This document shows, one piece after another, positions 1 to 43,241 of a stretch of DNA of 43,241 nucleotides; positions within the stretch are counted from its first letter, which is position 1; each line of letters starts with the position of its first letter. Below the pieces are notes generated by a model. The model had not been told where the DNA came from and did no database searches. It was given only the letters and a program-made list of their open reading frames with translations. The stretch spans positions 1-43,241 of the IMG/VR virus record IMGVR_UViG_3300044837_000103; one strand, given 5' to 3'. Source of the DNA: a virus. The translations under genes and the position numbers were made by a program.

Positions 1-1
1 C

Positions 2-898
2 ATTTTAGATACTCTAGGAACCCCCTGCACTCTTACTATTATCGTCGATGGTAATTCGCAACCTTCTATTTCTATCGATACCGATCAAGATGGAAAATCG
101 ACCGTGGTTTATACCTTTAAATCGGAGGTAATTGGAATTGAAATCTCTCATACAATTTCTGCAGAAGAAGGTCGATATTTCGAATATTATGGACTGGCTC
201 TTGAAGAATGCATATCTGAGAAAATGCCTCCGTTATCTCAGTATCTTGTTATCCCTCAGAATAACTTCGAAATTCTTTCTAAAAAAAGAGTCCGGGTATT
301 ACCGATGATTATCAACACCTTCGGGCAAGATATCTTATTTACCCCTATTGTGGATGGAATTGCAGATACCAGTAATCCCACTCTCTTTAATACACTCCAG
401 AAACAAACAGTTTATTATTATTTTACGGATGATTCATTTGGGACTGATTATGGCGGTATCTTGGAATATCACGGAGGAACTGTCCCCGAAGGTCCGTTGC
501 ATTACGCACAAGGGCAATTTGAATTCTATGGATTACAAGCCCCGACCGTTGTAGAGAAGTTACCAACGCCGAGACTATTTGAACAATTAGGTCCATTTCA
601 GGTGGATAGAGTAGGAAAATTTCTTGAAATCCGCTATAGGGTGCTTAGTTTTACTCCTAGTTTGTCTTGCAGTGTGTATCTTGACGATGTATTGTCTTAT
701 AGTATTGATATCGTTACTAAGGTAGGAATAGATACGGTATATAATGTGAAACTTCCTAAGGGTCTTATTGGGACAATATTCCGATGTACATTTTCATCAC
801 CAGATACTACTCAACCATTCTATTCATGGCAAGGACAGTTTAGATTACAAGATTCTGGTATGGCCTCGCAGGATAAATGGGTAACGGTTAAGGGATAA
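2..898 (+). CDS. Tail nozzle/stabilisation-type protein, C-terminal part (cut by left edge)
   Basis: The reading frame is open from base 2 with no stop, so the GTG at 104 is probably not the start; no ribosome binding site precedes it. The sequence is beta-rich and includes a short motif with GPFQVDRVGKFLEIRYRV. That resembles the end of podovirus nozzle/stabilisation proteins that form the tail hub below the adaptor. Its likely N-terminal part is the open frame at the right edge (40914 onward). Its TAA overlaps the next ATG (TAATG at 896-900), which suggests translational coupling. The assignment is from pattern and context. Confidence 0.6.
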   Translation: MLDTLGTPCTLTIIVDGNSQPSISIDTDQDGKSTVVYTFKSEVIGIEISHTISAEEGRYFEYYGLALEECISEKMPPLSQYLVIPQNNFEILSKKRVRVLPMIINTFGQDILFTPIVDGIADTSNPTLFNTLQKQTVYYYFTDDSFGTDYGGILEYHGGTVPEGPLHYAQGQFEFYGLQAPTVVEKLPTPRLFEQLGPFQVDRVGKFLEIRYRVLSFTPSLSCSVYLDDVLSYSIDIVTKVGIDTVYNVKLPKGLIGTIFRCTFSSPDTTQPFYSWQGQFRLQDSGMASQDKWVTVKG

Positions 899-1884
899 TG
901 TCTGCACAAACAGTAGTTACTAGTTTCGAAGCCACATCTAAGGCTCTACAGGATCTTCAGGATCAATTGAATCTATGGAAGAATCAGCAACAGGATCTCC
1001 ATGGGAGAAAGATTTCTAACGCCGGCGCGGGGCAGAATCCGAATGATCTTGTTACCCATCAACAATTAAAGAAACAAACGTCGGTTTCAAATGTCCCCGG
1101 CACAACCCAAACGATGCCGGTAATTCCGAATCTTCTGAATAAAGCTAATATCTGGCGTCGGATTCAGACTTTTCTTGCTGGTATATTCACTCGATTTGTA
1201 ACCTGGTTTGAGAGTGGAGTATTTCCTGATACTGGACCATTGGATGCTAATGGATTTGGACAGTGGACAATAAGTGTTTCTAAGGATGCTTCTAATATAT
1301 CCTTCCCCGCCGGATTCTGGATTCTAGATAATACAACTGGAAGTAATTTTCTAAATCGTGAAGTTGTCAATATTAATCATGAACCTTATCTTGGTAATCC
1401 TCTGGACGGTGGTTCGTTTTGGAATGATAATTTCTACGCCGGGCCTTCAACTGGATCTGATGGGACATTTGATCTTGGAAGATTTGTAAATTCTCCAACA
1501 GTTGGTAATTCATGGGCTGGTATTTATTCTAATTTTGTCGCTATTAAAGGCTCCGTGCCATTTCCCGGACCGAATCCAGGGGGTGGGCAATTATCTTTAG
1601 AACTCAAAAATGATGAAGTCGCAGCTCGATTTCAAGGGGCGGCGCAAACTCCACTGACTATTTGGGGACATCCTTTAACTCTTAAGGGCGATGATACAAG
1701 TACAAATAAGATTACTATCACTGATACTGGTATTACAATTGATGCTACAACTTTAAATGTTTCTATTGGTGGATCTCCAGGGATCACCGTAACCATTATT
1801 ACAGCAGCATTAACAGGCGGCGGTACACAAGGTTCAATGACTTTTACAAACGGTGTATTGACAGCTCAGGTAGCCGCTACCTAA
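898..1884 (+). CDS. Putative tail-associated structural protein (328 aa)
   Basis: The gene starts by TAATG overlap with the nozzle-like gene. The N-terminal ~65 residues are polar and helical (QDLQDQLNLWKNQQQDL), followed by ISNAGAGQNPNDLVTHQQL, a pattern common at the N-terminus of phage tail/baseplate-attached proteins. The remainder is Gly/Thr/Asn-rich beta sequence ending in repeated Thr/Ile strands, as in fibre or adhesin shafts. It lies between the nozzle and the ejection proteins, where short-tailed phages often keep minor tail proteins. It has no signal peptide, unlike the three spikes elsewhere in this window. No enzyme motif is seen. Confidence 0.5.
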   Translation: MSAQTVVTSFEATSKALQDLQDQLNLWKNQQQDLHGRKISNAGAGQNPNDLVTHQQLKKQTSVSNVPGTTQTMPVIPNLLNKANIWRRIQTFLAGIFTRFVTWFESGVFPDTGPLDANGFGQWTISVSKDASNISFPAGFWILDNTTGSNFLNREVVNINHEPYLGNPLDGGSFWNDNFYAGPSTGSDGTFDLGRFVNSPTVGNSWAGIYSNFVAIKGSVPFPGPNPGGGQLSLELKNDEVAARFQGAAQTPLTIWGHPLTLKGDDTSTNKITITDTGITIDATTLNVSIGGSPGITVTIITAALTGGGTQGSMTFTNGVLTAQVAAT

Positions 1885-1893
1885 GGATAAATT

Positions 1894-2565
1894 ATGGCAT
1901 TTCTTGCACCACTAATTGGATTGGGACTTTCTGCAGCCGCCGGGGCATTAGGGGGCGGAGCACAGAAAAGTACAACATCGCAGACTTCTACGCCGAATAT
2001 TCCTAGTAATGTACAACCATTACAGAATGGGGTTATTAGTTCTGCTCTATCAGGATTGGCGGCGCCGGATCTCAGGGGTTACACTTCTACTGGAATGCAA
2101 CAGATTGCAGCCGGTGGAAGGGCCAATTCTAATATCCTTAAAAATACTCTTGCGGCCCGAGGTTTAACCTATTCTTCCCCATTGGCTACATCTGAAGAAC
2201 AAGCCAATACATTGAATACTACGGGGCAACAAACTGGATTTATGAATAGTATTCCATTAATTCGCCAACAACTATTACAGCAGAATCTCTCAGGGGCTGT
2301 GAATGCATTTAGGGCACAACCTTATGGTAGCACTGTAAATGGAACAGCGTCTATTAGTCAACCCGGCGGAGTTCTCGGGGGACTTTTAGGCGGTCTCGGC
2401 GCAGGAAATTTGATGGGCGGAAATAGTTCTAATGGCGGTTCTGGAATTGCTGGTATTATTGCACAATTATTACACTTGGGCGGGGGTGGAGTAACAACAC
2501 CGAATAATTCTGATCCTAATTATTCTCCAGATGCTCCGGGATCTTATGATACGGGAGGTTTCTAA
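1894..2565 (+). CDS. Ejection-type internal virion protein, small (223 aa)
   Basis: The N-terminus MAFLAPLIGLGLSAAAGALG is a Gly/Ala-rich hydrophobic segment. It is followed by a Ser/Gln/Asn-rich body and a C-terminal Gly-rich tract (GGVLGGLLGGLGAGNLMGG). Hydrophobic glycine-zipper N-termini followed by Gln-rich helices are typical of the smallest of the three podovirus ejection (internal core) proteins, comparable in position and size to T7 gp14. Such proteins leave the head and insert in the host envelope during DNA entry. It is first of three consecutive genes of this type. The call rests on composition and order, not on a defining motif. Confidence 0.5.
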   Translation: MAFLAPLIGLGLSAAAGALGGGAQKSTTSQTSTPNIPSNVQPLQNGVISSALSGLAAPDLRGYTSTGMQQIAAGGRANSNILKNTLAARGLTYSSPLATSEEQANTLNTTGQQTGFMNSIPLIRQQLLQQNLSGAVNAFRAQPYGSTVNGTASISQPGGVLGGLLGGLGAGNLMGGNSSNGGSGIAGIIAQLLHLGGGGVTTPNNSDPNYSPDAPGSYDTGGF

Positions 2566-3905
2566 TGGCGGGACCACTTGAAAATATCCTTCAGGCATAT
2601 GTTGCCTCGAATGCAAATCGGCACGCGCAGGAACAGGAACAGTTACAAAGAGAACAATTACAAGAGTCTCATGACTTCCATCAGAAACAATTAGATCAAG
2701 TATATAAAGTTCATAAAGAAGCCAATGATGTTCAGATGCAACAGATGGGTTTGCATAAGGCATTAGTTGGTATGCAATTGACCAATATGCTTAATGAACA
2801 TTTTGGAAGTCCAGATCAAGCCCCGTTATTTGCAAATCAACCTTCTCCGGTGGAAACAGGTCTTCCTAATACAGGGCAACCTGATTCTGGACAACCGTCT
2901 GGAAATGTTCAAACCCAACCTTGGAACATGAAACCTCCAGGAAGTGAAGGGGCATTCCCCGGCGGATTTACTATTGATCCAGGATATGTTGCTCGTGAAG
3001 CCAAAAATAAGGCTGATGCTTATGCTCAGATGACTGAACCTCTTTTAAAAAGACAGCAGGAAATATCGGATATTAATGAGGCCCGACAGACTAATTTACA
3101 AGATAAAAAGGATGAAGATAATTTTAAAAAATCTCTTCTCCTAGAACAGGCCCGGGGGAATAATAATGCTCGAACGGCAAGTATCGCGGGGCAATATAGA
3201 GTATCGGCGGCGCAAGTTCGGGCGAAAATTGCCGGGGCAGCGGAGGATGAAGATGACCCAGATTTGGCTGAAGGCGTATTTAGTGGGAAAATTCCAACGA
3301 ATATCTTAAGTAAGTCACAGAAATTATCTGTATCCAATATCGCTGCTAAAACTGGGTATGTAATCCCCGATAAAAAGGTTTCGGATACTCTTGGTAATGT
3401 TACTGCTATTGATGCTTTAATGAATCACTATAAAGATGTCATTGCAAAATATTCCAGAGATCAACCAGGGGGAACAAATTTAGCAGGGATTACTGGAGGA
3501 TTGATTGGAGGTGTAGTTCCTGGCGGGGATGTTGCGGGAGAATTAGACAATCTAAAGGCCCAAGGAGGCCGACTTGCTACATTCTTTGACCAACAGAATA
3601 GAAAATCTGACGCGGAAATTCTTCGTCAAGTTACAGGTCTATTTGATCCTCGATTAACTAAAGAACAAAATATGAGGAATTTTAATAGTCACCTTTCAAC
3701 TTTCAACGGGGCTATTAAAGGTGCATTTCACGGAATGCCCCCGGAACAGGCGGATAAAATTCTTGCGGGATCTGGAGTAACGAATTTCGGAGGAATGAGC
3801 GGAGGGGATACAGTAAATTTACAAGCTCCGGATGGTACAATTAAACCCGTTCCCAAGAATCAAGTTGATCATTTTGTAAAACTTGGGGCTAAGGTGGTTC
3901 AATAA
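2565..3905 (+). CDS. Ejection-type internal virion protein, middle (446 aa)
   Basis: TAATG overlap with the previous gene. Residues ~18-70 are Gln/Glu/His-rich with strong coiled-coil character (QEQEQLQREQLQES). Then comes a Pro/Gly linker (~85-125), a second charged helical region (~140-195), and an Ala/Gly-rich C-terminal half with a hydrophobic Gly segment (GGLIGGVVPGGDVAG). The second-of-three position and helical, low-cysteine composition fit an internal core/ejection protein. I see no lysozyme or transglycosylase catalytic motif, so it does not account for a virion-associated muralytic activity. Function is inferred. Confidence 0.45.
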   Translation: MAGPLENILQAYVASNANRHAQEQEQLQREQLQESHDFHQKQLDQVYKVHKEANDVQMQQMGLHKALVGMQLTNMLNEHFGSPDQAPLFANQPSPVETGLPNTGQPDSGQPSGNVQTQPWNMKPPGSEGAFPGGFTIDPGYVAREAKNKADAYAQMTEPLLKRQQEISDINEARQTNLQDKKDEDNFKKSLLLEQARGNNNARTASIAGQYRVSAAQVRAKIAGAAEDEDDPDLAEGVFSGKIPTNILSKSQKLSVSNIAAKTGYVIPDKKVSDTLGNVTAIDALMNHYKDVIAKYSRDQPGGTNLAGITGGLIGGVVPGGDVAGELDNLKAQGGRLATFFDQQNRKSDAEILRQVTGLFDPRLTKEQNMRNFNSHLSTFNGAIKGAFHGMPPEQADKILAGSGVTNFGGMSGGDTVNLQAPDGTIKPVPKNQVDHFVKLGAKVVQ

Positions 3906-5404
3906 TGCCAGATTGGTTTGATCAGAATAAACCACAAACTGATTGGTTTGGACAAAACGCACCTTCTAATGCTCCGGGAATTCCCCGTCCAAAATTACCT
4001 TATGGACTAGGACCGGAAGATAAGGGAAATTTGGGAGATCTCGGCCCACAAATGAGAGGCCCCGCCGAAAGTGGGCCATTGGCAATTAACGCGGCAACCC
4101 CAAGCGAAACTATAAATACAGCAAAAAACGTCGCGCCGGTGGCTTTGTCAATGTTAGGCTCTATGGGGACGAGTGGAATTCCAGCGGTATTAGGTGCGGC
4201 TGCTGGTGGAGGAATCGGCGGAGCAATTCAACATTCAAGTGAAGGTCCGGGGGGAATGATTGGGGGAGCACTAGAAAATGGTCTTTCTATGGGAGGTTTA
4301 GAAGGCGTAGGGCAATTAGCACAACTAGGAATAAAGGGAGTTGCATCTAAACTTTTTACTAAATATTCTGACGCCGGGCGTACACAAGCCTTACAACAAT
4401 TGCCCGAGGATTATCCCGGAGTTTCAGTTTCTCAAGCAACCAATAGTCCCGCCGCGAATGTACTGGAACAGCTTGGGGCGTCTAAAGACAAAGCGGCTCT
4501 AATACAGAAACAAAAGACTTATGTAAATAAGATTGGCTCCGGTCTTTTGAAAAATGATCCAGAATTAATTGTTCAGCAGGCTTCAGATCAAGTTAAACAG
4601 AATAGTCCTGGATTTATCGATAGTTACACTAACGCTGTAAAAAATGGAAAGACTGCCGATTTTGAGCAGTATCAAGATGGTTTGATTGATAAATCCAATA
4701 AGGCTGATTCTAAAGTCGCTCAACAATTACTGGCTCACGGCGTAGACCCCGATATGACTTATCGGACCATAATGAATAATGCCCTAGGATCTGTAGAACA
4801 GGCACGGAATTTTATTAACGCAACGGGAGATAGGGAAAGTCTATCTCAATTGGCCCTTAGGAAAATTGGGGAGACTGGAACTGATGTTACATCTAGAGAA
4901 TTCTCTGCTAGCAAAGCTTTGAATGAATTGGCAGATCCTTCGAAGCAGGATATTTACAAAACGGCTTTAGGATCACAAGGCTATTCTAATGCCAAGAGAT
5001 TATTTAATAGTCTTTCTGCTGTAGAGGAATCCCCGACCAATGTTCATCCTTATATGCAATATGGATTTATGGTAAAAGCTGGCCATATGGCATTATCGGT
5101 TGGTCCGGCATTATTGGGTGCACTTACTGAAGGACATACCGGAGCTATGACAGGTTTGGGTTCTAGTGCAATGTTATTAGGGGTAGAGAAATATCTGGGA
5201 AAGACTCTCACGAATCCCACCGTAGCCCGGGCGATGTATGAGGGAACAAAAATGCCTGTAACCGCACCTGCAAGTACAGTTACAAGCAGAATTGTCTTAC
5301 AAGGTTTAAAAGGGGCCACGGGGCTGATGCTTCAGACTAACGACGGCCATCAAGTTCCTGTTCAGATTGATTCTCGTGGTCAGATTCAACCAGAGACAAA
5401 ATAG
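3905..5404 (+). CDS. Ejection-type internal virion protein, large (499 aa)
   Basis: TAATG overlap with the gene before. The N-terminus repeats DWF(D/G)QN motifs (residues 3-8 and 13-18). A long Gly/Ala/Met hydrophobic stretch follows (~75-150, several GGxxGG motifs), then a charged helical central domain (~160-380) and a second hydrophobic segment near 395-430. Two glycine-zipper-like regions around a helical core suggest a membrane-inserting, DNA-ejection role. It is the last gene of the rightward structural module and converges on the leftward replication operon; its 3' end overlaps the tiny minus-strand gene at 5386. No peptidoglycan-hydrolase signature is visible. Confidence 0.45.
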   Translation: MPDWFDQNKPQTDWFGQNAPSNAPGIPRPKLPYGLGPEDKGNLGDLGPQMRGPAESGPLAINAATPSETINTAKNVAPVALSMLGSMGTSGIPAVLGAAAGGGIGGAIQHSSEGPGGMIGGALENGLSMGGLEGVGQLAQLGIKGVASKLFTKYSDAGRTQALQQLPEDYPGVSVSQATNSPAANVLEQLGASKDKAALIQKQKTYVNKIGSGLLKNDPELIVQQASDQVKQNSPGFIDSYTNAVKNGKTADFEQYQDGLIDKSNKADSKVAQQLLAHGVDPDMTYRTIMNNALGSVEQARNFINATGDRESLSQLALRKIGETGTDVTSREFSASKALNELADPSKQDIYKTALGSQGYSNAKRLFNSLSAVEESPTNVHPYMQYGFMVKAGHMALSVGPALLGALTEGHTGAMTGLGSSAMLLGVEKYLGKTLTNPTVARAMYEGTKMPVTAPASTVTSRIVLQGLKGATGLMLQTNDGHQVPVQIDSRGQIQPETK

Positions 5405-5493
5405 ATTTTACATTCTGATGGATTGAAAATAACATCCAGTAGATATAAAATTATTACGAGTACTGTAGCTATTAATTTATCTAACGTATCCAT
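5386..5493 (-). CDS. Tiny membrane protein (35 aa)
   Basis: This ORF starts MDTLDKLIATVLVIILYLLD, one predicted transmembrane helix with a short charged N-terminus. Its start is preceded by GGGAGAATGAGAT, the same initiation sequence that precedes the 27-aa ORF just upstream, and it lies 3 nt after that ORF's stop. It is the last reading frame of the leftward operon and overlaps the convergent gene's 3' end by 19 nt. The repeated ribosome binding site and the hydrophobic pattern are the evidence; no function can be given. Confidence 0.5.
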   Translation of the reverse strand: MDTLDKLIATVLVIILYLLDVIFNPSECKIYFVSG

Positions 5494-5496
5494 ATC

Positions 5497-5580
5497 TCAT
5501 TCTCCCTTTTTTATTATCCAGTAAATACAAAACACCGCTATAATTATTACTACGAATAATACAAATACAGGTATATTCAT
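5497..5580 (-). CDS. Micro membrane protein (27 aa)
   Basis: The sequence MNIPVFVLFVVIIIAVFCIY followed by a lysine-containing tail is a single membrane span with positive residues after it. The ATG overlaps the TGA of the 66-aa gene (ATGA) and is preceded by AAAGGGAGAATGAGAT, an evident ribosome binding site that recurs before the following ORF. Single-span micro-proteins in phage operons can act in lysis, envelope modulation or superinfection exclusion; none of these is demonstrated here. Confidence 0.5.
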   Translation of the reverse strand: MNIPVFVLFVVIIIAVFCIYWIIKKGE

Positions 5581-5777
5581 ATCTCATTCTCCCTTTTTCT
5601 AGTAATCAAATCATAAGAGCTATCAGAAAAATGATCCCCGTTGGATTTCCACATAGTGAGAATATCCTTCCCACAAACCTTTACTAATCCAAAGAAATAT
5701 CTATCTAGAACCATTTTTCCAATTTCTGCTTCGGTACCATCTCTACAAGTCCATTTACCCACCCATTCGTTTTCCAT
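5577..5777 (-). CDS. Small unknown protein (66 aa)
   Basis: The start at 5777 is preceded by GGAAAGGA with good spacing, and the gene overlaps the 3' end of the upstream ATPase-like gene by 23 nt. The product is soluble and mixed alpha/beta (MENEWVGKWTCRDGTEAEIG) with two cysteines and no recognised family. Its small compact shape and operon place suggest an accessory early protein. Confidence 0.6.
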   Translation of the reverse strand: MENEWVGKWTCRDGTEAEIGKMVLDRYFFGLVKVCGKDILTMWKSNGDHFSDSSYDLITRKRENEI

Positions 5778-6951
5778 TTAATCTTTCCTTTCCTTCATCT
5801 GTTAATATAAATACTTGTTTGTTACCTTCTATAGAATAGGTAATCAATTTTGCCTGTTCTAATGTCTTTGCCATATTCTCAAATAACTCATCATCTACTT
5901 CTGTCCAATATTTCTTCAAGAATTGCCCCTTTGTAATACTCTTTTGGGTCAATAACTCATTAAGCATAAATGACCCTGCTTCGGCTAGTGTGCCTTTTCC
6001 TGAAGCCATAACAAAAATGTCATAATTCGGCAAGAGCTTTATGCACTGTGATATTGCCTCCTCTACATGGTGTTTCATAATGTACAATGTTCGAGTATTT
6101 GCCACAGCTAGTATCATTGCTACTTTGGCAACCGTTGTATGGATGCGGGCGATGATACCACTTTTATCTGTTTTGTTCCCATAATTTTTGTAAAGATGTT
6201 TGTACCATGTTACATATTCTGTTTTGGCTTCATCTTGAATTTCAAACGGCCCCCTGAGAATTGAGATATCCTTTAAAGCACAAACTAATTCTTTCTTTGC
6301 TTCTTCATATTTCAACAAATCTAAATCATCTCCGAACATTGCATTCGGGGGCCGGCGCCCATCCGATTTTACAAATAATGTTCTACCGAGCAAACCTCCA
6401 TATACGGCGAGATTGGAGTATACTTCACGTAAATGGGTTTCGTTGGAGGCAGCAAGCATAGTAACGCAAAGATTTTTAATGGTGACTTTTCCCTCACCCT
6501 TAAGGTTTGATGTCCATTCACGTCTATAATCATAGATATCTGTGATAAGGGGGATGGCCTGAGGATCAGTAACAAAAAAACTTGCCAATTCTTCCGCACA
6601 TAAAAAGCAACTACCCCCTGAGGTAGATACTCCCGATTCTCTATCCATTTCCTGTTCTCCGAGAACTTTAAGAATGCCTTGTACACTGGTTCTACCTCGT
6701 ATTATTTTTGTATTGTGTAACTCATTTAAAATATCACATGCCACTCCCAACGGTGTACCCTTACGATCAATGCCCGAATCAGCGAGTAATAACGTATAGA
6801 GATTGGGAAATAGGTTAGACTTCTTTTGTGGTAAGAATACATTGTCACGAAGTGCTCCGGCGACACATGTAATTGCAGACCAATAGAAAAACGATGTCGG
6901 GGATTCTAGATCCTCTGTATATTTCATATACTGCGTAATGAAGGAGGGCAT
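5755..6951 (-). CDS. DUF3987-like ATPase (possible helicase/primase-associated protein), 398 aa
   Basis: The N-terminal region (residues ~1-220) has the DUF3987/YfjI-like layout: a helical lead-in (SFFYWSAITCVAGALRDN), then LLLADSGIDRKGTPLG at residues 54-69 in the P-loop position, an acidic LCAEELASF segment in the Walker B position, and LCVTMLAASNETHL. The P-loop is non-canonical, with DRKGTP where GKS/T would normally sit; RKGT/RKST versions are known in this family. The C-terminal ~80 residues look like a winged-helix domain. In phages such proteins sit in replication operons and are annotated as primase/helicase-like. Here it is close to the DNA polymerase and no canonical DnaB-type helicase is present, so it may fill that role (inference). 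Confidence 0.65.
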   Translation of the reverse strand: MPSFITQYMKYTEDLESPTSFFYWSAITCVAGALRDNVFLPQKKSNLFPNLYTLLLADSGIDRKGTPLGVACDILNELHNTKIIRGRTSVQGILKVLGEQEMDRESGVSTSGGSCFLCAEELASFFVTDPQAIPLITDIYDYRREWTSNLKGEGKVTIKNLCVTMLAASNETHLREVYSNLAVYGGLLGRTLFVKSDGRRPPNAMFGDDLDLLKYEEAKKELVCALKDISILRGPFEIQDEAKTEYVTWYKHLYKNYGNKTDKSGIIARIHTTVAKVAMILAVANTRTLYIMKHHVEEAISQCIKLLPNYDIFVMASGKGTLAEAGSFMLNELLTQKSITKGQFLKKYWTEVDDELFENMAKTLEQAKLITYSIEGNKQVFILTDEGKERLNGKRMGG

Positions 6952-6978
6952 TCATTTATTTTTCTCTTTTTTAATTTA

Positions 6979-7257
6979 TTAGAAGGGAATGTCGTCGTCA
7001 TATGGTTCCTCCAACGCCGCTCGCAGCCGGGAGAGTTCGCTGTTTGCCACTGCAAGCTTTTCTTTGCAGACGACGAGTTCGGCTTCAACTTCAATTAATT
7101 CATCATGCATATAATTAATTTCTTTTTGAATTCTACATAGCATATAATTTTTTTCAGCTAATTCTTGTTGGCAGGTATCCAGCTTCTCCTCGCAGGCGGC
7201 GAGTGCGGCCTGTAAATTGTTTATAGTAATGCTCGCTTCTCTCTGTTCGTTCGTCAT
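6979..7257 (-). CDS. Coiled-coil protein (92 aa)
   Basis: The chosen start is the ATG at 7255-7257, which overlaps the polymerase TGA (ATGA) and follows GAGGAAATTTT, a clear ribosome binding site. A longer frame exists upstream but is unlikely. Residues ~10-82 form an almost uninterrupted heptad-like helix (LQAALAACEEKLDTCQQELA, VEAELVVCKEKLAVANSELS), ending in an acidic tail (PYDDDIPF). The acidic DDDIPF C-terminus recalls the tails of ssDNA-binding proteins that dock replication partners. This may be a polymerase accessory or oligomerisation factor; the role is unproven. Confidence 0.6.
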   Translation of the reverse strand: MTNEQREASITINNLQAALAACEEKLDTCQQELAEKNYMLCRIQKEINYMHDELIEVEAELVVCKEKLAVANSELSRLRAALEEPYDDDIPF

Positions 7258-9665
7258 AAAATTTCCTCTATTCCTTTCATATTTTGCCAAGCTTCTCCAG
7301 AATAAGACAACTCACAAGGAATACTAAGATCAAAATCTCTACTAAGAGAACAATTTCTAAAATCAATGTTTCTCTCCACAATTCTTCGAAAGTGGGCACA
7401 ATAATCCTGTACTTGATCCAATTTAATTTCTGACATAAGTGCATCATGGCCTTCGTAATTAAACATTGCATAGGGCACAGCATCTTCAAGCAAAGGTAAA
7501 GAGAATTTGATTTGATCCGATACAGTTGCTTGAGGAATTTGTGATATGGCCTCGTTGAACATTTCATATCCCGGCTTTCCAAAAAAGTCTCGGCGCCGGC
7601 CATGTGGTGAGATGAGATACCGATTAGCCGTGATAAAATCGATGACATCTTTATGAAAGACTTTTCTAATAGATGGTTGGGCAGCATGGAATTTATCAAG
7701 TAGATTTTTGCAAAATGGAAGATCTTTTTGAATCATCATTGCTAATCTATCTGGACCCATATTCCGTTCTCCAGCGTGTCGGACTGTTTTAGCGATATGG
7801 TATTTATCTGGCTCGGACTTTTTATCAATAGTATAGCCGAATACCCATTCCCCAGTGAGTACGTGGACTCCTGGCTTAATATCGAATTTGCTGAGAAAAT
7901 CAAAATCTTTTGCAAGAACCGCGTCCACACGGGCTTCTGCTTGCGATAAATCCCCTTCCACAAATATATAGTCGGGCGTCGGTACAAAGATAGAACGAAG
8001 ATCTTTTCCATACCAAATTCCTCCTATTTGGAATCCATGTTTTCCGATTGTTTGGAGACTTCGACCAATCTCAGTAGTCTCAAATTTTCCATTATTTTTG
8101 ATAAGTAAATAGTCAGTGGTTGATTTACAAGCACTTCTACCTGTTTTTGTTCCTCCAAGGTCATAGGAACCACGCATTCTATTGTCAGGGTGAATTGGTG
8201 TCTCACAGTATTCGATGACTTTGTGCAGTTTTCTACATCCAATGATAAGTTCAAGAATCGATTTTCCGGAGACGAAATCACAACTCCGTCCGGGTTTGTG
8301 GAAAGTATATAACTCCTCCAATGTTTCTTCATCTGTTGCTAAACCTCCTGTCTTTCTATTCTTTCTAATGGGATATCTAAGTTCATCATAAATTAGAGTA
8401 CTTACTTGTAATGGAGAATGGGGATTAAATCCTTCATTTTCCACCATTTTCCTAAGGGTTTGAAGATGGGTATAATAAACCCCTTCGTAATAGATTCTTA
8501 GTCTATCTAGACGCTCCGCGTCTATTAGGATTCCACGGCGCTCAATCCGTATATAGGGCCAAAACAAAGATTGGATTTTTCTTTCAAATTGATGTAATCC
8601 AAGATCTCTAAGATCTTCTTCTTGTTTGTGGTATATCTGATATGTAGATACACAATCTTTAGCACAATAGAGATACAATTGTTCACGATTACCTGCATCC
8701 TTTCCTTCGTCTTTAAAGTATGGTATGTCGTTATAAATGGAATTGAGAAATCCGAGATTCTTTGGTAATTCTGGATAAATAATTGATTGGCGAAGGGCTG
8801 TGTCTCCGATGATGTTTTTAATTTCAAAACCAAATCTTTCTAAGAGTAATGTGTCATATTTAATGTTTTGGTTAATCCAGGAATGTGATCTAAGAAAACG
8901 ATCAACCATTTGCCAAAGAATTGTACGCTCGGAGCTATTAAGTTGGTTATCCAAGAGGGGAACTGTACAACCTTCTGTGTCACAAAATGCGAATCCAATG
9001 CATACGGGAATGTTAAATTTAGACTCAATATCGAAGACTCCATAGTTCCCGGATACTCTCCGAATGTAATTAGAAAATTTTTCTGGCGAGTCTGCGACCC
9101 AAATAATCAGATTGTTTTGTATAGGCCCGCTTTCCAACGTAGCTTTCTTAATCTTAACGTAATCAAGGGAGACGTATATTCTAGTGATTGGATTTCCATA
9201 AATATATTCCGGCGGTAATGTTGGGATTACTCGAACAATCCCTGGGTTAAGAACCGATTGTATGTCTGACCGAAGCGGAAGAATTGAGCCTCTGAATTTA
9301 CTAATACCCTTCTCTAAGGTAACGTAATTAAAAGCGTGCTCACCTAAAGGAACAATAACTCTCGGCCGTATTTGAAGTATCTCATTTCTAAGAATTTCCT
9401 CATAATTATGAGAGGATTTGGCTTGTAGTAAGGCGGCACGTTTTTCCTTTACTTTCTTACCTCCATATTCTAACTGTTGTTTGAATAAGAGAGTTCTGTA
9501 TGTCTGTTCATAATTGATCCCATTATCTTTACAAAGAGATTTGATAATTGAAGTGTAATTCCCCGTCCAACCGTAACCTGCTTTAGCATCATCGGCCGTC
9601 GCGGAGTCCAGGATAAACATAATATCGGCGGAGCCTGGACCCCGTGGTAAGATTAGATTACCCAT
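7254..9665 (-). CDS. Family A DNA polymerase with N-terminal UDG-like domain and 3'-5' exonuclease (803 aa)
   Basis: Residues ~1-175 resemble the uracil-DNA glycosylase (family 4/5) fold, with RPRVIVPLGEHAF (100-112), SKFRG (122-126) and IPTLPPEYIYGNP (147-159). The glycosylase catalytic positions look changed: the C-terminal His-Pro motif reads Leu-Pro-Pro. The exonuclease domain has ExoI FDIES (D212, E214), ExoII NIKYD (D271) and ExoIII YCAKD (D337), so proofreading looks intact. The polymerase has motif A GDLSQAEARV (D572), motif B around K626 (KTVRHAGERNMG) and motif C GHDA (D741), where most PolA proteins read HDE. It is the replicative polymerase of this phage. It lies 2 nt after the DUF3310 gene. 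Confidence 0.92.
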   Translation of the reverse strand: MGNLILPRGPGSADIMFILDSATADDAKAGYGWTGNYTSIIKSLCKDNGINYEQTYRTLLFKQQLEYGGKKVKEKRAALLQAKSSHNYEEILRNEILQIRPRVIVPLGEHAFNYVTLEKGISKFRGSILPLRSDIQSVLNPGIVRVIPTLPPEYIYGNPITRIYVSLDYVKIKKATLESGPIQNNLIIWVADSPEKFSNYIRRVSGNYGVFDIESKFNIPVCIGFAFCDTEGCTVPLLDNQLNSSERTILWQMVDRFLRSHSWINQNIKYDTLLLERFGFEIKNIIGDTALRQSIIYPELPKNLGFLNSIYNDIPYFKDEGKDAGNREQLYLYCAKDCVSTYQIYHKQEEDLRDLGLHQFERKIQSLFWPYIRIERRGILIDAERLDRLRIYYEGVYYTHLQTLRKMVENEGFNPHSPLQVSTLIYDELRYPIRKNRKTGGLATDEETLEELYTFHKPGRSCDFVSGKSILELIIGCRKLHKVIEYCETPIHPDNRMRGSYDLGGTKTGRSACKSTTDYLLIKNNGKFETTEIGRSLQTIGKHGFQIGGIWYGKDLRSIFVPTPDYIFVEGDLSQAEARVDAVLAKDFDFLSKFDIKPGVHVLTGEWVFGYTIDKKSEPDKYHIAKTVRHAGERNMGPDRLAMMIQKDLPFCKNLLDKFHAAQPSIRKVFHKDVIDFITANRYLISPHGRRRDFFGKPGYEMFNEAISQIPQATVSDQIKFSLPLLEDAVPYAMFNYEGHDALMSEIKLDQVQDYCAHFRRIVERNIDFRNCSLSRDFDLSIPCELSYSGEAWQNMKGIEEIL

Positions 9666-9667
9666 TA

Positions 9668-10075
9668 TTATTCACTGAGCCAAGAATAATTACACGCGCG
9701 GCAGAAATAGTACGGGGTTGGAACGTTTTCATTTTTATCTATTCTCTTAACATCTCCCTCGACTTTACAATTGGGACAGATAAGGGTAAAAGTTTTTATA
9801 TTGATATCTCTTATAGCATCTCCCTTAACTGGATAAACCATTTTAGCTTGAAATTTATCCCCCATGTGAACAGTCAGTTTGAGAATTTTCTGTTCTAGCA
9901 TCCAATGTGCTTTTCGAAGGTCATCTATTTCTGGCTCCCCGGCTTTTCGGCCGGCGCGGAGGATATATGAAACTGCTGAGCCTTTATAGAAGTCTAGTTC
10001 AAATGCATCTATAACTTTAATAGCTTCGAGTCCATCAATGCCTATGTAATGTGATGGATTAAATTTGTCGTTCAT
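9668..10075 (-). CDS. DUF3310 protein with C-terminal zinc ribbon (135 aa)
   Basis: The start at 10075 (MNDKFNPSHY) overlaps the upstream stop as TAATG and follows AAAGGA; a longer upstream frame lacks this. Residues ~5-60 match DUF3310 (NPSHYIGIDGLEAIKVIDAF, then YILRAGRKAGEPEIDDLRKA). Members of this family include T7 gp1.7-like nucleotide kinases, and many phage copies are tied to dNTP metabolism. Residues ~97-130 carry CPNCK...CRACN, a zinc ribbon that I would not expect in the core family. It lies directly before the DNA polymerase. Confidence 0.75.
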   Translation of the reverse strand: MNDKFNPSHYIGIDGLEAIKVIDAFELDFYKGSAVSYILRAGRKAGEPEIDDLRKAHWMLEQKILKLTVHMGDKFQAKMVYPVKGDAIRDINIKTFTLICPNCKVEGDVKRIDKNENVPTPYYFCRACNYSWLSE

Positions 10076-10413
10076 TATATTTTCCTTTCTTCCCATTCTG
10101 TTACACACCAAATTGTTGGAGTAATTTTTTCGTCTTTATTAATATATTCCCAAAGTTGTTCCCAAGTAATGGGTCCTGAAGATCTACCAGACATCCACCA
10201 GGACCCATTTTTCTTAATACCAACATAAGTATATTTTTTAGTTAGGGGATCATTCGGATCTTTTCCAAATAATTTAATAAAAGTAATAACATCATCAGCA
10301 ACAAAAGGATCTTCTCTTTGCTGCTCTAGTGCTATTCGTAATTGTTCTGTATATAATTCAACATCGGCCTTTGCAGTTTCTAAAGATTTTTTAATACCTT
10401 GTATATTATACAT
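10075..10413 (-). CDS. Unknown early protein (112 aa)
   Basis: The start is preceded by AAGAGGCTAAAATA, a usable ribosome binding site. The first ~35 residues are helical and charged. The C-terminal half contains aromatic-rich NGSWWMSGRSSGPITWEQLW, suggesting a small folded domain. No family is recognised. It is coupled by TAATG to the DUF3310 gene. The 90-nt gap upstream of it holds a hairpin. Confidence 0.6.
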   Translation of the reverse strand: MYNIQGIKKSLETAKADVELYTEQLRIALEQQREDPFVADDVITFIKLFGKDPNDPLTKKYTYVGIKKNGSWWMSGRSSGPITWEQLWEYINKDEKITPTIWCVTEWEERKI

Positions 10414-10477
10414 TATTTTAGCCTCTTTTCGCGGTTTTCACGATACAGAACGGAAAGCGCGTTAACGATCTTTAGGT

Positions 10478-10499
10478 TAGATAATTTCTAGATTATCTA
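10478..10499. other. Inverted repeat (8-bp stem, 6-nt loop) in operon gap
   Basis: TAGATAAT at 10478-10485 pairs with ATTATCTA at 10492-10499 around TTCTAG. It occupies one of the few real gaps in the leftward operon, between the ssDNA-binding protein gene and the 112-aa gene. No strong T-run follows in the direction of transcription, so an operator or an mRNA processing/attenuation hairpin is as likely as a terminator. Confidence 0.4.
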
Positions 10500-10503
10500 G
10501 AGA

Positions 10504-10875
10504 CTATTCTACTGGCAAAAATCCGACGATATTATTTACAGGACGACCATTATATACGTCCTGATCTAATTCGACAAGATAATGTGAGCCTACTTTAACC
10601 TCATCTGTATTGAAATCAGGATTTTCTTTAGTTAAATGTTCTCCTGTCGTTGCGAACACAAACTGTTCATAAGTAGAAAGAAACTTTGATGTTACCCAAG
10701 TCCGTTTTGACGGTCGTTTTGGATAGGCATCAAGGGTAAAGTCACAGACGAGATTAATATTATCACCAGCTTTATTTTGTTCGATATTAAATTTCGCCAG
10801 AGTTGCCGGATACCACCCGGGTTCTAATGGTTTCATCGCGTCAAAATCTTCGGGGCTCATCTTAATAATTGGCAT
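10504..10875 (-). CDS. DUF669-like ssDNA-binding protein (123 aa)
   Basis: The sequence begins MPIIKMSPEDFDAMKPLEPG and continues with WYPATLAKF, a DFTLDAYP stretch and a C-terminal ...GRPVNNIVGFLPVE. This resembles phage DUF669-type proteins, OB-fold-like ssDNA-binding proteins usually found beside Sak4-like ATPases. The gene is two positions downstream of the Sak4-like ATPase, the usual arrangement for an annealase plus SSB pair. It would coat single-stranded DNA during replication and recombination. Family assignment is by pattern and neighbourhood. Confidence 0.6.
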   Translation of the reverse strand: MPIIKMSPEDFDAMKPLEPGWYPATLAKFNIEQNKAGDNINLVCDFTLDAYPKRPSKRTWVTSKFLSTYEQFVFATTGEHLTKENPDFNTDEVKVGSHYLVELDQDVYNGRPVNNIVGFLPVE

Positions 10876-10877
10876 GG

Positions 10878-11099
10878 TTATTCTTCCTCTTCTTCCTCTT
10901 CAATATCGTCATTGTTATCGAAGTTATCCACTGAGAACTGGACTACATTTACACTCGATGGATTTTCGTCCATAAGATATACTAAATCTCTTATGGCATT
11001 CCTACCTTCTAAAGACTTTATTAGATCTTCTTCAGAATCTTCTTCAACAGCACTATTATTTGTAAACTTCAATGTTACTATACCTGAGAACGTGGCCAT
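10878..11099 (-). CDS. Acidic-tailed small protein (73 aa)
   Basis: The start at 11099 (MATFSGIVTLKFTN) overlaps the ATPase stop as TAATG and follows AAAGGA; seven extra upstream residues are unlikely. The C-terminus is strongly acidic (DNNDDIEEEEEEE). It sits between the Sak4-like ATPase and the DUF669-like protein, so a role as a small partner of the recombination complex is plausible. No family is recognised. Confidence 0.6.
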   Translation of the reverse strand: MATFSGIVTLKFTNNSAVEEDSEEDLIKSLEGRNAIRDLVYLMDENPSSVNVVQFSVDNFDNNDDIEEEEEEE

Positions 11100-11902
11100 T
11101 ATTTTTCCTTTCCTAAACATTCACACCAAAAATGGTAGAAATTCTTTCCTGTTATATCATGCTCTCCCGGAGGGAGATTGAGACTTGTTCGGGCCAAATC
11201 ACCTTTGAATTTTACATAGAATTTATCCTTTCCTTTTTCCTCTCGTTTCTCGAATCTGTAGACCTCATCAAATTTCCCGTGGACTACATTTTCGAGTTTG
11301 TCACGAAGATCGAGTTTCTCTCCTAAGATTACTGACTCTAAGATTTGTTTTTTCCAACTCTCTAATTCCAGCGGGGTCATCGCTCCGGTGTCTTCAAGTC
11401 CTGGTTTACCATATTTATCTAAAATATGGGCTTCACAAATAACATTCATTGAGAGAGATAACATTTTGAGATAATCCAAGACTTGGAGAACCGCCGAGGA
11501 TTCATAACCATAATCGGCTACGCCGGATATTCTAAGACCGGATTTTTGATCCCCAACCACGTATCCTTTTTGTAGAGTCATTGATTCTACCATAAATACC
11601 CGGGCCATAGATCCCAGCCCCGCGATGATTTCGGTTTTGGTGGATCTGGACTGAGGTATATTAAGAATCTCTAGGTATTTATCTATTTCTGGCCATTTGG
11701 CCTTTCCTGGTAGATATGTATTATATAAAACTTCATGTCCAATGATATCTTTATAGTTTGCTACTCCGCCCATTCGACCGTCGAAATCACAAACATGAGG
11801 AATGTCGAAAGAACATGAGGCGGAGGATTTGCCGGAGCCACTTCTACCAATAAATAGAGCAAACAGATTATTACCTGGTTTCCAATCACTCAGTTTGGGC
11901 AT
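11099..11902 (-). CDS. Sak4-like RecA-fold ATPase, ssDNA-annealing/recombination (267 aa)
   Basis: A Walker A motif GRSGSGKSS lies at residues 19-27. It is followed by PHVCDFDGRMGGV (substrate-side aspartate) and a Walker B-like ARVFMVESMTL near residue 90. Length and motif spacing match the phage AAA_24/Sak4 family, RecA-core ATPases that assist single-strand annealing. The neighbours are a DUF669-like SSB and a PD-(D/E)XK nuclease, together giving a compact recombination set. The gene overlaps both neighbours by one base (TAATG-type junctions), so expression is likely coupled. Confidence 0.75.
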   Translation of the reverse strand: MPKLSDWKPGNNLFALFIGRSGSGKSSASCSFDIPHVCDFDGRMGGVANYKDIIGHEVLYNTYLPGKAKWPEIDKYLEILNIPQSRSTKTEIIAGLGSMARVFMVESMTLQKGYVVGDQKSGLRISGVADYGYESSAVLQVLDYLKMLSLSMNVICEAHILDKYGKPGLEDTGAMTPLELESWKKQILESVILGEKLDLRDKLENVVHGKFDEVYRFEKREEKGKDKFYVKFKGDLARTSLNLPPGEHDITGKNFYHFWCECLGKEK

Positions 11903-12129
11903 TAGTAGTCTATACTCCCATAATTATCCGTTCCGTCTGAAGGTATATTACTTAATTCTTCTTCTATGGCAATCTTCTTCTCTTCTTCAAGATTCTGCTG
12001 AAGTCTTATTTGGTCTACGAGTAATAAATCATGGCAAATACTATTTAATGTTTCATGGGTTAATAGCACAGCCAATGATAATTGTTGAGGGGTTATATAC
12101 GGCCCATCATCCTTCTGAAGGTCCGTCAT
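11902..12129 (-). CDS. Small helical protein (75 aa)
   Basis: The start is placed at 12129 (MTDLQKDDGPYITPQQLSLA) because CGAGGACATTT just upstream is a strong ribosome binding site; a start at 12195 would overlap the zinc-ribbon gene by 89 nt. The product is helical, with a heptad-like stretch (IRLQQNLEEEKKIAIEEELS). It overlaps the ATPase gene by one base. No family is recognised. Confidence 0.6.
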   Translation of the reverse strand: MTDLQKDDGPYITPQQLSLAVLLTHETLNSICHDLLLVDQIRLQQNLEEEKKIAIEEELSNIPSDGTDNYGSIDY

Positions 12130-12526
12130 AAATGTCCTCGAATGATCCCTGAGCTTCTCCAAATTCAATCTCAGGGGGTTCGGTATAGTCCACATTTTGT
12201 TCCTTTCCTAATATTCGATTCATATCCTGGCCAAGACTTTCGGCTAATACTGTTTCTAATAATAATCTCGTTCTTTTTCTTTCCTTTGCTTCTTTAGTAT
12301 TACTACATTCGTCACATTTTGGAAATGCATACTGAAGATTAATTGAGTCTAAAATTAACGTGCCCACTTTGCATTTTGTACATAGAGAACGTTTACCCGA
12401 GACTCTATCTTTGTCCAGAATGAAATAACAATCTGGATCATTGCATTTCCATCGATAGAGATTTTGTTTTTTATCTTTGTATCTCACAAATTCATGCACG
12501 TGAGATTTTGTTTGTGAGTTGGGCAT
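12107..12526 (-). CDS. Zinc-ribbon protein (139 aa)
   Basis: Cysteine pairs occur at WKCNDPDCYF (residues ~28-33), LCTKCKVG (~50) and FPKCDECSN (~75), with histidines near the N-terminus (SHVHEF). This suggests one or two zinc-binding knuckles. The C-terminal third is acidic (EPPEIEFGEAQGSFEDIYDG). AAGGACAAATA precedes the start. It could bind nucleic acid or serve as a zinc-stabilised interaction module. It overlaps the next gene by 23 nt. Confidence 0.6.
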   Translation of the reverse strand: MPNSQTKSHVHEFVRYKDKKQNLYRWKCNDPDCYFILDKDRVSGKRSLCTKCKVGTLILDSINLQYAFPKCDECSNTKEAKERKRTRLLLETVLAESLGQDMNRILGKEQNVDYTEPPEIEFGEAQGSFEDIYDGPSEG

Positions 12527-12535
12527 TATTTGTCC

Positions 12536-12745
12536 TTAAATTTTTTCTGTTGGGTCTTGGGAAATGTTCACGATAATATAATAATATACCTTATTTTGAA
12601 CTACTACCTGACCCACATGAATTCTTTTATAGTTCTGTTGATAAAGCTTATATATTTGCAACATGATTACTAATATCAGTATAAACTTAAGCATTCTTAC
12701 AGTCTTACTATGGTAACGTAACCACCGGGATATTTTTTTTCTCAT
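12536..12745 (-). CDS. Small single-span membrane protein (69 aa)
   Basis: The start at 12745 (MRKKISRWLRYHSKTVRMLK) forms an ATGA overlap with the nuclease stop; a nine-codon longer version is less likely. A basic N-terminus precedes one hydrophobic helix (FILILVIMLQIY, residues ~21-33). The rest is polar, with a beta-like VVVQNKVYYYIIVN. The orientation is probably N-in by the positive-inside rule. Function unknown. Confidence 0.6.
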   Translation of the reverse strand: MRKKISRWLRYHSKTVRMLKFILILVIMLQIYKLYQQNYKRIHVGQVVVQNKVYYYIIVNISQDPTEKI

Positions 12746-13632
12746 TCCATTACCAAATCCTTTATAGTCCAAGGCTCCCAGCGCGGCCGTTCTTCATATT
12801 GTGAGATTTGGATCATTTTCTGTATTCTAGAATCTGTAGCCTCACATATTGTATGGAATTCACAGGGATAGCCCCATGAACCACTACAAGATTTCTCATT
12901 TGTTGAGGGTTCAAATCCTTCTTCTATGTTATTAAGCTCGCCGACCATTTGGAGAAAAAGACTATGCAATCTCTCTTTCCAACGATCAAGATGAGAATGA
13001 GAGAAGCAAAGGGACATTCGTCTAAATGTTGTACCTTCTTTAAACTCTTTTTGTAACCCGAAATAATTAACCATTCCAAGTTTTAACCCCGAAGCCATAG
13101 CATAGGTAAGAAACTGAGTGTCGAACTGATAATGATCGTATTTCCTTTCTTGTGATTTATGATCTACGAACATTTCTTGAGTAGTAATAAGGTCAATCTT
13201 ACCTTCGATTGCGAATAGGTGTGTCGGAGTATCCACAAGGGGAATTGAGAAGCCGACTTCGACTTGGGGAATATTGTTAATGACAAGAGGTTTGAAATCT
13301 TTAGACAAATAATAGGTAACGTATAAAGAAAAACGTCCCTTAATGAGCTTAGTATCTTCATTTTTAATCTCCGGTAGTTTACCTAATTCCATTTGTCTAT
13401 CAAATGTTTTGAATGTTGTATTCAAGCTGTCATTTACATTCATTCCCAAGCCCCGGCACTTATAGAAAACATCCAATAGTGCATGAACCACGGTCCCTTT
13501 ATCCAACGCAGCCACATTGGAACCTCTCTTTCCCAAATGATTGATATATTTGAGATACCAACTTTTGGGACAGGTCAGGAATTGGGAAATTTGCGAATTA
13601 TCAGCAGATAAGATAATTTTTTCTTGGGTCAT
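12742..13632 (-). CDS. PD-(D/E)XK nuclease, Cas4/AddB-like with four cysteines (296 aa)
   Basis: The nuclease core is visible: GTVVHALLD (H50), GKIDLI (D147), FVDHKS (D157, K159) and YQFDTQFLTYAMA (Q169). One N-terminal cysteine (C21 in FLTCPKSWY) and three C-terminal ones (C249, C257, C263) match the Fe-S cluster layout of Cas4/AddB/RecB-family exonucleases. It probably resects DNA ends, working with the Sak4-like ATPase and SSB downstream. It overlaps the 57-aa gene upstream by 32 nt and the membrane-protein gene downstream by 4 nt. Whether it is an exo- or endonuclease cannot be read from sequence. Confidence 0.8.
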   Translation of the reverse strand: MTQEKIILSADNSQISQFLTCPKSWYLKYINHLGKRGSNVAALDKGTVVHALLDVFYKCRGLGMNVNDSLNTTFKTFDRQMELGKLPEIKNEDTKLIKGRFSLYVTYYLSKDFKPLVINNIPQVEVGFSIPLVDTPTHLFAIEGKIDLITTQEMFVDHKSQERKYDHYQFDTQFLTYAMASGLKLGMVNYFGLQKEFKEGTTFRRMSLCFSHSHLDRWKERLHSLFLQMVGELNNIEEGFEPSTNEKSCSGSWGYPCEFHTICEATDSRIQKMIQISQYEERPRWEPWTIKDLVME

Positions 13633-13774
13633 AATGTTTATATACCAATGCTAATGCTAATAGGGCTATTTCCCATTTTTGACATGGAATAATTCTATAT
13701 TCACCTCGATAGTTAATAAAGTGTAAATTCCATTCCCCAGGGAAATAGGATTTCCTAATTAGAGGTTTCACCAT
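13601..13774 (-). CDS. Small basic protein (57 aa)
   Basis: The start at 13774 (MVKPLIRKSYFPGEWNLHFI) is preceded by AGGGGGTGAA; a 16-codon longer form has no ribosome binding site. Aromatic and basic residues dominate (NYRGEYRIIPCQKWEIALLA), with a short hydrophobic helix. It overlaps the nuclease start by 32 nt, an unusually long overlap for this operon. Unknown function. Confidence 0.5.
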   Translation of the reverse strand: MVKPLIRKSYFPGEWNLHFINYRGEYRIIPCQKWEIALLALALVYKHYDPRKNYLIC

Positions 13775-13855
13775 TTCACCCCCTGATGCATATATGTATC
13801 GAGGAATAGAATGAATAACCATGTGAAGGTTAGTGAAATTATAATAACTATACTT

Positions 13856-14167
13856 TTAGCCCACATTTGGGGATTCTCCGTTTTCTCTCTCCAATTCCAC
13901 TTCCATTACAACCACGTTTGGATTTAAATGTTTCATTCCAATTCCCGCGACGAACATCGAATGTAGCGCGGCGCAAAGGATTCGATAGAAATCGACTAAT
14001 TCTTCTCCATCTGAAATTAAACATTTCCAAGTGTATACTGCATTAGTTTCTATCATTTTTCTATATCTTGATGGGATATTATCTCCACCCTTCGATAATG
14101 CATCTTTCACAATTTTTTGTAATATGTCTGATGTTGGCTGATCGAATAGATCTAAATTTAGTTTCAT
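13856..14167 (-). CDS. Unknown early protein (103 aa)
   Basis: GGGAGGG precedes the start at a slightly long distance. The N-terminal half is helical (TSDILQKIVKDALSKGGDNI); the second half has an amphipathic helix (FYRILCAALHSMFVAG) and a charged tail. No family is recognised. A 107-nt gap with an inverted repeat separates it from the upstream bL12-like gene. Confidence 0.55.
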   Translation of the reverse strand: MKLNLDLFDQPTSDILQKIVKDALSKGGDNIPSRYRKMIETNAVYTWKCLISDGEELVDFYRILCAALHSMFVAGIGMKHLNPNVVVMEVELERENGESPNVG

Positions 14168-14206
14168 AATATTTATTCCCTCCCTTTTTCTCTGACATCA
14201 TTCCCG

Positions 14207-14251
14207 GGGTTCTAAATTCTTTTCCTATGCCCTCTTACCTTTTTAGAACCC
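14207..14251. other. 10-bp inverted repeat in operon gap
   Basis: GGGTTCTAAA at 14207-14216 is exactly complementary to TTTAGAACCC at 14242-14251, around a 25-nt spacer. It lies in a 107-nt gap without a gene. It may be an mRNA hairpin or a protein-binding site. No clear T-run follows on the minus strand, so it is not a typical terminator. Confidence 0.4.
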
Positions 14252-14275
14252 AAGGATCATGTTAGATTTGAATTA

Positions 14276-14611
14276 TTACACCTCCTCTGAATAGTCTAAT
14301 AGCTCTGAATTACTATAAGTTATGTTTTTATCAGAGTCAGACCATATTCTGTCTAATGCCTGTTGGATATCTTGAAAGGAATAACCCTTTGCTCTTAAAT
14401 TCTGTATTGTTTCTCTTAATTGTTGATTGCTTTCTTCATCAGTTTTTTTAATAAGAGATTCAATAACGTCTTTAGCCTCTTTTAGACCAAGGGTTACACC
14501 AAATATCTCTTTTGTGTATAGCCTTAATGCTTTTATACATGCCACCTTATGTTTTAAAGATTCGGTTGTACACCAACGTGGGCTAGGAACCTCATTATAA
14601 TTATTTTCCAT
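14276..14611 (-). CDS. Ribosomal protein bL12 C-terminal-domain-like protein (111 aa)
   Basis: Residues ~20-55 follow the bL12 C-terminal domain signature: KVACIKALR, then a helix, then LGLKEAKDVIESLIKK. This is the conserved factor-binding KxxxIKxxR...LGLKEAKxxVE pattern. The usual N-terminal dimerisation domain is absent. Instead a second helical segment follows (LRETIQNLRAKGYSFQDIQQ, ~65-85) that looks like a UBA-type three-helix unit. bL12 homologues are among the ribosomal proteins known in tailed phages. It may recruit translation GTPases or act as a general interaction domain. TGGAGATAAAA precedes the start. Confidence 0.65.
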   Translation of the reverse strand: MENNYNEVPSPRWCTTESLKHKVACIKALRLYTKEIFGVTLGLKEAKDVIESLIKKTDEESNQQLRETIQNLRAKGYSFQDIQQALDRIWSDSDKNITYSNSELLDYSEEV

Positions 14612-14613
14612 TT

Positions 14614-14808
14614 TTATCTCCAGCCTTCATTTGAATGAATCATTTGAAATTCTTTCCGAATTTGATCATCTTCGTATTGTTGCATTAAATAATAATCCCG
14701 TAACATGGATTCCTCCATTAATTCCCTTTCAACCGAAGGACGGCATGATTTACAATATCCGTTCACGGTCATATCAACGTTCATTTTACATACGTTACAA
14801 TTTGGCAC
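14614..14808 (-). CDS. Small zinc-finger protein, GTG start (64 aa)
   Basis: The start is GTG, preceded by AGAAGG at good distance, and it overlaps the 59-aa gene by 14 nt. CNVC at residues 4-7 and CKSC at ~19-22 form a compact CxxC...CxxC zinc knuckle. The rest is an acidic, Met/Tyr/Gln-rich helix (EESMLRDYYLMQQYEDD). Small single-knuckle proteins in phage early operons often modify host transcription or replication enzymes; no target can be assigned. Confidence 0.6.
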   Translation of the reverse strand: MPNCNVCKMNVDMTVNGYCKSCRPSVERELMEESMLRDYYLMQQYEDDQIRKEFQMIHSNEGWR

Positions 14809-14974
14809 TGTATACCTTCTTTCCTTTTTTAATGTATTGGATTACTTTTCCATCCAATGATTTTTCTATTTCTTTATTAATCTTGTCCTGAAATAGAATT
14901 TCTGTTCTGGTTAAAGATTTGGGTTCTGGCCTATCTATGTTCATATAGATTGGTTTTGGTTTATCTATTCTCAT
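14795..14974 (-). CDS. Small basic protein (59 aa)
   Basis: The ATG at 14972-14974 overlaps the helicase TGA (ATGA). The frame reads MRIDKPKPIYMNIDRPEPKS and continues as a lysine-rich helix (FQDKINKEIEKSLDGK) to IKKGKKVYSAKL. The repeated (I/M)xIDxPxP motif in the first 20 residues is notable. The frame fills an otherwise empty 160-nt gap and keeps the overlapping-gene pattern, which supports it being real. Unknown function. Confidence 0.55.
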   Translation of the reverse strand: MRIDKPKPIYMNIDRPEPKSLTRTEILFQDKINKEIEKSLDGKVIQYIKKGKKVYSAKL

Positions 14975-16563
14975 TTTAAGGGATTATTGATTGTCTTCCA
15001 TGCTAAATCTTCCATTCCCTCACGATCGGATGTAAGATCATAAGAATCGCCGAGAGTAGTTTTACAGATTTGCCTTTTCATTTCTACTTTCTCATTGAAG
15101 AATTGATCTATTGTCCCATGGGCGACTAAATAGGTTGCAATTACAGGATATTTCTGTCCGTCTCTCCAGGCCCGCGCCTCAAACTGTTCTTCGTTCGCCG
15201 CATTCCATTGTCTCTCTAATACCAAAAGATTCGGAGCAGCTTGGATATTAAGACCCACGCCCCCAGCCAACATAGAGCAGACAAGAATATGAAAATTATC
15301 TTCATTGGTAAATTTGTCCACGATCCTTTGTTTCTCAAAGGGTCCATCCTTGCCGGTAAGTTTGAGTGTGCCATATTTATTCAATCCATAGTATAATTCA
15401 TTTACAACATCTTCATGGTGAACGCCGATGTTTAGTTTCAGTGGATACGTTGGATCAACCAGTTGATTGATTAATCCATCTTCCATCCAATTTGTAACCC
15501 ATTCTCTAGCATGGGGAGCTTTGGCTAAAGCGGTTAAACGTCTCATTTTGGTGAGCCAACCTAAAATTTCCATACTCTTCATTCCCTCTAACATTTCCAA
15601 CCGGAATTGTTTGAGTTCTGAATTATATGTATTTTTAACCTGTTCATCTTCGATTGTGACTATTTCGAAATTCCTACCGAAGGGAGGAAGCTTTTTTAAA
15701 ACTTCGGTTTTCTCTCGGCGGATAATGTATTGTGAGGTCTTTTCTTTGAACCGTTCTAGTTTCCACGATTGGATACGACCATCCGATAGCCACAATCGTT
15801 TAAAGGATGCGAAATCTGGAAAATTCACGGGGTCCAATAGATTCAAGATTGGAAAGTATTCTTCTGCTCGATTCATAATTGGAGTTCCACTCAGGAACAT
15901 CTTATGGGGTATTCCTTGCCCCTCGGTTTTCTTTACTGTACGGAAATCAGAATATCGTTGGGGTTTGGAGATATCGTATCCGGCAACAAGTTTAATTAAG
16001 GCTTTTGTACGTTGAGACGAAATATCCTTAAACTTATGGCACTCATCAACGCCTATACATTTGAATCCAATGTTTATTAGGGCTTTGAGATTTCCTGCTA
16101 GGGAATCATGAGAGACAATGTAAATTTTAAATCCTTTGGGAATAAGAGCGTTACGGCCCAATACTGGATTGATAGAATCAAAAACTTCAGTATCCAATCC
16201 CCACTCATGTAATTCTCGAATCCAATTATGCTGAACGGCGGCGGGGCACGTGATGAGTAATGGAGAAAGCTCGGCTATATTCTCCTTCCATGCCAGTATT
16301 AACTGCATGGTTTTACCTAACCCCGGCGCATCGGCGCATAATCCATTCCAATTGGACTCTACAAAGAATTTTACACCAGTTTCTTGATACTCATAAGCAG
16401 CCTTACGACCGTCTCTAGATGAAAAATCAAATTGAGAATCAAATAATGGTTTTTGTTCTATTCCCTGTGAGTGTCCACACTTGAAGAATAGTGTATCCTT
16501 TGATTGCCATTGGACCTGTTTAACCTTCCCACATTGGGGGCAAACTTCAACTAAGCGGGGCAT
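14971..16563 (-). CDS. SNF2-type superfamily 2 helicase (530 aa)
   Basis: An N-terminal zinc knuckle (CPQCGK, residues 8-13, with CGH at 29-31) precedes an SF2 core. Walker A is DAPGLGKT (78-85), the DEAD-box equivalent is DECH (173-176), and motif III is SGTP (225-228). Helicase C motifs include MLAGGVGLNIQAA and a terminal ARAWRDGQ, a variant of the SNF2 RxxRxGQ motif VI. Phage SNF2-like proteins of this length are thought to remodel DNA or displace bound proteins during replication or recombination. It follows the DUF7666-like gene by 9 nt and has an AGGAT ribosome binding site. Confidence 0.88.
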   Translation of the reverse strand: MPRLVEVCPQCGKVKQVQWQSKDTLFFKCGHSQGIEQKPLFDSQFDFSSRDGRKAAYEYQETGVKFFVESNWNGLCADAPGLGKTMQLILAWKENIAELSPLLITCPAAVQHNWIRELHEWGLDTEVFDSINPVLGRNALIPKGFKIYIVSHDSLAGNLKALINIGFKCIGVDECHKFKDISSQRTKALIKLVAGYDISKPQRYSDFRTVKKTEGQGIPHKMFLSGTPIMNRAEEYFPILNLLDPVNFPDFASFKRLWLSDGRIQSWKLERFKEKTSQYIIRREKTEVLKKLPPFGRNFEIVTIEDEQVKNTYNSELKQFRLEMLEGMKSMEILGWLTKMRRLTALAKAPHAREWVTNWMEDGLINQLVDPTYPLKLNIGVHHEDVVNELYYGLNKYGTLKLTGKDGPFEKQRIVDKFTNEDNFHILVCSMLAGGVGLNIQAAPNLLVLERQWNAANEEQFEARAWRDGQKYPVIATYLVAHGTIDQFFNEKVEMKRQICKTTLGDSYDLTSDREGMEDLAWKTINNPLK

Positions 16564-16572
16564 AATCTTATC

Positions 16573-17238
16573 CTATAGTTGGGGTTTAAAACCTAATACA
16601 ATTGCTTTTTCGGCTAGCGCATGAAAGTCAATTGGTATTTTGGAGAAAAGCGAAGCATAAGTAGCAGAATTAACAACAGCATAATCAGCATTAACAGCAG
16701 TATAATCAGCACTATAAGAATCACTAGAAGCAGCATCAGTAGCACTAGCAGCAGCATTAGCAGCACTAGTAGCATAAGCAAAATAATCAGCATTAGTAGC
16801 ATAAATAGCAGTATAAGCAAAATAAGCAGATTTCTGGGATCGATCTTTGCCATTCAGCCAGTTATCCGCCCACTTAAGCCAATTCACATCCGTATATACC
16901 TCTTTAGCACACAATATTGCAAAAGTAATTCGTTGTTCTATAGTGATTTCTGGAACTTTTATTTTGCATATCGTGGTTAATGTTTTACAGCCAATCTTTG
17001 CCCAATCTCGTATTGTGATATCACCTTCAGCTTCCCATATTATAGGATTTTCTATACCAGCGTGATTTGGATTTAGCAATATTGCTAACAATGGTGAGTC
17101 ATATGCATGAATCACACCATCTGAACACAATCCACCTTCACCTTTGGCTGTATGTGTTATACCTTCACCCCATAGGGTTTCGTTGTGTTTTCCCCGGCGC
17201 GTATAACTGTCTTTGTCCGTTAATTTGTACAGTTTCAT
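16573..17238 (-). CDS. DUF7666-like protein with Ala/Tyr/Ser low-complexity region (221 aa)
   Basis: The N-terminal ~100 residues (MKLYKLTDKDSYTRRGKHNE, then LWGEGITHTAKGEGGLCSDG, GCKTLTTICKI, EQRITFAILCAKEVY) match a family of small phage/prophage proteins often labelled DUF7666. Residues ~140-200 are a compositionally extreme stretch of Ala, Tyr, Ser, Asp and Asn, encoded by a degenerate triplet repeat (AGC-type codons on the + strand). A short conserved C-terminus follows (ALAEKAIVLGFKP). Family members I recall have similar Ala-rich repeat tails. It overlaps the upstream gene by ATGA. Biochemical role unknown. Confidence 0.65.
   Translation of the reverse strand: MKLYKLTDKDSYTRRGKHNETLWGEGITHTAKGEGGLCSDGVIHAYDSPLLAILLNPNHAGIENPIIWEAEGDITIRDWAKIGCKTLTTICKIKVPEITIEQRITFAILCAKEVYTDVNWLKWADNWLNGKDRSQKSAYFAYTAIYATNADYFAYATSAANAAASATDAASSDSYSADYTAVNADYAVVNSATYASLFSKIPIDFHALAEKAIVLGFKPQL
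16640..16840. repeat. Triplet-phased low-complexity repeat (AGCA/ATA units)
   Basis: About 200 bases consist of interspersed AGCA, AGCAGC, ATAATC and ATAAGC units in three-base phase, encoding the Ala/Tyr/Ser-rich part of the DUF7666-like protein. The repeat is in frame, so unit gain or loss would change protein length without a frameshift. Open frames on both strands here are a by-product of this composition. Confidence 0.7.
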
Positions 17239-17864
17239 AACTTTCCCATATCCTTTAACATTTGCCTACATTGTTCAATCGAGCGACCCAATTTCAATGA
17301 GCCTTGAATCATCTTGTGATTATCTTTACAATTCTGAGAACATAATAGAGCAGTTGAAGGGTTTTGACAAATGTAGCATAGACCATCCGGTGATACCTTT
17401 TCTCCCAAAGATTTTACTGCTTTAATTTTTGTTTCTTTATCCCTGTTTTCTACTGTATCCCGAACCAGTTTTGTATCTCGTTTGTGGACTTGACCTCGAA
17501 TTTCGTTGCGAACCTTATCGAATTCATAGTCCTGCTCATGTTTTCGGAGCTTATGGATGATAAACGATAATTCATTCACCGCATTTTGTAATACCTGTGT
17601 ATGAATCATGAGTTCGTCCGGGGACATTCCAACGACTAGGAAATTATTCAACGCGGAGGCTGAATTCTTTTTCGCCGTCTCTAGAGTCATTGGATCAGTG
17701 AGGATGGATTTATTATAACTCTCGTAGGGATGATAAACCAAACGAATTTTATTCAACCAATTTATCATACAAAGCTCGGAGCAATAATGACCTTGAACGA
17801 CATTAGTCATATAGCCTTCGGATTCTTTATGACAATAACAGCAAGATTTCATTTCAATTTTCAC
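17235..17864 (-). CDS. Double zinc-finger protein, first firm gene of leftward operon (209 aa)
   Basis: The N-terminus has CCYCHKES and HYCSELCMINWL (residues ~8-35), a treble-clef or MYM/FCS-type layout. A second cluster near the C-terminus reads GLCYICQNP...LCSQNCKDNH (~165-190). The centre is a long charged helix. Both clusters have the CxxC-x(n)-CxxxC form seen in zinc fingers that bind nucleic acid or proteins. As the first confident gene after the leftward promoters it is probably expressed first, so a regulatory or host-takeover role is plausible. No exact family is recognised. Confidence 0.65.
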   Translation of the reverse strand: MKIEMKSCCYCHKESEGYMTNVVQGHYCSELCMINWLNKIRLVYHPYESYNKSILTDPMTLETAKKNSASALNNFLVVGMSPDELMIHTQVLQNAVNELSFIIHKLRKHEQDYEFDKVRNEIRGQVHKRDTKLVRDTVENRDKETKIKAVKSLGEKVSPDGLCYICQNPSTALLCSQNCKDNHKMIQGSLKLGRSIEQCRQMLKDMGKL

Positions 17865-17927
17865 TTTCTACCCATAGGGTCTCTAGGGGTATCCTCTCGG
17901 GTAGGAGGCCGGAGGGAGGACAAGACT

Positions 17928-17956
17928 AGGGTATCATGAGGTCTATGGAGAGTCAA
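17928..17956 (-). promoter_or_regulatory. Sigma-70-like promoter for the leftward operon
   Basis: On the minus strand, TTGACT (17956-17951) is followed after 17 nt by TACCCT (17933-17928), with a TG extended -10 (TGATACCCT). It lies about 65-90 nt upstream of the 209-aa gene start. The -35 box is nearly consensus; the -10 is weaker but supported by the TG motif. Confidence 0.55.
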
Positions 17957-18054
17957 GAGTTTTTATCTCCAATGGAATCAAGGGGTTAGGAGGAAAACTC
18001 GTTGACCCTACCGTGTGCGAATCGAGCCTGTGAGGGGGCTATTTAGGCTATATG

Positions 18055-18074
18055 CTAAGTGCCTCATTCTAAAG
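18055..18074 (+). repeat. 20-bp direct repeat, copy A
   Basis: CTAAGTGCCTCATTCTAAAG; the copy at 19854-19873 differs at one base (G to A at position 7). It lies in the divergent control region. Its last bases are also the left arm of an inverted repeat (ATTCTAAAGG at 18066-18075 with CCTTTAGAAT at 18137-18146) that brackets an AT-rich tract. Confidence 0.75.
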
Positions 18075-18146
18075 GACTTACACCCGGGGCCTATGGGTAG
18101 ATATTTAGTATATATATTTTTTATATATGTATTAACCCTTTAGAAT
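18066..18146. promoter_or_regulatory. Inverted repeat enclosing an alternating AT tract (possible origin or operator)
   Basis: Arms ATTCTAAAGG (18066-18075) and CCTTTAGAAT (18137-18146) are perfectly complementary. Between them lies a GC-rich CCCGGGGCC patch and then TAGTATATATATTTTTTATATATG (split by register around 18108-18130). Easily melted AT DNA between repeats in the divergent region suits a replication origin or a two-way switch; neither is proven. Confidence 0.4.
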
Positions 18147-18149
18147 CAA
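18126..18149 (-). promoter_or_regulatory. Second candidate leftward promoter beside the inverted repeat
   Basis: On the minus strand TTGATT (from 18149) is followed by a TATAAA-type -10 in the alternating AT tract, with a spacer of about 16-18 nt depending on register. The -35 overlaps the right arm of the ATTCTAAAGG inverted repeat, so a repressor at that repeat could control it. The AT tract makes chance -10 matches likely, so this is weaker than the promoter at 17928. Confidence 0.3.
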
Positions 18150-18305
18150 CAATTTACAGACCATCTTTTTAAAAAGTTCCCCAAACGAAATCGCGCGGGG
18201 GGGTACAACGGCTAAGTCCTTTGTTTTCATAGGTTTAGCCCACATTTTATCTCCTGCCCATCTCCAGGAACCTCCAAAACCCCTCCCAAATACCTCAAAT
18301 TCCAT
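18132..18305 (-). CDS. Doubtful small ORF in the control region (57 aa)
   Basis: The frame starting at 18305 reads MEFEVFGRGFGGSWRWAGDK and ends in a basic helix (FKKMVCKLLILKG). Only a weak AGG precedes it, and a promoter for it is not obvious. If real it would be the first gene of the leftward unit. The aromatic/glycine pattern looks protein-like, but the repeats and promoter at its 3' end argue for non-coding use of this DNA. Confidence 0.25.
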   Translation of the reverse strand: MEFEVFGRGFGGSWRWAGDKMWAKPMKTKDLAVVPPRAISFGELFKKMVCKLLILKG

Positions 18306-18375
18306 CTTCGTACCTGTGAAAGAAAGGCGAAAATGCAAAATTCCATTATTTTCTTCACTTTTTTATTCTTTTCAC

Positions 18376-18405
18376 TTGACTCAAATTGACCATTTCGAGT
18401 ATCAT
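18376..18405 (+). promoter_or_regulatory. Strong sigma-70-like rightward promoter
   Basis: TTGACT (18376-18381) and TATCAT (18400-18405) are separated by 18 nt. Transcription should start near 18412, at the GGAGGT ribosome binding site (18413-18418), giving a very short leader for the gene at 18425. The CTTGACTC string is shared with the leftward promoter at 17956. Confidence 0.65.
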
Positions 18406-18424
18406 CTTAATAGGAGGTGAGCGA

Positions 18425-18871
18425 ATGAGACCAAAAAATCTTAGATCACTTGACCTACCTAAAAGGATGGCGAACATGCCTACGACCGCGACCGCTAAGA
18501 AGTCCGTTTTTAACCTAGATACCTTCCAGAAGGAATCAAAGGTTGTCGAATATTCTGTACCCGAGGATTTTACCACCGCCGATCAATTGAGTTCTTTCAG
18601 TTCGGCTGATTTACTCAAACTGGTAAACTCCGCCCGAAAGCGTCAGGCTCTACTTGACGCCAAAGATTCAATCGTCGGGGCAAATGCCGCCGCTGTTTAC
18701 AAGTTCATTTCTCAGTGGCGAGTGATTCCTCGTTACGCCGCAATTGAGGCGCGTTCAGAACAGACCAATAAGATTCTTGAAGATATCAAGGCAATGCCTG
18801 TTATTTTCGAGGATCTCAAAACCATCGCCATGTCGGCACAATCAGCCGTCGAAGATGAAGACGAGGAATAG
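18425..18871 (+). CDS. Small acidic-tailed protein, first rightward gene (148 aa)
   Basis: GGAGGTGAGCGA precedes the ATG at 18425, a near-perfect ribosome binding site that decides the start over an upstream TTG. The protein has a basic N-terminus (MRPKNLRSLDLPKRM), a helical middle (SADLLKLVNSARKRQALLDA) and an acidic C-terminus (SAVEDEDEE). It has its own strong promoter and is followed by an intrinsic terminator, so it is a monocistronic, probably abundant early transcript. No family is recognised; a DNA-binding or host-takeover role is possible. Confidence 0.75.
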   Translation: MRPKNLRSLDLPKRMANMPTTATAKKSVFNLDTFQKESKVVEYSVPEDFTTADQLSSFSSADLLKLVNSARKRQALLDAKDSIVGANAAAVYKFISQWRVIPRYAAIEARSEQTNKILEDIKAMPVIFEDLKTIAMSAQSAVEDEDEE

Positions 18872-18890
18872 TTTAGACTAATTCTAATCT

Positions 18891-18923
18891 AAGGGAGGGA
18901 TTAATTTCTCTCCCTTTTCTTTG
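18891..18923 (+). terminator. Intrinsic terminator after the 148-aa gene
   Basis: AAGGGAGGGA pairs with TCTCTCCCTT around TTAATT, followed by TTCTTT. The stem is purine/pyrimidine-rich with one mismatch or bulge, and the T-run is good. It lies about 20 nt after the stop codon and isolates the first rightward gene. Confidence 0.75.
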
Positions 18924-18972
18924 CTTATGAACTTTGTGCTATAGAGTAGTTTGCATAAAGTATATTCTTTTT

Positions 18973-19003
18973 ATAAAGAACTTTGCATCATAAAGAACTT
19001 TGC
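18973..19003 (+). repeat. Two direct copies of ATAAAGAACTTTGC
   Basis: ATAAAGAACTTTGC occurs at 18973-18986 and 18990-19003, 17 nt apart; a partial copy (GAACTTTG) lies near 18928 and a CATAAAG near 18952. Tandem 14-mers near a transcript start are typical of activator or repressor binding sites. They sit between the terminator and the next gene. Confidence 0.6.
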
Positions 19004-19080
19004 CACCGGTCCTCCCCAATATGCCGGCTCATTTTCGACTTCGGACTTCCGACCGCAGGGAGGAACCCGGGACTGTAATA

Positions 19081-19128
19081 AAAATTTTTAAAATTTTTAA
19101 AATTTTTAAAATTTTAAATTTAAAATTT
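19081..19128 (+). repeat. AT-only tandem repeat (AAATTTTTA-type) before a start codon
   Basis: About 48 bases are pure A and T, built from three AAATTTTTA-like 9-mers followed by looser units, directly upstream of the GGAGG ribosome binding site at 19129-19133. Such phased A/T tracts bend DNA or act as UP elements, and could also melt easily. On RNA they would leave an unstructured leader. Confidence 0.6.
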
Positions 19129-19137
19129 GGAGGCTAA

Positions 19138-19557
19138 ATGAAATACAACAAATACAATTCCAAAGGCGAACTAAAGGACCATTTGTGGAGAGAGGGTAAA
19201 AATATTGCAAAAGTTGTTAATTTTTCCGCCGCGCCGCCCCCGCATAAGATGGATGGGGGGCAATCTGATCCTTATCCTCGGCATACGATTTATGATGTTC
19301 GATTGAATAATATTTACGGAAAACAAATCCGTTTCGGCTATCTCGTTCCAGTCGGCGCCGAGCCACATCAATTATTGAGAGATCTTTTACACTTCTACCA
19401 AATTACTCCGAAGCCCTGGGTTATTGTCACATTAAATTATAACCTAGAGAAAAAACTTCCCCAAATAGTTTCTCTACAAGAGGTTAAAGATATGACACAA
19501 GAGGAAATGGAACAGAAATCCCTCGACGAGAGAGGGGGAAGGGTGTCTTTGAATTGA
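19138..19557 (+). CDS. Unknown protein (139 aa)
   Basis: GGAGG precedes the ATG by 4 nt. The protein starts MKYNKYNSKGELKDHLWREG and has a central beta-rich part (HTIYDVRLNNIYGKQIRFGY, LVPVGAEPHQLLRDLLHFY) and a Gln/Glu-rich C-terminus. No family is recognised. Regular secondary-structure spacing suggests a single small domain. It follows the AT repeat tract and heads a short run of small genes. Confidence 0.6.
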   Translation: MKYNKYNSKGELKDHLWREGKNIAKVVNFSAAPPPHKMDGGQSDPYPRHTIYDVRLNNIYGKQIRFGYLVPVGAEPHQLLRDLLHFYQITPKPWVIVTLNYNLEKKLPQIVSLQEVKDMTQEEMEQKSLDERGGRVSLN

Positions 19558-19763
19558 AATATAAGTATAATATCGGTTGTCATATCTATTATCCAAATGT
19601 TCGAACTCAAATGAATTGGAAAATGGAAAAAATCTCAAAACAAATAACTACAGAATTCTACAAAGAATTCTTTCAACTGCCGCCCCTAATGGTGAAATTG
19701 TCAGATGAAAAAAGAAATTCGTTTACTGGTGGAATCTCGGTTGGATTACCCTTCTACTATTAA
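19554..19763 (+). CDS. Possible small protein with TTG start (69 aa)
   Basis: A TTG codon overlaps the preceding TGA (TTGA), with GGAAGG about 11 nt upstream. The frame reads MKYKYNIGCHIYYPNVRTQM, then KQITTEFYKEFFQLPPLMVK. Its first residues resemble the start of the previous protein (MKYNKYN), which may be chance. The rare start codon and a competing frame at 19705 lower confidence. Confidence 0.35.
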   Translation: MKYKYNIGCHIYYPNVRTQMNWKMEKISKQITTEFYKEFFQLPPLMVKLSDEKRNSFTGGISVGLPFYY

Positions 19764-19857
19764 AAAAATTGCAGCCAAAAGAGAAAAATCACTTCCACGG
19801 ATGCGGGAGTACTCCCGGGAGCTTCGGAGCCTACTTAGGAGCCTAAAGGGGGCCTAA
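19705..19857 (+). CDS. Possible small basic protein (50 aa)
   Basis: The ATG at 19705 opens MKKEIRLLVESRLDYPSTIK and continues through an Arg/Lys-rich helix (MREYSRELRSLLRSLKGA). GGTGA lies about 10 nt upstream. The amphipathic basic helix resembles small nucleic-acid-binding proteins. It overlaps the 69-aa frame by 59 nt, and its end runs into DNA with hairpins and repeats, so its C-terminal composition may partly reflect that structure. Confidence 0.35.
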   Translation: MKKEIRLLVESRLDYPSTIKKIAAKREKSLPRMREYSRELRSLLRSLKGA

Positions 19858-19860
19858 GTA
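19811..19860. other. Cluster of palindromes before the terminase region
   Basis: GGGAGTACTCCC is a perfect 12-bp palindrome near 19806-19817. Further on, TACTTAGG pairs with CCTAAGTA (ending 19860) across about 13 nt, and GGAGCCTA occurs twice. The second copy of the 20-bp repeat begins inside this cluster. No terminator-like T-run follows. Confidence 0.5.
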
Positions 19861-19873
19861 CCTCATTCTAAAG
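19854..19873 (+). repeat. 20-bp direct repeat, copy B
   Basis: CTAAGTACCTCATTCTAAAG matches copy A at 18055-18074 at 19 of 20 bases, same strand, 1799 bp away. It lies in the gap before the putative small terminase gene. Two such sites flanking the early rightward genes suggest a shared binding protein. Confidence 0.75.
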
Positions 19874-20066
19874 CCTGTATCCTTTCCTAGTAATCTACCC
19901 TGTCCTATGATACCATTGCCAAGATAGGCGTTCGGTCTGTCCTTTCTTAATACTCCTGTGAAAAGCGTAGAGGAAAAAGAATCGGAACTTCGAGAACGGT
20001 TTCAATTCTCTCCTCTACGTTCTTTTCTAGAGAGAGGAAAGGATAATTCCGAAAGAGAATTAATAC
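19858..20066. other. Non-coding gap before terminase/spike module (about 210 nt)
   Basis: The stretch contains copy B of the direct repeat and the CGTAGAGGA hairpin, and I see no convincing gene. The only frame (GTG at 19958) lacks a ribosome binding site and clashes with the next gene. Given its place upstream of a possible small terminase, it is a reasonable candidate for a packaging recognition site. Confidence 0.45.
19965..20019 (+). other. Long hairpin upstream of the putative small terminase gene
   Basis: CGTAGAGGA (19965-19973) is exactly complementary to TCCTCTACG (20011-20019); inside it AGAAT and ATTCT can extend the stem after a small bulge. A GTG frame crosses the same DNA but has no ribosome binding site. 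The structure sits 48 nt before the gene at 20067, a position where packaging sites or leader elements are often found. Confidence 0.5.
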
Positions 20067-20399
20067 ATGCCCCTATTGAGACCGGAAGTAAAACAAAACC
20101 CGACATTAGAATTGATGCGCGAGGTTCTCAAGTCCGATGTTTCCCCGAAAAGTGAACGGGGATCTCGGGCAAGACAAGCCCTAGAAGATTCCGGTTTATC
20201 CATCGAAGCTGCGGCATTACATCTTGCAGATATTGTATCTGGTACTCAAGATGATTCTACGAAGTTAAAAGCTTTGGACACGGCATTGAAAATCCACGGG
20301 GCAATGGAGCCAGAAAAATCTCAAGGGAATCAGATTCAGGTTAATTTTCTATTTGATGGTAATATGCAATCGGCCATGGATATTCTAAGGCCGAGATAA
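20067..20399 (+). CDS. Putative small terminase subunit-like protein (110 aa)
   Basis: A stop codon lies three bases upstream in frame, so the ATG at 20067 is the earliest start. The centre reads ALEDSGLSIEAAALHLADIV, then STKLKALDTALKIHGAMEPE. This follows the usual pattern of short phage proteins with a helical recognition unit and a [KR]LKALDxALKIHG helix that precede large terminases. The N-terminus is basic. If correct, the usual TerS-TerL pair is separated here by about 7 kb of spike genes. An alternative is a small transcription factor. Confidence 0.4.
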   Translation: MPLLRPEVKQNPTLELMREVLKSDVSPKSERGSRARQALEDSGLSIEAAALHLADIVSGTQDDSTKLKALDTALKIHGAMEPEKSQGNQIQVNFLFDGNMQSAMDILRPR

Positions 20400-20411
20400 A
20401 AAGAGGCTAAA

Positions 20412-20693
20412 ATGGGAACAGAAACAAAGATGTCAGCTGTAACTCTTGTAGAAGACCGGCCGATTTTCACGATGAAATATAAACTCGGCCATCTCTATCA
20501 TGATTTGAACTTTTTTGCCGTGGATCAGGAAGCGGCCCTTAATAAAGCAAACACTTATATTCAATTTCTTGCCGGGTCCAGTAATATAAAAGTAATGCTC
20601 ATTGGACAGGTCCGGCCCCTTGCCATTGATATTGATAAAGAAATTTCTAGGCAAAAGAACGCTCCGCCCCAGATGACCGTGGTGCCGGCGTAA
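20412..20693 (+). CDS. Unknown small protein (93 aa)
   Basis: AAGAGGCTAAA precedes the ATG. The product has alternating beta and helix (TMKYKLGHLYHDLNFFAVDQ, EAALNKANTYIQFL, SNIKVMLIGQVRPLAID). Such compact alpha/beta pieces are common in phage early proteins, but no family is identifiable. It is followed directly by the DUF2934-like gene. Confidence 0.55.
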   Translation: MGTETKMSAVTLVEDRPIFTMKYKLGHLYHDLNFFAVDQEAALNKANTYIQFLAGSSNIKVMLIGQVRPLAIDIDKEISRQKNAPPQMTVVPA

Positions 20694-20879
20694 ATGAAAA
20701 ACTATAAAAGGGAAAATACATATATGCCAGATACTGTAAATGCAGAATGTACTATGCCTTCTCAGGAAGATTTGGAAACTGCGGCATATTACATTTGGGA
20801 AAAACGGGTTGCGTGCCATACACCCGGGGATGAACTTGATGATTGGGATTCGGCTTTAAGGCAGTTTGGGGAAAAATAA
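20694..20879 (+). CDS. DUF2934-like small protein (61 aa)
   Basis: The C-terminal ~35 residues (ETAAYYIWEKRVACHTPGDE, then DDWDSALRQFG) follow the DUF2934 pattern of an AYxIWE helix, a Gly/Asp turn and a W-x-x-A helix. DUF2934 proteins are short and widespread in bacteria, usually of unknown role. The true start may be the second ATG at 20724 (MPDTVNAEC), which has AAAAGGGA upstream; the first ATG directly follows the previous stop but lacks a ribosome binding site. Confidence 0.55.
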   Translation: MKNYKRENTYMPDTVNAECTMPSQEDLETAAYYIWEKRVACHTPGDELDDWDSALRQFGEK

Positions 20880-21016
20880 TGTATAAAAGTCTTAAACAGG
20901 AAGGTTTATTTCATAGTAAGAATTCTCCAGTCTCTAAGAGTGTTGTTAAAGAGTTTGATCGTGCTACAAAGGGTAGATCATTACCCAAAAGTGCACCGAA
21001 AAAGGGGAAGAAGTGA
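20879..21016 (+). CDS. Small basic protein (45 aa)
   Basis: The ATG overlaps the previous TAA (TAATG). The frame is MYKSLKQEGLFHSKNSPVSK followed by a lysine-rich tail (SAPKKGKK), and its stop overlaps the next gene's GTG (GTGA). The basic, disordered character is like the small proteins at 26706, 29132 and 31239. It may bind nucleic acid or be a virion-associated peptide. Confidence 0.5.
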   Translation: MYKSLKQEGLFHSKNSPVSKSVVKEFDRATKGRSLPKSAPKKGKK

Positions 21017-21504
21017 AAAATAAGCTTACACCACTTATATCTTTCTTATTATTCTTACCTCTCCCCCTCTTTTCTCAGACATTTTCTCAAACTTCGACTT
21101 GTACTCTTTCTTCCACCGCCTGTGTAGTCACGATTCAACAACCGGCGGCGCCTCTTAAGAACTACCGTTTTAAATCCTTCTCCATTACATCTACAATTGC
21201 CCTTTCAGTTAATGTTGAAAAAGGGGCTAATCTTGCTACAACCACGGCGGGGACCCCGGCGGTTTTAGATTTACCCACGGGAACTGCTGAGGCTCTTTCA
21301 TTTACTGCTTCAAATGCATCTGCAAATACTGTCGTTGGCACATATCAAGTTGGCGCCGGCGGCGGTTACTCTATTGACCTTTCCTCGATATATTTTCCAG
21401 GAGCGACCGCACAATCAAGCGGCCGTCAGGCTACCACAATTCGAACTTCTGCCGCAACAGGCACGGTATCTATTGTGATAGTATGGCAAGAATTAAGCTC
21501 CTAG
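21013..21504 (+). CDS. Exported small protein of spike cassette 1 (163 aa)
   Basis: The GTG start overlaps the previous stop (GTGA), with GGGGAAG upstream. The N-terminus MKNKLTPLISFLLFLPLPLF then SQT is a clear Sec signal peptide, with cleavage most likely before Q. The mature part is a beta-rich ~140-residue domain with IDLSSIYFP near the end and VSIVIVWQELSS at the C-terminus. It is paralogous to the 161-aa protein at 23966, sharing QQPxxPxKNxRF, FTxSNAxAxxVxGxY, IDLSxxYxP and xIVWQELS. Its last 22 nt overlap the next spike gene. It may chaperone, anchor or be a subunit of the exported spike (inference). Confidence 0.7.
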   Translation: MKNKLTPLISFLLFLPLPLFSQTFSQTSTCTLSSTACVVTIQQPAAPLKNYRFKSFSITSTIALSVNVEKGANLATTTAGTPAVLDLPTGTAEALSFTASNASANTVVGTYQVGAGGGYSIDLSSIYFPGATAQSSGRQATTIRTSAATGTVSIVIVWQELSS

Positions 21505-23969
21505 GAATTTTCCTCTTTTTTACCCTTCCCTCTTTCTCCCAAACCATTATTGCCGGATATGGTTCCTCTGGAACTTCCGGTTCAAATAACGGTATTACAT
21601 CATTAACTGGAGATGTTTCTGCTTCTGGCCCTGGGGCCGCCGCAGCAACTGTAACCGCAATTAATGGTGTAAGTTTAGGTAGTCTTGCTACGGGAGTTCT
21701 CAAGAATACTACAACAACTGGAGTTCCATTTATTTCCAAAGTTGCGCTTACTGAACCGGCAAGTTCGGCAACATTAACTATTGCCAATCTTAAAACTCTT
21801 ACGATTAGTAATACTTTAACTTTTACTGGAACTGATAGTTCTAGTGTTGCCTTTGGAACTGGTGGAACGGTTTTATATAACGGCGGAGCACTTGGAACGC
21901 CGAGTTCTGGTGATGGAACGAATTTTATAAATATTCCCTTATCTTCTTTAACTGGATTAGGGACTTCTGTTGGAACATTTCTTGCCACCCCAACGAGTGC
22001 CAATCTTGCCTCGGCAATAACAAATGAAACAGGGACGGGACTTTTGGTATTTAATAATGGTCCTACATTTATTGCTCCGCTTCTCGGAATTCCGGCATCA
22101 GGAGTGGCAACAAATCTAACCGGATTACCTCTTTCCGGTCTTCTTGCACAATCTGCCGATACTGTTGTTGCAAATGCAACGGGAGGTTCTGCATCTCCAA
22201 CGGCGGTGGCTTGGCCAACAACTGGAACAAATGGCTGTTCTGGAGTTTCTAATGCAATAGGGTATAATACCACTACCCATTCTTTTGTCTGTAATACAAT
22301 TTCTGGCTCCGCCACCAATGTTTTTACCGTAGATAATGTTATTGCTGACGGCGCTGTTGGGGATTGTTCTACAGATGATACGGCGGTTATCCAAACGGCC
22401 CTGACAAATTCCCAAGTCGTATATTTTCCCAAACCAACTACTTGTTATTTTACTACCAATACCCTCTTTGGAAAATCTGACCAATGGATTATTGGAGCAT
22501 CGAGACCGGTAAGTGGAACGAATGGTGGGATAAAATCCAATAATACTATCGCCGATGGTTTAGCCTTTACTAAAAGTGGAACTATTCTTGCAAAATATGT
22601 TTCTGGAGGCTCCGCGACGGGTTCTACAGGGCAAACTTGTAATGTAACAGCGTTTAATGGGACTGTAGGTTCGGGTGCTCTTGGTAAAATTAAACTAACA
22701 GGAAGTAACAGTATTGTTGGTGGAATTATTTCCATGACGGCATATGGAACTGGATATACTGGAACTTCTACACAAGCAACACTTACTACTGATACTGCAA
22801 CCTGTTCGGGAAATATTGTTATCACATCTTCCCTTGGTCAGGGAGCAAGAAATGTTTACATTCAGAATTTAAATATCGCCGACGGTGTTTCTGGTACCAG
22901 AACTTCAGGAAATGGATTGGTTATAGATGGGACCGGGGATGCAGCAATTGCTCATGTAACAAATACTCATGTTTTTGGTTTTGAGAACAGTCTTGATGGG
23001 CTTGGATGGATTAATTCTTCAGTTGATAATTCAAGATTTGATCTTCCATTGAACGATGGGTTACATTTCCATGGACAAACCAATACTGAAGTTGATGTTT
23101 GGTCCACATATGTAGATGCAGCGGCGAGATATGGTTATTACTGTTCAATTTGTAACTATTCCAGATTCATTGGAACATCTAATGACGCTTCTGGTTCGGA
23201 TTGTATGCATTTTGAAACGGCGGACGGGGGACAATCTCGTGGATTAACACTTCAACCCGGCTGCGAATCTACAACAGCGGGTCATGGAATTTCCTTGGAT
23301 GCATCTGGAGTCTCTATTTCTGCAATGGCAATTACAGGAATCCCGGCGGGAAAATCTGTAATCTTCCTAAATGGTGCTGATACAGTTAGTATTGATGGTG
23401 GATATGGTACGGGTGGAGATTATACTGTAAATCTTAATGCCGATCCTGGTCACGGTGGAAATCTAAACAGTATTCGGATTCTTAACCCCATTCACGGCAC
23501 GCCGACCTATAATGATGTCAATAATAGAATTCTTGGACGATTCTATAATTCATCTGAAATTGCAGTTAGTGATTTAACCGGGCTAACTGCTGCATTAACT
23601 ACTCATGCACTATATACCCCGGCCAATTCTGGAAGATACAGGGTATCTTATACCGCCAAAATTACAACTGTAGCTTCCACTGGCGCTGTTACTTCCAATC
23701 TTGGAGGAACAACTGGATTTGTTCTACATTATACAGATTCTGATGATTCCGTCGCCCAAACATTAACACTTCCTGCCACGGCGCAAACTGGAAATACGGT
23801 TACAATTGGTACAGGGAATACTACAAATACCACGACAACGATTTCTCAAGGCTCCGCCGTTGTAAACGCCAAAACTGCCGTGGCTATGACTTATGATTTC
23901 GGTTATGCATCCAATACTGCTGCCCAAATGGCATATTCTATTCATGTTACTGTTGAGATGATGCAATGA
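21483..23969 (+). CDS. Exported tailspike-like protein 1, pectate-lyase type beta-helix (828 aa)
   Basis: The start ATG lies inside the previous gene (22-nt overlap), with no ribosome binding site, so translation may depend on coupling. MARIKLLGIFLFFTLPSFS then QT is a signal peptide. Residues ~30-275 have fibre-like repeats (LGTPSSGDGTNF, GVATNLTGLPLSGL). DGAVGDCSTDDTAVIQ (~287-302) is the entry motif of pectate-lyase-like beta-helix spikes. A Gly/Asn-rich solenoid follows, and the C-terminal ~130 residues form a different beta domain (SGRYRVSYTAKITTVASTGA). Such proteins bind and often cleave surface glycans. The signal peptide is atypical for a virion part assembled in the cytoplasm. Confidence 0.75.
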   Translation: MARIKLLGIFLFFTLPSFSQTIIAGYGSSGTSGSNNGITSLTGDVSASGPGAAAATVTAINGVSLGSLATGVLKNTTTTGVPFISKVALTEPASSATLTIANLKTLTISNTLTFTGTDSSSVAFGTGGTVLYNGGALGTPSSGDGTNFINIPLSSLTGLGTSVGTFLATPTSANLASAITNETGTGLLVFNNGPTFIAPLLGIPASGVATNLTGLPLSGLLAQSADTVVANATGGSASPTAVAWPTTGTNGCSGVSNAIGYNTTTHSFVCNTISGSATNVFTVDNVIADGAVGDCSTDDTAVIQTALTNSQVVYFPKPTTCYFTTNTLFGKSDQWIIGASRPVSGTNGGIKSNNTIADGLAFTKSGTILAKYVSGGSATGSTGQTCNVTAFNGTVGSGALGKIKLTGSNSIVGGIISMTAYGTGYTGTSTQATLTTDTATCSGNIVITSSLGQGARNVYIQNLNIADGVSGTRTSGNGLVIDGTGDAAIAHVTNTHVFGFENSLDGLGWINSSVDNSRFDLPLNDGLHFHGQTNTEVDVWSTYVDAAARYGYYCSICNYSRFIGTSNDASGSDCMHFETADGGQSRGLTLQPGCESTTAGHGISLDASGVSISAMAITGIPAGKSVIFLNGADTVSIDGGYGTGGDYTVNLNADPGHGGNLNSIRILNPIHGTPTYNDVNNRILGRFYNSSEIAVSDLTGLTAALTTHALYTPANSGRYRVSYTAKITTVASTGAVTSNLGGTTGFVLHYTDSDDSVAQTLTLPATAQTGNTVTIGTGNTTNTTTTISQGSAVVNAKTAVAMTYDFGYASNTAAQMAYSIHVTVEMMQ

Positions 23970-24451
23970 AAAAATTATTACTGTTGGTATTATTAACTGG
24001 GGCTCCGCTGTTTTCCCAAACCTATTATTCCTTCTCTGGATCTTATACTGCCAGTGGTAATCCAATTGTATTGACTGTTCAACAACCTATTACTCCGACA
24101 AAAAATTTTCGATTCGTTGGAGTTGAAATTGATAATCAGGATTCTTCGAATGGGATTACATTTACTGCGGAGCGAAATGGTGGAACGGCAACTGTAACCG
24201 CCGGGACATATGTTCCAGTGAATCCTCAGGATGCCCCCGGAACAGCATTAGTTTTTACAACTTCTAATGCCGGTGCTGGATCAGTTATTGGTAATTATTT
24301 TGTAGCCCCGTTGACCTTTCGTGTTATAGATCTTTCAAAAGTTTATCTTCCTTTTGTTACATCTGCACCGACGAATAATTTTACTCTTAGATCTGGGACT
24401 TTTACAGGAACTGTTAAGATAACTATTGTATGGCAAGAACTTTCCAATTAA
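23966..24451 (+). CDS. Exported small protein of spike cassette 2 (161 aa)
   Basis: The ATG overlaps the previous TGA (ATGA). MKKLLLLVLLTGAPLFSQT is a textbook Sec signal with Q after the likely site. The mature domain aligns along its length with the 163-aa protein of cassette 1 (LTVQQPITPTKNFRF, FTTSNAGAGSVIGNYFV, IDLSKVYLP, ITIVWQELSN). Divergence is considerable, so the duplication is not recent. The last 22 nt again contain the start of the following spike gene. The domain is all-beta and may be a jelly-roll or Ig-like fold. Confidence 0.7.
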   Translation: MKKLLLLVLLTGAPLFSQTYYSFSGSYTASGNPIVLTVQQPITPTKNFRFVGVEIDNQDSSNGITFTAERNGGTATVTAGTYVPVNPQDAPGTALVFTTSNAGAGSVIGNYFVAPLTFRVIDLSKVYLPFVTSAPTNNFTLRSGTFTGTVKITIVWQELSN

Positions 24452-26679
24452 TCTGTCTCTTACTCGGTATTGCTATTATAGGGGCAAATCTGGCCGTGTT
24501 TGGACAATTGTCTCAAACTGGCAATGGCACCGGCGCTCCCGGGGCATCTTTACCTTTTACTTATAATCAAGGTTCTACTTTTGCACAAACCCAAACAGGA
24601 CAAAATGCTTTACAGCAATCTTTAAACGTATCTAATTGGGGGGCATGTCCGGGATGCTCTGATACAGATAATCTTACTAATATTACCCATGCTATCCAGT
24701 ATGCTGCACCTTTGGGACAATTGTTAACTTGTCAAGGTGTTTATAATGTAAATGGATCTCTTCCTATTCTTCCGGGAATGGCAATTCGAGGTAATGGTGT
24801 AGGTTTGAATCTTACAGGTTCTGCTCCGGGATGCCAATTTCATGAAACTGATCCTACAAAGCCTATATTTGCAACCGATCCACTGGCTAGAAATTCTATT
24901 GTTGATGTGTATATTGGTTATATTGGACTTGATGCAGGAACAGATGGGCTTAATATTTCAGGTCAAGATTCCTCAAATCCCACGATTGTTTCTGATCCCT
25001 ACATTGAGCATGTTCAGTTTACAAATCAAACTCATGCTAATATTTATGTAAATGGTCATGGTGGATGGCAGAGATTAATAACTAATTTTAATTCTTTTTC
25101 AATGCCCCCTGCCGCTGGCACCTGTAATGTGTTGAAAGATACGGCAGCAGATATTTTTTCCTTCTTGGGAATGTGGCATTCAACTGATGACAAATGGGAT
25201 GGGGGATATCAGAATGTTTGTATTACAAGTGAATCTCCTAGTACTGGAAATTTAATATTTACTCATCCTAGGCTCCAAGGTTCAGTCCGAACCCCGATGG
25301 TTTTTGCTGGTAATATTAATCATGTGGAGATTACTAGGTTAGACTGTGAACTTTTGAATGAATCAACTGTTCCTCTGGTAGTTGCTTATACTTCTGGAAC
25401 TGCCACCGCGACATCACATACAGTTACTGTTGCTTCTGGACTCCATATTGTAAATGGGGATGTTATTACTATCGAGGGTGCGGGAACTTCAGATCCAGTG
25501 TATGGACGCGGCGGGACTACACTGGGTGTAGACTTTTCTACAGTTGTTACTGCCGGCGGCGGCACAACTACACTTACAACAGCCGATGCAATTCCATTAT
25601 CTGTCACCGGGGTTGCCGTTACAAATGCCCAAGATGATATCATAGATTTTGTTCCTTTTTCAACTTCTGGAGCTCCTTTTAATCTCATTTTTAATGATGG
25701 AATTTTTGCTGGCTCAGTTAATTCACGTATTCGTTATTCTGTTAAGATTCCCTTTGGTTCATTTTGGGCTAGATTTAACAATCCTACTCTTTCCATTAAC
25801 TATCCCGTCTATGACCCCGCCAACATTGTTCAAATGAACGGGGCAAAAACTCCACCGATTGGAACAAGTTCTGTCCATAGAATTCCTAAAAATGCACTTG
25901 GAACAGCTGGTTCGATTCAACTTCCTCAAGTTGTTTATGCAATAGATAAACCTTTTGATGGAAATCTCTCATATCCTACTCAAACTCTTGGCAATCCTGG
26001 TATTTATGGTGGTCATGTTACTTGGGGTTGTGGAGATGGAGGAACTACACCAGGAACTCAGGGTTGTGGAGTTTCTGGAGTTTATGGATATGCTTGGTGG
26101 TCTAGAGTTTCTAATTTTTTCCGCCCAATATTTGGGATATCTTGGGATACGGGTACAGTAATGATTGGCCCTAAATTTAACGATTCTGGGAATCATGCTA
26201 ATCTTACTATTGGTCCGGTGGGGGAAAATGTTAATGGCGCTGATAATACTATTACTCTTGCCGCGGGAACTATAGCTTCTGGCCATACGGCGGCGCAAGC
26301 GGGAATTACTTATGTTGATGATGGGCATTTTTATATTGCTGACGGGGGAGGAAACCTTACTAATCTTTTTCAACTTCGTCCAAATATGGGTATGTCCGCA
26401 GCAGTTACAGGAACAGGATGTACTAGTACTGTAACTAGAGATGGTCAAGGTCAAATTGCTGCAAGTGCAGTAACCCCAGGAGTAGGCTGTACAGTTACTT
26501 TTAATCCTTCTGAACCCTGGTATGGAGCATTTCCAAGTTGTACGGCATCGACTAATCAATTAACTGCTGCCGGATCTATTTTGGGAATTGATTCAGCCCA
26601 TTTTGTAATTTCTGGAGTTCCATTTAGTGGTTCAGGTACATTTACAGGAAATCTAACATATGTCTGTGGTGTAAATTAG
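24430..26679 (+). CDS. Exported tailspike/fibre-like protein 2 (749 aa)
   Basis: MARTFQLICLLLGIAIIGAN and LAVFG before QLSQ give a hydrophobic N-terminal signal. Residues ~50-130 (SNWGACPGCSDTDNLTNITH, QYAAPLGQLLTCQGVYNVNG) are a diverged version of the pectate-lyase entry region, followed by beta-helix-like repeats (VDVYIGYIGLDAGTDGLNIS). The C-terminal ~150 residues include GPVGENVNGADNTITLA and IADGGGNLTNLFQL, typical of fibre tip regions. The start lies inside the previous gene by 22 nt, exactly as in cassette 1. It probably recognises a different surface target from spike 1. Confidence 0.7.
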   Translation: MARTFQLICLLLGIAIIGANLAVFGQLSQTGNGTGAPGASLPFTYNQGSTFAQTQTGQNALQQSLNVSNWGACPGCSDTDNLTNITHAIQYAAPLGQLLTCQGVYNVNGSLPILPGMAIRGNGVGLNLTGSAPGCQFHETDPTKPIFATDPLARNSIVDVYIGYIGLDAGTDGLNISGQDSSNPTIVSDPYIEHVQFTNQTHANIYVNGHGGWQRLITNFNSFSMPPAAGTCNVLKDTAADIFSFLGMWHSTDDKWDGGYQNVCITSESPSTGNLIFTHPRLQGSVRTPMVFAGNINHVEITRLDCELLNESTVPLVVAYTSGTATATSHTVTVASGLHIVNGDVITIEGAGTSDPVYGRGGTTLGVDFSTVVTAGGGTTTLTTADAIPLSVTGVAVTNAQDDIIDFVPFSTSGAPFNLIFNDGIFAGSVNSRIRYSVKIPFGSFWARFNNPTLSINYPVYDPANIVQMNGAKTPPIGTSSVHRIPKNALGTAGSIQLPQVVYAIDKPFDGNLSYPTQTLGNPGIYGGHVTWGCGDGGTTPGTQGCGVSGVYGYAWWSRVSNFFRPIFGISWDTGTVMIGPKFNDSGNHANLTIGPVGENVNGADNTITLAAGTIASGHTAAQAGITYVDDGHFYIADGGGNLTNLFQLRPNMGMSAAVTGTGCTSTVTRDGQGQIAASAVTPGVGCTVTFNPSEPWYGAFPSCTASTNQLTAAGSILGIDSAHFVISGVPFSGSGTFTGNLTYVCGVN

Positions 26680-26705
26680 TAGTTAATTCTATATAGGAGA
26701 ATACA

Positions 26706-26933
26706 ATGTCAAAGATGCAAGGTTATTCCAAGCCCGGCGGTAGTTCCAAAGGGAGTTCTGCTCCGGGGCAGTTTGGAAAGATGAGCGGCGCGGGAACAAG
26801 TGAAAACACGATGTCCGAATATGGTCTCACAAGTGGAAAATCCATTAAGGGTAATTCCAAGTTGGATTATACCCAACAGCCCGAAAGTCATAAATTGGCC
26901 CATTCGGATTATGGTGAAATTACTGGAGAATAA
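26706..26933 (+). CDS. Small Gly/Ser/Lys-rich protein (75 aa)
   Basis: ATATAGGAGAATACA gives a good ribosome binding site. The sequence is disordered and repetitive (MSKMQGYSKPGGSSKGSSAP, KMSGAGTSENTMSEY). Such short, flexible proteins between spikes and terminase can be minor virion components. No domain is visible. Confidence 0.55.
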   Translation: MSKMQGYSKPGGSSKGSSAPGQFGKMSGAGTSENTMSEYGLTSGKSIKGNSKLDYTQQPESHKLAHSDYGEITGE

Positions 26934-26934
26934 T

Positions 26935-27168
26935 ATGCCAGAACTAGATTCAAAAGTTGTTCAAGCTCATGCGTTCAATCTGTTCAATATCTTCACTATC
27001 ATTGAACAGGCCGCCGCCGGAGCCGCACAGGCATTACAACCGACGATACCAGGAATTGCAGTGGATATCAATTTAGGAGTCCTATTATTGACTATTATCC
27101 AACAACTTCTACCACATGCTAAAGTTTCTGTAACCTCATTAATGCCAGATCCTGTTGTCACTTCGTAA
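26935..27168 (+). CDS. Small hydrophobic protein (77 aa)
   Basis: The start at 26935 (MPELDSKVVQAHAFNLFNIF) follows GGAGAATAAT; a longer frame from 26800 runs through the previous gene and is rejected. Helices are Ala/Leu-rich (EQAAAGAAQALQP, LGVLLLTIIQQLLPHA). One segment could be membrane-associated. It precedes the 54-aa two-span protein, so a lysis-related pair is conceivable but unproven. Confidence 0.5.
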   Translation: MPELDSKVVQAHAFNLFNIFTIIEQAAAGAAQALQPTIPGIAVDINLGVLLLTIIQQLLPHAKVSVTSLMPDPVVTS

Positions 27169-27186
27169 GGGGGTGATCCGATTCTA

Positions 27187-27205
27187 GGGGGTCATTTTGG
27201 CCCCC
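27187..27205. other. GC-rich hairpin before the two-span membrane protein gene
   Basis: GGGGG (27187-27191) pairs with CCCCC (27201-27205) around TCATTTTGG. It is followed by AAAGTTAT and not by a T-run, so it is not a standard terminator for rightward transcripts. It could stabilise or process the late mRNA or limit translation of the downstream gene. Confidence 0.4.
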
Positions 27206-27225
27206 AAAGTTATAAAGGAAACATT

Positions 27226-27390
27226 ATGACAATCTTTCTTAGTCTTTTAGTCTGTCTTGTTGGTCTTATTATGTATTTTATTGCCACAAATCCTAAAGTA
27301 GATGAATGTGGTAGGATTATGTTTTTCAGTGGGCTTCTGGCATTCTTGCTTCAAGCTTCGCCGGCCCTTTTGAGTGTATTCCCGAAGTAA
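27226..27390 (+). CDS. Two-span membrane protein, candidate holin (54 aa)
   Basis: AAAGGAAACATT precedes the ATG. MTIFLSLLVCLVGLIMYFIA is one transmembrane helix, followed by a short charged turn (TNPKVDECGR) and a second hydrophobic helix (IMFFSGLLAFLLQASPALLS). Small two-span proteins near terminase genes are frequently holins. No endolysin is seen beside it, so the holin label rests on topology and size only. Confidence 0.5.
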   Translation: MTIFLSLLVCLVGLIMYFIATNPKVDECGRIMFFSGLLAFLLQASPALLSVFPK

Positions 27391-27393
27391 CCT

Positions 27394-28917
27394 GTGGATT
27401 CGACAATCTCAGTACCGATGAAGTTCTTAACTCCTGAACAGGAGAAGTTTTTCAATGTAACATTGAAGAATTCTATGTTCTCGGGTGGATTCGGTAATGG
27501 GAAAACAACGGCCGGATGTATGAAATTGGTATATCTTCTGGCCACGTTCCCCAATTATAGGGCTGTTGTGGCACGATATGAGGAATCCAAATTAAAACAG
27601 ACAACAATGGTTACGTTTTATAAAGTATGCCCCCCGGCTCTTTATGATCCTCAGAAAGGTGGAAATCGAGCAGATAGTTTAAATATGCTCCGGCTTGTTA
27701 ATGGTTCACAGGTTCTTTTTATGAATCTAAAAGATACCGATGATGCTATGGTTCGAGGTCTTGAGATTAATAGTGTTCTGGTAGATCAGGCAGAAGAGAT
27801 TTCGGAACAAATGTGGATTATGCTCGCCGCCCGTGTTAATAGATGGGATAGGGCAATAATTCCACAGTATCTATTGGATACAGATCCTGATTGGCCACGT
27901 TTTCCGAATGGTAATTATAAACCGCCGGCTTACATGATGGGCTTGTGTAATCCGGATAGTGAATTGCATTGGATCTATCGACGTTTTCATCCCAAGAGTG
28001 AGCAGTTTCAGAATAAATATCATACCAAGCACATTATGATTGAAGGGGCAACAACTGTTGCCACTATTGATCCTGAATTACTTGAAGATATGATGGAGAA
28101 TGATGATTCTTGGGTAGATAGATTTGTACTGGGCAAATGGGGAATACCAGGCGGAGCAATACATAGAGTCCTGGATGAAAGTATTTTGAAGATAGGGGAA
28201 AATTGTGAATACGATTTCGTTCAAAAGGTCATTTCTCAAGGACATTTGGCACGCGTCTTGGATCACGGTGATAGTGCTCCTACTTGCTGTTTATGGTTTT
28301 CTGCTTTCAAAGGAAACTATTATTGCTATCGTGAATATTATAAACCGAACGCTCTTATAAGTGAACATAGAGCGAATATCGCGGAGCTGTCGGGTAAGGA
28401 AACATATATCAGGAATCTAATTGATCCCCAATGTGCCAAGAAAACTATGCAGAAATATGGTTCTCGATGGTCACATGTGGAAGAGTATATGGATACTATG
28501 ATCGACGCTCCGCCGATATGTTGGCAACCTGGAGATAATAATGAACTTGTTACTAGAAACCGCATATCTGAACTCCTGCGTAAGGATTCAAAAAATATAC
28601 ATCCAACAATGGGGACCCCTGGTGCACCAAAGTTATATTTTATTGAACGTTCCGATGAATGGCCAACGGGTTGTTACCATTCAATCTCTCAATTAAAGGC
28701 ACAAAAGAGAGAAAAAATAGGCTCCGTGGAAGGTAAAGATATGTTCTCGGATGATCGGGAAGAGGGAGTTCCAGATCACGCATATGATCCTTTGAGATAT
28801 TATGTCGCGGATCATAATATCTCCCCGGCGGCGCCCAAGAGAGCACATAATCCAAATAGTTTTATGGCTATAAGAAAGAATTTTCTAGAATATCAGAGGA
28901 ATGTGGCATTGATATAA
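27394..28917 (+). CDS. Terminase large subunit (507 aa)
   Basis: Walker A is GGFGNGKTT (residues 31-39) and Walker B is VLVDQAEE (128-135). A GLCNPDS segment fits the ATPase coupling region. The nuclease domain has VLDHGDSAPTCC, RNLIDPQ and DHAYDPLRYYVAD, the spaced acidic residues of the RNase H-like fold. It packages DNA into the prohead through the portal encoded downstream. The indicated start is GTG; the ATG nine codons later (27418) is also possible because neither has a clear ribosome binding site. Confidence 0.92.
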   Translation: MDSTISVPMKFLTPEQEKFFNVTLKNSMFSGGFGNGKTTAGCMKLVYLLATFPNYRAVVARYEESKLKQTTMVTFYKVCPPALYDPQKGGNRADSLNMLRLVNGSQVLFMNLKDTDDAMVRGLEINSVLVDQAEEISEQMWIMLAARVNRWDRAIIPQYLLDTDPDWPRFPNGNYKPPAYMMGLCNPDSELHWIYRRFHPKSEQFQNKYHTKHIMIEGATTVATIDPELLEDMMENDDSWVDRFVLGKWGIPGGAIHRVLDESILKIGENCEYDFVQKVISQGHLARVLDHGDSAPTCCLWFSAFKGNYYCYREYYKPNALISEHRANIAELSGKETYIRNLIDPQCAKKTMQKYGSRWSHVEEYMDTMIDAPPICWQPGDNNELVTRNRISELLRKDSKNIHPTMGTPGAPKLYFIERSDEWPTGCYHSISQLKAQKREKIGSVEGKDMFSDDREEGVPDHAYDPLRYYVADHNISPAAPKRAHNPNSFMAIRKNFLEYQRNVALI

Positions 28918-29132
28918 TGAAGGGATTAATACTATCAGTTCTATTACTTGGACAAGGGGTACTTCCATTACCTTGTCCTAATTCTCCGTTGCCTCCCCCT
29001 TGCCCCGCCGATGGATCTCCATGTGGGCCGAATTTATTTCTCGTTACTATTTATGTTCCTGTGTATATTCCACTTTACGGGGTCTTTAACTATGTTCATC
29101 AATATTGCTCCCCGGGAAATGTGCCTCATTAA
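28917..29132 (+). CDS. Small Pro/Cys-rich exported or membrane protein (71 aa)
   Basis: TAATG overlap with the terminase gene. MKGLILSVLLLGQGVLPLP is a signal-like hydrophobic start. A cysteine/proline-rich stretch follows (CPNSPLPPPCPADGSPCGPN), then a second hydrophobic, Tyr-rich segment (LFLVTIYVPVYIPLYGVFNY). Spacing suggests a small envelope protein or lipoprotein-like peptide. A role as a spanin or envelope partner is possible but there is no defining motif. Confidence 0.5.
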   Translation: MKGLILSVLLLGQGVLPLPCPNSPLPPPCPADGSPCGPNLFLVTIYVPVYIPLYGVFNYVHQYCSPGNVPH

Positions 29133-29323
29133 TGTTACCCCAAATTCCTAAATTACCGGCAATTGGTGGAGGATCTAAACTTCCAGCCGTTGGGAAATCC
29201 GGCGGGGCACATTCTCCTTTGCCTGGGACAAAACTTGAAATTAAACCAATGATTAAGTCTTTCAATGACTTTAAGAAAGTTCACTTTGCTCCCTTGGCGG
29301 GGCAGAGATTGAATCTTAAATAA
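29132..29323 (+). CDS. Small basic protein (63 aa)
   Basis: The ATG overlaps the previous TAA (TAATG). MLPQIPKLPAIGGGSKLPAV is a Pro/Gly/Lys-rich disordered sequence ending in a basic helix (MIKSFNDFKKVHFAPLAGQR). It ends with TAATG into the portal gene. Similar small basic peptides occur at 20879 and 31239. It could be a head-associated peptide. Confidence 0.5.
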   Translation: MLPQIPKLPAIGGGSKLPAVGKSGGAHSPLPGTKLEIKPMIKSFNDFKKVHFAPLAGQRLNLK

Positions 29324-31236
29324 TGGCTGAATACGATCACTACTCGAATTTAACTTACGGTACCAACAGTACATCCTCGACTGATACTAAGGCAGCCGTG
29401 TGGTTAGATCGTATTAAACAGGCAAAAGAATATAAAAAAGCCTGGTCCCAGAAAATGAAGGCCGATAAGATGGAACAATATTATATGGGCCAACAGTGGG
29501 AACCAAGTGGAACTAATTATGAGCCGTATACAATTAATCTCGTTTTCTCTGCTATTGAAATTAAACTGCCAACTCTATTATTTACTGAGCCTGTATACCA
29601 CACCAAGCCTAAGCCTCAAGGTTCGGAGTATGATTATGATTCCGCTATTAAAAGAGCTTTGCTTAGAGAAGACATGCTCAATACAGCAGTTAGTGCCTAT
29701 ATCCCAAACTTTGCAGGAACGATTGAGGCAGGAGTACTCGATGCTTTCTTTCGTTTCGCAGTTGTCGAAGTCGGATATTCGGCAGATTGGATAGATAATC
29801 CAAATGCGGACAAGCCAATATTAAGATCGGATACTGATAATAATTCTACATTTGTTGATGGTAAGGGAAATGTAATCAAACAGCCTTTGAAACTTCCAGC
29901 GGCGGAACGAGTATACGTTAAGAGAATTCATGCTCGTAATTTCTACGTCGGTGGTATAATGAATGGAGAAACTCTTGATTCCTGTAACTGGTGTGCTTAT
30001 TGGGAGTATGTTCGAGTCGAGGATGTTAAGGCAAATCCAAATCTCAAGAATCGAGATCTCCTCGATTATTCGGGGCATAGATCCCCAGATTTTGTCAAAA
30101 CAGAATATGGCCCCGAGGTTGATGCATTATGTCGCACCGGGGATATCATGCGAATGTGGCATGTGTTTGATAACAGAAAAAAAGTTAGATTACTAATTTC
30201 TGATCCTCAAGCTCTCACACATAAAACTGAACCATATGAGAGGCTACCTTTATTTGACCTTCGATTCCATAAATTAAATGAGGGTTGGTATCCTTTACCT
30301 CCGGTAAGTAATTGGAAATCTCCACAAGATGAATATAATGAAGCCCGGGAGCAACAGCGGAATCATCGTAAACGCTTCACGAGAAAGTTCGTATACAACG
30401 GGGCTGCTATTACAGATGAAGAAGAACAGAGTAAGCTATTTAATGGTGGAGATGGAACATTTGTCAAGGTACAAGGGGATACGACTACAGCGATTAAACC
30501 AATTGATAATGCAGAACTTGGAGCGAGTTCGGGTATTGGATTAACAGTTAGTAAAGATGATTTCAATCTTATCTCTGGAACATCTTCTGAAGAACGTGGT
30601 GAAGTCGATAGGACCACGGCAACACAGGCTAACATTACAAATCAAAAGGGGATGATTCGGGATTCCCGGGGGCGAATTCAAATTGCTGAATGGTTGAGTA
30701 GGATTGGCAAGGAGATATTATTAACTATTGAAGAAAAATTCACTATGCCAATGTGGGTTAAGATGGAAGTGGGCGCCGGCGATCCCGGGGAGGCACTACC
30801 AGATGTTCAAGAAATTTGGCATAGAGTTACATCGAGCGATCTTGAAGATAAACATGGTGACATGGATATATCTTTTGATGTTAACATCTCGCTTGACTCA
30901 TTATCTCCTGTTGAAAACGATCAAGATCGACAAGCATTCTTGCTCTTTATCTCGACAATGCAGCAATTTCCCGAACTCAGCATGGACCCGGAGCTTGTAC
31001 GTGAAGCTGCTTATAAATGCGGTTACAGAAATGCAAAAGTTATACGTAGAATGCAAGCAGCTGCCCAGTTAATGTTGGTCCAAAAAATGGAACAATTGGG
31101 CGCCGCCGCACAAGGGGCTTCTGCACAAGCATTGGGAAGTAAAATTGGACAGGGACAAATTGCTCAGGCCCAACCCCCGGTCCAACAGCAAATTACAAAT
31201 CAGTTACAAAATCCAACGACACAAGGTGGAATATAA
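29323..31236 (+). CDS. Portal protein (637 aa)
   Basis: Position, length and sequence fit a podovirus/P22-type portal. The N-terminal YTINLVFSAIEIKLPTLLFT is the usual helix of portals (NLVFxxIxxxxPxLLFxEP). The middle has a long helix after PQDEYNEAREQQRNHRKRF and the helical barrel-like segment TQANITNQKGMIRDSRGRIQ. The C-terminus is Gln/Ala-rich (QKMEQLGAAAQGASAQALGS). It forms the dodecameric vertex ring that connects head, terminase and tail. It overlaps the preceding gene by TAATG and precedes the scaffold-like gene. Confidence 0.88.
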   Translation: MAEYDHYSNLTYGTNSTSSTDTKAAVWLDRIKQAKEYKKAWSQKMKADKMEQYYMGQQWEPSGTNYEPYTINLVFSAIEIKLPTLLFTEPVYHTKPKPQGSEYDYDSAIKRALLREDMLNTAVSAYIPNFAGTIEAGVLDAFFRFAVVEVGYSADWIDNPNADKPILRSDTDNNSTFVDGKGNVIKQPLKLPAAERVYVKRIHARNFYVGGIMNGETLDSCNWCAYWEYVRVEDVKANPNLKNRDLLDYSGHRSPDFVKTEYGPEVDALCRTGDIMRMWHVFDNRKKVRLLISDPQALTHKTEPYERLPLFDLRFHKLNEGWYPLPPVSNWKSPQDEYNEAREQQRNHRKRFTRKFVYNGAAITDEEEQSKLFNGGDGTFVKVQGDTTTAIKPIDNAELGASSGIGLTVSKDDFNLISGTSSEERGEVDRTTATQANITNQKGMIRDSRGRIQIAEWLSRIGKEILLTIEEKFTMPMWVKMEVGAGDPGEALPDVQEIWHRVTSSDLEDKHGDMDISFDVNISLDSLSPVENDQDRQAFLLFISTMQQFPELSMDPELVREAAYKCGYRNAKVIRRMQAAAQLMLVQKMEQLGAAAQGASAQALGSKIGQGQIAQAQPPVQQQITNQLQNPTTQGGI

Positions 31237-31238
31237 TA

Positions 31239-31481
31239 ATGCCCGGTAAACAAATGAATTTTGCCCCCAAATCTCAGCCTGAAATGGGGACTTTTAAGCT
31301 TACGGATAATATCCGAAAGGCTTTCATGAAAATGAAAAAAGGTTCGAAGAAGAAGAATGTTCTAGCCACGAGGGATACACAGGGTAAAAACTCTGGTATC
31401 ATCAAGGGAACATCTTTATTCAAAGATATGAATCATCAGCTCGGAACAGCATCAACGAAGTTTAGTAAAACAGGCAAATAG
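31239..31481 (+). CDS. Small basic protein (80 aa)
   Basis: The ATG lies 2 nt after the portal stop. The sequence is Lys-rich (IRKAFMKMKKGSKKKNVLAT, SLFKDMNHQLGTASTKFSKT) and probably disordered. Its position between portal and scaffold suggests a minor head or assembly protein. No family is recognised. Confidence 0.55.
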   Translation: MPGKQMNFAPKSQPEMGTFKLTDNIRKAFMKMKKGSKKKNVLATRDTQGKNSGIIKGTSLFKDMNHQLGTASTKFSKTGK

Positions 31482-31489
31482 GAGGCAGT

Positions 31490-32242
31490 ATGGCAACTAC
31501 AATTACAATTGACGAGGCTGTAAGGGCCGCAGTCAAGGATAATCCACAAGTTAGTGAAGTAGTAGAGGAATCTACCCCTGAAACTACAACTGAAACAAAA
31601 GAACCCAAATACGAATATACGCAAGAAGAGAAAGATGCCATTCAGCTATTCCAGGTTCTTAAAAATCCTGAAACAGCACAGGAAATGGCAGCCGAAATTG
31701 CCCGAAGGATGGGATTAGATGTTTCTAAGAGGGAACAGAAACAGGTTGTAAAGAATGTTTTTGATGAATTGAAAGAAAGGGTTCCAGAGGAACAGAGATT
31801 TTTAATCGATTCTCTTGGACCGGCTTTTCAACAACTCATTGAAACTAAACTTGCCGAAGCATTGGCCCCGGTTAGGGAACAGCAAGCTCATCAGCATGAA
31901 ATTCAGGTTAATAACGAAATTGATGCCACATTTGTATCGTTGTCGAAGAAATTTCCAGATATTATGGAACATCAAGAGGCCATGAATACATTGGCGGCGA
32001 AGTTCAGCGCTAATGAGGGAACCTCAATGAGTGATTATCTTGAGGGGCTGTATAAAATGGTCGTCTCAGATAAGAAAGTCTCTAAAGTAGTAGAGAAAAC
32101 TGTTAGCAAGATTAACAGAAACCTAGGAGAAGTGAAACCCACTTCCGCACAAGTTGATGATGCCGTTGTACAACGGGGATCTAAACTTCCAACCATTAAA
32201 GAAGCAGTAGACGCAGCATTAAGGAACGAGCGTCTATTTTAA
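31490..32242 (+). CDS. Scaffold-like capsid assembly protein (250 aa)
   Basis: AGGAGGCAGT precedes the ATG. The protein is highly charged and helical (DEAVRAAVKDNPQVSEVVEE, QEEKDAIQLFQVLKNPETAQ, DELKERVPEEQRF), with a basic C-terminus containing a helix (LPTIKEAVDAALRNERLF). This composition, and a position between portal and major capsid protein, are those of an internal scaffolding protein that guides prohead assembly. No protease motif is visible. Confidence 0.75.
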   Translation: MATTITIDEAVRAAVKDNPQVSEVVEESTPETTTETKEPKYEYTQEEKDAIQLFQVLKNPETAQEMAAEIARRMGLDVSKREQKQVVKNVFDELKERVPEEQRFLIDSLGPAFQQLIETKLAEALAPVREQQAHQHEIQVNNEIDATFVSLSKKFPDIMEHQEAMNTLAAKFSANEGTSMSDYLEGLYKMVVSDKKVSKVVEKTVSKINRNLGEVKPTSAQVDDAVVQRGSKLPTIKEAVDAALRNERLF

Positions 32243-32259
32243 CCTAATAGGGAGTTTTC

Positions 32260-33357
32260 ATGTCAACTTATGGCGTAAGTTCAGCTCCGTCGCAAAATAC
32301 TATTAATTACGATAGTATTCTATCGACGTCTCTGTTCAATTACCAGCGGACACTGACTGATAACATCAGTAAGAGTAACGCCTGGTTTTATCGCGTCCAA
32401 GAGAATGGTATGTATGAAGGTTTGGATGGTGGAATTGCCATTCAGATCCCACTTATGTACGCTTTGGGCGTTGCGGATTGGTACGACAGCTATGATACAT
32501 TGTCTACTGATCCTACGGACGGTATTACTTCTGCATTCTTCGAATGGAGACAGTTGGCCGCTCCGGTTACAATTTCGAGGAAAGAAGAACGGCAGAATTC
32601 TTCAACTGATCGGATTATTGATCTTCTAAAAGCTAAGATCATGCAATCCGAATTGGGATTGAAAGAATTATTCGGTAAAGCCGCACTTCAAGGTTCATAT
32701 GCATCCGGTGGTTCAAATATCGCCCAACCGGCGGCGTCTGGACAAAACGGGGCACTCGGAATTGAACCATTCTTTAGACTTGTTTATAAAGATGGAACGG
32801 CGCCGAGTGGAGGTACTGTAGGAAATATTAATCCTGCAACTTCAACTTGGTGGCAGAATCAGTTTAAACAGAGTAATTTGACATCTTCTAATAAAGCCTC
32901 TGATTTCCTTCTTGAAGCCGATCAAGTATTTAATACGGCGTCAAAAGGCCCCGGCGGTCCCCCAGATACCATTCTGGTAGATCAATATACCTTCCAGCTT
33001 TGGAATACGGCTTATTATCAAGTCTATCGCCGAATGGCCGATAAAGATGATAATTTCCCCTTCCCGAACATTAAGTTCCACAATGCAGTTGTAACGTGGG
33101 ATGAATTTGTTCCAGACGTTTTCAATAACACTTTGACTCCTAATACTGGTGCCGGGACTGCTCTATTCCTGAATACCAAGTTTATGGCTGTCAAATATGA
33201 TTCCGAGACGAATTTTGTCGCCACCCAGTTCATGAAACCTGTTAATCAGGATGCACGTGTGGCACATATTCTCTGGATGGGTAATATTTGTACTTCACAG
33301 CGACGTAAACACGCTGTGTGGTTTAATTTGCCCCGGACTCTAACTTGGGCTATCTAA
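32260..33357 (+). CDS. Major capsid protein (365 aa)
   Basis: The gene follows scaffold and precedes a decoration-like gene, the usual order. The sequence has HK97-type features: an N-terminal arm, a spine region with IAIQIPLMYALGVADWYDSY and QLAAPVTISRKEER, a long helix (STDRIIDLLKAKIMQSELGL), and an A-domain with DTILVDQYTFQLWNTAYYQ. The C-terminus has QDARVAHILWMGN. AATAGGGAGTTTTC precedes the start. It should be the most abundant virion protein. Confidence 0.88.
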   Translation: MSTYGVSSAPSQNTINYDSILSTSLFNYQRTLTDNISKSNAWFYRVQENGMYEGLDGGIAIQIPLMYALGVADWYDSYDTLSTDPTDGITSAFFEWRQLAAPVTISRKEERQNSSTDRIIDLLKAKIMQSELGLKELFGKAALQGSYASGGSNIAQPAASGQNGALGIEPFFRLVYKDGTAPSGGTVGNINPATSTWWQNQFKQSNLTSSNKASDFLLEADQVFNTASKGPGGPPDTILVDQYTFQLWNTAYYQVYRRMADKDDNFPFPNIKFHNAVVTWDEFVPDVFNNTLTPNTGAGTALFLNTKFMAVKYDSETNFVATQFMKPVNQDARVAHILWMGNICTSQRRKHAVWFNLPRTLTWAI

Positions 33358-33377
33358 GGATAAAGGAGATAAAATAA

Positions 33378-33977
33378 ATGAAAATCCCTACTCTTGGTCC
33401 TTCACTCACGACTACTGGTGTTTATAAATTTCAAAACATCAGCGCTCAACTCCGCAACGAGGATTCATTTCCTATCGCTGCCGGAACACCTGTTATTCTC
33501 GCGGCAAATGGAACTGATGATGGTGTGGCAATTTTCAATCTATCATCCTTTACTGCCGGAAGTTTAGATGGACTTACTGGTGGATTGGCAGTAATGCCAA
33601 TTGCAATTAATCAGGTTGGAGAAGTTGTATGTTACGGAATGGTTCAAAATGCGCTCGTAGTTGTAATGACGCGTTCTGCTTCCACTGCTGTATGGGCTTC
33701 TTTTCCCGGAATTGCAGTTGGAGATGTTCTTTCTCAAGCGACGGCGGTTAATGCTCTCACCAGATCATCCGCAGGAACACAATTGGGATACGGCCCATTT
33801 TATAATGCCATGCAAGCTGTAGCTAGTGGAACTACACAAGCGAGTGGATTTACTCGATCAGATGTATTTTCCACGGTTTTGACTACAGGCTCCGCCACTA
33901 ATGCAACGCTAAATGCCCTATGCGCTGGTACCAATACCAGCGTTTCTGGGTTTAAAGTCTTTGTAAGGGCGATGTAA
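33378..33977 (+). CDS. Capsid decoration or fibre-like head protein (199 aa)
   Basis: AAAGGAGATAAAATAA precedes the ATG. It is a beta-rich, Ala/Thr/Gly protein (NEDSFPIAAGTPVILAANGT, GGLAVMPIAINQVGEVVCYG) with a GSATNATLNALCAG stretch near the end. Position directly after the capsid gene and this composition fit a head decoration (cement) protein. It is followed by an intrinsic terminator. Confidence 0.65.
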   Translation: MKIPTLGPSLTTTGVYKFQNISAQLRNEDSFPIAAGTPVILAANGTDDGVAIFNLSSFTAGSLDGLTGGLAVMPIAINQVGEVVCYGMVQNALVVVMTRSASTAVWASFPGIAVGDVLSQATAVNALTRSSAGTQLGYGPFYNAMQAVASGTTQASGFTRSDVFSTVLTTGSATNATLNALCAGTNTSVSGFKVFVRAM

Positions 33978-33999
33978 TCAACATTGTTCTTATAGAGTG

Positions 34000-34037
34000 A
34001 AGGGGTCCTTTTTGGTAGCCTCCTTTATGGACCCCTT
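34000..34037 (+). terminator. Terminator after the capsid genes
   Basis: AAGGGGTCC (34000-34008) pairs with GGACCCCTT (34029-34037) over a 20-nt loop and is followed by CTTAAGTTTT. The stem is strong but the loop is long and the T-run short, so termination may be partial, reducing transcripts of the downstream glycosyltransferase/spike block relative to capsid. Confidence 0.55.
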
Positions 34038-34063
34038 CTTAAGTTTTAAAATGAAAGGTAACT

Positions 34064-34294
34064 ATGTTTCTCTCTCTTGTTTCAGAAATCATAGTAGATC
34101 CGACAATAAGTTTAGGAAGTATTATATCCTTTGTTGGTATACTAGGTAGTCTTTGGGTAATGCACGCGGCTAATGTAAAAAGAATAACATCCATAGAGAT
34201 GAAAGTAGAATTATTATTTGAATGGTTTAAAAAGAGGCTAGAAGATAATGAAGACTCTCGTAGTAACAAACGTTCTGACTCAGGTAGAAGCTAG
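34064..34294 (+). CDS. Small membrane protein with helical tail (76 aa)
   Basis: AAAGGTAACT precedes the ATG. Residues ~15-35 form a hydrophobic helix (ISLGSIISFVGILGSLWVMH), followed by a charged amphipathic tail (KVELLFEWFKKRLEDNEDSR). One membrane span with a soluble charged tail is also seen in holin/antiholin-like and superinfection-exclusion proteins. It overlaps the glycosyltransferase gene by 47 nt and follows the partial terminator. Confidence 0.55.
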   Translation: MFLSLVSEIIVDPTISLGSIISFVGILGSLWVMHAANVKRITSIEMKVELLFEWFKKRLEDNEDSRSNKRSDSGRS

Positions 34295-35042
34295 GGCATA
34301 TAGTTCCCATAACCAGGAATGGTTTAGAATGGGACGTAATTGTAAACCTGAAGATCAATTTATTCACTTTGCTCCCCACAGGAGTTCTATTGATCGAACT
34401 CGAAATGAGGCTGTTAAAAATGCGCTCATTTGGGGAGCAGATTATTTATACTTTATTGATGATGATATGATCCTGACCCCGGATACATTTAAACATCTTG
34501 TTGAAGCCGATAAAGATGTTGTTATGGCCGATACATGTGTCAGGGGATATCCATTTGATCCGATGCATTTTATCGACCCGGCGGACCCCGGGTTTGAGAA
34601 TCCAGATCACGAAGTGAATAATCTACATCATTTCCATAAATATAGGGATTATGTAGATGATAAGGGCCTTGTTAGAGTTGATGCCATTGGATGTGCCACG
34701 GTGTTATTTAAGGTTAAACTATTTCGAGATATCCAGCCCCCGTGGTTTGTGACAACGGCGTCGATGACAGAGGATGTTTACTTTTGTCTAAAGGCTCAAC
34801 GACATTATGGACGGAAGAATTTCGGAGTTTATGTCCATACCAAAGTACCCACGGCGCATATCTTAGAACCGGAAGTGATTTATCCAGCGGTTAGACAGTT
34901 ATTTATTGATCGCTGTGAAGAAGATAATCCTCAGTTGAAAGAAATTCGTTTAGCCGAGTCCAATCCTGATCGTGGAGATAAGTATACAGAAAGAGTCCTA
35001 GAATCCTTTAAAGAAGAAAAGGAGTATGCCTCTCCATGCTAA
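34248..35042 (+). CDS. GT-A type glycosyltransferase (264 aa)
   Basis: YLYFIDDDMILTPDTF (~63-80) holds the DxD/DDD metal motif of GT-A glycosyltransferases. SIDRTRNEAVKNALIWGAD precedes it, as in family 2-like enzymes. VDAIGCATVLFKVKLFR and SMTEDVYFCLKA fit the acceptor-side GCxxL and E/D-D-x-x-F segments (the latter like the catalytic ED motif). It probably transfers a sugar from a nucleotide donor in the cytoplasm. Overlap with the methyltransferase gene (7 nt) suggests joint action, perhaps on a phage protein or a host surface glycan. Confidence 0.8.
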   Translation: MKTLVVTNVLTQVEARAYSSHNQEWFRMGRNCKPEDQFIHFAPHRSSIDRTRNEAVKNALIWGADYLYFIDDDMILTPDTFKHLVEADKDVVMADTCVRGYPFDPMHFIDPADPGFENPDHEVNNLHHFHKYRDYVDDKGLVRVDAIGCATVLFKVKLFRDIQPPWFVTTASMTEDVYFCLKAQRHYGRKNFGVYVHTKVPTAHILEPEVIYPAVRQLFIDRCEEDNPQLKEIRLAESNPDRGDKYTERVLESFKEEKEYASPC

Positions 35043-35608
35043 TTCTAAATCTCGGTTGCGGCTCCAATAAGATAGAGGGGGCGGTTAATGTTGACATTGA
35101 AACGTCTTGTAAACCTGATCTTATTCATAATTTTACTCACGTTCCTTTACCTTATGGCGAGGGTTCTGTGGACAGAGTGTATCTATTCCATGTAATCGAA
35201 CATATTCCTAAAAAACTTCATAGGTTTGTTCTGAGTGAAATCTCAAGAGTTCTTAAACCCGGTGGAGAATTTTATGTGTCTTATCCTGAATTTATCGAAT
35301 GTGCAAAGAGGTACATCGAGAATACCGAAGCAAAGAGAGATTTTTGGGAAGCAACATTGTACGGACGACAGTTGTATGAATCCGATTTCCACGTCGCCCT
35401 CATGTTCACACCCCATTTTCTCGAATCTCTCAGAGAATTTGGATTTTCTAGAGTTATTGCACACCCAGAACCTGAAGAGTATAATACTGTCGTGTTTGCC
35501 GTAAGGGCAAATGGAAAAGTTCAAACAATTGAAGAGAATTACAATGCCACTTGGAGGCTACCAGATGCTCAAAAAGTTATTGCTCCTGTCGATACTTCTA
35601 CCTTGTAG
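35036..35608 (+). CDS. SAM-dependent methyltransferase, class I (190 aa)
   Basis: MLILNLGCGSNKIEGAVNVD is the glycine-rich SAM-binding motif I, followed by an acidic D at the end of beta-2. YLFHVIEHIPKKL is the HxxEH-type motif IV region, and ISRVLKPGGEFYVSYP is the common post-helix motif (LKPGG). This is the short methyltransferase type often found in glycan biosynthesis clusters. It lies between the glycosyltransferase and the third spike. It may cap or modify a sugar added by the neighbour. Confidence 0.8.
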   Translation: MLILNLGCGSNKIEGAVNVDIETSCKPDLIHNFTHVPLPYGEGSVDRVYLFHVIEHIPKKLHRFVLSEISRVLKPGGEFYVSYPEFIECAKRYIENTEAKRDFWEATLYGRQLYESDFHVALMFTPHFLESLREFGFSRVIAHPEPEEYNTVVFAVRANGKVQTIEENYNATWRLPDAQKVIAPVDTSTL

Positions 35609-38483
35609 TTTATACTGTCAGACTCTAGTAGATTACAATACTCAGATTAAGAATCTTCCAGCCTCCCCATTTCAATCTTTGGGAAATCCAAAGGCTGTTT
35701 GTAACGGATCATTCGATGATACATCTGCATTCCAACAGGCGGCGCTGACACAGGTCAATCTGGTGGTTTTGGTCCCGGCCAAATCTATTTGTACATTGAA
35801 TGCCAATGTTACATTGGGATCAAAAGTCTCACTTCAATTTGAACCCGGGGGACAGATCAAAGTTAATTCTCCATATACTCTTACCCTAGTTGCCCCATTT
35901 GTCCCCGGAGTTACAACCGGACAGATTTTCACCGGCGCAGGTACAGTTGTATTCCAGAATGTACATGATTCTTACCCAGAATGGTTCGGGGCTATAGGCA
36001 ATGGAAGTACTGATGACAGTAATGCTTTTAATAAGATATTTGCAATTTCTGTCCCCACAATTGTACATTTGGCTAAGAATTATGTCATTGCTTCATCTAT
36101 TTCCTACCCAGATACTTTCTCTTGGGATTTTACTCCTGGTGGAGTTCTTTCTCCGGGTAGTGGACAAACTATAGCTCTCAATGGAAATCTTGATGCTAGA
36201 ATGATTCAAATCTTCAGTGGATTAGGCTCTGTTGCCATATTCTCCGGCCCAGTATATCCACAATGGTACGGGGCTAAATGTGATGATGTAGCGGACGATG
36301 TTCCCGGATTTACAAGATTGATTAATTCTGGTTTCGGTGGTACTGTTATTATTAATGCGTTTTGTGCTATTAATACTAATCTTACTGTACCTACAGGTAT
36401 TAATTTAAATGTTCCTCAGGGGGGTTTTCTTACTGTAGGCCCCGGGGCGACATTAACTATAAATGGTCCATTTTATGCTGATACTCCGACTGATGGATCA
36501 TTTGGTGTATTTGTAACTTCTACGGGAACAATTTTATTTAGTCCTATGGTAAATTCCGCAGTAAATCCAATGTGGTGGGGTGCAATTGGAGATGGGATTG
36601 CAAATGACCAGCCGATGATTCAGGCGATGTTAAATTCTGGTAGTACAAATTTAGATTTACTTGGAAATCAGTATGCCATGTGCCCGGGATTGACTTTAAA
36701 TACCGCCGGTGCACATCTACATGGATTGAATAAATATGTAACCAATCTAAAAATGATTGATGGTTGTCAAGCTAGTACACAATTACAGATTGGAATTCCC
36801 GGCGGCGCCCCGACGGATGGGGTAATTGTAGAAGGCATTCGTTTCGACGGGAATAATAATGGCGGTCTGGGACTTGCTACGGGAGTTTCAGCTTATAATA
36901 ATTCTGCAACCTATTATTCTGATGGATTTACTGGATCTGTCGGTGGGGGCGGTCCCCAAACGGTATTATCAAATGGATCTTGTTCCGTAAGTGTTCCTTG
37001 TACAGTTTATAAAGTTCTCCAGAATGGTGTTACTGGCATAGCCCCGCCGAATGCTACATATTGGCAGCCAGTTCAGGCTGGTATTACTATTAATGGCAAC
37101 GGTTTGATTATCGGTGTTAATGGTAGTCATGTTAAAGTTAATGATAATCAGATGGTTAATGGGCAAATTGGTCTCTTCTGGTATGCTGGAACATACCTAG
37201 AATTTAATAAAAACTATGTCCATAATTTCGCCGATACTAATCAATATATGGGTAATGATGTTGCCGTCGGAGCTATTATAACTGCCACGGGGGCAAACTA
37301 TCTTCAGGTTAGGGGAAATACATTTGATACTATTTACGCCGGCACTCTTGGTCCTGCTGCAACTTCGGCTATTTTACCTTCGGGGGATAATGTAACTGTT
37401 ACGGATAATACTTGTGTTAATGTAATTAACCGTGGCGGTGGATCACTTATTGGAACAGCATCTCAAGTAGCAACGAATTGGGTGGTTAGTAATAACGTTG
37501 TGGGCCGGACTATTGGTCAGATTAATCATGATCAAACTAATGGAATTGAGGTTGAGACTTCATTTGCAACTATTACTGGAAATGTTATCGAAGGTTTTGA
37601 TTCTGGTGTCTCTGTGTCCGGTAATGGATTTGTTCCACAGCAGCAGGCTTATACTGTAGTTACGGGGAATACAATTATTGGTGATAACTGTGCATTAAGT
37701 GGCCACGATACTCCATTCTGCTACGGAGTGTTCCTATTTGGAAATAACACTGGTACCGCCTCATCTGATTTTGGGATGGTGTCGGGGAATAATATCTATA
37801 ATACCTATTATGGCGTTATTAATAATGTAGCTAACGTTGGTAATCGTATAGGGATAAATAACTTTGGTAATGTTCAATTCGAGATTGTAGACAATGGGGG
37901 CGGAGCATTATTTGTTCCCCCGGAGGTTACAGAATCTATTAATGCTGATACTACAATCAATGTCGCGGTGGCCGCGACGAATTATTATGGAGGGCAGACT
38001 TTACCTTTACTTACTAACGGTGTAAACGCCGCTGCAACTATTCCCGGAACAGTATACCACATGAAGAGTGTTATATTTATTCAGAATACTTCAGGTGGTT
38101 CCGATTATCATCTAGCTGTTAGGGCATTTATGGGGCACTTCCCAAGTACATTTGTATATTTTGCTCCAGAATTCACGGGTGGAATTGTAGTCTTGAGGAA
38201 TACAACACGTGGTGTGTTAAACCTTGATTTGTATTGTACCATTAATGTCGTTGCCACATCCGGTGGTTCATTATGCCAAGGAACAGGGATTTATGATGAT
38301 GGAAATTTGAACTATAAAACCCTCAATTGGTTCATGCCTGTGAATGGTTGGGCAACGAATGCTTTAAGTTCAAGTGATCTTTTTGGCTTAAATTTCTTCT
38401 CTTCTGATTCTCCCGGGGCCGATTTGACCGTACAAATGTATAACACAATGTACGAAGTCAAGAAGCCAATGCACACAAACTAA
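35565..38483 (+). CDS. Exported tailspike-like protein 3 with four pectate-lyase entry repeats (972 aa)
   Basis: The start at 35565 follows GGAGG (35553-35557) with 7-nt spacing; an upstream ATG at 35511 is rejected. MLKKLLLLSILLPCSLYC before QT is a signal peptide. Four related motifs mark tandem beta-helix entry units: NGSFDDTSAF (~47-56), WFGAIGNGSTDDSNAF (~140-155), WYGAKCDDVADDVPGF (~234-249) and WWGAIGDGIANDQPMI (~337-352), with ~95-100 residue spacing. A beta-helix with Asn/Gly turns follows, and a beta-rich C-terminal domain. Likely glycan-binding or depolymerising. It overlaps the methyltransferase gene by 44 nt. Confidence 0.75.
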   Translation: MLKKLLLLSILLPCSLYCQTLVDYNTQIKNLPASPFQSLGNPKAVCNGSFDDTSAFQQAALTQVNLVVLVPAKSICTLNANVTLGSKVSLQFEPGGQIKVNSPYTLTLVAPFVPGVTTGQIFTGAGTVVFQNVHDSYPEWFGAIGNGSTDDSNAFNKIFAISVPTIVHLAKNYVIASSISYPDTFSWDFTPGGVLSPGSGQTIALNGNLDARMIQIFSGLGSVAIFSGPVYPQWYGAKCDDVADDVPGFTRLINSGFGGTVIINAFCAINTNLTVPTGINLNVPQGGFLTVGPGATLTINGPFYADTPTDGSFGVFVTSTGTILFSPMVNSAVNPMWWGAIGDGIANDQPMIQAMLNSGSTNLDLLGNQYAMCPGLTLNTAGAHLHGLNKYVTNLKMIDGCQASTQLQIGIPGGAPTDGVIVEGIRFDGNNNGGLGLATGVSAYNNSATYYSDGFTGSVGGGGPQTVLSNGSCSVSVPCTVYKVLQNGVTGIAPPNATYWQPVQAGITINGNGLIIGVNGSHVKVNDNQMVNGQIGLFWYAGTYLEFNKNYVHNFADTNQYMGNDVAVGAIITATGANYLQVRGNTFDTIYAGTLGPAATSAILPSGDNVTVTDNTCVNVINRGGGSLIGTASQVATNWVVSNNVVGRTIGQINHDQTNGIEVETSFATITGNVIEGFDSGVSVSGNGFVPQQQAYTVVTGNTIIGDNCALSGHDTPFCYGVFLFGNNTGTASSDFGMVSGNNIYNTYYGVINNVANVGNRIGINNFGNVQFEIVDNGGGALFVPPEVTESINADTTINVAVAATNYYGGQTLPLLTNGVNAAATIPGTVYHMKSVIFIQNTSGGSDYHLAVRAFMGHFPSTFVYFAPEFTGGIVVLRNTTRGVLNLDLYCTINVVATSGGSLCQGTGIYDDGNLNYKTLNWFMPVNGWATNALSSSDLFGLNFFSSDSPGADLTVQMYNTMYEVKKPMHTN

Positions 38484-39160
38484 TGTTTACGAGACTTTCA
38501 GTTCGGCGCCGGATACAACAGAATCTCTTCGATGTCATTGGTACGTACTTTGATAAAGATATGGTCAATGACGAGATCCAGGATACATATACGGATATTG
38601 TATTAAGGGCACAATGTATTGAAGCAAAGTGTAGCATTCTTTGGCAGGATCATCAAATTTATATCGATCTCTATAACTGTGTATCTGATTGTGAGTCTTT
38701 AGCCCGCTACTGGCGACCAACGAGATTATTCAATCAGGCAACGAATAGATGGTTGAAAGTTGTAGATACTATTTTTCTTGATAAATATCAGTATAATTGG
38801 GAAGTTTCCAATGGAACCCCCTGGTATGCAGTGATAGAATCATATCGATATCTTGGATTCTTTCCACATTATGCTCAGGGCGCCGGGCAAAGTTTTGATA
38901 TGTTCTATAAGGTAGGATTAGATGTATTGACAAGTGATCTACAAGGGATTCAAATTCCGCCGGCGTACAACACTCTATTGATGAACGGGGCAACGGGTTC
39001 ACTATTGGAATCTATTGGAGAACTTAAAAAAGCCCAGGTCTATTTTGAAGCCTATGAGAAAGATCTTTTGGAACTTATTGTACATACTTCATCCAGAATG
39101 CTCCCTGATCGGTATGAACAGTTGAATGATTTAGATTTCCCGTCACAATCATTACCATAA
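38483..39160 (+). CDS. Tail/head-tail structural protein (225 aa)
   Basis: TAATG overlap with the spike gene. The sequence is helical and aromatic-rich (RLSVRRRIQQNLFDVIGTYF, YRYLGFFPHYAQGAGQSFDM, LLESIGELKKAQVYFEAYEK). Its position, directly before the adaptor-like gene, and its all-alpha character suggest a head-to-tail connector component or tail completion protein. No diagnostic motif is seen; the call rests on gene order. Confidence 0.5.
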   Translation: MFTRLSVRRRIQQNLFDVIGTYFDKDMVNDEIQDTYTDIVLRAQCIEAKCSILWQDHQIYIDLYNCVSDCESLARYWRPTRLFNQATNRWLKVVDTIFLDKYQYNWEVSNGTPWYAVIESYRYLGFFPHYAQGAGQSFDMFYKVGLDVLTSDLQGIQIPPAYNTLLMNGATGSLLESIGELKKAQVYFEAYEKDLLELIVHTSSRMLPDRYEQLNDLDFPSQSLP

Positions 39161-40914
39161 TGTATCCTAACTTTATCTTTGCTGAACAACCCCAGGGGCC
39201 GGTGGATGGTTCGAATGTGACATTTACATTGTTACATATCCCGAATCCTCCCTTGTCATTACAGGTGTATCTTAATGGAATACTTCTTACGCAAGGTACT
39301 GATTTTTCTTTGTCTGTGGGGGCTATCACTTTCTATTCAGCACCTAGTCCCGGTAATCCTATATTATGTTATTACCAAACCACTGGTACGCAATCATCTG
39401 CGACCAATTGGTTTCAGGATGGAGAAGGATTAATTCCTAATGGTTCTATTGTTGAACTACAAGATGTACCTCAGCCGACAGATTCTTTAATGTTATTTCG
39501 GAATGGGGTTCTACAAACCTTTGGCTCCGATTTCTTTCTGCTTGATGAGATAACAATTGAATTTAAAGTTACTCTAGACCCAACAGATGTTATTCAAGCG
39601 TTTTATCAAGTCATTGGAGATTGCTTTACTCCTCCGTTATTTTCTCAACAAGAATCCTGTGGCGGGTTTTATCTTGATCCTGTACATTCTACTATTGGGC
39701 CTCCTGATCTTTACTTTACCCTACAGCATATTCCCTACTATGCAGAGAGTTTGCAGCTATATTGGAATGGGGTTTTGCAGTGTTTAGATATTGATTATTC
39801 ACTAAACGGTAGTCTTATTACCTTTATTGGACCCAATGGACCTCCGAGGCATGGGGATATTCTTACGGCGTATTATCGTTATTTCCTCAGCGCCGAATGT
39901 ATCTGTGACCCCGTGACATCTCCGGCGACACATGGGGAACATCCGGTTGGACTTTGTAATGGGGTGAATTTAATTTTTAAACTCTCTCAAGAACCTAATC
40001 CCCAATCCTCATTAATTGTAGTATTGAATAATAATTTTGGATCTAATACTCTAACGCAGAATGTAGATTTTATCTATTATGACAAAACCTTACAGTTCAA
40101 AGTTGCCCCTCAGCCTGGAGATTATTTAGATGTCTCATACTATTATGTCTACACACAGAGAGTTCAATCCGTTCTCAAGTCTTCTTTAATAGCTTATATC
40201 CGTAATTACCTTAACGATGTTAATGGAAAGCTTTGGAATGATGATAAGATTCAATATTATATTAATCAGGCCGAGATTGATCTTACACAAGATATAAATA
40301 TTATATGGCAGAGATTTTCAATAAACATTTTAGCAAATGTGGGCCTATACACTTTACCCTCGAATCTCAAATCGATTACGAGATTGACTTGGATGGGTTA
40401 CAAAGTGTATCTGGTATCTCAGGAAGAGTTGGCGTTACTGTCGCCAACATATCGTACACAAGAAGGCTCCCAACCACGGTGGGCCACGCTTCAATTCGAG
40501 GGTTATTTCAACTTACGGCTGTATCCGGCCCCAAGTCTGAATCTTCCGATAATAAGTAATAGTGTTACTATTTATGATGATACTAATATTCTGAATGAGT
40601 TCGTTGTCTCGGCCTATATGTATGCTGAAGAATTTGTTCCTTACATTGAGGTACCGGACTATTTCCATCGGAGATCTATTCGATATAACGTTATGTGGAA
40701 ATGCTATTCTATGGAAGGCAATGGACAGAATTTAGTCTTGGCAGATTATTTCAAAAAGAAATATTATGTTCAAATGGCGTTGAATCAAAAATACATGGGC
40801 CAAATGTCTGCAATGACACAGAAACAATATAGCGATTGTGCAATTCAACGTCCGTATCGACGAGCACATCCAATTTTGCCCCCGAATTTTGGAACCGTTG
40901 TGGAGATGCCCTAA
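39160..40914 (+). CDS. Adaptor-like protein with four N-terminal beta repeats (584 aa)
   Basis: Four ~65-residue repeats occur at about 13-76, 96-153, 179-242 and 263-330. Each has a conserved frame of NG/DG, F-x-L, P...S, v-x-x-NG (or N), D-x-x-x and a GD/GN turn before a Y-rich strand (for example LQVYLNGILLTQGTDF and LQLYWNGVLQCLDIDY). Residues ~335-584 then read LIAYIRNYLNDVNGKLWNDD, IQYYINQAEIDLTQDINI, GYFNLRLYPAP, the pattern of podovirus adaptor/gp6-like head-tail connectors (DUF6682-type). Fusing an extended beta stalk to an adaptor is unusual; it may support tail spikes. Confidence 0.65.
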   Translation: MYPNFIFAEQPQGPVDGSNVTFTLLHIPNPPLSLQVYLNGILLTQGTDFSLSVGAITFYSAPSPGNPILCYYQTTGTQSSATNWFQDGEGLIPNGSIVELQDVPQPTDSLMLFRNGVLQTFGSDFFLLDEITIEFKVTLDPTDVIQAFYQVIGDCFTPPLFSQQESCGGFYLDPVHSTIGPPDLYFTLQHIPYYAESLQLYWNGVLQCLDIDYSLNGSLITFIGPNGPPRHGDILTAYYRYFLSAECICDPVTSPATHGEHPVGLCNGVNLIFKLSQEPNPQSSLIVVLNNNFGSNTLTQNVDFIYYDKTLQFKVAPQPGDYLDVSYYYVYTQRVQSVLKSSLIAYIRNYLNDVNGKLWNDDKIQYYINQAEIDLTQDINIIWQRFSINILANVGLYTLPSNLKSITRLTWMGYKVYLVSQEELALLSPTYRTQEGSQPRWATLQFEGYFNLRLYPAPSLNLPIISNSVTIYDDTNILNEFVVSAYMYAEEFVPYIEVPDYFHRRSIRYNVMWKCYSMEGNGQNLVLADYFKKKYYVQMALNQKYMGQMSAMTQKQYSDCAIQRPYRRAHPILPPNFGTVVEMP

Positions 40915-43241
40915 TGTCATTAGGACAAAAAACATTTTCCGGTTGGTCTCCCAATGACGATTTATTGAATGGGAATAAATCTGCTCTTGTAAGATGTGAT
41001 AATGGTACTCTAGACGAGTTAGGTGCCGTTAGTCAGATTAATGGGGCGGCGAAGATAACTGATGTTCAAGGTATTGAAAAAGTTTATTCCCTTTTCGTTG
41101 GGGCATCGAAACAGCGATATGCAGGATTAGGACTTGGAATTATACTTAGAGATTTCGTCGCTGAACTCGGAGCATCTGGAGTTGCACAATGGGCATTTGG
41201 AAGTGGATTCGGAGAAGTCTTTATATCAAGCGGAGCGCTTAAACTTAAGGATTCCGGTCCGGGATTAGTTCTACCTTGGGGTTTACATACTCCAGGCGGA
41301 GCGCCGTTAGTTTCTATAAACACTTCCCCGTTTGTTAATTGGGCAGCTCCGGCATCTTATACAGGATTCACGGCAGTTGAAGGAACGATAACTTTACAGG
41401 TTTCGGGCAATATCCAAGCCACCGTAAATGGGACAACGAATAGATTAATTTTACAGAATGTAGGATTAGTTAATCTCTCGTTATTCTCCGATGGAGGGAT
41501 GCAGGAAGATGGAGATTTATTCTCTATTAATGTTCTAGTCCCTGATTCGCAGGAAGTTCTTTCCGTGAGAGTAGAGGCTCTCTTACAAGTTCCTGGCGCC
41601 GGGGTTTCTGATACTCAGGATTATTATTACTTCGAATGGTTTACAGATTCCAATGCTTCATTTGTCGCCGGTATTCAACAGTGGTCAACATTAAATTGTA
41701 CTAGGGTTGATTTCCAAAGACAAGGTAACACTGCCGGATTGGATTGGTCCAATGTTCAGGCTGTTAGAGTAATTTATAATCTTTCACTTCTCCCCGGCGC
41801 AGCAGATCTTACTTGTCAGCTAGGTGTTCCATTTAATTTTACCGGAGGTTCCAATGCGCAGTTATTTGGTGGCCAAGGTACTAATTATACTCCTTACGAG
41901 TTGTTTCAAGTTAATGTGTACAATTCTGGTGCATATATTGGGGCGTCCCCGATCTCACCGATTACGCCTCAATTTACGGCGATGGCAACTTCAATTAATA
42001 TTACTCCTTACACCGCTGGAATTGATTCACAGGTAAATGAAATTTGGTTCTATTTGGACGGTGGAACTCTCACAACACCGTATTTTATTGGAAAGTCGAT
42101 CAAGTCAGGAATTACATTTCCAGTCTTAACCTATGGAGATTCCGACGCCGATGCCATATTAGAGAATATTGTTCCTAATCTATTCCTGGCCTCGATTCTA
42201 GACCTTACAGATAATGTTCTTGATATTGAAGGTCCGTGTAATGGTCGAATGGTATTGATGACCTCGGCCAATATTATCTTTACAGATTATCTCAATCCTG
42301 AGTCCTATGATTCCCGAATGGTTCTTACATTGTCCGGGGCTTTGGGTGAAGTAAATCTGTTCATGTCTAAGATTGGATTATCGACTCTATTGGTAGGAAC
42401 CAATAAGGATGTTTACCAGATTACAGGAACTTTCCAACAGCTACCAGATGGAACTTTTGATGTTTCTATTAGTGCATTAGGTCTAGAACAACCCCCAATT
42501 AATCCGTCATATTGTATTAGAGATTATACCCTCTATTACATGGCTTCCGATGGAATCAAATCTCTCGCATTTTCATTATCCCAAACTGTTTCAGGACAGA
42601 TACAATCCCTATGGCGCGGCGAAACTCGATATGGTGTCCCCGGATTACTGACTACAGTTAATACTAAACAGAACCAATTGGCCTATGCCAAAGGTAAATT
42701 GGCTTTCATCGCCGATCATAGCGGCGGAGCCTATTCTATTTTTGAATGGGATCTTGGAGTAACTAAAGCATGGAATAGAAGATTAGCTCCGGGGAATCTC
42801 GTTCCTTCTTTTGTTTACGGTGAACCTGATGGAGTAATGCTCATTGGATATCCTGAGGGAGTTTATCAAACCGATCAAGGACATCTTTGGGATACAACGG
42901 CACAACCAATATCTCTTCAATTTGCAGTTCAGGACGGTGGAGAACCATTCCAGAGGAAAGAACTTTTAACATTGAATTTATCTCTTCAGGGAGGCCCCGT
43001 TGATATTTCACTTATTAATGAACAAGGGGTGACTTATCCTGTGGCCACGAATCAAACCGGGGATGGAATTCATCTATTAGGCTATCCTTTAGAAGATAAC
43101 GGGGCAAATCTTTCGCGGAGATTAGGATTGATAGTAACCGGATTGGCCACGGGGTCTCTCTATATTCGAGATTGGGAAGTAGATTATATTGTTCTCCCAA
43201 TACAGAGTTCCTATTCTAAAATACTTCCAACTAATCTTGGA
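40914..43241 (+). CDS. Tail nozzle/stabilisation-type protein, N-terminal part (cut by right edge)
   Basis: A single frame of 776 codons runs from the ATG overlapping the adaptor stop (TAATG, 40914) to the last base. It begins MSLGQKTFSGWSPNDDLLNG. Later segments LLVGTNKDVYQITGTFQQLP (~490-510), DYTLYYMASDGIKSL (~535) and AKGKLAFIADHSGGAYSIFE fit the beta-propeller-like hub of P22 gp10/T7 gp12-type nozzle proteins. The C-terminal part is probably the open frame at the left edge. Joining the ends directly leaves the frame off by two bases, so a short piece is missing or the window is trimmed. Confidence 0.7.
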   Translation, partial: MSLGQKTFSGWSPNDDLLNGNKSALVRCDNGTLDELGAVSQINGAAKITDVQGIEKVYSLFVGASKQRYAGLGLGIILRDFVAELGASGVAQWAFGSGFGEVFISSGALKLKDSGPGLVLPWGLHTPGGAPLVSINTSPFVNWAAPASYTGFTAVEGTITLQVSGNIQATVNGTTNRLILQNVGLVNLSLFSDGGMQEDGDLFSINVLVPDSQEVLSVRVEALLQVPGAGVSDTQDYYYFEWFTDSNASFVAGIQQWSTLNCTRVDFQRQGNTAGLDWSNVQAVRVIYNLSLLPGAADLTCQLGVPFNFTGGSNAQLFGGQGTNYTPYELFQVNVYNSGAYIGASPISPITPQFTAMATSINITPYTAGIDSQVNEIWFYLDGGTLTTPYFIGKSIKSGITFPVLTYGDSDADAILENIVPNLFLASILDLTDNVLDIEGPCNGRMVLMTSANIIFTDYLNPESYDSRMVLTLSGALGEVNLFMSKIGLSTLLVGTNKDVYQITGTFQQLPDGTFDVSISALGLEQPPINPSYCIRDYTLYYMASDGIKSLAFSLSQTVSGQIQSLWRGETRYGVPGLLTTVNTKQNQLAYAKGKLAFIADHSGGAYSIFEWDLGVTKAWNRRLAPGNLVPSFVYGEPDGVMLIGYPEGVYQTDQGHLWDTTAQPISLQFAVQDGGEPFQRKELLTLNLSLQGGPVDISLINEQGVTYPVATNQTGDGIHLLGYPLEDNGANLSRRLGLIVTGLATGSLYIRDWEVDYIVLPIQSSYSKILPTNLG

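Follow-up and report, generated by a model that had tools for sequence, protein, structure and literature searches.

Predicted export cassettes of a small protein and a spike, joined by equal 22-nt gene overlaps, in a tailed-phage genome

The virions of tailed phages assemble in the cytoplasm and their spikes are generally thought to be made and attached there, while the N-termini of tail fibres normally act as virion anchors. Among the closest known systems to the locus described here is the tail fibre of the Burkholderia phages, gp49 of Bcep781 and gp48 of Bcep43. Phages are known to export endolysins with signal peptides through the host Sec system, for example Lys44 of phage fOg44 (PMC6116005); they share signal peptides with the proteins reported here, yet are lysis enzymes and not spikes (PMC6116005). 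As to gene arrangement, the coat-lysis pairs of RNA phages are coupled at -50 nt in MS2 and -38 nt in fr (PMC12548453). As in the present locus, the second gene of each pair begins within the first, and in these RNA phages its start is used after termination of the first (PMC12548453), but the coat and lysis genes are unrelated to the genes described below and coupling was measured in MS2 and fr, whereas here it is inferred. Overlapping pairs enriched for heteromeric complexes fall into a range of -8 to +10 nt (PMC10666635), and the 22-nt overlap (-22) found here lies outside this range.

Gene layout and predicted export signals

The DNA analysed, called the window in the following, spans 43,241 bases and makes up an entire virus record of IMG/VR. 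Its gene content suggests a lytic tailed phage of the podovirus type. Matches to PHROG identified a terminase (27394-28917) and a portal (29323-31236), and a capsid protein (phrog_9953, 32260-33357) is kin to Mx8-like phages at 24-30% identity. The capsid relatives in IMG/VR reach at most 32% identity, and no close phage relative was found by a terminase search. An SU10-type adaptor is encoded within 39160-40914 on the plus strand; the adaptor has a long N-terminal extension, which by eye consists of some three to four similar repeats (LxxIPxxxxSLQLYxNGVLQ...) and may form neck appendages. The replication block is on the minus strand. A single protein (7254-9665, minus strand) combines DNA polymerase A, exonuclease and an N-terminal uracil-DNA-glycosylase-like domain (E = 3e-4 for the latter). 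Between terminase and portal, a plus-strand ORF of 71 aa (28917-29132) is rich in Cys and Pro and has a hydrophobic, signal-like N-terminus.

Four plus-strand genes, located between a run of small genes and the terminase, are linked into a single chain in which neighbours overlap by 22, 4 and 22 nt in turn. The first (21013-21504, GTG start) encodes small protein 1 of 163 aa, which is predicted to be all-beta and to carry a signal peptide at residues 1-21, followed by QTFSQT...; its start shares 4 nt (GTGA) with the end, at 21016, of a short ORF upstream. The second (21483-23969, ATG start) encodes spike or fibre 1 of 828 aa with a predicted signal peptide at 1-19, a fibre module at 117-218 and a C-terminal beta region. 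Its stop codon overlaps the ATG start of small protein 2 (23966-24451, 161 aa, predicted signal peptide 1-17) in an ATGA of 4 nt (23966-23969), and the chain ends with spike-like protein 2 (24430-26679, ATG start, 749 aa, predicted signal peptide at about 1-25, 13 Cys in the mature protein). The initial annotation had described two head-to-tail cassettes with the spike ATG at the same place in both small genes and, indeed, the ORFs and the signal-peptide-like N-termini of all four proteins were recovered. Both overlaps amount to exactly 22 nt and lie at gtATGGCAAGAA in each copy: spike 1 starts within the last codons of small gene 1 (21483-21504, ATGGCAAGAATTAAGCTCCTAG) and spike 2 within those of small gene 2 (24430-24451, ATGGCAAGAACTTTCCAATTAA). 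In the window, 9 of 1587 ATGs open at least 700 codons, and the four ORFs and their signal peptides are more than chance. The arrangement with its 22-nt overlap is real and unusual.

Signal peptides were searched for with a heuristic scan script, which found a basic n-region, a hydrophobic core and an SPase I-like site in 5 of 38 tested genes of the window: the two small/spike pairs and a third spike. In the comparison loci, 36 of 1615 genes carried such a signal (P = 0.0015). The five genes are all adhesin-like or neighbours of adhesin-like genes and belong to the late module. A putative cleavage site F-[SG] before Q is present in both small proteins and in spikes 1 and 2, and a cleavage-like end [FY][SGC] before Q was found in all five candidates.

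The third candidate spike (35565-38483, plus strand, 972 aa, MLKKLLLLSILLPCSLYC before Q) starts 44 nt inside an upstream methyltransferase-like gene, has a strong Shine-Dalgarno sequence (SD) of its own (-9.3 kcal/mol) and has no small partner. Its only match to known tail families is 37 residues long (phrog_17312 tail protein, E = 6.5e-5). Directly upstream, glycosyltransferase-like (Anp1) and methyltransferase genes are encoded (34248-35608, plus strand). Since this spike carries a predicted export signal without a small neighbour, a small partner is not required for export, and the proposal of an obligate pair does not hold for exported spikes generally.

Equal overlaps and translation starts

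The equal overlap had been taken to imply selection for stoichiometric translation, but equal length alone is insufficient for this. Both small proteins end in VWQELS plus one residue and, since they share these last residues, the distance to the stop codon is fixed. An ATG arises wherever Val is encoded by GTA before Trp. Calculated from the codon usage of the phage and given the shared VWQE residues, the probability is 0.097 that both copies have the ATG and 0.029 that both have the ATG together with an identical block of 12 nt; an identical run of 12 nt anywhere in the small-gene pair has P = 0.28 under synonymous reshuffling. The identical overlap is, therefore, weaker evidence than the initial annotation supposed. 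Equal overlaps are expected from a single ancestral junction together with conserved C-terminal residues, provided that the spike start must be kept, and the identical junction is best read as one inherited event that was probably retained since the spike needs its start codon.

The absence of a ribosome binding site at the spike starts was borne out. The duplex energy with the anti-SD sequence was -3.1 kcal/mol at 21483 and -1.4 kcal/mol at 24430, near the random median of -2.7 kcal/mol, whereas 28 of the 41 listed starts of this phage scored -5 kcal/mol or better (two entries of the list, 26938 and 40913, are placed off the start codon). The start of small gene 1 is preceded by an SD-like AAAGGGG (-7.8 kcal/mol). 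Starts without an SD occur at 23966, 38483 and 39160 as well. In both cassettes no other start codon lies closer than the spike ATG to the stop codon of the small gene, and both show the features by which termination-reinitiation pairs are recognised, an overlap and no independent downstream SD. An SD-less ATG in this position would fit termination-reinitiation, with the qualification that starts without SD are also found at 38483 and 39160. An RNA hairpin controlling the spike start was considered and rejected, since neither junction showed a special fold (z between -0.19 and 1.49), and an Rfam search gave no support for a known RNA element.

Small proteins, spikes and their relatives

The small proteins are paralogues, as had been proposed, with 42% identity over 167 columns (E = 3e-26). 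Only 30% of the aligned identical residues use the same codon, which argues that the copies are old. Neither protein matched a sequence family in Pfam, PHROG or the PDB. A check by profiles and structure prediction had been recommended; it returned no homologue from the collections that could be reached, but it did give an all-beta fold of low confidence. Homologues were found neither by tblastn in phage and plasmid collections, nor by peptide-pattern scans with short exact motifs in IMG/VR and GTDB genomes, nor by a profile search of the retrieved comparison loci and 38 whole records of capsid relatives. The motif QQPxxPxKNxRF gave only chance matches in IMG/VR and genomes, and a scan for the overlap motif ATHGTATGGCAAGARYT, which needs a short exact match, yielded 55 loci, all of which lacked a comparable small ORF. 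AlphaFold models built from the two sequences were all-beta sandwiches (pLDDT 55 and 64), that of small protein 2 being an 8-stranded beta-sandwich of low confidence. Foldseek matched the models weakly to generic jelly rolls (TM-score by query length at most 0.48, and at most 0.47 against the PDB), too weakly for an assignment to a TNF/jelly-roll family, which was rejected.

Residues 117-218 of spike 1 are a phage tail-fibre repeat module with 50-59% identity to proteins of podoviruses (E down to 2e-16), for example in MW202483.1 of Pseudomonas phage PfAn1, and by this shared module spike 1 is placed among the tail-fibre/spike proteins; unlike spike 1, these podovirus proteins have no signal peptide. 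Near residue 290, 'DGAVGDCSTDDT' resembles a pectate-lyase-like region by eye, without a Pfam match. Spike 2 has no relatives in Pfam, PHROG or the phage collection, and no catalytic family was recognised by the Pfam search. Homology between spikes 1 and 2 was rejected, the best segment being of low complexity (E = 0.014). Only M-A-R is common to both N-termini, and these residues are dictated by the overlapping V-W-Q-E codons. The pairing of paralogous small proteins with unrelated spikes suggests a cassette in which the small gene is constant and the spike can be exchanged. The three mature spikes contain 10, 13 and 13 Cys, which would permit disulfides in the periplasm; this is a weak argument, since early cytoplasmic proteins of the phage are equally rich in Cys.

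Relatives of the fibre module of spike 1 were examined in the 80 best-matching IMG/VR loci, 78 of which had a readable N-terminus. Only one of these 78 (L223) carried a signal peptide, and since the other 77 do not, spike 1 is suggested to be a fibre protein that acquired its signal secondarily. L223 is a phage record of 43.5 kb in which five consecutive signal-peptide genes (L223:2907-10410) are located between a tail fibre and a gene read by eye as lysozyme-like; they are preceded by a protein that is not exported and has the N-terminal anchor of a tail fibre (phrog_1640, 3e-23). Two capsid relatives of the window phage showed similar features. L119 encodes a predicted exported tailspike (1687-3561) upstream of the portal and, besides, a predicted exported protein of 109 aa whose gene overlaps, by 4 nt at 14387, that of a spike-like protein of 692 aa with a predicted export signal as well. 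L135 has a predicted exported pair of 388 and 87 aa with a 4-nt overlap. Another contig with the fibre module (L256, IMGVR_UViG_3300007169_000025, 104 kb) encodes CsgF (1.7e-18), CsgG (8.9e-49), curlin-repeat and FecR-domain proteins at 6820-9997; either the phage carries a curli system or the contig contains host DNA.

Interpretation and comparison with known systems

The most economical reading, which we favour tentatively, is co-translated Sec export of the spikes together with a small beta-sandwich partner; the evidence does not firmly separate it from its rivals. The late operon of a tailed phage would encode Sec-exported spikes or fibres, two of them in cassettes with the small protein. 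Ribosomes that finish the small gene would re-initiate at the spike ATG, 22 nt before the end of the small gene, so that small protein and spike would be made together. Both would then cross the inner membrane via Sec, as their signal peptides suggest, and fold in the periplasm, where the small protein would most likely bind its spike as a partner, chaperone or cap. Lysis would free the spikes, which may dock on virions or act free as surface-binding or matrix-degrading proteins. This reading draws on the exact 22-nt overlap seen twice, the SD-less spike starts in a genome that uses SD and the absence of a nearer start codon. It also draws on the apparent conservation of the small proteins beside unrelated spikes and on the apparent recurrence of exported fibre or spike genes in L119, L135, L223 and in gp49 of Bcep781. 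Against it, spikes exported from a cell in which virions assemble in the cytoplasm need a hypothetical late docking step, the third spike appears to be exported without a partner, the overlap is outside the enriched range, the junction RNA has no special fold and the structure models are weak.

Alternatively, the overlap may have arisen incidentally from tight gene packing and a single tandem duplication; small proteins and spikes would then be exported but act separately, without a stoichiometric link. This is not our expectation, but it has to be taken seriously: all genes of the block, and many elsewhere in the genome, overlap the adjacent one, the shared C-terminus accounts for the equal overlap, the ATG pair having a probability of 0.10 and the 12-nt run one of 0.28, starts without SD occur elsewhere and a third exported spike does without a partner. 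What speaks against mere packing is that the spike ATG stayed in place although the copies agree in only 30% of codons at identical residues, and that the small gene was retained beside two unrelated spikes.

The exported proteins may instead be secreted or periplasmic effectors and not virion parts: either depolymerases or adhesins by which the host matrix is loosened, or surface proteins acting against superinfection. This, too, is not our expectation but has to be taken seriously. A Sec signal would remove the proteins from the cytoplasm, where virions assemble, the virion of L223 may already have a fibre in its phrog_1640-anchor protein, and phages do export other proteins such as the signal-peptide endolysins (PMC6116005); on the other hand, the spike 1 module is known from tail-fibre-like proteins, the exported spike of L119 is related to an annotated tail fibre and a catalytic family was not recognised in the Pfam search. 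A more elaborate version of co-translated export, a two-component exported receptor-binding system of lytic phages in which an exchangeable spike, made in lockstep with a conserved small protein of the periplasm, would be escorted or capped by it outside the cytoplasm until lysis while the spikes are finished in the periplasm, appears improbable at present. That the hydrophobic N-termini are retained membrane or virion anchors and not Sec signals is very unlikely since, although the Sec assignment is heuristic and anchoring is the normal role of tail-fibre N-termini, all five proteins have the basic start, the hydrophobic core and the same [FY][SGC] end before Q, and unrelated proteins share this pattern, as expected for a host export signal.

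Some lytic phages appear to place Sec signals on fibres or spikes, and in the phage of the window two such spikes would be accompanied by a small exported protein that is new. The feature seems to be rare, recurring and largely unremarked, and a search of the open-licence PMC literature found no study of such fibres. If true, fibres and spikes with Sec signals, some with a small exported neighbour, would point to periplasmic maturation or a secreted role. It would also be a warning for annotation that exported beta-rich proteins on viral contigs may be phage adhesins and not host contamination.

The predicted exported tailspike of L119 is 28% identical to gp49 of Bcep781 (L260:1906-3984; E = 5e-13), which GenBank annotates with a 'possible signal peptide domain' and which has a Sec-like signal, MKKNKHVLFGVLLTACGLPAFAQ. 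The Bcep781 fibre has no direct sequence match to the spikes of the window, and gp50, encoded upstream of gp49, lacks an evident signal peptide and does not match the small proteins. Like the spikes of the window, gp49 starts inside its upstream gene, there with an overlap of 4 nt. Bcep781 is a cultured lytic phage in which the signal of gp49 is apparently unstudied and, since the pattern occurs in several phages including this one, it can be addressed at the bench already.
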